A stretch of DNA of 56,160 bases from Pleurocapsales cyanobacterium LEGE 10410. GTDB lineage: Bacteria > Cyanobacteriota > Cyanobacteriia > Cyanobacteriales > Xenococcaceae. Shown one piece after another: positions 1-56,160 of this stretch. The position numbers were made by a program, and so were the translations under genes. The stretch spans positions 1 to 56,160 of the forward strand of contig JADEXJ010000019.1 of NCBI GenBank assembly GCA_015207195.1, given 5' to 3'. Each line of letters starts with the position of its first letter. Positions within the stretch are counted from its first letter, which is position 1. The notes beneath the pieces are model-generated. The model was not told the DNA's origin, searched no databases, and worked only from the letters and a program-made list of their open reading frames with translations.

Positions 1-12
1 TTGGAAGAGTGA

Positions 13-48
13 TGGGGTATTTGGGGTATCTGGGGTATTTGGGGTCTG
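13..48. repeat. 9-bp tandem repeat, four units
   Basis: Four consecutive 9-base units of the form TGGGGTATT, TGGGGTATC, TGGGGTATT, TGGGGTCTG. The last unit is degenerate. The remainder of positions 1-135 is C/T-rich low-complexity DNA downstream of the haloperoxidase gene, and I see no gene there. Simple tandem heptamer-to-nonamer repeats of this kind are common between cyanobacterial genes; no function is claimed. Confidence 0.8.
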
Positions 49-135
49 AAGTTTCTCCATCTTCCCTATCTCCCCATCTTCACTATCTTCCTATTTCCCA
101 CAGTAAATTTCACTCACCCTTTTTTAAACATCTTC

Positions 136-1857
136 TCAGGCAGATACCACTTCGCCATTGCTAATTTTAATTTTCTCGCCATCAAATTTAGTCAGCATAA
201 AACCATCAAAGCTTTCGTTATAGGTGCGACTGTAATCCGATAAGATGCCGATTGCCTGGTCTTCCCCTACAAAAATTCCTTGAATGCCGTCGGAGCGATA
301 GTGAACCCCAGCACCATCGCGACCTAAAGTGATATTATTGGCGAGTTTATTAATTTCGTTACCAAGGGTGAGTTCTTCCCCCTGCCAGGATTCTAAACTT
401 GAGCCATCGGCAATTGCCCGTACTGGGTTGGGAATGACGAAATCTTCATTAAACCAAGCCTTCAGCATAGTGGCGCAAGCCCCAGCATTAGCGGCATGGG
501 CAGCAGGGAAGGAGGGATGGGTCGGACAACCTTCAGCATAAGCTACAGGCAGAAGTCGGTTGCCATAGGTAGACATAACCCTACCTACTGCATCGGATTC
601 AAGGATATCGGGATGAATGTCGTAGGATTTACTGCCATTAAGCTGGTTTTCGATCCTTCCCGAAAAGACTTCTGGGCGTAGAAATCGATGTACTAGCCAC
701 TTGTGATACCAAGCCCCTTTCTGAGCTACATTGGCTGCTTGTGCGACCATGTGCAGCACATCCTTATTGCCGAAAGTTACACCGCCAAATTGAGTTTCAG
801 CACCGTGATAAGGGTTGGTTGGCGACATCGCATCCATGCCCATGCCCAGCATAATTAGTGCAGCATTCATATAGGCTTGAAAGGTGAAGTCCTGGTGGAC
901 GAACTCGGCTAATTCGCGATTACTGGAAATAAACCGTGGCTGTGAATCAAACTGGAGCGTTCTTTCTGTTGGTAGCCCCCGCTGACAAGCTAACCATTCC
1001 TGATAATCGATTAAGAAACTTTGATTTCGGGATGGGAAGGTGTATTGCTGATCGATAGTTTTTATGCCGTAAGGGATATCAAGCCAGAGAAACTGACTGA
1101 TAAATGGTCCAATTGAATCTCCTGTAGTCTCCCCTCGGAACAGTGTCATCGGTGTTACCTTACCATTGGATTTCGGTCCTACAGTTTCCGAGAAGGCGTT
1201 GAGGTCAGACACTGCTGCTGCAACTAATTCGTTAGATTCATACTCTTGGAATGGTACGTCACGGGTTAATGCCTGCCAGTAAACCTCACCCATTTCAGCA
1301 GCCAACTGTGCGCTAGCAAAAGCAGGAGGTGGCTTTAGTCGGGTGGCATGACCATCAACACCCAATAGATCGAAGGCATAGGTAGCCTGGGGATTATTCA
1401 ATCTTCCCTCAGCTTGGGGCGCACGGGGAATATCTTTAAATCGATCGGGATCGCCACTACTAAGAATGGAAAGGAAGGTTGCATATGCCTCTGGTTCAAC
1501 TTCTCCTAGTTCGTTGTGGGGCATAGTTTTGGTGAAGTTAGCTCGTTTATCCTCGTAGCGTTCTTCATCCCCATTGGTGGGTTGTGGTGGTCTTTGTTGA
1601 CGAAGATGGAATTGGGCAGCATCCCTGCGAATCTGAAACATCTTCTCCTGGCGTTGCCGAGGATTTGTCAAAGGTCCTACTTCTTCAGCATTAGCTTTCT
1701 TGTGGCTAAACAACGCCGTTCCCAGTCCTGCACTAGCTCCTGCAACTAGCACTCCGACACCACTGCTACCTTTGAGAAATCCCCTACGGGAAGAAAATAG
1801 ACCTTTTTTCTGGATTTCTGATGTTGGGTTTTCTAAGTTTCCTTTTTTCTGGTTCAT
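136..1857 (-). CDS. Tat-exported vanadium-dependent haloperoxidase (PAP2 superfamily)
   Basis: 573 residues. The N-terminus has a twin-arginine signal (SRRGFLKG, about residues 23-30) followed by a small-residue hydrophobic stretch, so periplasmic location is expected. The vanadate-pocket blocks of the family are visible: KWLVHRFLRPE, then PSFPAAHA with the catalytic His, then LGRDGAGVHYRSDG with the C-terminal Arg and the vanadate-ligating His. The Ser-Gly-His of fungal and algal enzymes reads Ala-Ala-His here, so halide preference or even activity is uncertain. The family oxidises halides with hydrogen peroxide. An AAGGAG ribosome site precedes the ATG. The 5' region is a near copy of the one upstream of the MBL-rhodanese gene, suggesting shared control. 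Function by family; substrate is not deducible. Confidence 0.85.
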   Translation of the reverse strand: MNQKKGNLENPTSEIQKKGLFSSRRGFLKGSSGVGVLVAGASAGLGTALFSHKKANAEEVGPLTNPRQRQEKMFQIRRDAAQFHLRQQRPPQPTNGDEERYEDKRANFTKTMPHNELGEVEPEAYATFLSILSSGDPDRFKDIPRAPQAEGRLNNPQATYAFDLLGVDGHATRLKPPPAFASAQLAAEMGEVYWQALTRDVPFQEYESNELVAAAVSDLNAFSETVGPKSNGKVTPMTLFRGETTGDSIGPFISQFLWLDIPYGIKTIDQQYTFPSRNQSFLIDYQEWLACQRGLPTERTLQFDSQPRFISSNRELAEFVHQDFTFQAYMNAALIMLGMGMDAMSPTNPYHGAETQFGGVTFGNKDVLHMVAQAANVAQKGAWYHKWLVHRFLRPEVFSGRIENQLNGSKSYDIHPDILESDAVGRVMSTYGNRLLPVAYAEGCPTHPSFPAAHAANAGACATMLKAWFNEDFVIPNPVRAIADGSSLESWQGEELTLGNEINKLANNITLGRDGAGVHYRSDGIQGIFVGEDQAIGILSDYSRTYNESFDGFMLTKFDGEKIKISNGEVVSA

Positions 1858-1890
1858 GTCTAAACTCCTTTTGAAGTCTTTTTAAGTTTT

Positions 1891-2083
1891 AAAAATGTAA
1901 TTCACAGTCAAAAAATTAAACTTTTCTGAGGGTAGTAGTTTCTCAATTCTTGATACTGTCTAAATAAATGCTAAAAACAAAATTTGAGGAACTTATGAGG
2001 CGTTAGTAATTTTCTCAATGGCAAAAATTGCTGGTTTAACCTAGTTTACTTTTACTACCTTTAAGACACTGCCATTGGCGATT
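1891..2083 (-). promoter_or_regulatory. Upstream block duplicated before two genes (copy A)
   Basis: About 190 bases 5' of the haloperoxidase gene are clearly related to 6473-6660, 5' of the MBL-rhodanese gene. Shared stretches include AAAAACAAAATTTGAGGAAC, TTATGARGCGTTAGTAATT and CACTGCCAYTGGCGA. Both copies have the same orientation relative to the downstream minus-strand gene, so a duplicated promoter or 5'-leader is likely. I cannot identify the -10 and -35 elements with confidence. Confidence 0.6.
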
Positions 2084-2107
2084 GCGTAGCTAGCCGAAGG
2101 CATCGCC
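2077..2107. repeat. Small palindromic dispersed repeat
   Basis: Imperfect hairpin running from GGCGATTGCG to GGCATCGCC with the centre TAGCTAGCC. It resembles the HIP1-derived small palindromes scattered through cyanobacterial genomes, and related sequence occurs at 4015-4052 and 24922-25023. It ends at the stop codon of the following gene and could act as a transcript-end hairpin. Confidence 0.5.
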
Positions 2108-2880
2108 TAAATTTCTCCTTCAGCCAGGGGAATCCACTTTTCCTTAGTTAAGGGAACACTTGCAGCTAATAATACTTCTTGTTTCTCACTTCTAAAATCG
2201 AGGTCAAGACCTTTTATTTTTGTCCGCTCTTTTTTAGCAGAACAAGTTCGGCACAGTGTAAACAGACCAGGAGGTAGAATGCCCCGATTATCTTTTTGGG
2301 TTCTTCTATGCCCGTGTACAAATAGTATTTCGCTATCAGAATAGATGAAGTTAGCAGGTCCTAATTTTCTGATTATGTCTGCAAAGTAAGAGACAACCTC
2401 CAATCTAGCTTCTAAATCTGGCAGCTTTTCTGAATTCCACAAATCCTCCATTAAATTCATTAAAAAGCAAAACGCATATTCTGAGTCGGTTTCACCGAGA
2501 GGACGATATCTTCCTAACTTTATTGTTTTGCTCGTCTCAATACTTTTAAAGTTTCCATTATGAGCAAAGACGTGCATTTTACCTGCCAGTTCGCGACAAA
2601 ATGGTTGGGTGTTTTTTAGCTGAATTTTTCCTTGAGTAGCCAGTCGAATATGAGAAATAATTAGGTTACTGGAAAAGTTATGGTCTTGCAGACAATGGAT
2701 GTAGTCGCTGTCGATCGCAGGAATTGTCTCCCTAATAATTTGAACATCATTTTCTTCATAGAAGGCAATTCCCCAACCATCTTTATGACATCCTGTTAGT
2801 CCTCCATGTTGGGAAAATTCCGCCATCGAGAAAGATACTCTGGTAGGCAATAAGCTTGAAATCGCAAATAACTCGCACAT
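2107..2880 (-). CDS. Class II glutamine amidotransferase (YafJ-like)
   Basis: 257 residues, matching the usual length of the YafJ group. The protein begins Met-Cys-Glu-Leu, placing the N-terminal nucleophile Cys at position 2 as in Ntn-hydrolase glutaminase domains. Other family blocks are HKDGWGIAFY (about 32-41), ISHIRLATQG (about 75-84), HNGNF (about 109) and GETDSEYAFC (about 128-137). The domain releases ammonia from glutamine. No synthetase domain is fused and no obvious partner sits nearby, so the physiological substrate is unknown. It lies 71 bases downstream of trxB on the same strand and may be co-transcribed with it. Confidence 0.85.
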   Translation of the reverse strand: MCELFAISSLLPTRVSFSMAEFSQHGGLTGCHKDGWGIAFYEENDVQIIRETIPAIDSDYIHCLQDHNFSSNLIISHIRLATQGKIQLKNTQPFCRELAGKMHVFAHNGNFKSIETSKTIKLGRYRPLGETDSEYAFCFLMNLMEDLWNSEKLPDLEARLEVVSYFADIIRKLGPANFIYSDSEILFVHGHRRTQKDNRGILPPGLFTLCRTCSAKKERTKIKGLDLDFRSEKQEVLLAASVPLTKEKWIPLAEGEI

Positions 2881-2951
2881 CGGAAGTTCAAGGAATAAAA
2901 ATTACTGACTGAACGCTTGGTCAGAAAACGATCTCGCCCTAATCTAGAGCG

Positions 2952-3980
2952 TTAGATTTTCAAACTCTCAGCCAACTCTTTGCTTTCTTTTTCCTTTGGC
3001 GATTGCCCGTCTTCAGATTGTGAGAACTCATTTTCAGCCAACCAACGTTCGGCATCGATCGCTGCCATACATCCCGTACCTGCTGCGGTAACTGCTTGGC
3101 GATAGGCTTTGGCTTGTACATCACCACAGACAAAGACACCTGGTAGATTCGTCTGCGTCGAATCTGGAACGGTCAAAATATATCCCCGTTCGTTCATTTT
3201 CAGCCAGCCCCGAAAAACTTCTGTATCTGGTTGGTGTCCAATGGCGACAAACATTCCCGATACGGGCAAGGTAGATGTCTTTTCAGTGACGGCATTTTTA
3301 AGTTGCAGTCCCGTTACTTCTTCATCACCTAAGATATCTGTAACCACCGTATTCCAAACAAAGGTAATTTTATTGTTAGCAAAGGCACGCTCTTGAACGA
3401 GTTTTGTAGCTCGTAACCCCCTGCGACGATGAATTACATAGACTTTAGAAGCAAAGCGCGTCAGGAAGAGTGCTTCTTCAATGGCAACATCTCCACCACC
3501 AACAACTGCAACCTCCCGATCTCGATAAAAAGCACCGTCACAGGTAGCACATACCGAGACCCCATGTCCGATAAGTCGCTGCTCATTTTTGACTCCCAAG
3601 TGTTTTGCCGTAGCACCAGTCGCCACAATTAATGCATCAGCCAGCACAGTTTTATTACTATCTAGGGTTAGTCGAAATGGGTGTCGGTCGAAGTCTACTT
3701 CTGTTAAGCTGCCATTACGTAACTCCGCTCCCATCCGAATCGCTTGCCTTTCTATATTTTGGATTAACTCTGGTCCAGCAATGCCATCGGCAAACCCTGG
3801 ATAGTTTTCGACAATCATTGCCGTGTTAAGTTGTCCTCCAGGCGCACCTTGAATTACCAAAGGTGCTAAGTTGGCTCGCGCTGTATAAATCGCAGCCGTT
3901 AATCCTGCTGGTCCAGAGCCAATAATGACAACCGCTCGGTGTTCGGTATTAGTAGAATTAGTTGAACTTGTATTCTTCAT
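2952..3980 (-). CDS. trxB: Thioredoxin reductase (NADPH, FAD)
   Basis: 342 residues. It has an N-terminal FAD-binding site (GSGPAGLTAAIY, about 22-33), the redox pair CATC followed by DGAFYRD (about 145), the NADPH-binding GGGDVAIEEA (about 161) and a C-terminal FAD motif (GVFVCGDVQ, about 285). There is no C-terminal thioredoxin domain, so it is a stand-alone TrxB, not NTRC. It would keep thioredoxin reduced, which releases persulfides from protein cysteines. An AAGGAG site precedes the ATG. It follows the TPR gene on the same strand, and a candidate ArsR-type operator lies upstream of that gene, so membership in the sulfide regulon is possible but inferred. Confidence 0.93.
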   Translation of the reverse strand: MKNTSSTNSTNTEHRAVVIIGSGPAGLTAAIYTARANLAPLVIQGAPGGQLNTAMIVENYPGFADGIAGPELIQNIERQAIRMGAELRNGSLTEVDFDRHPFRLTLDSNKTVLADALIVATGATAKHLGVKNEQRLIGHGVSVCATCDGAFYRDREVAVVGGGDVAIEEALFLTRFASKVYVIHRRRGLRATKLVQERAFANNKITFVWNTVVTDILGDEEVTGLQLKNAVTEKTSTLPVSGMFVAIGHQPDTEVFRGWLKMNERGYILTVPDSTQTNLPGVFVCGDVQAKAYRQAVTAAGTGCMAAIDAERWLAENEFSQSEDGQSPKEKESKELAESLKI

Positions 3981-4014
3981 CTCAATACTCCTTTTCTTAA
4001 GGCTTTCTAGCTTT

Positions 4015-4052
4015 TTGCGATCGCGTAGCTCCTGCTTTCAGCAGATCGCAAT
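4015..4052. repeat. Palindromic small repeat between trxB and TPR gene
   Basis: TTGCGATCGCGTAG and its imperfect complement AGCAGATCGCAAT form a hairpin with a loop containing CTCCTGCTTTC. It contains one HIP1 octamer. It lies in the 5' flank of trxB and probably represents a dispersed repeat rather than a specific regulator. Confidence 0.5.
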
Positions 4053-4097
4053 CTCTTCCTCAAACCTGATATTTAGCATTTTTCTGCTGAAATCTAA

Positions 4098-4691
4098 TTA
4101 AAATTCTCGATCCTTTTCTTGTTCTAAATTTCCTGCAAAATGTTGAATTAAGCTATTTGCTGTTTGATACCCTTCTTGGTCGTCTTGTTGAGCAAATAAG
4201 TCTCTTGCAGTTCTCAAATCCAGTATGGCTCTAGAATTTTCAACTCGATAATCTACGATTCTATAGTCTACACCTCTAGAATCTGTAACTCTATGATCCA
4301 ACCCTAGATCGAATGACATTCCTGCACGGTTCAAATATGACCTAGCATGATGAGGATTTCTCAAAATTGCATCATCAAAATCTCTGATAGCTCCTTTTTT
4401 GTCTCCAAGTTTTCCCAAAATTAAACCACGCTCATAGTAGAAATCTTCTTGATTGGGATTGAGTTGTATAGCTTTACTAAAATCAGCGATCGCACCTCGA
4501 TAGTTTTGCTGTTCTAATCTGGTTGTTCCTCGCTGAAATAATTTCATCGCTGCCTCAATAGATTCAGCAGATATGGAGGCTGGGGAATAAAGATTTTGCG
4601 TTCTGGCTATGGAGGTCAAACTACTAAATAGAATGACTGTTTCGATCCCTATCAGGGTCAACAAGATCTTAGCCGTGTTTTTAAGTGACAT
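4098..4691 (-). CDS. Secreted TPR-repeat protein
   Basis: 197 residues. Residues 1-30 form a signal peptide (KILLTLIGIETVILFSSL then a small-residue region ending near AR). At least two tetratricopeptide units follow, at about 46-79 and 80-113 (AIADFSKAIQLNPN, AIRDFDDAILRNPH), with a partial third. This third unit is interrupted by a short region in which a near-perfect 15-base unit is repeated, giving VDYRI-VDYRV. TPR proteins bind partner proteins; none is identifiable here. It is upstream of trxB on the same strand with a 117-base gap that contains a palindromic repeat. Function unknown. Confidence 0.75.
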   Translation of the reverse strand: MSLKNTAKILLTLIGIETVILFSSLTSIARTQNLYSPASISAESIEAAMKLFQRGTTRLEQQNYRGAIADFSKAIQLNPNQEDFYYERGLILGKLGDKKGAIRDFDDAILRNPHHARSYLNRAGMSFDLGLDHRVTDSRGVDYRIVDYRVENSRAILDLRTARDLFAQQDDQEGYQTANSLIQHFAGNLEQEKDREF

Positions 4692-4777
4692 GATAGTAAT
4701 TTTCTATGGTGTTCTTCAAAAAAGAATCTAGAAAAAAGTTGTTTGAAGAGATATTCGATCTCAATTTTAGATAGCTT

Positions 4778-4799
4778 TATAACTATATGGTAATATTAC
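4778..4799. promoter_or_regulatory. Candidate ArsR-type operator upstream of TPR-trxB
   Basis: TATAACTATATGG followed by TAATATTA, about 87-108 bases 5' of the TPR gene start. It shares TATAACTATAT with the site before the arsR gene at 38365-38383. This is the weakest of the sites because the right half is less conserved. Confidence 0.4.
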
Positions 4800-4920
4800 T
4801 ATTTTTATAAACATCGTTAATTTCTTAAAAGTTAACAAAACGAATCTGCAAAAAAGCCGTGGTGCAGAGAAGCTGGCGATCGCAAGATAATGAAGATTAA
4901 GTAGATGTCTCAAAAGTGGC

Positions 4921-4991
4921 GTTGCTGAATTGAAGTGTAATTGTCACAATGTGCGATCGCTGACAGACAGAATCATTACACATTCAGCAAC
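4921..4991. mobile_element. MITE-like hairpin with IS-type ends
   Basis: Terminal arms GTTGCTGAAT plus TGAAGTGTAAT at the left and ATTACAC plus ATTCAGCAAC at the right form an inverted repeat around a 30-base core containing a HIP1 site. No coding capacity. The left arm and its flank (4875-4961) recur at 6656-6742 without the right arm. Ends of the GTTGCTGAATTGAAG type are widespread in cyanobacterial insertion sequences, so this is probably a non-autonomous derivative. Confidence 0.6.
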
Positions 4992-5008
4992 ATCGATTTT
5001 AATTAGGC

Positions 5009-6409
5009 TCATCCCTTACCGTTAACAGTTTCTAATCCAGCGTTGTTCCAGGCAGTCATTCCACCTAGAACATTAACTACATCTTTGTATCCCTGATGCT
5101 TGAGTAGGCTTGCATTGACTGAGGAACGATAACCACTACCACAAATCACCGCAACAGTTTTTTCCTGGGGAACTTCTTGATATCGTTTGGGTAATTCCGC
5201 CCCTGTAATATGGGTTGCTCCTTTAATGTGTCCCGATCGCCATTCGGTTTTTTGGCGGACATCCAGGACAAATAAATCGTCTTGACGCTGAAGCTGTCGG
5301 TGTAAATCTCGCACGCTCATTAAGGGCATAAATTCTAGTTCCTTGGCTGCGGTGCGCCACGCCATCATGCCCCCTGCTAACCAACCTTGAGGTAAGTCGT
5401 AACCAATGCGAAGTAACTGCCAACAGACATCCCACAGATCGCTGGCTTTCTCCAGCACCAAAATTAACGGTACATCGGGGGGTAAAATTGTTCCCGCCCA
5501 AGTAGCAAAGGAAGAACCATAGTGGACGTTGAGCGCACCAGGAATATGACTGGCAAAAGCTTCTGGCGAACGACAGTCTAAGACGATCGCATCATTTGAA
5601 CGCAGGCGATCGAATTGCTCGACACTCAAGGCGGGAGGATTAGCCAAAACTCCTAACAACCCTGGTCCTTGCTGATTTTGCTTTCGCATTCTAGACCAAT
5701 AGGGCGGTACGGCGGGAAGTTCCTCTAAATTAACGCATTGTTTGACAAACTCATCTTTCGAGGCAATACCAGCTAACATCTGATTCATCCGTCGTTCATA
5801 GCCAATAGTTGTAGAAAGACGACTGCCGATGTTTCCACCACAAAGAGAACCAGCAACATGAGTCGGATAAACCTGCACGTAATCTGGTAGCTTGAGAATT
5901 TTCTCCTGAAGTGTTTGGCATAACTGGCTAGCGTGCTTCTGAATATCGCCCGAAGACCCCAATAAATCGGGGCGACCGACATCATCTACCAAGAGCGATC
6001 CACCAGAAAGAAACATCACGGGTTCTTCACCGCGAGAACGGTCTGTCACTAAAAAACTGATATGTTCGGGAGTATGACCAGGAGTATGCATTGCTTGAAA
6101 GACAACCTCTCCCATTTCTAGGCGATCGCCATCTGACATCGAACGCACTTTGTAACCCAAGTCAGCACGACCACTACCAATTAGCTGTACTTCCCCTCGT
6201 TGGGGTAATTCGCAAATTCCCGTCAGATAGTCGTTGTGTTGATGGGTATCGGCAGCATATTTAAGCTGCATTCCCTTTCGACGAGCTTCTTCAAAGTAGA
6301 TGTCTACGTCTCGTCTTACGTCTAATACCAAAGCTTCTCCCGTTTGTTCCGAGCCAATAAAATAGGACGCATGACCGAGGCTGTCTAAATAAAATTGCTT
6401 GAAATGCAC
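5009..6409 (-). CDS. MBL-fold / double rhodanese fusion (sulfane-sulfur enzyme)
   Basis: 466 residues from a GTG start preceded by CGGAGAAAACAAA. A longer in-frame start at 6493 would run into the duplicated upstream block, so the GTG is preferred. Residues 1-240 are a metallo-beta-lactamase domain like persulfide dioxygenases: THQHNDYLTG, HTPGHTPEH, YPTHVAGSLCGG. The usual fourth His is Tyr and the bridging Gly-Asp is Gly-Gly (SGGSLLVDD), as in the rhodanese-linked subfamily. A first rhodanese domain lacks the active Cys. The second has CGSGYRSS near the C-terminus and should transfer sulfane sulfur. Likely role: handling persulfide made by SQR. The reaction is inferred from family. Confidence 0.85.
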   Translation of the reverse strand: MHFKQFYLDSLGHASYFIGSEQTGEALVLDVRRDVDIYFEEARRKGMQLKYAADTHQHNDYLTGICELPQRGEVQLIGSGRADLGYKVRSMSDGDRLEMGEVVFQAMHTPGHTPEHISFLVTDRSRGEEPVMFLSGGSLLVDDVGRPDLLGSSGDIQKHASQLCQTLQEKILKLPDYVQVYPTHVAGSLCGGNIGSRLSTTIGYERRMNQMLAGIASKDEFVKQCVNLEELPAVPPYWSRMRKQNQQGPGLLGVLANPPALSVEQFDRLRSNDAIVLDCRSPEAFASHIPGALNVHYGSSFATWAGTILPPDVPLILVLEKASDLWDVCWQLLRIGYDLPQGWLAGGMMAWRTAAKELEFMPLMSVRDLHRQLQRQDDLFVLDVRQKTEWRSGHIKGATHITGAELPKRYQEVPQEKTVAVICGSGYRSSVNASLLKHQGYKDVVNVLGGMTAWNNAGLETVNGKG

Positions 6410-6472
6410 TTTGTTTTCTCCGAGATTGCGGTAGATAAGCGATTTAAAAATTTGAACAGTTGTTGAAATTTC

Positions 6473-6742
6473 AAAAATGTAATTTACGGACAAACAATTA
6501 AACTTCTCAGGTATGGGGCTTCTAATCTTTGCCCTGTCTAAACATAAATACTAAAAACAAAATTTGAGGAACTTATGAAGCGTTAGTAATTCTCTCAATA
6601 GAAAAATTGTTAGTCGAGCCTAGTTCGCTTTTACTATATCTAAAACACTGCCACTGGCGATCGCAAGATAATGAAGATTAAGAGGATGTCTGGAAAGTGG
6701 CGTTGCTGAATTGAAGTGTAATTTTCACAATGTGCGATCGCT
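6473..6742 (-). promoter_or_regulatory. Upstream block duplicated before two genes (copy B) plus MITE arm
   Basis: Positions 6473-6660 resemble 1891-2083 upstream of the haloperoxidase gene. Positions 6656-6742 resemble 4875-4961, the left part of the MITE-like hairpin. The block therefore joins two repeated units. The first lies 63 bases 5' of the GTG start of the MBL-rhodanese gene in the same orientation as copy A. Positions 6743-6894 show nothing else recognisable. Confidence 0.55.
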
Positions 6743-6894
6743 TAACCTGACAGCCTGTTAGCTTAATTTGCCATTATTGTTAAAGCGGATCTCAAAATAT
6801 CGATTATTCCAAAATGCCGAAGTCGTAGAAGTTTGTTTCATTTTTTCTTGGTTTATTTAGAAGTTAATCAAAGAATTTCCCAGATCGAGAAGAA

Positions 6895-7674
6895 TTAGCG
6901 TTTAATCAAGACAAACACGGCAACAGCCAACACAAAATAACCAAAGCCTTTCTGAAGATTCTTGGCATCGATAAAGCGAGTTAAATATGCACCTGCGAGA
7001 GTGCCTACACTAGCAACAATGGTAAAAGAAATAACTAAGTTCCAATCTAGCTCTACCTGAGAGAGATAGCCGAGAAATCCCGTAGCCGATTTAAAAGCAA
7101 TAATTAGTAAAGAAGTACCGATCGCTTCTTTCATGGGAATACCGCCTAAAAGTACCAGGGCGGGAATGATGGCAAAACCACCACCTACACCTACAAAACC
7201 AGTCAGGATACCAACTCCCAAACCCTCTAAGGGAATTGCCAACCAATGACTTTGATGGGTAAATAAAGAATCGGATTTCTTGGCTGACGAGGCTTCTTTC
7301 TGAGATGATTTGCTATTTTTACGGATCATCAGTATGCTGGCGACTACCATAACGATACCGAAACAAATCAGTTGAAAAGTCTCCGTAATAAAGGGAAGAG
7401 CAGCCAAACGCGCACCAAGATAAGCTCCAGCCATCGCAGCAGGAGCAAAAATAGCAGCGATTCTTAAGTTGACATTTCCTTGCAGCCAATGAGGAATCGC
7501 ACCAACTAAGCTAACAATACCCACAATAATTAAACTCATGGCGATCGCAGCTTTGGGTGCAACTTCCATCACATAAATGAGAATTGGTACAGCTAAAATC
7601 GAACCCCCACCGCCAATCAAACCCAGACTCAGACCGATACATCCAGCTAAAATGTAGCCTATTATTAAAGTCAT
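6895..7674 (-). CDS. TauE/SafE-family sulfite (anion) exporter
   Basis: 259 residues, almost entirely membrane segments (about eight). The two TauE/SafE halves show as GLSLGLIGGGGSILAVPIL near residue 12 and GVGILTGFVGVGGGFAIIPAL near residue 150. The start is set at the ATG preceded by AGAAGAGAAATAAGT; a longer reading to 7770 would overlap the DUF442 gene and lacks family similarity. It is the last gene of a three-gene run (persulfide dioxygenase, DUF442, exporter), 28 bases after its neighbour. Persulfide dioxygenases make sulfite, so export of sulfite is the natural role. Substrate is inferred from context. Confidence 0.88.
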   Translation of the reverse strand: MTLIIGYILAGCIGLSLGLIGGGGSILAVPILIYVMEVAPKAAIAMSLIIVGIVSLVGAIPHWLQGNVNLRIAAIFAPAAMAGAYLGARLAALPFITETFQLICFGIVMVVASILMIRKNSKSSQKEASSAKKSDSLFTHQSHWLAIPLEGLGVGILTGFVGVGGGFAIIPALVLLGGIPMKEAIGTSLLIIAFKSATGFLGYLSQVELDWNLVISFTIVASVGTLAGAYLTRFIDAKNLQKGFGYFVLAVAVFVLIKR

Positions 7675-7702
7675 ACTTATTTCTCTTCTGTTGATTAATG
7701 GC

Positions 7703-8134
7703 TTATCGACTGAGGCTACGTAAATAAGCGCGGGCAAAGCGATCGGGTGGAGAATCAGGGGGATAGGCAAATCCGATGGATGCTAGTCGCTCGAAAAATT
7801 GTGACTCCGTCCACTTTTCTCTGGTAGCTAGTGTCAATAATGTCATCAAACTAGCGCGAGTAGCCGAGACACATCTGGTATAAATCGGCTTCGGTACTGA
7901 CTCAATGGTTTGCATAAACATTTCCAGTGAGTTTTGGTTGATATCGTTACGGTAGACGGGAACGCTAAAATATTTCAGCCCTTGAGCTTCTACTAAATCT
8001 GCATTGAGTCGATTCCCCTCCTGGGCGGGACACAAATCGATAAATGTGCGGTATCCTTGCTGTACAATTTTTTGTATTTTTTCTACTTCGGCAGCATTGC
8101 CAATTGCTAGTTCTTCTGTGATTTGATGAAGCAA
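7703..8134 (-). CDS. DUF442 / Blh-domain phosphatase-like protein
   Basis: 143 residues, beginning at a TTG supported by an AGGAG eight bases upstream. It matches the beta-lactamase-hydrolase-like (DUF442) fold related to tyrosine phosphatases: ITEELAIGNA at the N-terminus, IDLCPAQEGNR in the middle and the anion-binding loop with Cys and Arg in YTRCVSATRAS (about residues 85-95). In several bacteria this domain is fused or adjacent to persulfide dioxygenase and rhodanese, which agrees with its place between the dioxygenase and TauE genes. The precise chemistry of the domain is not settled. Confidence 0.82.
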   Translation of the reverse strand: MLHQITEELAIGNAAEVEKIQKIVQQGYRTFIDLCPAQEGNRLNADLVEAQGLKYFSVPVYRNDINQNSLEMFMQTIESVPKPIYTRCVSATRASLMTLLTLATREKWTESQFFERLASIGFAYPPDSPPDRFARAYLRSLSR

Positions 8135-8167
8135 CAGTTTAACTCCTAAATCTGATACTAAATATGG

Positions 8168-8869
8168 TTAATTAACTGCCGAGGCTACTTTGCCACAACG
8201 CTCGTTCGCGGGAACAGCTTCCATAATCTTTTTGGGATCTGGCAGATCGAGGTTATCCATAAAGGTAATAAAGCTCTCACGATTTTTGCCGACAAACCTA
8301 GGATTAAACTGCTTTTCTTCGCCAATGGTGGAAACAGTTTGTCCTTTATAGTCGTGTGCTGGATAAACCAACGTTTCATCGGGTAGAGTAAATAGCTTCT
8401 GGGTAACGCGATCGTACAAAGTTCCCGCATCCCCGCTTTGGAAGTCGGTACGCCCACAACCACGAATAAATAAGGCATCACCAGTTAAAACACGGGTATT
8501 ATTTACTAGATATGCCACGTGACTATCAGTATGTCCGTGAGTTTCGATCGCTTTAATTTCAATCTCTCCCATCTGTAAAATTTCACCATCTTTGATATAG
8601 CGATCTGCACAAGCAGCATGAGCATTTTCTGGCACAATTCCTTTACAGCCAGTCATTTCTCGTAATTTACCAGTACCAGTAATATGATCGGCATGAATAT
8701 GGGTTTCAAGGCAGTAACGCAGACTCAAATCCAATTCTTTGAGTAGTTTTAAATCTCGATCTACCTGTTCCAAAACCGAATCCACTAAAATAGCTTCTTT
8801 CGTTTTAGTGTCCGCAATCAAATAGGTGTAAGTCCAGGTGTCTCGATCGAATAGTTGGCGAAATAACAT
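8168..8869 (-). CDS. Persulfide dioxygenase, ETHE1-like MBL fold
   Basis: 233 residues. All iron-site features of the ETHE1 group are present: THIHADHITG (about 57-66), ETHGHTDSHVAY (about 109-120), LTGDALFIRGCGRTDF (about 128-143) and VYPAHDYKG (about 168-176). The enzyme oxidises glutathione or other low-molecular persulfide to sulfite with oxygen. An AGGAGG site lies just upstream of the ATG. It leads a minus-strand operon with DUF442 and TauE and is divergent from sqr across 245 bases that carry the candidate operators. It uses oxygen, so it would work under micro-oxic rather than strictly anoxic sulfide exposure. Confidence 0.93.
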   Translation of the reverse strand: MLFRQLFDRDTWTYTYLIADTKTKEAILVDSVLEQVDRDLKLLKELDLSLRYCLETHIHADHITGTGKLREMTGCKGIVPENAHAACADRYIKDGEILQMGEIEIKAIETHGHTDSHVAYLVNNTRVLTGDALFIRGCGRTDFQSGDAGTLYDRVTQKLFTLPDETLVYPAHDYKGQTVSTIGEEKQFNPRFVGKNRESFITFMDNLDLPDPKKIMEAVPANERCGKVASAVN

Positions 8870-8940
8870 GGTGTGTTGACCTCCTCTTGAAATATTTATT
8901 ACAAATTAAGACTGAATTGTTGTATTTGAATTTAGACATC

Positions 8941-8975
8941 GCTATATAGCAATGCGTTTATATGTAGTTGTAAAT
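8941..8975. promoter_or_regulatory. Candidate ArsR-type sites near the PDO operon promoter
   Basis: GCTATATAGC is a perfect 10-base palindrome at 8941-8950, followed by TTATATGTAGTTGTAAA at 8958-8974, a partial match to the motif shared across the island. They lie 72-106 bases 5' of the persulfide dioxygenase start. They may serve the leftward promoter of the divergent pair. Confidence 0.45.
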
Positions 8976-9033
8976 CTGACATAGTTCTCAGCTTACAATC
9001 AAATTATAACGACTTTTTCAAAAAGTAAAACCA

Positions 9034-9051
9034 TATAACTAAATAGTTGTA
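9034..9051. promoter_or_regulatory. Candidate ArsR-type operator upstream of sqr
   Basis: TATAACTAAATAGTTGTA is an 18-base imperfect palindrome (14 of 18 positions pair) 64-81 bases 5' of the sqr start codon. It is the best palindromic version of the island motif and matches the sites at 22444-22460, 31355-31375 and 38365-38383. Confidence 0.6.
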
Positions 9052-9114
9052 CAATTTAAATTATAGATTAAGTTTTCAGATCTAAGAGAAAATATTTTCA
9101 ACGAGGAACTTGTT

Positions 9115-10458
9115 ATGTCTACATCGATACAGCGATCGCCACAGGCTAACCAAAACACCACTTCAATAACCAGCCATTATCAAATCGTCGTCGTGGGTGG
9201 AGGTGCAGCAGGAATTACCACCGCAGCCCAATTACTCAAGCAAAACTCTAAGCTAAAGATAGCGATCGTCGAACCTGCTGAGAAGCATCACTATCAGCCA
9301 GGATGGACATTAGTTGGTGGTGGTGTTGCAACCATAGATAAATTTGTTCGGCAAGAAAAAGACGTAATTCCCAAAGGAGCAAAATGGATTCAGGATTACG
9401 TAACTACTTTTGACCCCGATCGCAATACTATAACTTTAGCTCAAGGTCGAGAGATAAAATACGACTATCTCGTGGTGTGTCCTGGTATCCAAATCGACTG
9501 GCATCTAGTCAAAGGATTAAAAGAAGCCTTGGGTAAGGGTGGGGTAACAAGTAATTACTCTAAAGACTATGCTCCTTATACTTGGTCAACCATCAAAAAC
9601 TTTAAGGGCGGTACGGCGATTTTCACATATCCTAATACTCCGATTAAATGTGGTGGCGCACCGCAAAAAGTAATGTATATGGCAGATGACTATTTTAAAA
9701 GTAAGAGCGGGGTGGGTGTGAATACTAAAGTGATGTTTTGCACTGCGGGGGCGAAAATGTTTAGCGTTCCTGCATACAATGCGACTTTAGAAGGAATAAT
9801 TGCCAAGCGGGAAATTGCTGCTAAGTTCAAGCATAATCTCAAAGAAATCAAAGCCGATACCCAAGAAGCTATTTTCGATGTCACCACTGAAAATGGCGTA
9901 GAAGAAGTTAGTATTCACTACGACATGATTCACGTCACTCCACCGATGAGTTCTCCTGACTTTATCAAACAAAGTCCCTTAGCTAACGATAAAGGTTGGA
10001 TTGATGTCCACAAATACACCCTGCAACACAATCGCTATTCTAATGTATTTGGTTTAGGGGATGCTTCATCATTACCGATCTCAAAAACTGCTGCTGCTGC
10101 TCGCAAACAGACTCCTATAGTTGTGCAGAATTTGCTGGCTCAAATGAACGGTCAACAATTGAACGGTAAATACGACGGTTATACCTGTTGTCCGTTGATT
10201 ACAGGCTATCACTCGGCAATTATGGCAGAATTTGATTACGAGGGCAGTCCCGCCCCGTCTTTTCCCCTCGATCCCACCAAAGAACGCTACTCGATGTTTA
10301 TTGCTAAAGTTTACGCCTTACCCTGGATTTATTGGCATCGAATGCTTAAAGGAGAATCCTTTGAAGCAGATATTTTTCAACCGATTAATAAATTATTTCA
10401 AAGAAACGGTAACAAAAATTCTATCTTAGAAGCAGAAAATAAAAGCAGTACCTGCTAA
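9115..10458 (+). CDS. sqr: Type II sulfide:quinone oxidoreductase
   Basis: 447 residues. Rossmann FAD site VVVGGGAAGITTAAQLL (about 26-42). Cys179 in PIKCGGAPQK and Cys358/Cys359 in YTCCPLITGY fit the two catalytic cysteines of type II SQR (the mitochondrial SQOR group), and the protein lacks the third Cys of type I. LGDASSLPISKTAAAARKQ (about 314-332) is the C-terminal FAD motif and the tail is amphipathic, suiting a monotopic membrane enzyme. It oxidises sulfide to persulfide and reduces plastoquinone. A GAGG precedes the ATG. It is divergent from the persulfide dioxygenase operon, whose product would consume its persulfide, with shared operator-like sequence between them. Confidence 0.95.
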   Translation: MSTSIQRSPQANQNTTSITSHYQIVVVGGGAAGITTAAQLLKQNSKLKIAIVEPAEKHHYQPGWTLVGGGVATIDKFVRQEKDVIPKGAKWIQDYVTTFDPDRNTITLAQGREIKYDYLVVCPGIQIDWHLVKGLKEALGKGGVTSNYSKDYAPYTWSTIKNFKGGTAIFTYPNTPIKCGGAPQKVMYMADDYFKSKSGVGVNTKVMFCTAGAKMFSVPAYNATLEGIIAKREIAAKFKHNLKEIKADTQEAIFDVTTENGVEEVSIHYDMIHVTPPMSSPDFIKQSPLANDKGWIDVHKYTLQHNRYSNVFGLGDASSLPISKTAAAARKQTPIVVQNLLAQMNGQQLNGKYDGYTCCPLITGYHSAIMAEFDYEGSPAPSFPLDPTKERYSMFIAKVYALPWIYWHRMLKGESFEADIFQPINKLFQRNGNKNSILEAENKSSTC

Positions 10459-10651
10459 GAAATATTTCTAGAATAGTTTCCCTAACGTTTAAACCTCTTG
10501 TCCGATCGACATAGCTAGGTGGCTGCTTCGCGCAAATACAGATGAAATAGCCTTGCTACAGAAGTGTAGAAACTAATAAATATCAAGCGTTTTAGTAACT
10601 CTGAACACCGCTGTAAAAGTATAAATTTTGACAATTAATAAGGAGTATCTG

Positions 10652-11539
10652 ATGAAAATTAGCCCAGATTGTATCGTTTGTCTATTTCAGCAAGCACTAC
10701 GTACTAGCAAATTAGCGACGGAGGACGAGGGGCTTCAAAGAAAGATACTCACTCGTGTGGCAAATGAGATTGCCCAATTAGAGGAGGAGACCATCCCCAT
10801 CGAGGTCGCAGGGCGGATTCAGGAACTTGTAGGGGAGCTAACTGGCGTAACTGACCCCTACCAAGACGCTAAACGTCGCTATAACGACCTGGCTTTGAAG
10901 CTTTATCCCAGGTTGAAAGAACTGCTTGAAGGGGCGGAAGACCCATTACTGACAGCAATCCGACTGGCGATCGCAGGTAATATCATTGACTTCGGACTAG
11001 GATCTGAGTTCGACTTGGAGCAAGTTATTCAGGAGAGTCTGACTAGGGAGTTTTCTATTTTTGATTATGAGTTCTTCTTGGAAAAACTGGCTGCTGCTGA
11101 ATCGCTTTTATATATCGGAGATAATACAGGAGAAATAGTTTTTGACAAACTTCTGATTGAAGAACTGCTTCGGAGGGGAAAACAGGTCACTTATGTTGTT
11201 CGTGGTGGTTCGGCAATTAACGATGCCACCCTAGAAGATGCTCGCTACGTCGGGATGGAGAAAATCGTTCGGGTCATTACTACTGGTACAGCTATACCAG
11301 GAACAATCTTAAAAGATGCCAGTTCCGACTTCGTTACTCACTTTCAAACCGCAGATCTAATCATTGCTAAAGGGCAGGGAAACTTTGAGGGGCTTGACGA
11401 CGAACCAGGACCAATTACGTTTCTGCTCAAAGCAAAATGCACACTCATTGCCAATGAACTAGGGGTTGAACCAGGGGCAATGGTTCTCTATCTTAAGCCT
11501 GGTATCAAAGAATCGGGTTTTATTGACAATAATAACTAA
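10652..11539 (+). CDS. DUF89/ARMT1-domain protein (damage-control phosphatase type I)
   Basis: 295 residues from an ATG with AAGGAG seven bases upstream; a TTG eight codons earlier is ignored. The N-terminal Cys pair PDCIVC and the metal-site block YIGDNTGEIVFDKLLI (about 160-175) identify the DUF89 subfamily with CxxC. KGQGNFEGL near residue 245 is the second family block. These are metal-dependent phosphatases proposed to remove damaged phosphometabolites. An IS982 element begins at the last base of the stop codon; the target duplication regenerates the stop, so the protein is intact. No direct link to sulfide is visible. Positions 10459-10651 contain no other feature I can name. Confidence 0.85.
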   Translation: MKISPDCIVCLFQQALRTSKLATEDEGLQRKILTRVANEIAQLEEETIPIEVAGRIQELVGELTGVTDPYQDAKRRYNDLALKLYPRLKELLEGAEDPLLTAIRLAIAGNIIDFGLGSEFDLEQVIQESLTREFSIFDYEFFLEKLAAAESLLYIGDNTGEIVFDKLLIEELLRRGKQVTYVVRGGSAINDATLEDARYVGMEKIVRVITTGTAIPGTILKDASSDFVTHFQTADLIIAKGQGNFEGLDDEPGPITFLLKAKCTLIANELGVEPGAMVLYLKPGIKESGFIDNNN

Positions 11540-12549
11540 CGCCTAGTGTGAATTAAATTTTATTGAGAAGGCAAAGACTGAAAAGTAAGAACATCAATCT
11601 GCAATTGACGACGAAGAAAAAGTCTGAGGGTATGGGAAGCAATCTTAGCAGCCATATGAACAGTCAAACCGTTAACCGTCTTATTTAAGAACCTCTCAGG
11701 ATTACGACCAGTGTTCTGAATTTCATGAAAAACGCCTTCAATACGCTGTCTGATTCGGCTAATCAAACGTTTGAATTGAGAAGAATTTTGATGGTGTTGA
11801 TTTTCTCGATGTATGGTCAGAATGCGATTACCTGTAGAATGAAAAATTTCTGATTGCCAATCATGTCCAATAAAGCCTTTATCGCCGTAAATATCACAAC
11901 CCTGGACTACTTCCAAAACACTTTCAACAGCTTGACGTTCGTCAGTATTAGCTGGAACTAAGTCATAGGCAATTGGTAATCCCTCAAGAGTAGATATCAT
12001 GGTCAATTTATAGCCAAAATATTTCATCTTCCTGGCAGCACAATAACCGTAGTCTGCACTACCATGAAAATCACTGTATCGTTTACTTCTTCTGTATCCC
12101 ATTACTGGTATTGGCTTGGTATCGATAATGAAACTGTTGCTATTTACTCCCCCCAACTGTTTAACCCAATTTCTTCTCAGAGTTTCCAACATTGATTCCA
12201 ATTTACGCAAACGTCGGTTGAACTGGCTTCGCTCTAGCAAATGCGGAAACCATTGTCCATAATTAGCTCGAATAAAACCAATGAATTGTGTCTCTCCTGG
12301 GAATGGTAAATAATCCATGATTAGGGCTAAAGTTAGGATTTCGCTGTCACTCATTTCTGCTTTTGCTCCTGGACACCTGCCTCTAAGAAACTTGCCTTCT
12401 AGTTGATACCAGTCATCTACTAATACAAAAATTGTGATTAAAAGGCTTTCTAAGTCTATGCTATTCATGAGGAAGGATATTTAGATGGACAGCTTGATAA
12501 CTTTCATCTTCTGTCTTTTCCTCGCTTTTTCCTAATTCACACTAGGCGT
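11539..12549. mobile_element. IS982-family insertion sequence, complete
   Basis: 1011 bases bounded by perfect 17-base inverted repeats, ACGCCTAGTGTGAATTA at 11539 and its complement ending at 12549. The 5-base target duplication AACTA lies at 11534-11538 and 12550-12554. One intact transposase gene fills it. All ends and duplications being intact suggests a recent insertion. Confidence 0.92.
11560..12468 (-). CDS. IS982-family DDE transposase
   Basis: 302 residues, the usual length. Catalytic residues can be placed at the first Asp in FIIDTKPIPV (about 114-123), the second Asp in IYGDKGFIGHDW (about 193-204) and the Glu in RQRIEGVFHEIQ (about 240-251). The N-terminal region FLRGRCPGAKAEMSDSEILT is characteristic. 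The gene fills the element and reads toward its left end. It appears functional, with no frameshift. Confidence 0.93.
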   Translation of the reverse strand: MNSIDLESLLITIFVLVDDWYQLEGKFLRGRCPGAKAEMSDSEILTLALIMDYLPFPGETQFIGFIRANYGQWFPHLLERSQFNRRLRKLESMLETLRRNWVKQLGGVNSNSFIIDTKPIPVMGYRRSKRYSDFHGSADYGYCAARKMKYFGYKLTMISTLEGLPIAYDLVPANTDERQAVESVLEVVQGCDIYGDKGFIGHDWQSEIFHSTGNRILTIHRENQHHQNSSQFKRLISRIRQRIEGVFHEIQNTGRNPERFLNKTVNGLTVHMAAKIASHTLRLFLRRQLQIDVLTFQSLPSQ

Positions 12550-12656
12550 AACTAACTATTAGCGAAAAGTTTTGAGCATTTCTAACTGTTTACTTTGCTG
12601 TTCAAATTAAGCTGCTAAAGCGTTACAAACTAGATCGCACAACTCAAATACATAGT

Positions 12657-13273
12657 CTATAAAGAGATTAATTCTGGTGTCTCAAACATTGCCGTGCTGA
12701 GATATCTTTCACCACCACTGGCTTGAATTGCCACAATTAGGCGATCGCGGTACTGCGATCGTCTAGCCACTTCTATAGCTCCAGCAACCACCGCACCAGT
12801 AGAAATACCACTGAGAATCCCTTCTTCTCGTGCTAAACGCCTGCCGATATCATAAGCTTGCTCCTCCGTAACCTGAATAATTTCATCAATTAAATCCACT
12901 CGTAACACATCGGGAATGAAGCCAGCCCCTATCCCCTGGAGATCGTGAACTCCCGAAGGTTTACCGCTTAGTACCGCACTTTTAACTGGTTCAATCGCCA
13001 CAATTTTTAGAGATGGCTTTTGTTGTTTGAGGTAGCGACCAGCACCTGTCAGAGTACCACCAGTCCCGACTCCCACCACCAAAACATCAATTTGTCCTTC
13101 TGTATCTGACCAAATTTCTGGACCTGTAGTTTCGTAGTGGATCTTAGGATTTGCTGGGTTACTAAATTGTTGGGGAAAAAAAGCCCCTGGAATACTTGCA
13201 ATAAGTTCATTAGCACGGGCGATTGCCCCTGGCATATCTAATTCAGCAGCAGTAGTAATTATTTCAGCCCCAT
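12657..13273 (-). pseudogene. cysK: cysK, 3' fragment (cysteine synthase C-terminal part)
   Basis: Encodes the C-terminal two thirds of O-acetylserine sulfhydrylase, from GAEIITTAAELDMPGAIA to the end. Conserved are the PLP-phosphate loop GVGTGGTLTGAGRY and the C-terminal substrate block GIGAGFIPDVL followed by EEGILSGISTGA. The fragment is cut at its 5' side by the 5.95-kb insertion that begins at 13274. Its other part is at 19226-19433: removing the insertion and one copy of CAGCCCCAT restores an open frame reading [16 protein letters not shown]. The catalytic N-terminus is absent here, so it cannot make active enzyme. Positions 12555-12656 show nothing notable. Confidence 0.93.
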
Positions 13274-14335
13274 CTAAGTACAGGACAAAAACTGAAGAGA
13301 ATGAAAAAAGTCAGTTTCATATTGCTCTAAATTCAAGAGAATACGACGCAAATAATCAAAGCCATAGCGAAAAACGCTCTGTGCTTTTCGTCCGTGCTTT
13401 TTGATCTTGATGGGTTTTGACTTTGACAGCCATTGACCAGTACGATATGCCCAACATAAAGCAATAGTTAACAAAGCAAATAAACGACTTAATCTTTCAG
13501 AATCGGTTAAGTGAGTATCTTCGAGATTAAAACCACGACTCTTAAAGATCCCGAAAAGAGTTTCGATACCCCAACGTTGGGCATAATCATCAATGATTTT
13601 ATGTGTATAGCCTGGAGCAATAACTGTTAGTAAAGAATTATCTTCTAAACGTAAAGCTCCAACATAAACTTGATGACCCCATAAGACCCTTTTTCTTTTG
13701 AGTAATTCTAATTGACCAATCTTGAGATGAGAAAAGACAATACGAGTTGGAAGTTCATGTTGTCCATTACTTAGAAGATCGTTTTCTCGAATCCGAATCC
13801 TAAACGGCATCATTGGTTGTGAAAGTAGATATTGCAACCAATCGTGACCTAAAAATTCACGGTCAGCGCAGATACAAGCAATCTTACGGTCACAGAAGAG
13901 TTCGACAAACTCTTCGAGTAACTCTACTCTTTCTTGAGTGTTAGAGTTGCCTTTTTTTTCTAGCATCCACCATAGTAAGGGAAATGCAACACCTTGGTGA
14001 ACAACACCCAAAGTTAGAATGTTAAATACTTTGCGTCCAAACTGCCAGTTAGTTCGATCTATGCTTAATGTCCAGGGTTCAGGTATTTCCATCATCTCTA
14101 CGACTAATTTAGCTAAGACGTAGTAATCTAAATCAAATTCCCGCAAAAATCGTTGTAACCGTTTGTAGTTAGACTCGATTTTGGCTTTGCCCATAAATCC
14201 TGTAGATAATTCTGAGAGGTTTACTGTCTTGACCCGAAATAATGCAATTAGGAACAATGCTAAAAAACTTAGTCGCGCTCCGTGCCATTTTAAGTGAGGT
14301 TTTAAGGTTTTGCAGAGCAGGTTAACATTATTCAT
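13274..14335 (-). CDS. IS4-family DDE transposase
   Basis: 353 residues. The IS4 signature Y-x2-R-x3-E-x6-K is visible in YAQRWGIETLFGIFK (about 252-266). The two Asp residues fall in LSIDRTNWQFG (about 95-105) and ICADREFLGHDW (about 154-165). The stop codon is formed by the terminal CTA of the left inverted repeat, so the coding region extends to the very end of the element. The frame is intact. Its activity could account for movement of the whole 5.95-kb segment. Confidence 0.92.
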   Translation of the reverse strand: MNNVNLLCKTLKPHLKWHGARLSFLALFLIALFRVKTVNLSELSTGFMGKAKIESNYKRLQRFLREFDLDYYVLAKLVVEMMEIPEPWTLSIDRTNWQFGRKVFNILTLGVVHQGVAFPLLWWMLEKKGNSNTQERVELLEEFVELFCDRKIACICADREFLGHDWLQYLLSQPMMPFRIRIRENDLLSNGQHELPTRIVFSHLKIGQLELLKRKRVLWGHQVYVGALRLEDNSLLTVIAPGYTHKIIDDYAQRWGIETLFGIFKSRGFNLEDTHLTDSERLSRLFALLTIALCWAYRTGQWLSKSKPIKIKKHGRKAQSVFRYGFDYLRRILLNLEQYETDFFHSLQFLSCT

Positions 14336-14415
14336 AGGGTTTCTCAGATAAAGTGTGGTTACTTTTCATGAAACCCTTTTTCTGGCTTCTTTTTCAAGTT
14401 TTGTCCTGTACTGAG
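13274..14415. mobile_element. IS4-family insertion sequence (IS4Sa-like)
   Basis: 1142 bases with 20-base inverted repeats: CTAAGTACAGGACAAAAACT at 13274 and the complement of CTCAGTACAGGACAAAACTT ending at 14415. The left flank is cysK and the right flank is pgi, so no shared target duplication exists around the IS alone. The matching 9-base duplication is found only around the larger segment ending at 19225. Confidence 0.88.
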
Positions 14416-15892
14416 TCTCTTCGTTTATCTTAGCTTCGCTGGCTAATTCAGCTAACGACATGGGAGAGGAAGCATTTTTTAAAACTTCCATTACCTTCTT
14501 TTGAATTTCTAATACTGAAGCTGCTGCCTTTTTCCCAGCTTCTACTCCTGGCTGGTGATAGGCATTGATATTGACCAATGAAGCATAAATACTCACGCCT
14601 CTCTCATACAGGGCAATTAAAGCTCCTACGATTCGCTCGTTAACTTTGGGAATGGTAATGGTGATCGAGCCTCGATCCTTATCGTTTAAGGCAGTACGAG
14701 TACCTAACAAAAATCCTTTGAGATAGTCGCCAGAGGTAATCCCAGGTTCGATCTCGACAAAATCTCTAGTCCGATCTTCCAATACTTCAATAAAAGTAAG
14801 GAAAAAGTTGTTTACCCCTTCTCTCAACTGCTGTACGTAGGCGTGTTGATCGGTCGAGCCTTTATTACCGTAAACCGCAATTCCCTGGTTGACCACATTA
14901 CCATCGAGGTCTTTTTCTTTACCCAAAGACTCCATAATTAGCTGTTGCAGATAGCGACTAAACAGCAGCAGACTATCTTTATAAGGCAAGATCACCATAT
15001 CTTTTTCGCCTCTACCGTGTCCCGCACAATACCAAGCCAGTGCCAACAGTGCAGCAGGATTATCTTTTAAGCTGGGTTTGCGAGTTAGAGCATCCATTTC
15101 TTTGGCTCCTTGCAGCATTTGTTTGATATCGATACCCTGTAAAGCAGCAGACACTAAACCTACAGGAGACAATTCCGAAGTACGTCCTCCTACCCAGTCC
15201 CGCATCGGAAAAATTGCCAGCCAACCTTCACGTTCGGCGATCGCCTCTAGTTTACTGCTTTTTCCCGTAATCGCAAAGGCGTGAGCAGCAAAATCGAGAT
15301 TACGATCCTGATAGACTTTCTTGACCTCAATCATCCCGTTACGAGTTTCGGGAGTACCACCCGACTTAGAAATTACAGAGACTAAAGTGGTACTAAGATC
15401 GTCAATACCAAACAGAACCTTATCGATTCCTTGAGGATCGGTATTATCGACAAAATGAATCTTAAGAGGGGCATCGTTCGGTGCTAGAGCCTGAGCTACA
15501 AACTGAGGACCCAAAGCCGAACCACCGATCCCAATCGAGAGAATATCGGTAAATTTACCGCCACTAGGAGGATGAATTTCTCCAGTGTGTACCTTGTGCG
15601 TAAATTCCAGCACGCTGTTGTTGGTGTCGATAATATCTTGTTTTAGTTCGGGGGTAGGCGCGAGATCGGGATCTCGTAGCCAATAGTGACCTACCATCCG
15701 ATTTTCATCAGGATTGGCGATCGCTCCACCTTCTAAAGCTTCAATATCTTTAAATGCCTTGTCAAATTTTGGTTTTAATTCTTCTATCTGAGCCTCATCA
15801 AATTCAATCCGACTGATATCTAAATAAAATTCTAAGTCAGGGTCGTAGTAAAGCCAGTCTTGATAGCGTTGCCAAAGTGCGAGGTTATCCAT
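14366..15892 (-). pseudogene. pgi: Glucose-6-phosphate isomerase with C-terminus replaced by IS sequence
   Basis: The reading frame gives 508 residues. SIS-domain blocks are clear: [13 protein letters not shown] (about 120-132), [11 protein letters not shown] (about 175-185), [11 protein letters not shown] (about 234-244) and [10 protein letters not shown] (about 345-354), with the catalytic Glu and His in the later part. Native sequence stops at KINEET; the last 15 or so residues ([15 protein letters not shown]) are translated from the IS right end at 14366-14415. Cyanobacterial PGI is normally somewhat longer (around 530), so a C-terminal helix is lost and activity is doubtful. It is part of the segment captured into cysK and is presumably a copy or relocated piece of a chromosomal locus. 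Confidence 0.85.
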
Positions 15893-16101
15893 AAGTTTTT
15901 CGTGTCAGCGCGAATTCTAACTGTAAGTGTAGTTGAACCATTATGCCTTTATAATTTGTTTTAGATTTTCTCTATGTCAATTGAGATTAATTACGACTCT
16001 GACTATTAATAGTTATGGATAGCTATAAGCTACAAGCTATAAGACACATCTCGTAGGGGCAAACAGCCGTTCGCCCTTACTTTTTACTTTCTACTCCTTA
16101 T

Positions 16102-17826
16102 TTACTTCTGCGCCATTTTATACATTCTTTCACTCATGCCCATACTCAACAAAGAGCGCAACAGTAGGATAAACCAAAAGGTCGCAAAACAGAATAAGGC
16201 GATCGCCACACCTTTTAATTGACCGACGAGTAATACCGAACCTGACAACAGACTAAAGCCCGATAAACAAGTATAAATCAAACTTTTGATGCCTAACTGA
16301 ATTTGTTTGAGAGAACGCTCGCTTTCGGTAGCTCTAACCTTTACCTGTAGTTCCCCCAGATCGAGCCGAGACTCCAGACGCATAATCGACATTTGCGTGC
16401 GATTGGGCTGCTTCAGCTTGTACTGAATAAAATCTTTGGTTTGGCGGGCTAAAATACCCAACATATTTCCCTGCTGTTGCTGAAAAGCAATTTGTCTCAA
16501 AAAAGGCTGGGCTGCTGCCAACAGGTTATATTGTGGATCTAGGGCGCGGGCAATGCCGTCTAAAGTAGTCAGAGACTTAACTACAAAAGTCATCTGTGGT
16601 GGCAGACGAAATGGCTGTTGCTCGAAGATCGAATATACTTCGTCGGTTATTTGCTCGAAAGCTCTAACATCTACCGGCTTATCGCGAAACTCTTCAATCA
16701 TAAAGGCAATCATCCTTTTTACAGGAGTCATATCTGCCACCGGTTCGATCAAGCCCATGTAAATTAAAGTTTCTACTACTTCATCGGTATCTTTTTTTAA
16801 GACGGCAAAAAAAGTCTTGATCATCTGATCTTTGGCAATGGTTTTAACCTCCGCCATTGTGCCAAAGTCGTAGAAAATAATCTCTCCTTTGGTACTAACC
16901 GCCATGTTTCCTGGGTGGGGGTCAGATTGAAAAAAACCGTCTTCTAAAAGCTGTTTGAGATAACAGGTAATACCTAACTGGATAACCTCTTTGGTATCGA
17001 TTTGACTTGCTTCCAAAGCAGGGCGATTATCTATTTTAATTCCTGGTAAATACTCCAAAGTCAAAATTTTGGAGGTAGTATATTGCCAATACACTTTAGG
17101 TACAGCAACTCGCTGATAGCTCTGAAAATTTTCCCGAAAGCGATCGGCATTCTTACCTTCGTGAACGTAGTCGATTTCCTGATATAAAAGATCGAAAAAC
17201 TCGCGATAAACGGCTTCTAAATTAAACTTCCTAACACTTGGAAAAATATTAAGCCATCTAACCAAACGGTGTAAAATTTCAAAATCTAGGTTAAATAAGC
17301 GAGCCAAACCAGGTCGTTGTACCTTTACTACGACATCTTCTCCCGTATGTAGTCTGGCTTTATGTACCTGACCCAAAGAGGCAGCAGCTAGAGGAATAGG
17401 ATTAAACTCGGCAAACAGTAGGTCAATTGGTTTACCCAATTCTCGTTCGATTACGGCGATCGCTAAAGTCGAATTAAAAGCAGGAACCCGATCCTGTAGT
17501 TGTCCGAATTCTTCAATATATTCAATCGGAATCAAATCCGCTCGGGTAGAAAGAGCCTGTCCGATTTTGATAAAGGTCGGTCCTAGCTGCAAAATATTCG
17601 CGACCAGCCATTTTGCCAAACGATGCCTACGCCGAGAAGAATTATTTCTGGTTACTTTGTCCCACCATAGAGAAAATATGAGTTTAATAGCAATGCCAAA
17701 AATTTTGACCTGGCGCACAAATGGCGAATAAGGGAAGCTTCCTGGGAGCGATACAGCAGGGACTTTGGTAAGAAGCGATCGCGATGGTTTTCGATTTGCG
17801 GGCGGTTTTCTTCGATGCCATTTCAT
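16102..17826 (-). CDS. ABC1/UbiB-family atypical kinase
   Basis: 574 residues. Family motifs in order: the KxGQ region GPTFIKIGQALSTRADLIP (about 82-100), the Ala-rich nucleotide loop AAASLGQVHKA (about 148-158), VVKVQRPG (about 166-173), the catalytic HPGN in QSDPHPGNMA (about 296-305) and the metal-binding IFYDFGTM (about 313-320). Two hydrophobic segments close the protein (about 515-560), suiting a thylakoid or plasma membrane site. Cyanobacterial members are linked to isoprenoid-lipid or quinone homeostasis. The gene seems intact and is a passenger in the segment inserted in cysK. Positions 15893-16101 contain only short A/T-rich and CTATAAGC repeats. Confidence 0.9.
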   Translation of the reverse strand: MKWHRRKPPANRKPSRSLLTKVPAVSLPGSFPYSPFVRQVKIFGIAIKLIFSLWWDKVTRNNSSRRRHRLAKWLVANILQLGPTFIKIGQALSTRADLIPIEYIEEFGQLQDRVPAFNSTLAIAVIERELGKPIDLLFAEFNPIPLAAASLGQVHKARLHTGEDVVVKVQRPGLARLFNLDFEILHRLVRWLNIFPSVRKFNLEAVYREFFDLLYQEIDYVHEGKNADRFRENFQSYQRVAVPKVYWQYTTSKILTLEYLPGIKIDNRPALEASQIDTKEVIQLGITCYLKQLLEDGFFQSDPHPGNMAVSTKGEIIFYDFGTMAEVKTIAKDQMIKTFFAVLKKDTDEVVETLIYMGLIEPVADMTPVKRMIAFMIEEFRDKPVDVRAFEQITDEVYSIFEQQPFRLPPQMTFVVKSLTTLDGIARALDPQYNLLAAAQPFLRQIAFQQQQGNMLGILARQTKDFIQYKLKQPNRTQMSIMRLESRLDLGELQVKVRATESERSLKQIQLGIKSLIYTCLSGFSLLSGSVLLVGQLKGVAIALFCFATFWFILLLRSLLSMGMSERMYKMAQK

Positions 17827-17914
17827 AGAGCTATTTGAGAATCGATCGGTTTTTAGATAAATTTTGTCAAGCGCGATCGATAGCTGTTACCTAAATAAAT
17901 AACCTACCATTAGC

Positions 17915-19225
17915 CTAACCAACAGATGGTTGAATTTGAGGTAATTTGAGGACGAAGGTAGTCAAAAATGCTGCGGATTCGTTGTTTAATGGGTCGCTAG
18001 TTACTTCAATAGTACCGTTTAAATGTTCTACTAAATACTGAACCAGAGTTAAGCCCAAACCAGTACCAGGAACGGCGCGATCGGTCACGCCTTGACCACG
18101 CCTAAACTTATCGAAAATATGAGGCAGTTCTTTGGGGGTAATTCCCGTGCCGACATTAGTGACCGAAATTACGATATCTCGCTCTTTCCCATTACTCTGA
18201 CTCGATACCATTAGTTCGACCTCGGTATCGGGGTCGGAATATTTACCTGCATTTGACAGCAGCTCGTTTAAAATATGCTCGAAACTCTCGGCATCGGTAT
18301 AAATTTTGAGGTTGGGTTCGGAAATTATAGTAGTTAGCCCGACCTCTTTATCCAACTGCCATTTTGGGGCATATTTCTGAGTTAGATTAGCTAGAGTTTG
18401 GGTCAAATCTAGTTCTTGAGGACTGTAGTTTAGTTCTCCCGATTCTAACTGTTGTAGCGTTAACAGATCTTTAATCAAGCTGTATTCCCGATGCCATTCT
18501 TGTTCCAAGATATCCAAATATCTTTCTCGCATTTCAGGAGAAATCTGTGCCTGACGCAGCATTTTAATCGCCATTTTCATGCTAGTTAGAGGCGTTTTTA
18601 ATTCGTGACTCATGCTGTTCATGAAGTCATCTTTTAGCTGATTCAACTTTTGCAGTTGTTCGATGTGCTGGCGCATTTTGGTCGAGAGTTTTGCCTGAAC
18701 ATCTAGGCTGGACTTAAGCTGGGCAGTTCTTTCATCGACAATCGACTGCACCTGATTTAAAGTTTGATGATTGATAATCGCGGTACTAATTTGAACTCCA
18801 ATCCAATCGATCAGATCTAGTTCGTCCTCCGACCAATGACGGGGAGAATCATGCTGTAAAACTAGAAATCCTAGTACCATTGCTGCCGAATTATCGCTAG
18901 TTTTCTTACCCATCAGAGGCATCATTAATAGCGCGCTGCCATGGGGAGCGAGCCAATCTAAATCTATTGTAGTTAGATTAGGAAAAGTTGCTGCTGAATC
19001 GAAATACAGGCAATTTGGAGCGTTTTGCCAGGCTGTCTGACACAATTGAGAATCATCAAGACTGAAGAATGCTTTGGGCTGAGATGCTAGTTCCAACTGG
19101 TCAGTCTGACAGGCAATTGTTGCAGTGCCTTTAACCGAATGCTTACCTCTACCTTTGGCTCTTAACGGGTTTTTATATTTCAACATCAAAATCATACCCC
19201 GATCTAGTTGAAGTGCAGTACAGAC
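17915..19225 (-). pseudogene. GAF-sensor histidine kinase, 5' truncated
   Basis: The C-terminal part is complete: dimerisation/phosphoacceptor block SMSHELKTPLTSM with His near residue 214 of the open frame, N box HILNELLSNAGKYS, G1 box HIFDKFRRG and G2 block VPGTGLGLTLV. The N-terminal part begins abruptly inside a GAF domain ([15 protein letters not shown]). The boundary coincides with the edge of the target duplication at 19226. The frame runs open seven codons into cysK DNA, so a start there is an accident of the junction. The sensory N-terminus is missing, so signalling is probably lost or unregulated. Confidence 0.85.
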
Positions 19226-19433
19226 CAGCCCCATAAGCTTTAACAATTGACTGACGTTCTCGGCTCATATTGGCTGGCATCGTCAAGATTAAACGATAGC
19301 CTTTAGCAGCACACACCATTGCTAAACCAATGCCAGTGTTGCCAGAAGTTGCTTCAATAATTGTAGATATCCCAGGCTCGATTAAGCCAGCTTTTTCTGC
19401 TTCATCGATCATGCTAATGGCAATGCGGTCTTT
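19226..19433 (-). pseudogene. cysK: cysK, middle fragment
   Basis: Encodes [18 protein letters not shown] through the PLP block [20 protein letters not shown] to SIVKAYGAG, then stops at the 5.95-kb insertion. It begins exactly at the Lys codon of the SVKDR motif, where a second insertion sequence (19434-21155) abuts it; the first 40-50 codons are not in the window. Together with 12657-13273 it accounts for nearly all of one cysteine synthase gene, broken in two places. A cysteine synthase in a sulfide island would incorporate sulfide into cysteine. Confidence 0.9.
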
Positions 19434-19572
19434 AACTCAGATCTTGCACCAAAAAAAGTTGATGGAAAAATGGATAGCTGAAGTTGTTGTTCAGAGGGGA
19501 TGGCAGCTAGTTCTCTACTAAAACAAGAGAACTTAGCTCAAAGATTAATAAAAACTCCGAAGCAAGGGTGAT

Positions 19573-19974
19573 TTATTCAACCCGATGACCAACTTTTTCT
19601 TCCTTAGTATATAAATCTGACCAACTTTCATTTAGTCCATCTATGGTTTTAGTCAATTCATCAATTTGAACTCGTCTAACTACGGCTAAAACTCCATCTA
19701 TGTGTGCTTGACTTCCTGCTTTTCCTAAGTGTTGAAACCGAGAATATTCCTTCTTTTTATTAGTTTTTGGGAAAATGGCGGTAGTCGCTTTGAGTTGATA
19801 ATACCAATAATGATGTTTAGCTCCTTTAGCTTGATATCGTGCCACATAACATCCAGGTGGTGCGACAACCCCCTCTGCTTCAATTTCCGACAATTGCTCC
19901 CGCAACAGAGCAATTGTGGTTTGAATCCGTTCTGCTCGCTGTTCTAGTTCTAGTTTACTTTCTTGTTTGGGCAT
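19573..19974 (-). CDS. Small passenger protein of the insertion sequence, function unknown
   Basis: 133 residues. Residues 1-38 are a probable coiled coil (LELEQRAERIQTTIALLREQLSEIEAEG by position 8-35). A basic, aromatic middle follows (CYVARYQAKGAKHHYWYYQL, about 42-61), then a second helix-rich region. I do not assign it to a characterised family. It lies wholly inside the inverted repeats and is divergent from the transposase gene, 62 bases away, so the two could share a control region. Such accessory genes may regulate transposition or be cargo; the sequence does not say which. Confidence 0.6.
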   Translation of the reverse strand: MPKQESKLELEQRAERIQTTIALLREQLSEIEAEGVVAPPGCYVARYQAKGAKHHYWYYQLKATTAIFPKTNKKKEYSRFQHLGKAGSQAHIDGVLAVVRRVQIDELTKTIDGLNESWSDLYTKEEKVGHRVE

Positions 19975-20036
19975 AGATGAAATAAAAGGATAAATTTGCT
20001 ATTTTAGTTCTCTGGCATAAAGAGAGAACTAAGTTC

Positions 20037-21152
20037 ATGAATCAGATCTTACCCCAAGCGGAAGAATTACTCTTAACCTTGAAACAACTAATGCCCACTA
20101 TTTATCAGCAAGAAACTCTAGAATCTCTTCTAGGCTTATTTCTTTCTGGAAAAGGTAATGGTGTTCCTCATCATTGTCCGACTAAATCTGAAAGTGCCAT
20201 TAGTCGGTTTCTCAATTATTATAATTGGTCTACTCGTTCCGTAATTCGGACAATTCGTGCTTATATTTTAAATTTTATTCTTTCTCAACCAATACAAGGT
20301 AGAAAACCAATTCTTCAAGTAATTCTCGACCTTACTACTTTGGAGAAAGTTGGCAAATTCCCTCATCTTAATAATCTTGTAAGAGTTTACAATCATAAAA
20401 AAGGCTTGCATATTGTTGTCATGTACCTAGTCATAGGTAACTGGCGATTTCCGTGGAGCTTTCGTATTTATCGGGGAAAAGGTACAGCTTCTCCTTCTCA
20501 ATTAGCTCAAAAGTTACTCAATAATTTGCCATCAGTTTTAACGAAAGCATTTCAAATTTATGTTTTAGGTGATACTGCCTTTGGCACAATTAAACTAATT
20601 AATAAAATTCGACATCAAAATAGTTTTCAGGCTCTTGTTGGTATTCCTAGAACTAGAAAACTACAAGATGGACGTAAAGTCTCTGAAGTTAGAACTCGCG
20701 GACAGCAAGTTTATTTAAATGGGTTAAGTATTCCTGTATTTTTGTCCTGGGTGTGGTTAAAGCGAGATGGCAAGAGAGTTCAACGTTTTATCATCTCAAC
20801 TAAGCAAATGAAAGGTAAAACTATTGCTCGGTGGGGTAAACGAAGGTGGCAAATTGAAGGGTTTTTCAAAACTGTTAAACATTGCTTTAGTCTTCATCGT
20901 TTTGGACAAAAGACTTTACTTGGAGTTTATCGCTGGTTAATTCTTTCTTTTGTTTCCTATTTGTTATCATACTGGGTCTATTTACATTTAGGAAATTATG
21001 ATAACTTAGACTGGTTCTCCTCAGCACAACAAGCATTAATTTTACTGCTACCTCATATTTTACTTCTCTCTCTTTTGAATCAGTTAGAGGCAGTTAGACC
21101 CTGGTTAAATGAACTTGGTTTTGATTTTTCTCTGATGAGGTGCAAGATCTGA
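20037..21152 (+). CDS. DDE transposase, IS4 superfamily (IS701-like)
   Basis: 371 residues. Plausible catalytic residues are the Asp in VILDLTTLEKVGKF (about 94-107), the Asp in YVLGDTAFGTIKL (about 175-187) and the Glu in RWGKRRWQIEGFFKTVKH (about 263-280). The last codons lie in the right inverted repeat, as often in such elements. The assignment to IS701 rather than another IS4-superfamily group is a guess from general layout. Apparently intact. Confidence 0.85.
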   Translation: MNQILPQAEELLLTLKQLMPTIYQQETLESLLGLFLSGKGNGVPHHCPTKSESAISRFLNYYNWSTRSVIRTIRAYILNFILSQPIQGRKPILQVILDLTTLEKVGKFPHLNNLVRVYNHKKGLHIVVMYLVIGNWRFPWSFRIYRGKGTASPSQLAQKLLNNLPSVLTKAFQIYVLGDTAFGTIKLINKIRHQNSFQALVGIPRTRKLQDGRKVSEVRTRGQQVYLNGLSIPVFLSWVWLKRDGKRVQRFIISTKQMKGKTIARWGKRRWQIEGFFKTVKHCFSLHRFGQKTLLGVYRWLILSFVSYLLSYWVYLHLGNYDNLDWFSSAQQALILLLPHILLLSLLNQLEAVRPWLNELGFDFSLMRCKI

Positions 21153-21155
21153 GTT

Positions 21156-22182
21156 CTAATGTAGGTTTGGTCAAAGGAGATTTAATCGCACCTAATTCCA
21201 CGGCAATATTATGAGCCACTGCTACGCCCATAGCTTCGGTCATCTCCCCACTTTTGGGCAAGCCAATCGGAACGGGGGTTTTATCTGGCTGTTCTAAATG
21301 CACTCCCACTCCCAAAGCATAAATAGAAGGAAAGTCTGGATGTCTTTGCGAAGGTAGTACGGGGATAAATCCTTTTTCGTTAGTTAATCCAGGCACTTTC
21401 CGTAAAAACTCAACTCCTCTAAAAGAGGGGAGAATCATCGAATATTTAAAAGGAAGTTGGCAGCCGTCAGCTAAAGTAATGTTCTGTGGATCTATGTGAG
21501 TAATTCTGGCATTGGCGATCGCCTTGATTGCCCGTTCTGCCATCAGTTCTTCCGTCAATTTTTGGGCATTTTTAATCCCTCCTACCCCTGTATGACCGAT
21601 ATAAGGTTCTGGGGTGACGTAGGTAATGTCTACTTTGTCTCTAATCCCTTGACGACGCAATTCCCAATCTGCCATCAAGACGAACTCATAAGCAGGACCA
21701 AAACATCCCGTACCTGGCATTGCCCCCACTACTAAATCTCCTGGGTTTTCTAGAAATTCTAACCACGCATCTCTCGCTTGCAGGGCATGGTCGGGAGTAC
21801 AGACAGACTGGGTATATCCTCCATGAGGTCCTAAACCTGGTATTTCGTCAAAGGCTAAAGATGCTCCTGTGGCGATCGCCAGATAATCGTATTTAACTGT
21901 TTGGTCTTGCTCGACGGTAATTTCCTTTTTTTCGCGATCGAGGGCGGTTACTTTACCCGCTACCCATTCAATTCTCTGTCTTCGTGCCAACTGGCACAAA
22001 TCTAATTGAATATGGTTTAAAGGATTTAGATTTAACGCGACTCTGATTAATCCTGGGATGAAAGTAAATTGAGGTTTGTCAGAAATTAGGGTGACGGTAT
22101 GTTCTTTGGGCAAATAATGCCTTAATTCATAGGCTGTGGGTAATCCCCCCAGTCCTCCTCCAATTACTACAACATTAGCCAT
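21156..22182 (-). pseudogene. Second SQR-like FAD oxidoreductase, 3' truncated by IS
   Basis: The open frame runs to 21094, but codons beyond 21156 belong to the insertion sequence. About 343 native residues remain of a family that is usually 390-430. FAD site VVVIGGGLGGLPTAYEL (about 3-19), IATGAS (about 106-111), Cys residues in YTQSVCTPDHA and MPGTGCFGPAYEF, and the late FAD block IYALGVGVHLEQPDKTPVPIG are present. The Cys-Phe-Gly-Pro-Ala-Tyr-Glu block is typical of SQR types other than I and II. The membrane-binding C-terminus is gone, so activity is probably impaired. It is divergent from the DUF302-petC-psbA cluster with operator-like sites between. Confidence 0.8.
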
Positions 22183-22279
22183 TGGTATGTTCCTCTTGCT
22201 TAAATTTGGTTATTAGTCATTCGCATCGATAATTATCTATCTCAATCTAAATCTGATTTGTTTATTTATATGACTAATA

Positions 22280-22294
22280 AGTTATATAGTAATG
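22280..22294. promoter_or_regulatory. Candidate ArsR-type site near the SQR-like gene
   Basis: AGTTATATAGTAATG, 98-112 bases 5' of the minus-strand SQR-like gene. It shares AGTTATATAG with 31355-31375. It may serve the leftward promoter of this divergent region. Confidence 0.45.
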
Positions 22295-22426
22295 CTAGCG
22301 AAAATCGGAAAATTGTCAAAGAATTTAAAAATTTATTTCTAAAAAATTCACTACTACGCCTGCCAGAGTAGCTCTACTTGCTGGTTCGGAAACCACTAGA
22401 AAGTTCTTGCTAAAATTATTTCGCCA

Positions 22427-22460
22427 AAATAGTTGTATAAATTACTAAATAGTTATATGT
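22427..22460. promoter_or_regulatory. Tandem candidate ArsR-type operators upstream of DUF302-petC-psbA
   Basis: Two overlapping versions of the island motif: AAAATAGTTGTATAAATT at 22427 and ACTAAATAGTTATATGT at 22444. The second shares ACTAAATAGTT with the sqr operator at 9034-9051. They lie 62-95 bases 5' of the DUF302 start, the same distance as at sqr. Confidence 0.6.
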
Positions 22461-22521
22461 TGATAATTAAGAAGTGTGAACTTACTTATCACAACCAGCT
22501 TCACAACAACGAGGTATATCA

Positions 22522-22932
22522 ATGAATCACTTCAGTAAAGTATTAGACACATCATTTGAAGACGCGATCGCACAAGTAACCAACGCCCTGAGAGAAGAAG
22601 GTATGGGCATTTTGACCGAAATTGATGTCCAAGCTGCTTTTAAAAAGAAACTCGATGTAGATTATCGCCAATATAAAATTCTCGGTGCTTGCCATCCTTT
22701 AATTGCCTATCATATGCTCCAAACCGATGATAAAGCGGGGGTTTTCTATCCTTGTAATGTCGTCGTTCAAGAACATGAAGATGGCAGAGTGGAGGTATCG
22801 GCGGTCGATCCTCTGATGATGTTTCTAACTATACACAGTCCTAAAGCGAAAGAAATTGCCCTCGATGCCAGTCAAATGATGCAAAGGGTAATCGAACATT
22901 TGGAATCGCCCCAATTGGCTGCTGCGAATTAA
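22522..22932 (+). CDS. DUF302 protein
   Basis: 136 residues, the usual size. The family core is visible as DAIAQVTNALREEGMGILTEIDV (by position, about 14-36) and YKILGACHPLIAYHMLQ (about 52-68), with PCNVVVQEHEDG following. DUF302 proteins are small alpha/beta domains of unknown biochemistry that recur beside sulfur-oxidation genes such as SQR and rhodaneses. A GAGG precedes the ATG. It is the first gene of the plus-strand run that continues with DUF2892, petC and psbA, and it carries the operator-like sites. Confidence 0.88.
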   Translation: MNHFSKVLDTSFEDAIAQVTNALREEGMGILTEIDVQAAFKKKLDVDYRQYKILGACHPLIAYHMLQTDDKAGVFYPCNVVVQEHEDGRVEVSAVDPLMMFLTIHSPKAKEIALDASQMMQRVIEHLESPQLAAAN

Positions 22933-23041
22933 TTAGAGGAAAATTCTCAAGCTCCTCATAACTTCTTCAAATTCTCAACCTAACTTTAAGTTAGTTAGAT
23001 ATCTGCAAAGCAAAATAATTTAATTTAAGGAGAAAATAACC

Positions 23042-23251
23042 ATGTTTAACAATGTAGGAACAGTCGATCGCATCATTCGTTTAATTTTAGCAAGTGTCTT
23101 AGCTTATTTCGGGTTATTAGTTTATAGCGGTTCGGCTTTAGGTATTGGTTTAACTATTGCGGGTGCTGTCATGGCTATCAGTGCCTTAGCTGCTTCTTGT
23201 ATGCTCTATGGCTTATTTGGCATTAATACTCGCAACCCTCAACAAAATTAG
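23042..23251 (+). CDS. DUF2892 small membrane protein (YgaP-tail-like)
   Basis: 69 residues: NVGTVDRIIRLILA at the N-terminus, two membrane segments (about 12-30 and 32-55) and the terminal block LYGLFGINT. This is the same module as the membrane part of the rhodanese YgaP, here without a rhodanese domain. AAGGAG lies upstream. It probably anchors or partners one of the rhodaneses of the island; that is an inference. The 109-base gap after DUF302 contains only the ribosome site and A/T-rich sequence. Confidence 0.85.
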   Translation: MFNNVGTVDRIIRLILASVLAYFGLLVYSGSALGIGLTIAGAVMAISALAASCMLYGLFGINTRNPQQN

Positions 23252-23288
23252 AATGCACACATCACAAAATTTAAGGAGGTAGAAAAAT

Positions 23289-23822
23289 ATGGAAAACAGT
23301 CTCCCAATCGAAAGTCCGTCTATGTCGCGACGGCAGTTACTTAACTTTCTCACTGGCGCAGCGGTTGCTGTTACTGCTGGTGCAGCACTATATCCTGTAG
23401 GTAAATATTTCATTCCACCTTCGGACGTTGGCGAAGATGGCTCGATCCTAGCTAAAGATATTAACGGTAATGTCATTCCTGCTAGGCAAATTTTAGCCGA
23501 ACCGCCTGGAACTAGAGCTTTAATTGCGGGACTAGCTGGCGAACCCACCTATCTCACCGTCAAAGAAGACGGAACAATCCATCCTTGGGGAATTACAGAT
23601 AACTGTACCCATTTGGGCTGTACTTTTCCCTGGAATCCTAACGACGCTCAGTTTCAATGTCCCTGTCATGGTTCTCGCTACGACGATGAAGGGAGAGTAG
23701 TAAGAGGTCCTGCGCCACTGCCTTTACAGCTTGCCCACGTAAATGTTGTCGGAGACTATATTCGTATTTCTCCCTGGACAGAAACCGACCCCCGTACAGG
23801 ACAAAAACCCTGGTGGGTTTAA
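23289..23822 (+). CDS. petC: Rieske iron-sulfur protein of cytochrome b6f (accessory PetC)
   Basis: 177 residues. A cytosolic tail with SRRQLLNFL precedes one membrane helix (about 18-40), the normal PetC topology. The 2Fe-2S ligands are in CTHLGC (about 107-112) and CPCHGS (about 126-131), and the Pro loop [11 protein letters not shown] follows. The C-terminus [15 protein letters not shown] is typical of cyanobacterial PetC. Cyanobacteria usually carry several petC genes. Its position between a sulfide-responsive promoter and psbA suggests a b6f variant used when SQR feeds the quinone pool. AAGGAGG precedes the ATG, and 31 bases separate it from psbA. Confidence 0.93.
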
Positions 23823-23853
23823 GAATTTTAATCTTTATTATCAGGAGTCTGTT

Positions 23854-24897
23854 ATGACTACTATAATTCAACGTCGTCCCGAAATAGACCTGCCCCCAAT
23901 CTGGTCAAGGTTCTCTCGCTGGATTACCAGCACCAATAACCGCATCTATCTCGGCTGGTTTAGCGTGCTGATGATTCCTACTCTGCTAGTTGCGACTATC
24001 GTTTTTGCGATCGCCTTTGTAAATGCGCCTCCTGTAGATTTAGATGGTATCCGTGAGCCAGTAATCGGTTCACTCATGGGAGGTAACAATATTGCTACTG
24101 CTGCCGTTGTTCCTACCTCCGCTGCCATTGGTTTACATTTTTACCCCTTGTGGTCGGCTAATTCTGTAGCAGAATGGCTTTACAATGGTGGTCCTTATCA
24201 GCTAATTATCTTGCACTTTCTAATCGGTATTTGGGCTTATCTAGGTAGACTTTGGGAGTTAAGCTACCGTTTAGGAATGCGTCCCTGGATAGCCGTAGCA
24301 TATTCCGCTCCAGTAGCAGCAGCAACAGCCGTGTTACTAGTTTATCCCATCGGTCAGGGTAGCTTTTCGGCAGGAATGCCCCTCGGCATCACTGGTACTT
24401 TTAACTTTATGTTGGCGTTACAAGCAGACCATAATGTCTTAATGCATCCATTCCATATGTTAGGAGTAGCGGGGGTTTTTGGTGGCGCACTTTTGAGTTC
24501 GATCCACGGTTCTTTAGTAACTTCCAGCTTGATTCGAGAAACTACAGAAGTAGAATCTGCCAATGAAGGTTATAAATTTGGTCAAGAAGAAGCAACCTAC
24601 AATTTATTAGCTAGTCATGTCGGCTACTTGGGTCGATTGCTCATTCCTTCCTTGGGTTTTCGCAACAGTCGTTCAGTACATTTCTTCTTAGCAGCTTTAC
24701 CTACGATTGGTATTTGGTTTGCTGCGCTAGGAATTAGCACTATGGCTTTCAACCTTAATGGATTTAACTTCAACCAGTCTATTCTCGATAGTAGCGGACG
24801 AGTAATCCGAACTGATGCAGATCTACTTAACCGTGCCAACTTAGGAATTGAAGCGATGAATGCTCCCAATACTCACAATTTTCCTAAGTTGTTATAG
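23854..24897 (+). CDS. psbA: Divergent photosystem II D1 protein lacking Mn-cluster ligands
   Basis: 347 residues from an ATG with CAGGAG upstream. In standard D1 numbering (residue here minus 3 up to His252, minus 4 after) it keeps TyrZ (Tyr164), His190 (His193), His198 (His201), the iron ligands His215 and His272, Asp61 and His337. It lacks Asp170 (Ala173), His332 (Asn336), Glu333 (Ala337), Asp342 (Leu346) and the Ala344 carboxylate, since it ends at Leu347 with no processing extension. Glu189 is Asp. Gln130 next to pheophytin is Leu, Ser264 of the QB site is Gly, and one residue is inserted after His252. It therefore should not assemble a normal oxygen-evolving cluster. The profile recalls rogue/sentinel D1 and ChlF; which clade is unknown. 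Confidence 0.95.
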
Positions 24898-24921
24898 CTA
24901 GCTATTTAAAGTTAAGCATTG

Positions 24922-25023
24922 TTCGTAGTGCGATTGCCCTAAAGGACTTCCTACGGGGCGCGAAGTTAGCACCAAACTAAGCGGCATAAACCGTAGGCAT
25001 CGCTTCTTGAACTAGAGCGATCG
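24922..25023. repeat. Cluster of small dispersed repeats after psbA
   Basis: The gap between psbA and the next gene holds GCGATTGCCCTAAAGGAC, CCGTAGGCATCGC and a HIP1 octamer, short sequences of the type seen also at 2077-2107. Several could pair (TTCGTAGTGCG with CGCGAA). No promoter is obvious, and the gap could be the end of the psbA transcript. Confidence 0.4.
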
Positions 25024-25061
25024 CCTACTCAACCTAATTTACATATCCCAAATTTATCACC

Positions 25062-25475
25062 ATGAAAATTGCCGTTGCCAGTCAGAGAAAGTCTACTGTA
25101 ACAAGTCATACAGGGAAATGCCAAAACTTCTGGATTTATGAAGTTAACTCTAAAGAAATTCTCGGTAAAGAACTGCTAAAACTACCCAAAGAAAAAACTT
25201 TCCACAATAGTTCTCCCCATGACCCCCATCCTTTAGATGATGTTCGAGTTTTAATTTCAGGAGGAATAGCAAAGGGATTGATGCGTCGCTTGGAGAAACG
25301 GGGTATCGAAGGAGTTGTTACTTTAGCCAGCGATCCAGATTTAGCGGTTATTTCCTACTTGGAAAATTCCTTAGTCCAAGAAATATTGCAACCAAAACCT
25401 CCATCAAGGGAACGCAGACATCTTCAGGGACACAAACATCAGCATCGTTACAGACACGCTTACAACTGTAGTTAA
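25062..25475 (+). CDS. NifX/NafY-type (dinitrogenase cofactor biosynthesis) domain protein
   Basis: 137 residues. MKIAVAS at the start, SHTGKCQNFWIYEV (about 15-28), LISGGIAKGLMRRLEKRGI (about 63-81) and the late strand-helix VISYLENSL are the fold of the PF02579 family. The last 30 residues are His-rich (GHKHQHRYRHAY), which may bind metal. Family members carry iron-sulfur or iron-molybdenum cofactors, but stand-alone copies occur in organisms without nitrogenase. No nif gene is in the window. Linked to a rhodanese 31 bases downstream, it could handle iron or sulfide clusters. Function inferred only at fold level. Confidence 0.8.
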   Translation: MKIAVASQRKSTVTSHTGKCQNFWIYEVNSKEILGKELLKLPKEKTFHNSSPHDPHPLDDVRVLISGGIAKGLMRRLEKRGIEGVVTLASDPDLAVISYLENSLVQEILQPKPPSRERRHLQGHKHQHRYRHAYNCS

Positions 25476-25506
25476 GCAAAAGCTTTTTAATTTAAAGGAG
25501 TTTAAA

Positions 25507-25884
25507 ATGACATCGATCACAAATTCCCCACCACAAGTTATCGATCTTTCACCAGAAGAATTTACCCAGTTACCCCAACCACCTCGGTTAATTGATGTTC
25601 GCAGCAAGTTTGAGTATGGAATGTTTCATGCTCCTGATGCAATTAATCTTAGTCTGCCTCGCATTTTGATGGGGAGTAATTCCTGGCTGCGTCGTTATGT
25701 TTTACCTCAATGGTTTCGAGAGCTATCGAAAGATGAACCTATTGCTCTAATTTGCTTAACGGCTCATCGTAGTCCCATGGCTGCCGAACAGCTTATTAAA
25801 GCTGGATTTACCAAGGTTTATAACATTATAGGAGGCATGATGGAATGGCAAAAATCAGGACTTCCTACTTGCAAAGGAAAATAA
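25507..25884 (+). CDS. Cytosolic rhodanese
   Basis: 125 residues, a single rhodanese domain with no signal peptide. LIDVRSKFEYGMFHAPDAINL (by position, about 29-49) is the entry strand-loop, and the active-site loop is CLTAHRS with Cys near residue 78. GGMMEWQKSGLP closes the domain. It would shuttle sulfane sulfur between donors such as SQR-derived persulfide and acceptors. AAAGGAG lies before the ATG. Part of the plus-strand run downstream of psbA. Confidence 0.9.
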   Translation: MTSITNSPPQVIDLSPEEFTQLPQPPRLIDVRSKFEYGMFHAPDAINLSLPRILMGSNSWLRRYVLPQWFRELSKDEPIALICLTAHRSPMAAEQLIKAGFTKVYNIIGGMMEWQKSGLPTCKGK

Positions 25885-26009
25885 GCTCATAACTTCCTCA
25901 AATTAAACAGAGATTATTGGTTTAATTACTGGCATTTACTGGAAATTGCCGCGATCGACAATTTTCACAAATCAATTAAGTACAAATGAATTAAGTGGAG
26001 GAAAAGAAA

Positions 26010-26480
26010 ATGAACTTTGAGATTCCTGAAACAATCAAAACTTGGTCACAATTTTTCCATCCCATCTTAATGTGGATTATATTCGCCACTGCCATCTATG
26101 CCCTATATCTAGGTTGGCAGATTCGCCGTACCCGCAATGCTCCCAAAGAAATCCGCCAAGAACTTGTCAAACAAAATTTTAGCAATAGACACCATCGAGT
26201 TGGTTCAATTTTATTGGCTTTAATGGTACTAGGGGCTTTAGGCGGAATGGCAGTGACTTACATTAACAACGGTAAATTAATAGTTGGACCTCACTTATTA
26301 GCAGGATTGGGCATGGTAGGACTTATTGCTACATCTGCTTCTCTTGTTCCATATATGCAAAAGGGAAATGACTTAGCTCGTTACAGTCATATTTCCCTCA
26401 ACGCAATACTTTTAGCATTATTTAGCTGGCAAGCAATAACAGGGGTACAGATCGTACAGAAGATTATCAGTAATTTGTAA
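26010..26480 (+). CDS. DUF4079 membrane protein
   Basis: 156 residues from an ATG directly after GTGGAGGAAAAGAAA, where the GGAGG serves as ribosome site. Four membrane segments are apparent (about 18-38, 65-85, 93-115, 128-150) with His in FHPILMW, NRHHRVGS, GPHLLAGLG and YSHISLNA. The family is common in cyanobacteria, and the conserved His residues inside membrane segments resemble a cytochrome b561-like layout, so heme binding and quinol or ferric reduction are conceivable. No function is established as far as I know. Same strand and spacing as its neighbours in the island. Confidence 0.8.
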   Translation: MNFEIPETIKTWSQFFHPILMWIIFATAIYALYLGWQIRRTRNAPKEIRQELVKQNFSNRHHRVGSILLALMVLGALGGMAVTYINNGKLIVGPHLLAGLGMVGLIATSASLVPYMQKGNDLARYSHISLNAILLALFSWQAITGVQIVQKIISNL

Positions 26481-26510
26481 TTTTTTAGCAAGTGGCGATC
26501 GCTATCCTCT

Positions 26511-26540
26511 GCCTCCTGCCTACATGCCTCCTGCCTACAT
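26511..26540. repeat. 15-bp tandem duplication
   Basis: GCCTCCTGCCTACAT occurs twice in direct succession in the gap between the DUF4079 and transporter genes. It is low-complexity sequence without visible function. Confidence 0.7.
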
Positions 26541-26611
26541 GCGGCTAAAGCCTTTGTGCCTTCGATGAGAATACCGCTTCAAACTTATCTAATGAAAAAG
26601 AATTTAAACCC

Positions 26612-27598
26612 ATGTGGAAAATATTATCCGCCCTGAAAAAAAATCTAGTTTGGTCAGTTCCCGCATTTATGATTGCAGGGATTATCTTCGGCGCGTTGGC
26701 TGATGCTAGTTTTCTCAAAGCTGCGATCGTTCCCCTGACTTTTTTGATGGTTTATCCGATGATGATTAACCTTCAGATCGCTAAAGTCCTGGCTGGGGGC
26801 GATTTTAAACTACAGGCTATTACTCAACTAATTAACTTTGCCGTCGTACCATTTTTCGCCTTTGGCATTGGTAAACTATTTTTTAGCGATCGCCCGTTAG
26901 TTTTATTGGGATTATTACTCACTTCCCTACTTCCCACCAGTGGCATGACGATATCATGGACTGGTTTCGCCAGAGGAAATCTCAATGCTGCGATTAAGAT
27001 GACGGTGATTGGCTTAATTGCGGGTTCTTTGGCTGCGCCTCTTTATGCTGAATGGCTCATGGGTACGGCAGTAGAAATTCCTTTAGTGGATGTCTTTAAA
27101 CAAATCGTAATTATTGTCTTTCTACCGATGCTGTTGGGATTTGTGACCAAAAAAATTCTGATTGCCAGCGTCGGCGAAAATAAATATAACAAAAGTCTCA
27201 AGCAGAAGTTCCCTGTTTTCTCTACTATTGGCGTGTTGGGCATTGTGTTTGTGGCAATGGCATTAAAGGCTAAATCAATTGTGAGTAACCCCCTAGAAGT
27301 TCTCTCTTTCTTTGTACCTTTATTAATTATTTACGGCTTCAATTTTGTTTTAAGTACCATAATCGGCAAAGCCTTATTCAATCGAGGAGATGCGATCGCT
27401 TTAGTATACGGTACGGTGATGCGAAATCTCTCTATTGCCCTGGCGATCGCCATTACCGTCTTTGGTTCAGAACAAGGTTCGGAAATCGCCTTAATCATTG
27501 CTATGGGCTACATCATCCAGGTTCAATCCGCAGCTTGGTATGTCAAGTTAACCGACAGAATATTTGGCATACCTGCGATCGAAGCACAACTTGAATAA
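26612..27598 (+). CDS. Bile acid:sodium symporter / ACR3-like transporter
   Basis: 328 residues with about ten hydrophobic segments. IVPLTFLMVYPMMINLQ (about 39-55), LLTSLLPTSGMTISWTG (about 101-117) and a late segment IALVYGTVMRNLSIALAIAI (about 264-283) place it in the BART superfamily that includes arsenite exporters ACR3. Substrate cannot be read from sequence; the conserved Cys of ACR3 is not apparent, so arsenite specificity is unlikely to be standard. In Synechocystis, sulfide and arsenic genes are co-regulated by an ArsR protein, which makes a metalloid or sulfur anion plausible. The gap before it has no clear ribosome site. Confidence 0.75.
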   Translation: MWKILSALKKNLVWSVPAFMIAGIIFGALADASFLKAAIVPLTFLMVYPMMINLQIAKVLAGGDFKLQAITQLINFAVVPFFAFGIGKLFFSDRPLVLLGLLLTSLLPTSGMTISWTGFARGNLNAAIKMTVIGLIAGSLAAPLYAEWLMGTAVEIPLVDVFKQIVIIVFLPMLLGFVTKKILIASVGENKYNKSLKQKFPVFSTIGVLGIVFVAMALKAKSIVSNPLEVLSFFVPLLIIYGFNFVLSTIIGKALFNRGDAIALVYGTVMRNLSIALAIAITVFGSEQGSEIALIIAMGYIIQVQSAAWYVKLTDRIFGIPAIEAQLE

Positions 27599-27639
27599 GC
27601 GATCGTAATTCAAACACACTTAATTATTGGAGAAACACA

Positions 27640-28182
27640 ATGAGACATAGAAATAGAAACAGAAACTGTAAACAACGACATTTCAACCATCGGGCAACAG
27701 CAGGAGCTTGTTTAGAAGTAATTTCCCCAACCAATTTATCTTCTCAGGCAGAGGCAGCCAGCAACACCAGTTTAGATGCCAAAACCCAACAGGCAATGAT
27801 TGAGGCGATTAATGATGAGTATCATGCTCGTGCCTTCTACAATGCGGTAATGGATAAGTTTGGCGAGATCCGTCCTTTCAGTAATATTGTTCATGCTGAG
27901 ACTCGGCACGCAGAGCGATTGAGTCGGTTATTTAAGCGGTATGGCTTGCCAGTTCCAGAGGATTCTTTTGCGGGAAAAGTGGAAGCTCCCGAAACCCTGC
28001 AAATCGCCTGTCAAATGGGTATAGAAGCAGAAATTGCTAATGTAAAAATGTACGATCGCTTCCTTGATTTTATCCAAGAAAGGGACTTAAGAGACACCTT
28101 TACCCAACTGCGTTATGTTTCCCAAAACAAGCACAAAGTAGCATTTGAAAGATGCCTCAATTCCAGAAGATCCAAAATTTAA
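27640..28182 (+). CDS. DUF2202 ferritin-like protein
   Basis: 180 residues. The first 45 are basic and poorly conserved. The ferritin-like four-helix core follows, with metal-site residues in AINDEYHARAFYNAV (about 57-71), NIVHAETRHAERL (about 83-95), MGIEAEIANVKMYD (about 125-138) and a last helix. DUF2202 proteins are rubrerythrin-related and probably bind a di-iron centre; peroxide or oxygen reduction is a reasonable guess. TTGGAG precedes the ATG. It is followed after three bases by the methyltransferase gene, so the two are co-transcribed. Confidence 0.8.
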   Translation: MRHRNRNRNCKQRHFNHRATAGACLEVISPTNLSSQAEAASNTSLDAKTQQAMIEAINDEYHARAFYNAVMDKFGEIRPFSNIVHAETRHAERLSRLFKRYGLPVPEDSFAGKVEAPETLQIACQMGIEAEIANVKMYDRFLDFIQERDLRDTFTQLRYVSQNKHKVAFERCLNSRRSKI

Positions 28183-28185
28183 ATT

Positions 28186-28902
28186 ATGAATCTATCAACT
28201 ATTCAAAAACGCCTATTTGCCTGGGGCATGGGCAAAGCTAATGATGCCGATGCCGATAGAATTAAACTAATTGATTGTCCTGAGTATCAAAGCTTAGGAG
28301 AACTAAAACAGGCATTGTTAGGCAATGCACAGCATCGAGTTTTAGAAATTGGTCCTGGTGCGGGAGCGAGTCTTGCTTATTACCCTAAAGATATTCATTG
28401 GATTGGTATCGAACCCAATCCCTTTATGCACCAATATTTAGAACGAGAAGCACAGCAACAGGGACTCACTAATATCGAACTACTTCAAGGTTCGGCAGAA
28501 AATATACCAGTAGAGGATGAGAGTATGGATACTGTAGTCAGTACTCATGTTCTTTGTTCTGTTACGGATTTACAGGCTAGTCTCCAAGAAATTAAACGCA
28601 TCCTCAAACCAGGAGGTAGCTTTATCTTTATCGAACACGTTGCTGACTCATCAGATACTTGGACGAGAAAAGCCCAAGATGGAGTCAATCCTGTTTGGAA
28701 AAATTTGTTTGATAACTGTCATTTAAACCGTGAAACCTGGAAAGTTCTCGATCGAATTGGGCTTGAGACAGTTAATTATTACGAGTTCAAACTAGCTATT
28801 CCCCTTGTCAGTCCTCATATTGCGGGAATCGCTAGGAAAAAGCCATTAGAAACAGTGCAACAAAGTTCGAGAAGTTCGATCGACAATCAAAATTTATCAT
28901 AG
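28186..28902 (+). CDS. METTL7/TMT1-like class I methyltransferase (possible H2S or thiol S-methyltransferase)
   Basis: 238 residues. SAM-binding motif I is VLEIGPGAGASLAYYP (about 52-67), acidic motif IGIEPNP follows, then STHVLCSV (about 121-128) and LKPGGSFIFIEHVA (about 143-156). The C-terminal blocks NPVWKNLFDNCHLNRETWK and SPHIAGIARK match the human METTL7A/B proteins unusually well. Those enzymes methylate hydrogen sulfide and other thiols. In a sulfide island this suggests conversion of sulfide to methanethiol as a detoxification branch. The similarity is my own reading; substrate is inferred. It starts three bases after the ferritin-like gene and lies 14 bases before the DsrE gene. 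Confidence 0.78.
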   Translation: MNLSTIQKRLFAWGMGKANDADADRIKLIDCPEYQSLGELKQALLGNAQHRVLEIGPGAGASLAYYPKDIHWIGIEPNPFMHQYLEREAQQQGLTNIELLQGSAENIPVEDESMDTVVSTHVLCSVTDLQASLQEIKRILKPGGSFIFIEHVADSSDTWTRKAQDGVNPVWKNLFDNCHLNRETWKVLDRIGLETVNYYEFKLAIPLVSPHIAGIARKKPLETVQQSSRSSIDNQNLS

Positions 28903-28916
28903 GAGTTATCCAAACG

Positions 28917-29285
28917 ATGGAAACTACAGTTAAAGATGGAGTTTTTATTCACATCAGCCGAGGAGAAGATGACCCCCATCGAGTCTTAATGGCACTGACT
29001 TTAGCAGAAAAGATGTCTGAAGATAAAGATGTTTTAGTTTTCTTTGATATCAAAGGTGTCGAAGTTCCGCTTAAAAATGCCGATGCGATCGCCTTTAAGG
29101 AATTTGAGACAGCACAAACACTTTTACCCAAGCTAATCGATAAAGGTGTTCATGTCTGTGTATGTCCTATGTGCTTAAAAGCTGCCAATTATCAGCCCGA
29201 AGATTTGATCGAAGGAGTACAAATAGCTGAAAAAGAAGCTTTCTTTAATTTTACCGAAGGGCGCATTTTGTCTTTAGACTATTAA
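28917..29285 (+). CDS. DsrE-family sulfur-relay protein
   Basis: 122 residues. The family end block CVCPMCLKAANYQPEDLI (about 82-99) places two Cys residues (CPMC) at the usual sulfur-carrier position, and EKEAFFNFTEGRILSLDY closes the fold. The N-terminal strand GVFIHISRGEDDPHRVLMAL is typical. DsrE-type proteins hold persulfide on the conserved Cys and pass it to partners. An AGGAG lies before the ATG. Partner candidates are the rhodaneses at 25507 and 30810 and the disulfide reductase that follows. Confidence 0.88.
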   Translation: METTVKDGVFIHISRGEDDPHRVLMALTLAEKMSEDKDVLVFFDIKGVEVPLKNADAIAFKEFETAQTLLPKLIDKGVHVCVCPMCLKAANYQPEDLIEGVQIAEKEAFFNFTEGRILSLDY

Positions 29286-29313
29286 CTTTTTTACCAAAAT
29301 CACCGATAAAATC

Positions 29314-30312
29314 ATGCAACTTTCTAAAAATAATCTTCAGGAAAAACGCGATCGCGTTTATGATGTCATTCTCATTGGTGGTGGTGCGGGGGGACTTTCG
29401 GCAGGGGTTTATCTCCAACGTTATAACCTTTCAACCCTAATCGTCGATAAAGGCAAAGCACGCTCCTTTTGGATGCAGGAACTCCATAATTACTTGGGTT
29501 TGCCTCCCGATTTACCTGGTAAAGAATTACTGAAACGGGGTAAGAAACATTTTCTCGATTTAGATGGTGACTGGCTTAACGGTTATGTTGAGGAAGTAGC
29601 GGATGAGGGTGAAACCTTTGCCATCAAGATTAAAGTTGGTCGTCAAAACAGTATTTATCCCGTGCTTCGGAGTAAATATCTAATTGCTGCTAGCGGGATT
29701 ATCGACAATCTCATTCCCCTAGAAGATATGCTCAATGTCTACGACTACGCGGGTTATAACCTGCACGTCTGTCTGGTGTGCGATGGTTATGAAATGACCG
29801 ATAAACAAGCGGGTTTATTTGTCGGTAGTGAAGCCAGTATCGAAACCGCCTTCGCCTTGAGTTGGTTTACCCCGAAGATTACAGTTTTTACTCATGGTTT
29901 ATTTGAAGTCAACGAATCTATGAGTTCTCGACTGAAAGAGTTGGGTTATCGTCTGGTGGAAACCCCGATTAAGCAGTTTCTAGGGAAAAATCATCACATG
30001 ACTGGAGTGGAACTGATGGATGGTTCGGTGGTGAAATTGAAAACGGGACTTTTGGCAATGGGTTCTCGCTACCACCATACTTATCTCTCTAACTTCAATC
30101 TCGAAAAAGAACGGGATTATCTCGTCACCGATAAAACAGGACGCACCTCCCATCCCCGCATCTTTGCTATTGGGGATCTTAAGGTTGGACTCAATCAAGT
30201 AGCGATCGCTGTAGGGGATGGAGCTTTAGCTGGCACGCAAATATGGCGCGATCTCCGTCGGGTAGAGGGTGCTAGACCGAATCTGGATAATTTGCCTGTA
30301 TCTGTCTCGTAA
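29314..30312 (+). CDS. Thioredoxin-reductase-like FAD disulfide oxidoreductase
   Basis: 332 residues. FAD site VILIGGGAGGLSAGVYLQR (about 18-36), redox pair CLVC followed by DGYEM (about 153-161) and late FAD block IFAIGDLKVGLNQVAIAVGDG (by position, about 285-305). The usual NADPH-binding GxGxxA is replaced by FVGSEASIETAFAL, so pyridine nucleotide binding may be weak or absent, as in the ferredoxin-linked or orphan TrxR-like groups of cyanobacteria. It could reduce persulfide on DsrE or rhodanese. It is distinct from trxB at 2952. Same operon-like run, 28 bases after the DsrE gene. Confidence 0.82.
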   Translation: MQLSKNNLQEKRDRVYDVILIGGGAGGLSAGVYLQRYNLSTLIVDKGKARSFWMQELHNYLGLPPDLPGKELLKRGKKHFLDLDGDWLNGYVEEVADEGETFAIKIKVGRQNSIYPVLRSKYLIAASGIIDNLIPLEDMLNVYDYAGYNLHVCLVCDGYEMTDKQAGLFVGSEASIETAFALSWFTPKITVFTHGLFEVNESMSSRLKELGYRLVETPIKQFLGKNHHMTGVELMDGSVVKLKTGLLAMGSRYHHTYLSNFNLEKERDYLVTDKTGRTSHPRIFAIGDLKVGLNQVAIAVGDGALAGTQIWRDLRRVEGARPNLDNLPVSVS

Positions 30313-30341
30313 TTTTCGATAATCTTAGCAATAAAAAAATT

Positions 30342-30806
30342 ATGGCTTTTAACAAAATTTTAGCCCCCCTAGTTCGTTCTGAATCGGCAACAGTAATATT
30401 AAAAGAGGCAATGAAACTGGCTCAAGATAATAACAGTAAGCTGATGTTATTTCACAGCGTCGATTGGGATTTTAGCTCTTTGACTGATATTGAAGCAGAA
30501 GTAGATTTCTCTGGTACTTACATTCAAGCTCGACAAGAAAAATTACAGCTAGAGATCCAAGAGACAAAAGACTGGCTGCAAATTTATGTTGAACAAGCTA
30601 CCGCGATGGACATTCCTACTGAGTCAAAATGCGAAGTCGGTCATCCTGGAGCTTTGATTCGAGATCTGGCAAAAGATTGGAACGCCGATTTAATCGTCAT
30701 GGGTCGTAGGGGACTTAACAGTCTTCAAGAAGTTTTTCTCGGCAGTGTTAGTAATTATATACTGCATCACGCTCCCTGTTCTGTTTTAGTTGTTCATGGA
30801 GAATAG
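30342..30806 (+). CDS. Universal stress protein (UspA family)
   Basis: 154 residues, one Usp domain. The ATP-binding signature is clear in VMGRRGLNSLQEVFLGSVS followed by NYIL (about 122-144), and the end ACSVLVV-like block reads APCSVLVVHG. The N-terminus FNKILAPLVRSESATVILKEA lacks the Asp usually present in the first loop. Usp proteins accompany stress and redox transitions. It is separated from the secreted rhodanese gene by three bases, so they share a transcript. Confidence 0.9.
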   Translation: MAFNKILAPLVRSESATVILKEAMKLAQDNNSKLMLFHSVDWDFSSLTDIEAEVDFSGTYIQARQEKLQLEIQETKDWLQIYVEQATAMDIPTESKCEVGHPGALIRDLAKDWNADLIVMGRRGLNSLQEVFLGSVSNYILHHAPCSVLVVHGE

Positions 30807-30809
30807 TAG

Positions 30810-31298
30810 ATGAAAAAACTCTTGGCTACCTTCTGGTTGGGAATCTGGCTCTATTTTGGTACTTTTTTAGTAGCCAGCCCTACTTTTGCTGCTGCTAATA
30901 TTACTCAAACCACAGACAAAGTTGAGACATTAAGCGATCGCAATCTAACAAGGGTACAGCAGTTCCTAACTTCAATTCCTCGTGAGTATTACACTGTCAG
31001 ACAGATAAATAAAGTTAAAGCTCTTGGTAAAGAACAGCAAGCATTATTGATAGATGTTCGCGAACCCAAAGAATATGCTTCTGGTCATATTCCAGGAGCA
31101 GTTAATCTTCCCTTGCGTAGTCTAACCGATAATCTCGACCAAATTCCTAAAAATCGTCCTACGATCCTTTACTGCTCTACAGGCTACCGAACCGCAATGG
31201 GAGTTATGGCTCTGCAAATGCTCGGATACGATAATGTTCGGGGTTTTCCTCCCAGTATCGAAGGTTGGAAAGCAGCAGGAGAACAACTGGAACTATAG
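30810..31298 (+). CDS. Exported rhodanese
   Basis: 162 residues. A signal peptide covers about 1-28 (LLATFWLGIWLYFGTFLVAS then PTFAAA), so the domain acts outside the cytoplasmic membrane, in the periplasm or thylakoid lumen. The rhodanese core is LLIDVREPKEYASGHIPGAV by position 79-98, with the active loop CSTGYRT (Cys near 123) and GFPPSIEGWKAAG at the end. It probably receives sulfane sulfur produced by SQR or imported through the YeeE pair that follows. Last gene of the run before a new operator. Confidence 0.9.
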   Translation: MKKLLATFWLGIWLYFGTFLVASPTFAAANITQTTDKVETLSDRNLTRVQQFLTSIPREYYTVRQINKVKALGKEQQALLIDVREPKEYASGHIPGAVNLPLRSLTDNLDQIPKNRPTILYCSTGYRTAMGVMALQMLGYDNVRGFPPSIEGWKAAGEQLEL

Positions 31299-31354
31299 CA
31301 GTATTAAGGTTAGTGCCTTCATGGATAGGTCATGTTAAATAATAGCTGCTAAAA

Positions 31355-31375
31355 TATAGTTGTATAGTTATATAG
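31355..31375. promoter_or_regulatory. Candidate ArsR-type operator upstream of the YeeE pair
   Basis: Two overlapping half motifs, TATAGTTGTATAG and TAGTTATATAG, 41-61 bases 5' of the first YeeE gene. They match AGTTGTA at 9045-9051 and AGTTATATAG at 22280-22290. Confidence 0.55.
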
Positions 31376-31415
31376 CAAAATTTGATGTTGTTAAGCAAAT
31401 TATTAGTAATTATTT

Positions 31416-31832
31416 ATGGCTGAAGTTAATTGGATTGCAGCATTGGCTGGAGGGATGCTAATTGGTCTGAGTGCTACTATTCTGCTGGCTTTTGATGGTC
31501 GGATTGCTGGTATTAGTGGCATTGTCAACGGTGCAATGAAATTTAAGTCAGAAGAGAGTTGGCGGTGGCTGTTTATTGTGGGGATGTTAGGAGGCGGTTT
31601 GATTTACGAATATGTATTTACCTCAGAACCTACCCCTGTATCTGACTTTGTACCTGGAGCGATGATTGTTGGCGGTTTATTGGTCGGTTTTGGCACAAGG
31701 ATGGGAAATGGTTGTACTAGCGGTCATGGTGTCTGTGGCTTGGGTAGATTATCATTCCGCTCGTTGACGGCGGTAATTACCTTTATGATTACTGCCATTG
31801 TCACGGTATTTGTTACTCATCATGTGATTTAG
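31416..31832 (+). CDS. YeeE/YedE-family transporter, N-terminal half (PmpA-like)
   Basis: 138 residues, four membrane segments. The conserved Cys motif of the sulfur transporters is GTRMGNGCTSGHGVCGLGRLS (by position, about 91-111) with Cys residues suited to relay of a sulfur atom. The other conserved block GRIAGISGIV is near residue 28. Paired half-size YeeE proteins move thiosulfate or persulfide sulfur across the membrane. Its partner starts 67 bases downstream. Direction of transport is not deducible. Confidence 0.9.
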   Translation: MAEVNWIAALAGGMLIGLSATILLAFDGRIAGISGIVNGAMKFKSEESWRWLFIVGMLGGGLIYEYVFTSEPTPVSDFVPGAMIVGGLLVGFGTRMGNGCTSGHGVCGLGRLSFRSLTAVITFMITAIVTVFVTHHVI

Positions 31833-31899
31833 GCAAGATACTTCATATCGTCAGGGAATAAGAAAGTCGTCATTTGTTATTAGTCATTGGTTATAGAAA

Positions 31900-32355
31900 A
31901 TGAAACAGAAATTAATTGCTCTTTTATCTGGACTGTTATTTGGTTTTGGCTTAAGCCTTTCCCAAATGATCGATCGCGATCGCGTATTGGGATTTTTAGA
32001 TGTTTCAGGAGACTGGGACCCAACACTATTGTTCGTATTAGGCGGGGCTGTTGGTGTTACCGTGATTGCTTTTCGTTTTGTGCTGCGTTTGCCTCAGCCA
32101 ATTTTTGCCAGTAAATTTTATTTACCTACTAGAAAAGATATCGACCTCCCCCTGATTCTCGGTGCTGCGATATTCGGTATCGGTTGGGGTATTGCAGGCT
32201 ACTGTCCTGGTCCTGGTATTACCGCTTTGGTCTTGGGAATACCGAATCCAGTTTTGTTTATTATGGCGTTTATTCTCGGTTCACTTGCCTATCAATGGTA
32301 TGTAGGGTTGTCAGCAAAGAGTAATTCTGTCAACCAGCAGGAAGTAAAACAATAG
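31900..32355 (+). CDS. YeeE/YedE-family transporter, C-terminal half (DUF6691/PmpB-like)
   Basis: 151 residues, four membrane segments. LLFGFGLSLSQMIDRDRVLGFLDV by position 12-35 and GIGWGIAGYCPGPGITALVLG by position 95-115 are the signature blocks; the Cys in GYCPGP is the expected relay residue. It forms the second half of the transporter with the preceding gene. An overlapping frame at 31887 is a shadow. The pair is a normal accompaniment to SQR and rhodanese genes. Confidence 0.9.
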   Translation: MKQKLIALLSGLLFGFGLSLSQMIDRDRVLGFLDVSGDWDPTLLFVLGGAVGVTVIAFRFVLRLPQPIFASKFYLPTRKDIDLPLILGAAIFGIGWGIAGYCPGPGITALVLGIPNPVLFIMAFILGSLAYQWYVGLSAKSNSVNQQEVKQ

Positions 32356-32421
32356 CAGTAACTATTGAGTTTGCTGTTGTGAAAAATAGTAGTTGTTTAG
32401 TGAAACCGCGATCGCTTGATT

Positions 32422-33279
32422 ATGTATAGCCTGAACAAGCTGAAAATCACCGTTTTAGTAGAAAATACCGCAGGAGGAAAGGGTTTGCTCGGAGAACACG
32501 GGCTTTCCTTTCTGATTGAGGCAGATGACCGACGAATTATGTTTGATACGGGGCAGGGATTGGCGTTAAATCATAATGCACAAACATTAGGCATTTCTCT
32601 GGAAAATCTAGATGCCATCGTCCTCAGCCACGGACATTACGATCATGCAGGAGGACTACCAACCATACTAGAGCATTGTGCTAACACTGACTTATTTCTG
32701 CATCCCCAAGCGATTTGACCTAAGTATAGTTCTAGAGGCAATATTGGTTCTCCCATCGACAATGTAAAAACTTTAGCCAGTCACTGCCGTCGGTTAGTTT
32801 GGACTGAGACTCCCACTGAGATTATGCCAGGAGTATCTATAACGGGGACAATTCCGCGACATCATCCTTTAGAAAATACAGGAGGAGCATTTTGGCATAA
32901 TTCCCAACATACAGAAGTCGATCGCCTGTTAGACGACCAAGCTTTGTATCTACAAGTACCTGAAGGTCTAGTGGTCATCTTGGGCTGCGCTCATGCAGGA
33001 GTAATCAATACTTTCGATTATATTGCCCAGGTAGCAAATAAGAACAAGTTTTATGCCGTGATTGGTGGTATGCACTTGTTACGAGCAAACCAGGAACGTT
33101 TACAAGCTACTGTTGAAAGTCTTGCCAAATATGACGTTCAAATAGTCGGGGCGAATCATTGTACGGGAATGAAAGCGATGACTTTTTTGTGGCATCAATT
33201 GGGCGATCGCTGTTTGGATTGTCGTGTCGGTACTGAATTAGAGTTTGGTAATGTTGAAGTGATATTAAATAAAATTTAG
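32422..33279 (+). pseudogene. MBL-fold hydrolase (MJ0301/DHPS-like) with in-frame TGA
   Basis: Single reading frame of 286 codons broken by TGA at 32716-32718. The N-terminal part has the metal motif LSHGHYDHAGGLP (about 77-89) and the later part ILGCAHAGVINT and VGANHCTGMKAM. The stop falls in HPQAI-stop-PKYSSRGNIGSP, where relatives usually have a basic residue, so a CGA to TGA transition is the simplest cause. No selenocysteine context is expected at that site. Both halves keep good codon structure, which points to a recent loss or a sequencing error. Confidence 0.8.
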
Positions 33280-33282
33280 TTT

Positions 33283-35253
33283 TTATTTATTAAACAACTC
33301 TGATATTTTTTGAATCCACTCTGGCTCACATAAAGATGAATCTTTATATATTTTTGTATATTCTACTGCTACCTGATATTTGATATCATGGCGAGAAATA
33401 AACTCTATAATTTCATGCTTTCTCTCATGGCTATCAACATCTTTTCCTTTAATACTTTTGAGTTCATTACTAAATCCAGTATATTTGTGATTGTCTTTTA
33501 CTTCTAGTTGGTTGAGGAGTTGTTTTAGCTCACTATTTTCAAATCTATTTACGACATTAGTAATAGCTTCAAAAAATATCTTTGAATCTAAAAGATCTTC
33601 AATAACTGTAGGATGTCGAGGACTATTTTCATTTAGTTCTATACATTCAAAAGTATCATCTTTCAACTGTATTCTACGCAGTGATAGTAAATTTTTCTTT
33701 AGAGATTTATAATTATTAGGATACATAGGTTGAGGATCAGTATCTACTAAGCAAATAATTTTACCTGAAAGTGATTCTCCCACTTTTTTTTCATTAAGAG
33801 GTGTATAAAAGTAGTTATAAATTTTTACTACGTTAGCAATCCCACCCATAGGAAGCAAGCATAAGTCATCAATTTTATCACGCAAGAATAAGTCTAAATA
33901 GAGTTGGTCGTCAGTACCTTCACAAACAAGCCAATTTACTGTTTCGCTTCTCATCATTCCGATAACAGAAGAGACTAAATCAAAAATACTTTTTAAAGAT
34001 ATTTCATCTGGTAATTCCTTTTGATCACTTGTAATTGATTTTATAGGTAATTGCTTTAAATCTAGACTGTCAGACTGCTCAATATGAGTTAGATAACCAT
34101 TTTCAATCACAGGAAGAAATCCATACCAGTGTGTTGTAAGCAATACTTGGTGTCCATATTTCTTGCTAATCTCGTTTAATCTAATAAATTGTCGATAGCA
34201 CTGTGTCATGTGCATTGAACATTCAGGTTCATCTATCGCAAGAATCAACCTTCTCTTTGTTTTCTTTCCACTACTCAACAAAGAATATGCAATGTCGAAT
34301 AATGCAATTCTTTGCTCCCCAGAACTTAGATTTTTGATTAGTTTTCCATCCTTCTTGAGAGTCCTTCTCATAAAGTACTCTTCAATAATACGATCTCTAA
34401 TATCTTGAGCCGTCAACCGTTTTTTTGTATTATGCTCATGCGAAAATGAATACTTCTGACTTAATCCTTGAATTGATGAGTTAGCTTCGCTTATAAATTC
34501 ATCTAAGCGTCTATTTATAATTTCTAATGCAGAAGTATTAATAGTTTTTGGTCCGTTTGTTTGACCAAATTCCTCTCGTTTAATTTCAATCTTTTTGTTT
34601 AATGTGCTATCTATTTCATCTATGACATCTTTATCCATCAGCTCTTGAAGTTCAAATGACTCAAGCCTGAGAATATCTTGTATTGATGACTCTACTGGAA
34701 TATATACATATGAATAAAAATCTAAAATACTTTGATAAATCTTTTTAATTTCTTTTTCTTCGTATCCTTTTTCCTGTAGACGAGAGTTTATATTGCTGTC
34801 AAAAGTTGCGAAATGAGGTGAAATATTGGGATATTTTAGACCAATCAGAAAAAGGTAATACTCTTCGGGATTATAGTCTTCTTTTAAAGAATTTTTATAT
34901 AATAGAAACTTATTTAAACCAGGATTGTTTGATATTTGTGGATTAGCAGTTTCGTTAACGTTCCATAAATAGTTACTAAGCTCATCAAGCAACTCCTGCT
35001 CAATCTTTGAGTTGAATTCACTTTTTTTGATCAGAAATAAAGGAGCTATGTATACGCTGTCTTTTTTAGCACCAGAAGTTATCAACCATCCTGATTGATA
35101 AAAAAAGTGATTTAAAGCTTCTAAGACCGAGCTTTTTCCAACGCCGTTATTACCAGTAAATACCGTAAAATTACCGTCTTTCCCTTTTGATATGGGAACA
35201 AAAGTAATATTTTCGTAAACTTTAAAGTTTCTAATGAGACATCCAACCAACAT
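33283..35253 (-). CDS. OLD-like AAA ATPase with TOPRIM domain (probable defence protein)
   Basis: 656 residues. Walker A GNNGVGKS at 34-41 after RNFKVYENITF, an ABC-type signature LSSGEQRIALFD (about 311), Walker B LILAIDEPECSMH (about 338-350) and the switch TTHWYGFLP. A TOPRIM-like nuclease domain follows: WLVCEGTDDQLYLDLFL (about 445) and CLVDTDP (about 500). This is the overall layout of OLD-family and related anti-phage ATPases. No partner gene such as UvrD-like GajB adjoins it. The coding region is visibly more A/T-rich than the island genes, suggesting separate acquisition. Anti-phage role is inferred from family. Confidence 0.78.
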   Translation of the reverse strand: MLVGCLIRNFKVYENITFVPISKGKDGNFTVFTGNNGVGKSSVLEALNHFFYQSGWLITSGAKKDSVYIAPLFLIKKSEFNSKIEQELLDELSNYLWNVNETANPQISNNPGLNKFLLYKNSLKEDYNPEEYYLFLIGLKYPNISPHFATFDSNINSRLQEKGYEEKEIKKIYQSILDFYSYVYIPVESSIQDILRLESFELQELMDKDVIDEIDSTLNKKIEIKREEFGQTNGPKTINTSALEIINRRLDEFISEANSSIQGLSQKYSFSHEHNTKKRLTAQDIRDRIIEEYFMRRTLKKDGKLIKNLSSGEQRIALFDIAYSLLSSGKKTKRRLILAIDEPECSMHMTQCYRQFIRLNEISKKYGHQVLLTTHWYGFLPVIENGYLTHIEQSDSLDLKQLPIKSITSDQKELPDEISLKSIFDLVSSVIGMMRSETVNWLVCEGTDDQLYLDLFLRDKIDDLCLLPMGGIANVVKIYNYFYTPLNEKKVGESLSGKIICLVDTDPQPMYPNNYKSLKKNLLSLRRIQLKDDTFECIELNENSPRHPTVIEDLLDSKIFFEAITNVVNRFENSELKQLLNQLEVKDNHKYTGFSNELKSIKGKDVDSHERKHEIIEFISRHDIKYQVAVEYTKIYKDSSLCEPEWIQKISELFNK

Positions 35254-35375
35254 CTTCTGTACATACGTAAAGAAAACAATATCTTAACTTTTAGGCTCTC
35301 TATTTAACACTAGGTTTACACGTAAATAATCAGAAAAATGAAAGTTGATAACACAATCCAAAAGACAAATCCTCC

Positions 35376-35609
35376 ATGAACTCACAATCAAGCTTGTTAT
35401 CTCGCATCACCCAAACTCCTGGTCAGTGTGGAGGTCGTCCCTGTATTCGAGGGATGCGGATTCGCGTCACCGATATCCTAGAAATGCTGGCTGAAAATGT
35501 CAGCACGACTGAAATTTTAGAGGATTTTCCCAATCTAGAACTGGCTGATATTCAAGCCTGTTTACTTTTGGCAGCACGACGTACTGATTTTCCAAGACTG
35601 ACTACATGA
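35376..35609 (+). CDS. DUF433 antitoxin (VapB45-like)
   Basis: 77 residues. GQCGGRPCIRGMRIRVTDILEMLA (by position, about 17-40) and EILEDFPNLELADIQACLLLAARR are the DUF433 helix-turn-helix blocks. Its TGA overlaps the ATG of a toxin remnant in the usual TA arrangement. Since the toxin is broken, this is an orphan antitoxin that could still repress its own promoter or counter a related toxin elsewhere. Confidence 0.88.
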   Translation: MNSQSSLLSRITQTPGQCGGRPCIRGMRIRVTDILEMLAENVSTTEILEDFPNLELADIQACLLLAARRTDFPRLTT

Positions 35610-35671
35610 ATATCTGGATTGACGCTCAACTATCAACTACCGCCAACTTTGGCAATCTGGGTGACGAATAA
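35606..35671 (+). pseudogene. DUF5615 PIN-like toxin remnant
   Basis: Begins MNIWIDAQLS, the standard N-terminus of the DUF5615 partner of DUF433 antitoxins, with the first Asp of the PIN-like site. It then shifts frame: PPTLAIWVTNN is legible in another frame at 35640-35672, after which similarity ends. A frameshift plus deletion removed most of the toxin. Positions 35672-35712 hold no gene. Confidence 0.7.
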
Positions 35672-35712
35672 TAAATAAAGGGTGGATGAATATTAGAAGT
35701 GCTTGAGAGTCA

Positions 35713-36648
35713 CTACAATCTGTTTATGTATGTCTTAATTAACCCCATAATTTCCTCAAAGTCTGGTTGACCTTCATAGTAAAGCCCCCTTGTACTTTGA
35801 TATGCTTGTTTATAGGTTTGATAGATCTTGGGATCGCTTAATAAAAATGCTTCATTATCGGCGATTGTAAGATTGTCACCCTGCCGAAATCTTTTTTCTT
35901 TGTGCGCTTTGTAGTTTTCTGTACCAATAAAATCTAGCACTGTTCTCGATTGGAGAAGGCAATACACATCATAGTAGTGCCTCATAAAATTACTTGGAGA
36001 TGAACTGTCTTTCTGCTGTTGCCTGTATTTGGTCGAAATGGCTTGTAATTTCTCTACAAATGTATAGCCAGGATGATAGCAGGCGACATCTTTAGCCCGA
36101 TTATCAATAATTTCTACCTTATCTGCTGCAAACTCATAAGCCCACGAACTTATATCTATTGGTTCATTAGGCTTTACATCGTCAAACCCAACCTCTAACA
36201 AAATACCGCTTTCTATTTCGTCGTCATCACTAGAGTAACGTAGCTGAACACCAGCATTTCGAGCTTTTTTATCATCAAAACTAGTGTCACGTCTTGCTTC
36301 GACAATGCCATCTATTTTGATGGTTTGTACTAACCAACTATAAAACTTTTCGCGACTCTCTCGATGGATCGGCTTGTCATGGTTTTTCCCAAATTTAACC
36401 CCCATTTCTTCAGGTGGCTTAATACGAAGGTCAATATCCTCAGAGAATCGTCGAATAAGACCGTATCCTTTAGACAAAGAAGTGCCTCCTTTAATCTCGA
36501 AGGCAAGATCTAGCTTTTGTAACCCATACAAACAGTGCATAATCCAATAATCTTTCTCTATTAAAGTAGGATTAATAGACTTTAGCTCCCCAACAATCCT
36601 AGTTAGAGAGCTAAATTCAGGATGATTATGTAAATAATCAGGCTGCAC
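35713..36648 (-). CDS. AbiEii/AbiGii-type nucleotidyltransferase toxin
   Basis: 311 residues. The nucleotidyltransferase core is IKGGTSLSKGYGLIRRFSEDI followed by DLRI by position 55-79, giving the GGTS and Asp-x-Asp metal site of the family. FVEKLQAISTKYRQQ (about 202) and HYYDVYCLLQS (about 226) are the later AbiEii blocks. It overlaps the preceding antitoxin gene by 11 bases. AbiE systems modify tRNA or other targets with nucleotides and cause growth arrest or abortive phage defence. Apparently intact. Confidence 0.88.
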   Translation of the reverse strand: MQPDYLHNHPEFSSLTRIVGELKSINPTLIEKDYWIMHCLYGLQKLDLAFEIKGGTSLSKGYGLIRRFSEDIDLRIKPPEEMGVKFGKNHDKPIHRESREKFYSWLVQTIKIDGIVEARRDTSFDDKKARNAGVQLRYSSDDDEIESGILLEVGFDDVKPNEPIDISSWAYEFAADKVEIIDNRAKDVACYHPGYTFVEKLQAISTKYRQQQKDSSSPSNFMRHYYDVYCLLQSRTVLDFIGTENYKAHKEKRFRQGDNLTIADNEAFLLSDPKIYQTYKQAYQSTRGLYYEGQPDFEEIMGLIKTYINRL

Positions 36649-37234
36649 AAACTAACGTGTCATCTTCTAATATCTCAGCAAAAAATTCTTTTGTGCGATC
36701 GCTTTCAGAGTGATCTACGTTAGCTAAAAGCGTAGAACTTTCTAACGAGGATACGGCTTTTCTGATCTGATTTAAAACCAAATCTACGTTCTCCGCTAAT
36801 CGTTCTATGTTATCGACTAAATCAACCATTAAAAATTCAGATGATGCTGATTCAGGAACATATGATTTAACTCTAAAATCAAATATTCTGCCGTTCAGCT
36901 TAACTTTTTCGTTTCTCTTACGGTTGTAAACGAGCGTTTCGTTGTAAAGCTGCGTTGTACCTACACCCAGTGAATTATAAGCATTGTAAGAGGTTATTAG
37001 AAAATCATCGCCATCTAGAAATGCACGAACAAGCTCCTCATCTTTGGGAGGTGCGTAACCGAATGCCGTTTTCTTTGGTTGATAATATAGCCCCTCTGCG
37101 AATTCTTGCAATAACCCTTCTTCTTGAAGTTGTTCAAGGTGAAGATCGACTGAATCTGACCATTTCTGAAGATCCGATCGCCTGTAAACTTTACCTGAGT
37201 GTAGATGTTGCTTTAGTTTGTCGAGTTTGGACAT
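36638..37234 (-). CDS. AbiEi-like antitoxin/transcriptional regulator
   Basis: 198 residues from an ATG with GAGGAGG upstream (an earlier start at 37267 is less likely). An N-terminal winged-helix region (KLDKLKQHLHSGKVYRRSDL by position 3-22, then LEQLQEEGLLQEFAEGLYY) is followed by an AbiEi-type sensing domain with DDFLITSYNAYNSLGVG. It would repress the operon and neutralise the downstream nucleotidyltransferase. The gene order antitoxin then toxin with overlap is standard for AbiE. Confidence 0.8.
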   Translation of the reverse strand: MSKLDKLKQHLHSGKVYRRSDLQKWSDSVDLHLEQLQEEGLLQEFAEGLYYQPKKTAFGYAPPKDEELVRAFLDGDDFLITSYNAYNSLGVGTTQLYNETLVYNRKRNEKVKLNGRIFDFRVKSYVPESASSEFLMVDLVDNIERLAENVDLVLNQIRKAVSSLESSTLLANVDHSESDRTKEFFAEILEDDTLVCAA

Positions 37235-37408
37235 ATTAATAACCTCCTCAACTAATGTTAATCGCAAATACCTCTACTAGACAAGATCTTTATTAGAAAT
37301 TCAAAGTATTTTCAGCTTTGTATAGTGCAGTGCCTTATCTCTAATTTTTGGATTTTTAACAATTCTCGATCTCAACTACTTAAACCCAAGCAATAAAGCT
37401 GTTTGATA

Positions 37409-37954
37409 ATGACAAATTTTCAGAACAACTGGCAAACTCTAGAACGTTTTGTAGAAATCCGTTCGTCTTGGCTGACTTTAATCGGCGAAAAACTACAGGA
37501 CGAACAAGAACAAACATTAGATTACTGGCGAGTTGAAAAAGCTGATTCGGTGGTAATTGTTACGATGCAAAGCGGACGTTTCCTTTTGCCCAAACCATCT
37601 TATCGTCCTGGTTTGGGACAAGCTACTCTAGATTTCCCAGGGGGTAGAGTCTTACCCGAACAAACTCCAGTTGATGCCGTCCCTCCGATTCTCAAACGAG
37701 AATTAGGCGTTAATAAGTCAGACATCATCAGTCTTAATGCTCTGAATCAAAATGGCTGGGCAATTAACAGCTCTTTTTCCAATCAAAAACTCTATGGATT
37801 TATTGCCGAAATTAAATCGGAGATTATAGTCGAGCCTGAGAAATTAGCCTCAACTATTTATCCCACTACTGCGATTGGTATTGACAAATTACTCCAAGAT
37901 CTAACTTGTCTTCAATGTCGCGCTGTTTTACTAGAATGGCAGCGAAATATCTAA
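37409..37954 (+). CDS. NUDIX-fold protein with degenerate Nudix box
   Basis: 181 residues. The fold is recognisable from VVIVTMQSGRFLLPKPSYRPG and TLDFPGGRV (about 70-78), which corresponds to the start of a Nudix box. The rest of the box reads LPEQTPVDAVPPILKRELGV; the Arg-Glu and the paired metal-binding Glu residues are replaced by Pro, Lys and Arg. Hydrolase activity is therefore doubtful, and it may be a binding-only or regulatory domain. It is convergent with the arsR gene, nine bases apart. Confidence 0.7.
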   Translation: MTNFQNNWQTLERFVEIRSSWLTLIGEKLQDEQEQTLDYWRVEKADSVVIVTMQSGRFLLPKPSYRPGLGQATLDFPGGRVLPEQTPVDAVPPILKRELGVNKSDIISLNALNQNGWAINSSFSNQKLYGFIAEIKSEIIVEPEKLASTIYPTTAIGIDKLLQDLTCLQCRAVLLEWQRNI

Positions 37955-37963
37955 TATCTAAGC

Positions 37964-38338
37964 CTATTTGGTAGAAGAACCAAAGGCACTCAATCGCTTA
38001 AATTTCTCAGCTTTTTGCTGCATCCGTTCGTAAAGGCGATCGCAAACCAGCTCGCACAGTTCAAAAATCATCGGATCGTCAATCTTATAATAGACAGCGA
38101 CACCTTCGGGCTGACGAGATAAAATCTCGGCTTCAGTTAGCATCTTGAGATGCTTTGATAAATTAGCCTGTCCCAAACCAGTAGCCTCACCGATCTCACT
38201 CACATTCATCGCTCCTTCTCGCAAGCAACTTAAAATCTGCAACCGACTGATTTCAGAAAGCATTTTAAAATAATCGGCAACTGGAGCCAAATATTCAGGC
38301 GATTTAGATGTCTTATCACTAGGAGCAGTTTTGGGCAT
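37964..38338 (-). CDS. ArsR-family repressor with Cys residues (SqrR/BigR/SuoR-like candidate)
   Basis: 124 residues from the internal ATG; the TTG two codons earlier is possible. Winged-helix blocks are FKMLSEISRLQILSCLREGAM by position 24-44, IGEATGLGQANLSKHLKML (about 49-67, recognition helix) and SRQPEGVAVYYKI. Cys38 lies in the second helix and Cys95 and Cys99 in the last helix. This layout resembles the persulfide sensors SqrR/BigR, which use one Cys in each place, and differs from the ELCVCD metal site of classical ArsR. The same AT-rich palindrome sits at its own promoter and at sulfide genes across the island. Likely the sulfide-responsive repressor of this region; inferred. Confidence 0.82.
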   Translation of the reverse strand: MPKTAPSDKTSKSPEYLAPVADYFKMLSEISRLQILSCLREGAMNVSEIGEATGLGQANLSKHLKMLTEAEILSRQPEGVAVYYKIDDPMIFELCELVCDRLYERMQQKAEKFKRLSAFGSSTK

Positions 38339-38364
38339 GGGCAAACTTATGTTGGTTGATACTT

Positions 38365-38383
38365 TATATAACTATATAGTATT
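38365..38383. promoter_or_regulatory. Candidate operator of the arsR gene (autoregulation)
   Basis: TATATAACTATATAGTATT, 27-45 bases 5' of the arsR ATG, so it would overlap the core promoter. TATAACTATAT is shared with 4778-4788 and, as its complement, AGTTATAT with 22280 and 31355. Position fits negative autoregulation. Confidence 0.6.
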
Positions 38384-38452
38384 CTAACAAAAAAGTAAAA
38401 TAGTGAAGACCATGGCAAAACTAGTGACAGTCTGGTTTTCATTTGAGAGCAA

Positions 38453-39463
38453 TTATTCTTCGCTGAGACTAAGAACTTTGCCACGGAAAACAATATAGTT
38501 ATAAATGTTGTATGCCAGCATGATGGGTATGAGAAAACCAATGAAAATAATCATGAACACCAGAGAGCTTGGACTAGCAGCAGCCTGATAAATTGTGATT
38601 TGAGTGGGAATAATATAGGGAAAGACAACTAATCCCAATCCCAGAAAAGATATAAAAAATAGCAGCAGAGTCCACACAAATGGTCGTCTTTCTTGTTCCA
38701 AATAAAGGCTTCTCAATAATAAAAATATCAACAAAGCCCCTAGCAATGGTATCAAAGCAAAGATGTAGACTAGTGGTTCATCAAAAAGTCTGGTTCTAGC
38801 ACTTTCAGAAAAGATGGGAGTGGTAATGGTTAGATATACTGCACCGATAAAAGTAGTAACCGCCGAGATTCTAGCCGTCCAATAATGGGTAGTTTGCAGT
38901 TCTCCCTCGGTTTTTAAGATTAGGTAAGTAGAGCCAATCAGGACGTAGCCTTGAATTAGGGTCAGAGCTACCAAAAACGACCGCCAGCTAAACCAGTCCC
39001 AATTCCCACCTATAAATTGTCCAGCGTTATCTACAGTAATTCCTTGTAAGATCGCACCTAGAGCAAATCCCTGACCTAAAGCAGCCAGAAAGCTACCGCC
39101 ACCAAAAGCAATATTCCAAAATATTTTAGTCGTGGCATTTTCGCGAAATTCAAAAGCGACAGCGCGAAAGATTAAGCCAAAGATCATTACTGTAACGGGA
39201 ATATATAAAGCCTGGAGAATTGTGGCATAAGCCAAAGGAAACGCTCCAAATAAAGCTCCCCCCATCAAAACCAACCAAGTTTCATTAGCATCCCAAACAT
39301 TGCCCAGACTGGTCATTAACATTCCTCTTCGTTCTTCATTGGAAGCGGTGATTGAGAGAATACCTACTCCTAAATCGAATCCATCTAGCATTACATAGAG
39401 AAACAAGAATAGTGCTAAAACGGCAAACCAAACTTGGGGTAAAAAATATTGCAGAGATTCCAT
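38453..39463 (-). CDS. cydB: Cytochrome bd-type quinol oxidase subunit II
   Basis: 336 residues with about eight or nine membrane segments. FLYVMLDGFDLGVGIL (about 18-33) and NEERRGMLMTSLGNVWDANETWLVLMGG (by position, about 39-66) are CydB hallmark blocks. A TTG nine bases further upstream is an alternative start. It follows cydA by 12 bases. Cytochrome bd oxidases are far less sensitive to sulfide than heme-copper oxidases, which explains their place here. With cydA truncated, the oxidase encoded here is probably lost unless another subunit I exists. Confidence 0.93.
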   Translation of the reverse strand: MESLQYFLPQVWFAVLALFLFLYVMLDGFDLGVGILSITASNEERRGMLMTSLGNVWDANETWLVLMGGALFGAFPLAYATILQALYIPVTVMIFGLIFRAVAFEFRENATTKIFWNIAFGGGSFLAALGQGFALGAILQGITVDNAGQFIGGNWDWFSWRSFLVALTLIQGYVLIGSTYLILKTEGELQTTHYWTARISAVTTFIGAVYLTITTPIFSESARTRLFDEPLVYIFALIPLLGALLIFLLLRSLYLEQERRPFVWTLLLFFISFLGLGLVVFPYIIPTQITIYQAAASPSSLVFMIIFIGFLIPIMLAYNIYNYIVFRGKVLSLSEE

Positions 39464-39475
39464 AATTTCCAATAA

Positions 39476-40402
39476 TTACTGTTGAGCTTCGACAGGACGA
39501 CTATTGGGAAGATGTTCGGCTGGTGTAGTATCCAATTCCTCAGTAACTTCCTCTCCTGGTACGGGCAAATCAAAATTAGGTCCAGTACGAATAATACGGC
39601 TAGCAAAATACAGAGCAAAAACAAACAAAATACTGTAGACGATCGCAAAAATGCTCAAAGAAGTCAAAACATTACTAGCAGGTATCTGAGAAGCTGCATC
39701 CACTGTGCGAATTTCTCCATACACCGTCCAAGGTTGTCTACCTACACAACGGACTATCCAGCCCGATTCCACCGCAATATAGCCTAATGGTGCAGCGAAC
39801 ATCCAAGCTCTAAGTAACCAACGTTGTTGAGCGATATTTTCGGCAGCCAATTTACCCCTTAACCACTGCAAAACTGTTAGTGCCATCAAACCCGCTAAGA
39901 TAAACCCGATCGCAATCATAATCCTGAAAGCATAGTAAATTAGACCAATTTGATGGGGTCGGTCTTCTGGAGCGTATTCTTTTAAACCCAAAACTGGTTC
40001 GGATAGCTGGGGTTTTATTTCCAGAATGTAGCTCAACAGCCCAGGGATAGAAATTTCCCAATCATTTTGCTCGGCATTGTCGTTGGGTAGAGCGATCGCA
40101 CTCCAGGAGGGAGATTCTCCTGCGGGAATAGTCTCCCACTGAGCTTCCATAGCAGCTAATTTTGTCGGTTGATAGTGATACACTTGCTCACCACTCAAAT
40201 GTCCGATATATAGCTGCAAAGGAGTAACGGCGATCGCGATCGCCAAAACGATTTTGAAAGACAGGGCAAAAAAATCTGAATGACGTTTACGAAGAATATA
40301 CCAAGCACTAATTCCACCAATTACAAACAAAGAAGTCTCCAAGGTGGCAAAAAACATATGGAGAACACTGTTGAGCATAAAAGGATTAAAGATTGCCTGA
40401 AA
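39476..40402 (-). pseudogene. cydA: Cytochrome bd-type quinol oxidase subunit I, 5' truncated
   Basis: The 300-residue open frame from an internal Met corresponds to the C-terminal two thirds of CydA (normally about 450-520). Upstream of that Met the frame continues as QAIFNPFMLNSVLHMFFATLETS, a normal internal CydA block, up to the IS1634 boundary at 40403. GWIVRCVGRQPWTVYGEIRT (about 207-226) is the late conserved block; the heme b595/d ligand region of the N-terminus is missing. The lost part is not on the other side of the insertion element, so a deletion accompanied the event. Confidence 0.9.
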
Positions 40403-42100
40403 CGGACATTTCGCAGGTAAGTCAGCAAATTAAATAATATTTTTGACAAGGATTTCCAAGGAGCCGCAAAATTCGCAGACGAATATCAGTGAGATTAGAA
40501 ACTTGTAGTTGATGATTCAAATCAACCAGATGAACCGCTTGAAAACACTGAAACACCCATCTTAGTGTGGGAGAAGAAGTTGGTTTCTTGAGTTGATTAG
40601 GAACAGTCTCCTTAGAATGAGCTAAGGCTTGTCTTAATTGACGTTGACCGAGAGTGTAAACCAAAAGACACAAACCCATAACCATTGCCAAGGCTGCCAC
40701 TCGCCGAGGAGTATTTAAAAAGACACTCGAAGTAAAAAATAAGGGATCTTTCAAAAAGCGGAAGCCTCTCTCTGAACTTTGTTGACCTTTGTATTCAGTT
40801 AAAACCCGATCATTAGGTAGAGTCTTTTCGTCGAGAACATTCGTAGCGAGAATAAACCTTCCTGCTTGCCTTTGGGCAGTCTCAATTACTTCATTTACAG
40901 GAATAACTTGAGCCGTAACACGATAGGTAAAGTTTTCAGGGGACTGATTTTTAGTCGGTCGTCCTGCCTTACTGTAGTGAGGATGAGTCTCAATGTAGAC
41001 TGATTCTAAAGAATGATATTTCCCACTGTGGCTCAGTTTGTCCGCAGCTTTTTGGGCATCGGCAGAACAAGCAAAATCTTGCTGCATTAATAATTTAAGT
41101 TTACTTTTGGCTACTTTTAGTTGTTTTGTTAGTCGCTTGTCTAGCTGCTTGAGATCGCTCTCTCGGCGTTTTTCGCTTTCCACAATGAGCCAGCGTTGAT
41201 GGACTTCACCATAATCACAACAACAGGAGGCAATGCGATAACCAGAAATTTTACTCTCAACAAACACCACATCTTTAATTGATTCAGTCAAAATCTTAGC
41301 TGTTTTGATGCTTCGAGGAACGAGGGTAATCCAATTTAGTTCTCCTAGTTGTTGAATATTTTCTGCACTGTAAAGCGCACTGTCAGCAACGTAAATACTA
41401 TCGAGATTCCATTCCTGTTTAAACTGCTTCATCAACTGGGCAAAAACGGCACGGTCAGATTCGTTACCATCACCTATTCTCACAAACAGTGGCACATCTC
41501 CATCTCCTGTGCAAATCACATCCATCATAAATTGTTTTAGATCTGGTCGATGGTCTTTGGAGTAGCCATAGGCGATCTTGACTGATTCTATGGATTCGGT
41601 TGATTCATCTGAGCTTTCTATTTCATAGCTTCCTTCCAAGCTAAAACTGCTAGAGTCTAAATGCAGATTTTTGGTCGAGAGGTCAAATCTTTGATGGGCT
41701 AACATGGCAATACTGGTGAACAATGGTGTCAGTCCTTGATTCGATAAACTATCCAATGCTCGCCCTATTCGATCATCGTTGAGGTGTTCTGGTTTTATCC
41801 CCTCTCCTAAAAGATGTTCTGTTGCTTTGCCAACAAAGAACTCACTAAATAAGTACAAAGGTGCGCTGACAAACCCTAATCCATTCAGAATCATCGCTTT
41901 CACCACTTGCCCTGTGCTGATGATTTGTTGGGGATGTTGCTCTATTTGCTTATCTATTTCTTCAACTAATCCTATCTGGTCAACAATTCCTGCTACTATA
42001 CCTAAGTGGTCTAAGTTTTTTACTTGGATATCCATTCAGAGGTTATTTTAACTCTTCATTTTAATACCCTACCTTTATTCCTCAACCTGCGAAATGTCCG
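40403..42100. mobile_element. IS1634-family insertion sequence
   Basis: 1698 bases between perfect 16-base inverted repeats, CGGACATTTCGCAGGT at 40403 and its complement ending at 42100. One transposase gene fills it. No target duplication is seen: the left flank ends CTGAAA (cydA) and the right flank begins CTAGAA (unrelated). The element therefore marks a junction between the sulfide island and the plasmid backbone. Confidence 0.88.
40422..42035 (-). CDS. IS1634-family transposase
   Basis: 537 residues. The N-terminal DUF4277 region (QVKNLDHLGIVAGIVDQIGL by position 4-23 and LYLFSEFFVGKATEHLLG) and the Asp in NLHLDSSSFSLEG (about 125), the Asp in YVADSALYSAENIQ (about 219) and the Glu in GQQSSERGFRFLKDPLF (about 433) fit the IS1634 group of IS4-type DDE enzymes. 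Intact frame. It is the third distinct DDE insertion sequence in the window. Confidence 0.92.
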   Translation of the reverse strand: MDIQVKNLDHLGIVAGIVDQIGLVEEIDKQIEQHPQQIISTGQVVKAMILNGLGFVSAPLYLFSEFFVGKATEHLLGEGIKPEHLNDDRIGRALDSLSNQGLTPLFTSIAMLAHQRFDLSTKNLHLDSSSFSLEGSYEIESSDESTESIESVKIAYGYSKDHRPDLKQFMMDVICTGDGDVPLFVRIGDGNESDRAVFAQLMKQFKQEWNLDSIYVADSALYSAENIQQLGELNWITLVPRSIKTAKILTESIKDVVFVESKISGYRIASCCCDYGEVHQRWLIVESEKRRESDLKQLDKRLTKQLKVAKSKLKLLMQQDFACSADAQKAADKLSHSGKYHSLESVYIETHPHYSKAGRPTKNQSPENFTYRVTAQVIPVNEVIETAQRQAGRFILATNVLDEKTLPNDRVLTEYKGQQSSERGFRFLKDPLFFTSSVFLNTPRRVAALAMVMGLCLLVYTLGQRQLRQALAHSKETVPNQLKKPTSSPTLRWVFQCFQAVHLVDLNHQLQVSNLTDIRLRILRLLGNPCQKYYLIC

Positions 42101-42485
42101 CTAGAAGCTAAGGCACATGAAGTAGAGTTTATTAATCTTACTGGACAACACCTGAAAATCGGTCTTATACTCCGTTATGTACTTGGGAAGCATCAACTGT
42201 TCAATAAGGTGTCAAAACCTCGATTGAACAAAAGTCGCGAAAGGCTGCGTCCCTCTCGGTCAGAGATAATAAACCAATATTAAGTGCCAAAAGTTAACTG
42301 CTCTAGTTAAAGAGCTAAATTAATCTGCAAAAAAGACGAAGAAACGGAATAAAATCTGGTTTGTGCGCTAAGTTTTAAAACAATCGCGTTTTTTATGATT
42401 TTATCCAGGCAACTTTTACATCAAACAAATACATATATATTTTTTGCTCTAGCTAAACTCTAATCCTCATCTACCTTGCGTAACA
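42101..42485. other. Gene-free flank between IS1634 and the Rep gene
   Basis: 385 bases without a credible gene. It contains a short hairpin (GCTCTAGTTAAAGAGC near 42300) and an A/T-rich run with CATATATATTTTTTGC about 50 bases before the Rep start, which may hold its promoter. No remnant of cydA is recognisable. Confidence 0.5.
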
Positions 42486-43931
42486 ATGAGACATTCTGAC
42501 GCTATTATTAGTAATAAGACAGGTAAAACCAAAAAACGCTCTACTGAATCTAGCAATAAGAATAAATCCGATTTTGATTCTCAAAAAGAAACAAAATCTC
42601 CTACAGAAGCACAATTGTGTCAAAGCAAATTCTACGAAGAATGCCCTGGTAGTGCAATAACTGATACTGTTTATACAGCAGGAGTGTCGGGCATGAATTT
42701 TTGGGAATTAAAACCAAATAGCTTGAACGGAGGGAAAGACTTTTCTTCTGGTCGAGTCGAGCTGCAAATTCGGGACCGATTCGACCTAACTGACTTTGCC
42801 GAGGTAGCATATCAAACTAAAGAAGTAATTGCTCGTCAGTTTGGCGAACAAACCCTGAAACTACACTATGCTCTAGCTGCGATCGCTTTCCGCAAGCCAG
42901 AAGCCTGGAAAGAAAAAATTACTGTTTCAGCTTCTAAACTTTTAACTGATTTTGGTGAAAGCAAAAAAAGAAATCACTACATTCCGAAAGCTGAAAGAAG
43001 CCTTAGCAAAGAATCTACTCGCTACTTATCAAAACAAGAAAAGCTACTTCAACTCGCTCACCATGTATATCTACTCAAACGTCTAGAGGTCTGGGTTAGA
43101 GAATGGCGCGATCGCCACAAAGGGATTTTTACAGTTGAAATGTCAAATCTCTGGGATGTTTACAATATTAAACAGATAGTTCAAAAAAGCTTGGATGGAA
43201 AAGATAGCATAATCGATGTTGAAATTACCTACAGTCCAGGCTCTTGGTTTGAAAAATTTGCTGGTCACGAGTATCTAAGAGAATTTGGCTATCTTAGTAG
43301 CGAATCTTTGAAATTAGACCCTTACCGAGAAAGAATGTCTTTGAGAATCGCCTATTTTGCTCTTTTTGCCTTACAGAAAAATAGAAGTGGTCGTTTCCAG
43401 ATAGAAACTCTTTTAAGACGCATTGGTTATGAGAAGGAAATAGAAATAGCTTTAATCAATGGTAGTGCTGCATTTAATCTAAAGCGTAGTTTCGAGCGCG
43501 GGCTTAAAACTTTAGGTAAATTCGAGCATCCATACAGTTTCATATATGATGCAGACGTTCCTGAATGGGTTGAATCTGACAGTAAAATTAAAAAGCCAAA
43601 ATACTGGTTCAACAATTGGTTGAAGTGTTTTGGTACTCTATATCAACCAGAAATACAACCAAAACTCAAACCAAATTTACCTAAATCTGATTTTCAGGTT
43701 GACGAAGAGCAAAGCTCAACCCAAGAAACGATATCTAACATAGATTTATTAGCCTTTGGTAAACAAATTAGGAAAGCACGTAAAGCTAATAAAAAAAGCT
43801 TGAGAACTATGGCTAAACAAATCAATATTTCTCCTTCCCGCCTATCTCAGATTGAGAATGGTCGCTATCCTCATCCAGTTACCCCAGAACTTAAAACTAG
43901 ACTTCTAACCCATTTGGGTTTAGAAGCATAA
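42486..43931 (+). CDS. Putative plasmid replication/partition protein with C-terminal XRE HTH
   Basis: 481 residues. The first 50 are polar and lysine-rich. A long central region (about 70-390) has repeated winged-helix-like helices, as in theta-type Rep proteins, but I do not recognise a named family. The C-terminus (about 424-481) is a Cro/C1-type helix-turn-helix: GKQIRKARKANKKSLRTMAKQ by position, then ISPSRLSQIENGRYPHP. It lies just upstream of three direct 21-base repeats, typical for an initiator and its iterons. An alternative is a transcription regulator of the plasmid. Replication role is inferred from context. Confidence 0.6.
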   Translation: MRHSDAIISNKTGKTKKRSTESSNKNKSDFDSQKETKSPTEAQLCQSKFYEECPGSAITDTVYTAGVSGMNFWELKPNSLNGGKDFSSGRVELQIRDRFDLTDFAEVAYQTKEVIARQFGEQTLKLHYALAAIAFRKPEAWKEKITVSASKLLTDFGESKKRNHYIPKAERSLSKESTRYLSKQEKLLQLAHHVYLLKRLEVWVREWRDRHKGIFTVEMSNLWDVYNIKQIVQKSLDGKDSIIDVEITYSPGSWFEKFAGHEYLREFGYLSSESLKLDPYRERMSLRIAYFALFALQKNRSGRFQIETLLRRIGYEKEIEIALINGSAAFNLKRSFERGLKTLGKFEHPYSFIYDADVPEWVESDSKIKKPKYWFNNWLKCFGTLYQPEIQPKLKPNLPKSDFQVDEEQSSTQETISNIDLLAFGKQIRKARKANKKSLRTMAKQINISPSRLSQIENGRYPHPVTPELKTRLLTHLGLEA

Positions 43932-43968
43932 TCGAGCCAACAAATTATGCCTTAATATCTTTCAAATG

Positions 43969-43989
43969 CCCTTGATAAAAGGGTTTTTT
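43969..43989 (+). terminator. Rho-independent terminator after the Rep gene
   Basis: CCCTT, loop GATAA, AAGGG, then TTTTTT. The hairpin is short but the T-run follows directly, 38 bases after the stop codon. Confidence 0.6.
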
Positions 43990-44011
43990 GCTTTGGAAGC
44001 GATTTTATAGT

Positions 44012-44369
44012 GTTTAGGAAGGCTTTTTAAACTCCTAAACAGTCACAAAATTTAATAAACTCTGAACCCTATATATATTAGCAATTATAGCTTCTAAACA
44101 CTTGTTGTTCATTTGGAAACGTTTCGTGTTCATTCGGAAACGTTTCGTGTTCATTCGGAAACGTTTCGTGTTCATTCGGAAATAGAAAAATTAGAGAAAG
44201 CTCGCTAAAACAAGTATTTCAGCCAATCAGAATATTTTCAGAAAGTGTTTAGGAACTCCTAAACATCAGTATTTGAAGGCTCTGTACAATAGGAGTTGCT
44301 ATATTAATTTTTCAGAGTAACTATGATCTTGTTTAAACCAATAACTACATTCAATTTATTTTCCTAAAC
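44012..44369. repeat. Inverted GTTTAGGA/TCCTAAAC sites
   Basis: The octamer GTTTAGGA or its complement occurs at 44012-44019, 44033-44040, as a close palindrome GTTTAGGAACTCCTAAAC at 44247-44264, and at 44362-44369. The sites bracket the iteron array, which suggests a second protein-binding family in the presumed origin. Confidence 0.6.
44107..44182. repeat. Iteron-like direct repeats (presumed plasmid origin)
   Basis: Three adjacent 21-base units at 44107, 44128 and 44149, plus a 13-base partial fourth at 44170. Each contains GTTCATTCGG followed by AAACGTTTCGT; the first unit has one T for C change. GAAACGTTTC inside the unit is a palindrome, so each iteron could bind a dimer. The location between a putative Rep gene and CyRepA1 supports an origin. 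Confidence 0.75.
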
Positions 44370-44658
44370 GAAAAAGAGCCCAGACCCACAATGCGTGCAA
44401 GCAAGTGTCCAAGCTCCTTTCCTTTGGAAAAAATAGATTGAATATTTTTCCTAACCAATTAATATTCTATCTTCAATTCTCCAGAGTTGCACGGCAATCT
44501 TAAAGAGATTTGCTTTGTGATGCGCCAAAATTTGAGGACAAAACTGGCAAGGTTTCACACCAGCTAGAGTCCGTTTGGCAAAAATTTGCTGTGGAAAGAT
44601 TCAGCTGCTTGTTATGACATGGGTTTGAGGCTCCAAAAAAACTAAGGAGTCTCCATTA
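44184..44658. other. Non-coding region between iterons and CyRepA1
   Basis: 475 bases with no credible gene. It contains one of the TCCTAAAC palindromes, a hairpin GGAAAAAATA/TATTTTTCC around 44424-44450 and a GC-rich island near 44380-44420 (GAGCCCAGACCCAC to GTCCAAGCTC) that could fold. This may be origin sequence or an antisense RNA region; the sequence does not decide. Confidence 0.4.
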
Positions 44659-47600
44659 ATGACGCAACAATTACCAAAACATTGTGATGCTTCAGATACA
44701 TCCTGTGAAAAACAATTACCAAATCAACTTACATCTGCCGAATACCAGGAACTCTGCCAAGGAAGCGGAATTCACTCCGATATAATTAAGCTTAACTTCT
44801 TCCACTTGGAAGGAAATACAGCATTAGATCGCCTGTTCATTTCCGATAAACTTAAAAGAATTAACACAGGTGCGATAAGCTACAGCATCCTGAAACGATA
44901 TCGTCATATTGAAGCAGGAGGTTGGTGGGTATCAGGAGTAGATGTCCTAAATAATTATTCTGACGATCTATACGGTCAGTTTAAACCCCTCCAACCCAGA
45001 CTATCGGCAGATAAAGGGAAAATAATTAAATATGAAGGTCCTCCCAAACACCCGACAGGGATAATTGCTCTTAAAGTTTCTCGACTTCTTTGGCATAGCG
45101 TAGCTGGCTTAAACAGAATTAAGCTATTTCTCTCTCCTTTAGCTCTCCGCCTTAGAGATCGCACTACCCCAATATCATTCTGGTCATGGGTAGTAAATAA
45201 TCCTGAAGTTCCCTTAATCATTACTGAGGGAGCAAAAAAAGCTGCTGCTTTACTTAGTCTAGGCTACGCAGCGATCGCCTTACCTGGTGTTTTTAATGGC
45301 TACCGTCAACCCAAAGATGAATTTGGGCGAAAAACAGGACTAGCCAAACTCATTCCCCAACTTCAAGTCTTTGCTACACCTGGACGTAAAGTCTATTTTG
45401 ACTTTGACAAGGATACCAAAGCCAGTACCATCGCTAACGTCAACAAGGCGATCGCCAAGACGGGGAAACTTTTTACCAAAGCTGGAGTTGATGTCAAGGT
45501 AATTCGTTGGCAAGAATCAGCCAAGGGGGTTGATGATTTGATTGTCCAAAATGGTGCAGAGGCATTTCATCAAGCTTATGATAAAGCATTGTCTTTAGAA
45601 ACTTGGTTAGTCCGCTCCTCAGTTGGGTTGACTTACAAAGCTAATATTCAGGTTAATAGAAGATATTTAGGTTCGCTCTTCGATACGGGAGAACAGAAAG
45701 ATGGGGAGATAGAAAGAGAAGATGACAATATGTCTATTCCTCTTCGCCCAGAAAACCAAATACCCGATCTCCTAAACATTCCCGATACTGCTAAACTAAT
45801 TGGTCTAAAATCTCCTAAAGGCAGCGGAAAAACTTATTTACTCGAACAAATAGTAGATCGAGCCATCAAAGAAGGAAAATGGGTTTTGCTATTAACCCAC
45901 CGTATCCAACTAGGAGAAGCACTTTGTCAAAGGGTAGGACTTCCTTACCTAAGCGAAATCAAAACTGTTGAATATGGAACTATTCTCGGTTACGGACTTT
46001 GTATAGATTCCCTACATCCAAACTCAGGAGCAAAGTTTAATGCTGACAACTGGTCGGACGGAATAGTAATCATCGATGAAGCAGAACAAGTAATTTGGCA
46101 TATGCTAAACTCTGCTACCTGCGCTTCAGAAAGAGTAGAGATTTTAGCTCAGTTCAAAACTTTAATTCAAAATAATCTAAATGGCGACGGTCAAGTATAT
46201 CTAGCTGATGCTGACTTATCCGATGTTGCTATCGACTATATTCGTTCTCTGGCAGGTTTTCATGTCGATCCTTTTGTCGTAGTAAACGATTGGCAACCAC
46301 CTAAACAACAACGTTGGACAATACATAACTATGAAGATAAAAATTCCGCCCGTTTAGTCAGAGATCTGCTCAGTCATATCGAAGCTGGAGGGAAACCGTT
46401 TATTAGCTGTTCGGCTCAGAAACTTAAGTCCAAGTGGGGTACACAAAACCTAGAATCCTATCTTCAGCAAGAATTCCCCGATCGTAAAATCCTCCGCATC
46501 GATTCAGAAACAGTAGCAGACCCGTCTCATCCAGCCTATGGCTGTATTGCCCATCTAAATGAAATATTACCGAACTACGATCTGGCGATCGCTTCTCCTT
46601 CGATTGAAACAGGAGTTAGTATTGAATGCGAAAGGACGGATCGATGTCATTCAGAAGTTCCTCTGACATTTCAGTTATTGCTACAAGGAATCAAAACCAA
46701 CTTAGGCAAAATCAAAAGCGTTCCTCATTTTGATTCAGTTTGGGCGATCGCTCAGGGAGTGCAAACTGTTGATTCCATTCGTCAAGCATTAGCCCGTATC
46801 CGCGCTTCGGTTCCTCGATATCTTTGGGCAGCTAAACGAGGTTTTAATAAATGTATGGTGGGTAATGGAGCTACCGTTAAAAAAGCTTTGATTGCCAATA
46901 CCAAAAATAAAGCCAGCAAGAATATTCGATATTTACAGCTTGCCGATACCTCTTTGTCAGACCTGGATCTCGATACTAACTTCCAACCAGAATCCTTAAA
47001 CACTTGGGCAAAACGAGGTTGTTATATAAACCTCACTATGCAGAACTATCGCAGTTCAATTATTGAGGGATTAATTGCGGAGGGACATTTTGTTACCGCT
47101 CCCCCCGAACTTAAAACAGAAGTTCTCAATTGTGTTACCGAAGTAGAAACACAATTAAAACATGTAGCCAAAACTAAATATCAAGCTGATTGCGCTCATG
47201 TAGCAGATGCACTTATACCTACAGACTCAGAGTATCAAAAACTAAAAGACAAACGAGCAAAAACCAAATCAGAAAGATGGGTCGAACGTAAGGGAAACTT
47301 GGTCAGGCGTTATGGCAGCGATGTGTCCATTACCCCCGAACTCGTAGCAAAAGATGATGAAGGTTGGTACGGTAAAATACTCTCTCACTATTACCTTACC
47401 GTCGGTAGACAACATCTAATCGGGCGAGATTTAAAACAGTTAAGGGCGATCGCTTGTCATACCAAAAATCGTTTATGGCTGCCAGATTTCAATCGTAGTT
47501 TATTGTCTACTTCATTACGGCTATTAGAAACACTGATTATCGATTTACTTAAACCTGGAGTTGAATATAGAGGTAGCGATCCCAATCTTCAGTTGATTGC

Positions 47601-48078
47601 TGAGTTGGCTCATGCCAATAAACGAGAACTTAAAACGTTTTTAGGTCTGACTATAGTAGAATCAGACACGCCGATTAAAATAGCTCAAAAACTCTTGAGT
47701 CTGTTGGGATTAAAACTTACTTATATTGGTCGCCTTGGTTCGAGAGAGCAACGAGAAAGAGTTTATGTGTTTAAATCTCCGAGTGATGGTCGAGAAGAGA
47801 TTTTAGCCAGTTGGCTGCAAAGAGACGAAAACTTAACTCAAGTAGAATCTACTACAAATATTTATTCCGTGTCCACTACAGGGAAAGATAATAATTTATC
47901 TCAACGGGTGGACATAACAAGAGAACCTAAAAACCTACTCCAACCTGGAACAATAGTTGAATGGTTTAAAGCTAAAGGAACATGGATCGTACAAGCCACT
48001 ACTGGCATAATTGCCAAAATTAGAGATACTTATGGCAAGGAAGTGTTGGTAAACTGCCAAGAATTAAAACCTTGCTAA
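44659..48078 (+). CDS. CyRepA1-type plasmid replication protein (DUF3854, helicase-like)
   Basis: 1139 residues. Residues about 60-320 are the DUF3854/TOPRIM-like primase region with LITEGAKKAAALLSLGYAAI by position 189-208, VYFDFDKDTKAST (about 250-262) and KGVDDLIVQNG. A superfamily-2-like ATPase follows: Walker A SPKGSGKTYLLE (about 388-399), LLTHRIQLGEAL, Walker B GIVIIDEAEQV (about 470-480), SPSIETGVSIE (about 650) and an Arg-finger-like block QALARIRASVPRYLW (about 710). This is the layout of CyRepA1, a replication protein known for large cyanobacterial plasmids. AAGGAG precedes the ATG. It is the strongest evidence that the window is plasmid DNA. Confidence 0.85.
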   Translation: MTQQLPKHCDASDTSCEKQLPNQLTSAEYQELCQGSGIHSDIIKLNFFHLEGNTALDRLFISDKLKRINTGAISYSILKRYRHIEAGGWWVSGVDVLNNYSDDLYGQFKPLQPRLSADKGKIIKYEGPPKHPTGIIALKVSRLLWHSVAGLNRIKLFLSPLALRLRDRTTPISFWSWVVNNPEVPLIITEGAKKAAALLSLGYAAIALPGVFNGYRQPKDEFGRKTGLAKLIPQLQVFATPGRKVYFDFDKDTKASTIANVNKAIAKTGKLFTKAGVDVKVIRWQESAKGVDDLIVQNGAEAFHQAYDKALSLETWLVRSSVGLTYKANIQVNRRYLGSLFDTGEQKDGEIEREDDNMSIPLRPENQIPDLLNIPDTAKLIGLKSPKGSGKTYLLEQIVDRAIKEGKWVLLLTHRIQLGEALCQRVGLPYLSEIKTVEYGTILGYGLCIDSLHPNSGAKFNADNWSDGIVIIDEAEQVIWHMLNSATCASERVEILAQFKTLIQNNLNGDGQVYLADADLSDVAIDYIRSLAGFHVDPFVVVNDWQPPKQQRWTIHNYEDKNSARLVRDLLSHIEAGGKPFISCSAQKLKSKWGTQNLESYLQQEFPDRKILRIDSETVADPSHPAYGCIAHLNEILPNYDLAIASPSIETGVSIECERTDRCHSEVPLTFQLLLQGIKTNLGKIKSVPHFDSVWAIAQGVQTVDSIRQALARIRASVPRYLWAAKRGFNKCMVGNGATVKKALIANTKNKASKNIRYLQLADTSLSDLDLDTNFQPESLNTWAKRGCYINLTMQNYRSSIIEGLIAEGHFVTAPPELKTEVLNCVTEVETQLKHVAKTKYQADCAHVADALIPTDSEYQKLKDKRAKTKSERWVERKGNLVRRYGSDVSITPELVAKDDEGWYGKILSHYYLTVGRQHLIGRDLKQLRAIACHTKNRLWLPDFNRSLLSTSLRLLETLIIDLLKPGVEYRGSDPNLQLIAELAHANKRELKTFLGLTIVESDTPIKIAQKLLSLLGLKLTYIGRLGSREQRERVYVFKSPSDGREEILASWLQRDENLTQVESTTNIYSVSTTGKDNNLSQRVDITREPKNLLQPGTIVEWFKAKGTWIVQATTGIIAKIRDTYGKEVLVNCQELKPC

Positions 48079-48120
48079 AAGTGATAATAAACAATCGAAT
48101 TGTTTGGAAACAGAAAAAAC

Positions 48121-49140
48121 ATGAGCGAATTAGATGCTGATAATTATGGACAACTGCTGGGAGAAATAAAGCAGCATATTCGTTCTGCTCAATATGAAGC
48201 GCTCAAAGCAGTTAACCAAAGATTAATCGCTCTTTATTGGGACATTGGCAAATCAATCGTAATTCGGCAACAGGGAGAAACTTGGGGAAAGTCGGTAGTT
48301 AAAAACCTATCTCAAGACTTACAGATTGAATTCCCAGGAATCAAAGGGTTTTCGGCAGCTAATCTTTGGCGGATGAAATCATTCTATGAAGCCTATGTCA
48401 AAAATGAAAAACTCGCACCATTGGTGCGAGAAATAGGCTGGACTCATAATTTGGCAATTATGGAAAAGTGCAAAGATGATGAAATGCGGGAGTTCTATAT
48501 CCGTATGGCACGTAAGTTTGGTTGGACCAAAAATGTTCTAATTCATCAAATTGAGAACCAAAGTTACCAAAAAACTTTGCTCAATCAAACCAATTTCGAC
48601 GAAACAGTATCAGAGAATATTCGCTCTCAAGCTAAGTTGGCAGTAAAGGATGAGTATACCTTTGATTTTTTAGAATTAGCAGATGAACATAGCGAACGCC
48701 AGTTAGAGCAAGCGATTTTAGCTGCTGTAGAGCCTTTTTTACAAGAAATGGGAGGAATGTTCGCCTTTGTTGGCAGTCAGTATCGTTTGGAAGTGGGCGA
48801 CAAGGAATACTTTATAGACTTGTTATTATTCCACCGTCGTTTGAAGTGTTTAGTAGCAATAGAATTAAAGATAGGAGAATTTGTACCAGAGTATGTGGGC
48901 AAAATGCAGTTTTATCTGGCAGCATTAGACGATCTAGTTCGCTTGCCCGAAGAAAATCCACCTATAGGAATTATTCTTTGTAAGTCGAAGCAGAGAACTA
49001 TTGTTGAATATGCCCTCAAAGAATCCAATCAGCCGATAGGAGTTGCTACCTATCGAATTGTTTCAACCCTACCTCAAGAATTAAAGGAGCAACTTCCCGC
49101 ACCAGAACAGATAGCTAAGTTATTGAAGGGAATAGAATAA
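48121..49140 (+). CDS. DUF1016 (YhcG-type) PD-(D/E)xK nuclease
   Basis: 339 residues from the ATG after GGAAACAGAAAAAC. The N-terminal DUF1016 domain has LIALYWDIGKSIV (about 36-48) and GFSAANLWRMKSFYEAY (about 80-96). The C-terminal nuclease has YFIDLLLFHRRLKCLVAIELK by position 227-247, giving the Asp and Glu-x-Lys of the PD-(D/E)xK site. These proteins are frequent in plasmid and defence settings and are proposed to act in restriction or recombination. It starts 42 bases after CyRepA1. Confidence 0.88.
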   Translation: MSELDADNYGQLLGEIKQHIRSAQYEALKAVNQRLIALYWDIGKSIVIRQQGETWGKSVVKNLSQDLQIEFPGIKGFSAANLWRMKSFYEAYVKNEKLAPLVREIGWTHNLAIMEKCKDDEMREFYIRMARKFGWTKNVLIHQIENQSYQKTLLNQTNFDETVSENIRSQAKLAVKDEYTFDFLELADEHSERQLEQAILAAVEPFLQEMGGMFAFVGSQYRLEVGDKEYFIDLLLFHRRLKCLVAIELKIGEFVPEYVGKMQFYLAALDDLVRLPEENPPIGIILCKSKQRTIVEYALKESNQPIGVATYRIVSTLPQELKEQLPAPEQIAKLLKGIE

Positions 49141-49170
49141 GTAGAGTATTGATATTAATCACACTATAAA

Positions 49171-50127
49171 TTACCTGAACTTCAATCGCTTAACGGCTCG
49201 GCGTTTTCTGCCCTCACCACGACGGTCGTATTTAGCAGTAGTAGCAGGAGAAGCATGACCCGCTAATTCCTGTACCGTAAACACATCTTCCCCAAATTCC
49301 AAAAGATCGGAACAAAATGTCCGCCGAAAATCATGGGGCGAAAAATGTTTAACTCCCGCACTTATAGCCCTAGCTTTGACTAACTTATAAATACCATCTC
49401 CATCTTCAGCAAAGTGACGCGGTATCACTTTACCACCTTTGTTGACGGGACAGATTAAAGGTCCTGGAAGAATTCCTCTCACTTTTAGCCAATCTTCAAT
49501 CGTGGCGATCGCATCAGTGGTTAAGTAAACCAGCCGAAATTTACCACCCTTACCCCGACGGATAGTTAATTCTCCAGTTTTAAGATCGAGGTCATCTAAC
49601 TTCAATCGAACTATTTCGTGTCGTCTAATGCCACCACAACGAAGAATGGCAATTACCGCAGCATCCCGAAGAGCGATTGCACCTCCCTGTTCGTAACAAC
49701 AATCGATCAAACTTTTTATTTCATCTGTAGTTAAAGCACGACCTCTTAACTGACCCGTTCCTTTAACATTGGCAATGTCTACTGCTTTGTGATAGTCTTT
49801 AGCATCAATTAAATCCAAGCGATAAGCTTCAGTCAGTACCCGACGCAGAGCTACCAACATTTTATTGGTAGTAGTAGGAGCAAGCCTTTGTTTGAGAGCA
49901 GTTCTCACGGCTGCGGTGTGATGGTAGCGTAACTTGGACCAATCTAAAGCAAAAGCATCGCATTCTCCTTCGGTTAATAGATGGGCGATCGCATTTAAAG
50001 AAGACAGCATCGTGCGACGCGACCCTTCTGATAGCGAACTGAGATAAACGGCTGCGGGATGAAGAGTAACGGGAACTGGTTCATGTAGCTTTAACTGTTC
50101 TGCTTGGGAATAGAGCAGGTAGCTCAT
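49171..50127 (-). CDS. Tyrosine recombinase / integrase
   Basis: 318 residues. The core-binding domain occupies about 20-130. The catalytic Arg lies in CGGIRRHEIVRLK (about 166-178), the H-x-x-R in FSPHDFRRTF (about 267-276), the second His in GHASPATTAKYD (about 292-303) and the nucleophile Tyr in KYDRRG (Tyr about 302). It resembles XerC/XerD-like enzymes of plasmids and may resolve multimers or insert elements. No attachment site is identifiable with confidence. Confidence 0.9.
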   Translation of the reverse strand: MSYLLYSQAEQLKLHEPVPVTLHPAAVYLSSLSEGSRRTMLSSLNAIAHLLTEGECDAFALDWSKLRYHHTAAVRTALKQRLAPTTTNKMLVALRRVLTEAYRLDLIDAKDYHKAVDIANVKGTGQLRGRALTTDEIKSLIDCCYEQGGAIALRDAAVIAILRCGGIRRHEIVRLKLDDLDLKTGELTIRRGKGGKFRLVYLTTDAIATIEDWLKVRGILPGPLICPVNKGGKVIPRHFAEDGDGIYKLVKARAISAGVKHFSPHDFRRTFCSDLLEFGEDVFTVQELAGHASPATTAKYDRRGEGRKRRAVKRLKFR

Positions 50128-50293
50128 TATCGGTTTTTTATGTTTTCTTAATTATTTTCTCATTTTGAGTACATTCTCGATCGACTTTGTTGATACGCAA
50201 CCACTTGATGTTTGAAAAGCTAAGGCAAATAATTGCTTTACCAATTTGCACAATATTGTAAAATAGTAATAAAAAGATTCAACACTAACTGAA

Positions 50294-50956
50294 ATGAGTA
50301 CTGTCAAATCAATAGAACAAATAACTCAAGACATTTCCCAATTGGATATATCAGCTCAAAAAGCCATAGTAAATTTGATTGAGGAATTGAAAGAAAACAG
50401 CGATCGTCACAAAAACAATCTATATCTAGTTGCTCTATCAAAAGCGCATCCATCCACAGAGCCGTTACCAAAGTGGGGTAACGATCCTGAAGGACTTAAA
50501 TCGTTGATTGATGACTTGTTAAGTTCAGAATTCCTGGCTCAGCTAGAGCAAGACGATCCTTTACTAGAAGCCAAGCTTAAAGGAGTGCAGCACAAGCAAG
50601 AACTATTAAATTATCAAGGAAAAAAAGCATTGACTAGTAGTGAAGTGGCTGCGATCTTAGGCATATCCCGTCAAGCTGTAGATAATCGCCGTAAAAATAA
50701 TAATTTGTTGGGATTATCGTTAGGCAACAGAGGCTATCGCTATCCAGCTTGGCAGTTTAGCAACGGTAGTGTTTTGACTGGTTGGTCCGAGGTATTAAGC
50801 AATATGGAGCATTTAGATGATTGGAGCAAATTAGTCTTTATGTTGACAGGAGATATTCGTTTGGACAGTAAAACTCCCCTCGAATGTTTGAGAAACGCTC
50901 AAACTAGTGAAGTTATATCAGCAGCAAAAGCTTATGGATTGCAATATCCAGCTTGA
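50294..50956 (+). CDS. HTH antitoxin of a RES-type toxin-antitoxin pair (Xre/MbcA-like)
   Basis: 220 residues. A helix-turn-helix lies at about 115-140 (LTSSEVAAILGISRQAVDNR by position), and the C-terminal part GYRYPAWQFSNGSVLTGWSEVL and FMLTGDIRLDSKTPLECLRN is the toxin-neutralising domain seen in antitoxins paired with RES toxins. The RES gene starts 76 bases downstream on the same strand. It probably represses the operon. Confidence 0.82.
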   Translation: MSTVKSIEQITQDISQLDISAQKAIVNLIEELKENSDRHKNNLYLVALSKAHPSTEPLPKWGNDPEGLKSLIDDLLSSEFLAQLEQDDPLLEAKLKGVQHKQELLNYQGKKALTSSEVAAILGISRQAVDNRRKNNNLLGLSLGNRGYRYPAWQFSNGSVLTGWSEVLSNMEHLDDWSKLVFMLTGDIRLDSKTPLECLRNAQTSEVISAAKAYGLQYPA

Positions 50957-51032
50957 GGAGGACACGGGGTTTGAGATTATCTCAAACCCTTGAGATGTCC
51001 GTGTAGAAATAACTCTTGTTTGAGGTAGATTG

Positions 51033-51683
51033 ATGAACAATAATGTAGAAGATCATCCCTTACCACCCGATGATTTTAACAATAAGCGACTACCGACTTC
51101 AGAATATAGCCAACCTTGGTATCGATTAAATCCAGTGGGTTATGACTCTGCCATTTACTTTGATCGCAGTGGTAAAGGAAGATTTGATTCATTCAATGCC
51201 AATTATGGAATACTTTATGCAGGACAAAATGAACGTGGTGCATTTATCGAAACGTTCGGGCGAACTTTAGGAGTTAGAACTGTCTCTGGGGCTGCCCTAC
51301 AGCAGAGAAATTTATTTAAAATCGCGAGCGGTCGTCCGTTGGTAATTGTAGATATTTGGGGAGTAAACTTAACCAAATTAGGTGTGGATGCGCGGATTAG
51401 TTCTGGTTCTTATCAAGTCTCTCGTGCTTGGGCAAAAGCAATATACGAGCATCCTCAACAGGTAGACGGAATTTGCTATCATTCCCGTCACGATGATACA
51501 GAAATTTGCTGTGGTTTATTCGAGCGGACTGCAACTATTTTTCAGGAAGAGAATCTAGGAAATTTAATCGAGCAAAATCCCAAGCTACTAGCAGAAATAT
51601 TGAAGCACTACTATTGGTTAACCCATAAGTTGAAATTTTGCTCACGATGTTTCAATACTTTGAGTCCTCTCATTCGCACATAA
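51033..51683 (+). CDS. RES-domain toxin with altered C-terminus
   Basis: 216 residues from the ATG after GAGGTAGATTG. The RES core has WYRLNPVGYDSAIYFD, GRFDSFNANYGILYAGQNER by position and AFIETFGR, with the Arg, Tyr and Glu of the NAD-binding pocket; DGICYHSRHDDTEICCGLFER follows. RES toxins destroy NAD. The last 20 or so residues (THKLKFCSRCFNTLSPLIRT) are encoded by sequence that contains the first of the CATAAGTTGAAA repeats at 51622, so the native end has probably been replaced by a transposon end. Confidence 0.82.
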   Translation: MNNNVEDHPLPPDDFNNKRLPTSEYSQPWYRLNPVGYDSAIYFDRSGKGRFDSFNANYGILYAGQNERGAFIETFGRTLGVRTVSGAALQQRNLFKIASGRPLVIVDIWGVNLTKLGVDARISSGSYQVSRAWAKAIYEHPQQVDGICYHSRHDDTEICCGLFERTATIFQEENLGNLIEQNPKLLAEILKHYYWLTHKLKFCSRCFNTLSPLIRT

Positions 51684-51748
51684 GTTGAAAATTATTACCG
51701 CATAAAGTGAAAATTTCCGCACTAATCACCGCATAAGATGAAAAAATC
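51622..51748. repeat. Four CATAAGTTGAAAA-type repeats, presumed Tn7-like transposon end
   Basis: Direct repeats at 51622 (CCATAAGTTGAAATTTT), 51678 (ACATAAGTTGAAAATT), 51700 (GCATAAAGTGAAAATTT) and 51731 (GCATAAGATGAAAAAAT). They lie immediately downstream of a tniQ gene. Multiple short direct repeats near the tip are the TnsB-binding arrangement of Tn7-like ends. The exact terminus (TGT) cannot be fixed. Confidence 0.6.
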
Positions 51749-51767
51749 TGACAATTTATCTCAAGTT

Positions 51768-53060
51768 TCACATCTTTAAACATAAATTTAGTTTGAGCCT
51801 CAAGATTTGAGGTTCTGGATTGCGTAAAACCATTACCTTGATTGGATAAAGCGACGATGGATAAAGATAATTCACGTATTGACTAGCTGTGATTAACCTA
51901 GCCAAGTTAAGCTCAAGGTCATTCCATGTTTTAGTAATTTCTGGTAGCCAACGCTTCACCTCCTTTAACTCAAATGATCTTGTGTGGACTTTAGCTGGAT
52001 TTGTCCAAATTATCTCTGTTTGGTCGATTAGATATCGACTCAGACAGTTAATTAGGTAGTTTTCGAGCAAAATGGATATTGAGCAATGGACGGGAAAATA
52101 ATTGGAAAATTTTACTAAAAAATCAACCATCGAGCTAATGGTCGTTGATTGACTGTATCTTTGCTTCAGATTATTTTCGTGCCATTGAAGAAGCTGCGTG
52201 ATATTGTGCTGCCACTCTTGAAAGAAATCAAATACCAATTCTTCTGATGACAACAATTCTGACTGCATACCAAACTCGGTAAAAACAGTTTTGGACAACT
52301 CAATACATTTTTGATGTCTCCAGTAAGCTCTAATATAACCTCCCAGAAAACTCGACAATCTAGAAAAACAACTAAAGGTCAAGGAAAATACTGGATTATC
52401 CTCTGTATAAATTGCTTTAATAGCATTCATATATTCAACCCGTCCGAGAGATCCGTATAGGTAGAAAGAAAAATTGATTTGAGCGTCTGTAGCAAGAGTA
52501 GTTCGAGCGTGGCGAAAATCAAAGCCACACTCACATTCAACCACACCAGGTCGCGACCATTTGATCAATTGCTGACATTGAGGGCATCTGCTGATTAGAT
52601 TACATTGATGTATCGGACAGACTCGGCTGATTTTAGAATCCCAAAAGAGCCGAGCGTAAGGAGATTCTTTCAGACAATCTGGACATAGTTGAGTAGCTTT
52701 TTTGTAGACTCCATAGCTCGTAATATTACCTTCTGTTGTAGCTCCAAAAGCTTTTGATTTGAGCAACTTATTATCTGTACCAGTTAGTTGGTTGAGTTTT
52801 GTCGGTTTATTATCATGGCGATTAAATCGAAGAACCCGATTGCCCCGATAACCTGCCAATTGCAGAATCCAGTGAGGAGACTGGTAATAATTTGTTTCGC
52901 TCAGACGCAGAATATAACCTGCTAAACTCTCATCATCATAGGGTAAAGGAGTACGCAGCAACTTTTGAGGTGTGGAAGTTGATCTAGTAGTTACCTCGTC
53001 GTTAAAATAGAGGAAGCTTTGGGCTTCTTGGCGTTGCGACAGCAAACGGACAAAAAACAA
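51768..53060 (-). CDS. tniQ: TniQ-family protein (target selection, Tn7-like relic)
   Basis: 430 residues from a TTG; the true start is uncertain. LRTPLPYDDESLAGYILRLSE (by position, about 36-56) is the TniQ entry block. Paired zinc-binding Cys residues follow: CPDCLKESPYARLFWD, VCPIHQCNL, SRCPQCQQLI and ECECGF (about 115-177). TniQ joins the TnsC ATPase to a target site in Tn7-like and CRISPR-associated transposons. No TnsB, TnsC or Cas gene is in the window, so this is a remnant or an orphan. It reads toward the repeat-bearing end. Confidence 0.85.
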   Translation of the reverse strand: MFFVRLLSQRQEAQSFLYFNDEVTTRSTSTPQKLLRTPLPYDDESLAGYILRLSETNYYQSPHWILQLAGYRGNRVLRFNRHDNKPTKLNQLTGTDNKLLKSKAFGATTEGNITSYGVYKKATQLCPDCLKESPYARLFWDSKISRVCPIHQCNLISRCPQCQQLIKWSRPGVVECECGFDFRHARTTLATDAQINFSFYLYGSLGRVEYMNAIKAIYTEDNPVFSLTFSCFSRLSSFLGGYIRAYWRHQKCIELSKTVFTEFGMQSELLSSEELVFDFFQEWQHNITQLLQWHENNLKQRYSQSTTISSMVDFLVKFSNYFPVHCSISILLENYLINCLSRYLIDQTEIIWTNPAKVHTRSFELKEVKRWLPEITKTWNDLELNLARLITASQYVNYLYPSSLYPIKVMVLRNPEPQILRLKLNLCLKM

Positions 53061-53111
53061 CGCTGGACGTATAATCAGGATTATTTAACTTGATTTCAAA
53101 AGTATCAAGCT

Positions 53112-53696
53112 ATGTATACTGATAAAAAACTTTTATCTTTTCTACCATCGAAACATAAGAACATACTTGCCAAAATAATTAATAAAAAGCTAATAGAAAT
53201 TGTCCGATTTTTTGAAGAAGATTTAGAAAATTTTTTGATACATGAGAAATTACCAGCAGTTAATTTTTTCTCTTTGAATGTCGGTCTCACAAAGCTAGTT
53301 TTTGAATCTGACTTATCTTACAATTTCTCTATCTATGGAGAACAACTTTCGATTATCTTACTTCCCGAACAAGATTTAGAGGAAGAATTTTATTCTGATG
53401 GTCAATGGTATCAACTTTCTCAAGCTAAGTGTTTATCAACATCAGATTTAAGGAACTGTCTGGAACAAACTTGCATAGATGTTCGTATTTGGACTCTTAA
53501 GGAAGATTTTGAATCAGGAGAAGCTAAAGAAGTAGCTGTTTCGTATTTGTTAGCCAATGGCAGTGAAATATTTTACTGTATCTATTTACATGAAGATTTG
53601 GATGCCGATTATTTACTACTTAAACCAGATGTAGATTTAACTAAGGCTGCTAGCTGTTTTTCTTTACTACTTGGAGAATATATTAAACCTAAATAA
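53112..53696 (+). CDS. Hypothetical protein
   Basis: 194 residues, not recognised. It is acidic, with many Leu, Phe and Tyr residues, no signal peptide and no membrane segment. Two segments have alternating hydrophobic pattern (LSYNFSIYGEQLSIILLPEQ by position and EIFYCIYLHEDLDADYLLLKP), suggesting a beta-rich fold. It is divergent from tniQ (gap 51 bases) and ends 26 bases before the end of the Tn3 transposase gene, so it may be cargo of either element. Confidence 0.6.
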   Translation: MYTDKKLLSFLPSKHKNILAKIINKKLIEIVRFFEEDLENFLIHEKLPAVNFFSLNVGLTKLVFESDLSYNFSIYGEQLSIILLPEQDLEEEFYSDGQWYQLSQAKCLSTSDLRNCLEQTCIDVRIWTLKEDFESGEAKEVAVSYLLANGSEIFYCIYLHEDLDADYLLLKPDVDLTKAASCFSLLLGEYIKPK

Positions 53697-53722
53697 GACC
53701 AACTTGAATAAAATTATTCAAC

Positions 53723-56044
53723 TCAATTTCTTGATGGTTTACGAAGAGGTCTAAGACTCGCCCTCTTTGATTCCTTCTCAATATCAAAAGGATAGATGCC
53801 ATAAGGATTAAGGTGTTCGTAGCGAGTAGGAGACAAGCGATTAATATCTTCATCACTGATTTGATAACCTTCGCTTCGCAGTTGATTGATAGCAGCCTCC
53901 ATATACATAGTGTTCCAAGTTACCACGGCATTAGTGATTAAATTCAAACAACTGGCTTGATTGGTTAATTCCTCTTCATGTCGCTGTCGAATAGCACCTT
54001 GATGAGCAAAAAAGAGAAACCGACGTAAATCGTGTAATCTCTCACCTTTGTTGAGCTGACTATTGATTTTTCGACGATAGGGCTGATTCATCAGATAACG
54101 CAGAATAAAAATAGTTTTAATCATGCGCCCGTATTCAGCAAAAGAATTAGCTAAATCATTCTGTTGGGGAAAAGATTTTAGTTTGCTGATAAACAAGGAA
54201 GCTGTTACCCAGCCTAGCTTTAACGAACCAGCTACTCGCAGCATATCATCCCATCGAGGGAGAATCTTATCGGTCTTGATCGCGCCAGAGAGTAGAGATT
54301 CTATATGCTGATATTCAGAGTCGCGATCGGCACGATACAAACGCTGACTGCTCAAATCCTTGATACGAGGAGAAAACTGTAACCCCAATAAATCAAACAT
54401 GGCAAACACTAATTCCGTATATCCTGCTGTATCGGTAGTGTGTTCCATAATGGGCAATTCTGTTTCATTATCAAGAATCTCATCCAGCACATAAGTCGAG
54501 TCGCGCATGGTAGAAATAGTTGGTTTACTACCATATTGAGAAAACTGGTCGCTCGTCCAACTGTAGAAACTAACCCCTTGTCCATAACCAAAATAACGAG
54601 GTAGAGAAACAGCCATGCGGTTTTTAACCGACACAGGAAATCGCTGCCCATCAGAAGAAGAAAGAGTTCCACTACCCCAAATTTGACTTAGGGGAAGATG
54701 ATACTGGAAGTTAACAATCTTGGTATTAGCAGCCTTGAGAGTAGATTCTCTTAAATACCAATTGTTACACCAAGCAAGCTGATGATAGGAAAGACTAGCT
54801 AATCTTGCCATCCTTTCCAAACCAATGTTACAACCTTGAGCAATGATGGCAGCGTACAAATAACGTTTGATGTCAGGGATGCGGTTTTCGGCATCTGCTG
54901 CGTGAACTAAAGCCTGACTAAACCCCGTCCGATTATCAATTTCAATGATCAGATTGGTTAATTCAATCCAAGGTAACCGTTCTCGAATTTGTTTTCTTAG
55001 TTGCTTCGTACTGTCGGGGACTTCCTCTGCTTTGAGAGGTGAAACAACTAACTTATCCTTTTCAATACGAACTTGCTCGTTATCTTGAAATGTGGCATCA
55101 AATTCAGACAAAAGCTGGGATAATTCCTGCTTTTTAAGTTCTATGGTGTTCGTGGCTACTTCAGAAACCTGTATTTGCCTTAAGACTTCTGATTTAAGCT
55201 TTAACCACTGATTTTTGGGAATTAGATAACTTTCAGGATTGGCATATCTACGACTATTAATAATCCAAATATTTCCCGAACGTAGGGCGATTCTTAATTC
55301 CCACAGAGCGCAGAGTTCGTAATATTTGCGAACAATCTTACCCTCTTGGTTAATTACATATTCCGACCATCGCTTTGGCACAAATTTAAGGGAGGTATTA
55401 TCTGGAACTTTCCGTTTGCCTAAAGTATCAAGATTGCGGATGATTTTAATGGCTTCAATCAAATCATCAGGTTGACGATTAGAACTAAAACTAAAAGCTG
55501 CTAAAAAAGTAGGAACAAATTGACGCAGATAACTATAGCGTAGGGCAAAAAAATCGAAGTAATCGTCTGCATGGGGACGGATTAGAGATTTACACTCAGC
55601 CATAGCAGTTGATAACTTTTCGGGAGTTACTCGGTCGTATATCTTCCCCCTCAACTCTTCGTCTTTGATCTCTTCATTCAGAATTACCTGACCGATTTTA
55701 GACAGCAGCTTAATTTTTTGATTGAGAGACTGAGCAATTCGACGCTGAAACAAATCTCGGTCTTTCTTGGAACGAGCATAAGTATTGGCTAGGGTGCTGA
55801 TATACAGGTCAATGGTTTCGTCAATTATTTCGGTATAAATTTGACTACAGAAAGCAATAAGTATAGAGTATCGACGAGCTTCAGGAGTTCTAGAAAGTGC
55901 CTGAGTAGGAGATTTTTTGCCTAATTTGGCAAGAAACTTTAACCGATTGGGATTAAGAACGCTAATATCCCAATTTTCAACTCTTTGTTGATTCAAAAAG
56001 TCTATTTTGGCTAAGGCATTTTTGATGGCTTTAGGGAAGTGCAA
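53723..56044 (-). pseudogene. Tn3-family transposase TnpA, 5' truncated
   Basis: The frame encodes 773 residues of a family that is normally about 970-1000. The DDE core is intact: SLSQIWGSGTLSSSDGQRFP by position 452-471, HTTDTAGYTELVF (about 536-548) and the Glu-containing end region with NLITNAVVTWNTMYMEAAI. The N-terminal 200 or so residues are missing; an in-frame TAA stands directly before the TTG that opens this frame. The sequence upstream is unrelated and leads into another gene start at 56108, so an insertion or deletion cut the gene. No Tn3 terminal repeat is recognisable in the window. Confidence 0.88.
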
Positions 56045-56107
56045 TTAAATAAACATCCAATTGAAGTGTAAGGTAAAAAAAAGAGAAAAATTGATTGCTT
56101 TCCCGAC

Positions 56108-56160
56108 ATGAAATGGACAGAATCATATAAACAAATTTTGCGAGAAACAGCTAAAACACT
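56108..56160 (+). CDS. Partial gene at window edge, possibly a transposase
   Basis: ATG followed by an open frame MKWTESYKQILRETAKT running off the window. The N-terminus resembles those of some cyanobacterial ISAzo13-type transposases as I remember them, which would explain the truncated Tn3 gene next to it. Too short to be certain. Confidence 0.3.
   Translation, partial: MKWTESYKQILRETAKT

Follow-up and report, generated by a model that had tools for sequence, protein, structure and literature searches.

A D1 variant without manganese ligands, its sulfide gene neighbourhood and a candidate shared operator in a Pleurocapsales cyanobacterium

The 56,160 bp stretch of Pleurocapsales cyanobacterium LEGE 10410 DNA analysed here (contig JADEXJ010000019.1, hereafter the window) carries a psbA gene whose D1 product is without the ligand set of the Mn4CaO5 cluster of photosystem II (PSII), and this gene stands among sulfide genes, several of which follow copies of one palindrome, ATATNACTNNNNAGTNATAT. 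We consider it probable, with moderate confidence, that this is a rogue or sentinel-type (group 2) D1 that has been built into a sulfide-responsive regulon and would give a Mn-free, non-oxygenic PSII under sulfide. Membership of the D1 and of a second Rieske protein (PetC2) in such a regulon is supported by the operator-like palindrome, which is common to several sulfide genes and a putative regulator gene. The placing of the psbA operon and the sulfide genes behind one likely operator suggests a cell that stops making oxygen in the presence of sulfide, and switching between oxygenic and sulfide-based photosynthesis in cyanobacteria bears on Proterozoic oxygen levels.

The psbA variant and its place among D1 proteins

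The psbA reading frame (Table 1) runs uninterrupted for 347 codons to a TAG stop, and its product scores 610.3 bits against the NCBIfam psbA equivalog, whose cut-off is 596.05. Numbered by alignment to a canonical D1 (L063), it has Ala170, Asp189, Asn332, Ala333 and Leu342 at the Mn-ligand positions and no residue 344; the ligand set of a standard D1 (groups 3/4) is thus incomplete, and the loss is mainly C-terminal, as in group 2. The Glu189 to Asp change is conservative, the carboxylate being retained. Also present are His118, Tyr161 (TyrZ), His190, His195, His198, His215, His272 and His337, which include the TyrZ-His190 pair and the acceptor-side histidines of group 2. A sequence-only reading of this DNA had named all of these changes and had claimed that TyrZ, His190, His198 and the iron/quinone-region histidines were kept, and in canonical numbering every one of these residues is as it had said. 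It had further singled out Gln130 to Leu and Ser264 to Gly; both residues are there (Leu130 and Gly264), but neither is special, since they are frequent among rogue D1s (32/81 and 22/81, respectively). His332 is present in the three closest family orthologues (87–91% identical to the window D1).

With no carboxylate at 170, no His332, Glu333 or Asp342 and no C-terminal carboxylate at 344, a Mn cluster could not assemble and no O2 would be made. The protein ends at the CtpA cut position and so would need no maturation; a 2025 paper (PMC12096807) states in one passage that the CtpA site is apparently lost in atypical D1s. The gene itself is not decaying: Nei-Gojobori (NG86) dN/dS values against three family orthologues are 0.051/0.588, 0.063/0.893 and 0.074/1.038 (~0.07–0.09), which indicates purifying selection. 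Among the 81 rogue D1s compared (below), Tyr161, His190 and His272 are invariant (81/81), His198 differs in six and His215 in one. The position of His198, a P680 ligand, is occupied by Ser in one rogue subclade (L055, L056, L105, L110 and L111).

The sequence-only reading had left the placement of the protein to a D1 phylogeny. In a tree of 95 rows rooted on ChlF (an earlier version had 75 rows) and built without G0 references, the window D1 is placed among the group 2 proteins, within the rogue clade (79 rows, support 100/99) and outside groups 3/4 and group 1; the clade includes the Crocosphaera watsonii WH 8501 variant (L182), which we take to be a published sentinel D1, and the canonical D1 clade (100/99) and the ChlF-like paralogue of the same genome are separate from it. 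The backbone of this tree is without resolution, and a single origin of the sulfide-linked D1s (below) is neither shown nor excluded by it. Within the rogue clade the window D1 belongs to an eight-row subclade (98/94) in which 8/8 proteins end before residue 344 and 7/8 have a non-acidic residue 170, which only 8/81 rogue D1s have. Group 2 D1s are described with E170 or D170 in the relevant part of a 2016 review (PMC4773611), a reported range rather than a definition; we therefore call the window D1 a variant of group 2, and its subclade departs further than described group 2 does. It resembles the group 2 rogue or sentinel D1s (Murray 2012; Wegener 2015; Cardona 2015, as presented in passages of PMC4773611 and PMC11304991) in its missing Mn ligands, its kept TyrZ and acceptor side and its clade, and differs in Ala170, in having neither residue 344 nor a C-terminal extension, and in the sulfide gene set and second Rieske gene around it.

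Loss of Mn ligands is also common to ChlF (super-rogue D1, group 1), and the genome has a FaRLiP-type (far-red) cluster, in which an FRL-type D1, ChlF and a D2-like gene lie together on contig C28 (L057). We nevertheless give hardly any credence to the idea that the window gene encodes a chlorophyll-modifying D1 paralogue like ChlF, and rejected this identity on its separate branch and absent motif residues. Among the eight ChlF-typical residues listed in the pertinent part of PMC10535343 it has one, L117; the QD of positions 127–128 and Q252 are L127, G128 and H252 in the window D1, and neither Q127 nor D128 occurs in any of the 81 rogue D1s. The genome's own ChlF paralogue forms a separate long branch (58–60% identical) and sits in the FaRLiP-type cluster, where the window gene does not. 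This one genome holds, besides ChlF and the FRL-type D1, a canonical-type D1 (interrupted by a contig end) and two rogue D1s in different contexts, the second of which (L044, contig C258, 9318–10397) lies between acetyl-CoA synthetase/phosphotransacetylase (acs/pta) and Hsp20 genes.

The sulfide gene set around psbA

The psbA gene closes a tight run, DUF302-YgaP-petC2-psbA, and sulfur-related genes flank this run on both sides (Table 1). The petC2 product is 49% identical to that of the genome's other petC, which adjoins petA on contig C374. TauE and rhodanese-domain genes also lie beside the type II sulfide:quinone reductase (SQR) gene, which is ~12 kb upstream of the type I SQR/psbA region.

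Table 1. Coordinates of the features of the window
Feature	Position	Strand	Remarks
Operator-like site	4777		no gene matched
Metallo-beta-lactamase-fold protein, read as persulfide dioxygenase	8168..8869	-	assigned from fold only; putative function
Operator-like site, 2 mismatches	9033..9052	.	between dioxygenase-like and type II SQR genes
Intact type II SQR (mitochondrial SQOR-like)	9115..10458	+	closest PDB 6oi5, E 6.5e-122
Insertion sequence splitting SQR gene	19988..21154	+	DDE transposase 20037-21152
Type I-like SQR, IS-truncated at ~residue 341 of ~440	21094..22182	-	CFAEYG Cys region and C-terminus lost
Operator candidate, exact copy of palindrome	22268..22287	.	between sqr and DUF302
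Second operator copy, 1 mismatch	22439..22458	.	64 bp before DUF302
DUF302 protein	22522..22932	+	first of DUF302-YgaP-petC-psbA run
Small YgaP-like membrane protein (PF11127)	23042..23251	+	between DUF302 and petC
Second Rieske protein (PetC2-like)	23289..23822	+	31 nt ahead of psbA
psbA variant, group 2-like (rogue) D1	23854..24897	+	347 aa, without Mn4CaO5 ligand set; last residue is 343
Nitro_FeMo-Co (NifX-like) domain protein	25062..25475	+	
Rhodanese	25507..25884	+	also near psbA in many linked loci
DUF4079 membrane protein	25995..26480	+	
SBF/ACR3-like transporter	26612..27598	+	
DsrE-like protein	28917..29285	+	
Second rhodanese	30810..31298	+	
Operator-like site, 2 mismatches	31354..31373	.	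43 bp before YeeE-like gene
Two half YeeE/YedE-like sulfur transport genes (PF04143, PF20398)	31416..32355	+	
ArsR-family regulator, candidate repressor	37964..38344	-	Cys40, Cys97 and Cys101 counted by eye
Operator-like site, 2 mismatches	38366..38385	.	22 bp before arsR; autoregulation candidate

The sulfide gene set that the sequence-only reading had seen around psbA is thus real, with the qualification that its type I SQR gene is truncated by an insertion sequence (IS). The remaining reading frame is 362 aa long and diverges after ~residue 341 from the 443-aa orthologue of a family relative (G631), which has an intact syntenic cluster with an arsR gene beyond SQR; the window protein is therefore not a full-length type I SQR and is without the CFAEYG motif, presumably the C-terminal catalytic Cys region. 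No second copy of a type I SQR gene was found in the 392-contig assembly, in which the IS has 14 more matches, one nearly full length and the rest partial. Given this truncation, the adjacent SQR is unlikely to supply electrons as had been proposed; the type II SQR could be their source.

The truncated SQR, the several transposases of the window and the failure to recognise beyond the IS the arsR that follows sqr in G631 might mean that the island is decaying and that the genes left after the IS cut SQR, D1 included, are relics. We think this quite unlikely, in view of pairwise dN/dS values under 0.1, obtained for D1 with three orthologues, for petC and DUF4079 with two apiece and for the transporter with a single one, which leave room for a very recent relaxation, and of the intact operator copies. 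Some other genes of the cluster have higher values, ~0.2.

Several more genes of the window appear incomplete. In a cydA/cydB pair (39476–40378 and 38453–39472), beside which we noted by eye a transposase-like frame (40422–42035), cydB looks complete, and cydA is missing its first part, as it matches positions 176–418 only of a 418-position profile. A cysteine-synthase-like frame (12657–13235, by eye) is just 192 aa long, is flanked by two transposase-like frames and looks truncated, and a metallo-hydrolase-like gene (32416–33279) is seemingly split into two frames, the second of which has no Pfam match and has relatives 62–63% identical in L078 and L190.

Linkage of rogue psbA genes to sulfide genes

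Linkage was counted in a set of 161 distinct D1 genes with flanks, 81 rogue and 78 canonical, with the genome's own ChlF and D2-like genes kept apart; 11 genes with identical DNA, and 12 pieces that were short or split, had been set aside before the count, L042 (E333, D342) was classed as rogue by rule, and the 78 canonical genes include the FRL-type D1 of the genome analysed here. An SQR and/or petC gene of the window types was found within 10.5 kb of 20/81 rogue and 1/78 canonical D1 genes (Fisher p 6.5e-6, kinship not corrected for), in a sample chosen by search rank, not at random, with some flanks clipped at contig ends and with two SQR queries, that of the window and one from Pseudanabaena, which would not pick up SQRs of other types beside rogue D1s. 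Both SQR and petC are near 17 of the rogue genes, and the sole linked canonical gene lies in a cluster that also holds a rogue D1 (L082). Linked loci occur in the window's family, in Pseudanabaena by name (UBA1465 and a MAG), in Leptolyngbya sp. Heron Island J and in other families. Most rogue genes (61/81) are without this linkage, among the 20 rogue loci examined first, by rank, only one is linked, and in the window's own family two relatives without a type I SQR keep the orthologous D1, one with petC (G641) and one with D1 alone (G642); the linkage of rogue D1 to sulfide genes is therefore recurrent, but not obligatory. Neither of the two findings that the sequence-only reading had named as refuting it occurred: the window D1 is outside the ChlF branch and has no QD motif, and some of its relatives do lie by sulfide genes, though most do not.

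The linked D1s carry a non-acidic residue 189 (Lys, Arg, Gln or Ala) in 14/20 cases against 14/61 in the unlinked ones; such a change should accommodate an anion more readily than Mn2+ and could fit a light-driven PSII in which sulfide or persulfide reduces TyrZ through the emptied Mn pocket, making PSII a sulfide:plastoquinone photo-oxidoreductase. The invariance of Tyr161, His190 and His272 agrees with such use of another donor, and Grim & Dick (PMC5061849) cite Murray 2012 for the proposal of donors other than water. We regard this as very unlikely, however: the window D1 keeps Asp189, and the residue 189 association is lost after a control for relatedness (just 3 independent pairs lie on branches with support, and the sign test gives a median p of 1), so we rejected it as a mark of sulfide-linked D1s and do not claim it. 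Very doubtful indeed is the fuller proposal that PSII has been repurposed under sulfide for direct light-driven oxidation of sulfide or persulfide into plastoquinone, a second route beside SQR within one ArsR regulon that has its own Rieske protein, with Glu189 changed to Lys, Arg or Gln by TyrZ in sister clades.

Some rogue D1 genes of sulfide clusters (L081, L086, L087, L089 and L104) appear split or frame-shifted, by draft error or real decay.

A palindrome ahead of sulfide genes and a candidate ArsR repressor

The palindrome is in the stretch that separates sqr from the DUF302-YgaP-petC2-psbA run, and was derived from one intergenic word found ahead of sqr in the window and in G631 and ahead of petC in a Pseudanabaena-type genome. 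An ArsR-like motif, ATTC-N-GAAT, occurred in 4 scanned stretches only and was dropped. Scanning for the consensus with up to two mismatches, with 10 dinucleotide shuffles as control and with the short or split D1 pieces beside petC and/or SQR (L081, L086, L087 and L089) kept in, gave 44 sites in 20 of the 24 linked loci, the three founding loci included (shuffled mean 2.0, maximum 4), and none in the other four. Unlinked rogue loci are at background, with seven sites in 6/61 loci (shuffled mean 6.6), and canonical loci have five sites in 5/71 (shuffled mean 5.3). Leaving out the three founding loci and the other loci of family f28, there are 16 sites in 10/14 loci, a count taken from the scan listing without a shuffle of its own and including some close relatives. 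Thirty-seven of the 44 sites are no more than 450 bp before a matched gene (SQR, petC, DUF302, DUF4079, dioxygenase-like, arsR, type II SQR, YeeE or D1); the other seven have no matched gene, and one of them is inside a gene.

Two exact copies occur in the LEGE 10410 genome, that of the window and one on contig C232 (L249); the latter stands ~81 bp ahead of a further dioxygenase-like gene, on the downstream side of hydrogenase-like genes (read as hox). Three of the six places in this genome with at most one mismatch lack a neighbour recognisable as a sulfur gene. Twenty-one other genomes, chosen as previously met (11 with and 10 without a linked D1), gave eight exact copies in seven genomes, and 14 had none, five of these among the 11 with a linked D1. 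Six of the copies, in family f28, precede petC (five of them with DUF4079 on the other side), one in G109 is between sqr and DUF302, 49 kb from the rogue D1, and one in G612 is before an arsR whose product is 58% identical to the window ArsR. All 10 exact copies in the own and the chosen genomes thus precede sqr/DUF302, petC, dioxygenase-like or arsR genes, and the reversed pattern gave no exact copy. The G641 locus has no site at up to two mismatches, and with the retention of D1 without a type I SQR in G641 and G642 this indicates that D1 outlives the sulfide link. At the lone orthologous D1 of G642 (L158, 8999 and 9438) there is a weak operator-like site (two mismatches) ~420 bp upstream.

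Such sharing of a palindrome by the psbA operon, sqr and other sulfide genes suggests common control by an ArsR-type repressor. SqrR and BigR are ArsR-type repressors that respond to sulfide or persulfide, and the window ArsR resembles them in its fold, in Cys residues near 40 and at 97/101 and in the operator-like site before its own gene; it differs in that its best PDB matches are ArsR and SmtB, the match to 3pqj, a "biofilm growth-associated repressor" (BigR), being weaker (E 6.5e-6). Its sensing role is putative.

The same sites bear on the alternative of a sentinel D1 that answers to anoxia or N2 fixation, silencing PSII in the dark or at low O2 to protect nitrogenase, with the sulfide genes sharing its habitat and not its signal. 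Group 2 D1s are linked in passages of PMC11304991 and PMC4773611 to night or dark and N2-fixing conditions, nifH is above the cut-off in this genome, and the many unlinked rogue loci and the orthologues that persist without a type I SQR would fit. We judge this unlikely rather than remote; the shared palindrome precedes SQR, persulfide-dioxygenase-like and arsR genes and is at background at unlinked rogue loci, and the genome's other rogue D1 already occupies a fermentation-like neighbourhood.

Under the favoured reading, a D1 in a sulfide-responsive regulon, the ArsR-type repressor, probably sensing persulfide through its cysteines, would leave the operator when sulfide enters; SQR would then pass sulfide electrons to plastoquinone (PQ), PetC2 would take the place of the usual Rieske protein or work beside it, and PSII would take up the variant D1. 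That PSII would have no Mn cluster and make no O2 but would keep its charge-separation core (TyrZ-His190, His198 and the iron/quinone histidines). The likely gain would be a non-oxygenic placeholder PSII, sparing the cell O2 and the poisoning of the Mn site by sulfide, while electrons ran from SQR through PQ and b6f to PSI.

Linkage of rogue psbA to sqr is not itself new, as it was reported by Grim & Dick 2016 (PMC5061849). Passages of that paper describe 15 genomes with group 2/3 psbA close to sqr, with 14 psbA five or fewer genes from sqr and the proximity not resolved for Geitlerinema PCC 9228, hint at linked regulation and call the linkage "intriguing but currently untested"; they contradict the view of the sequence-only reading that D1s of this kind are not generally described as members of sulfide regulons. 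Like those loci, the window has an atypical psbA a few genes away from sqr; it differs in the palindrome that its psbA operon has in common with sqr, dioxygenase-like and arsR genes, in the petC paralogue as partner and in its broken type I SQR; "petC" and "Rieske" do not occur in the main text of PMC5061849. In Thermostichales, according to parts of PMC11304991, sqr lies beside petC2, which is the likeness to the window (a Rieske paralogue beside a type I sqr), and group 2 psbA is mentioned separately in the same MAGs and is not placed in that pair. Searches of an open-licence literature library turned up no account of this palindrome or of a single operator in front of psbA, petC2 and sqr, and the shared operator seems to be a new regulatory lead. 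The palindrome ahead of the psbA operon, sqr, persulfide-dioxygenase-like and arsR genes offers a concrete and cheap test of the published idea that connects modified PSII with sulfide, and the window D1 would provide a natural PSII without a Mn site for study of the donor side.

A petC-D1 pair 80% and 79% identical to that of the window was also seen in a Cyanobacteria MAG (L177, 4295–6023 and 12141), with an operator site ahead of petC and a type II SQR gene ~7 kb downstream.
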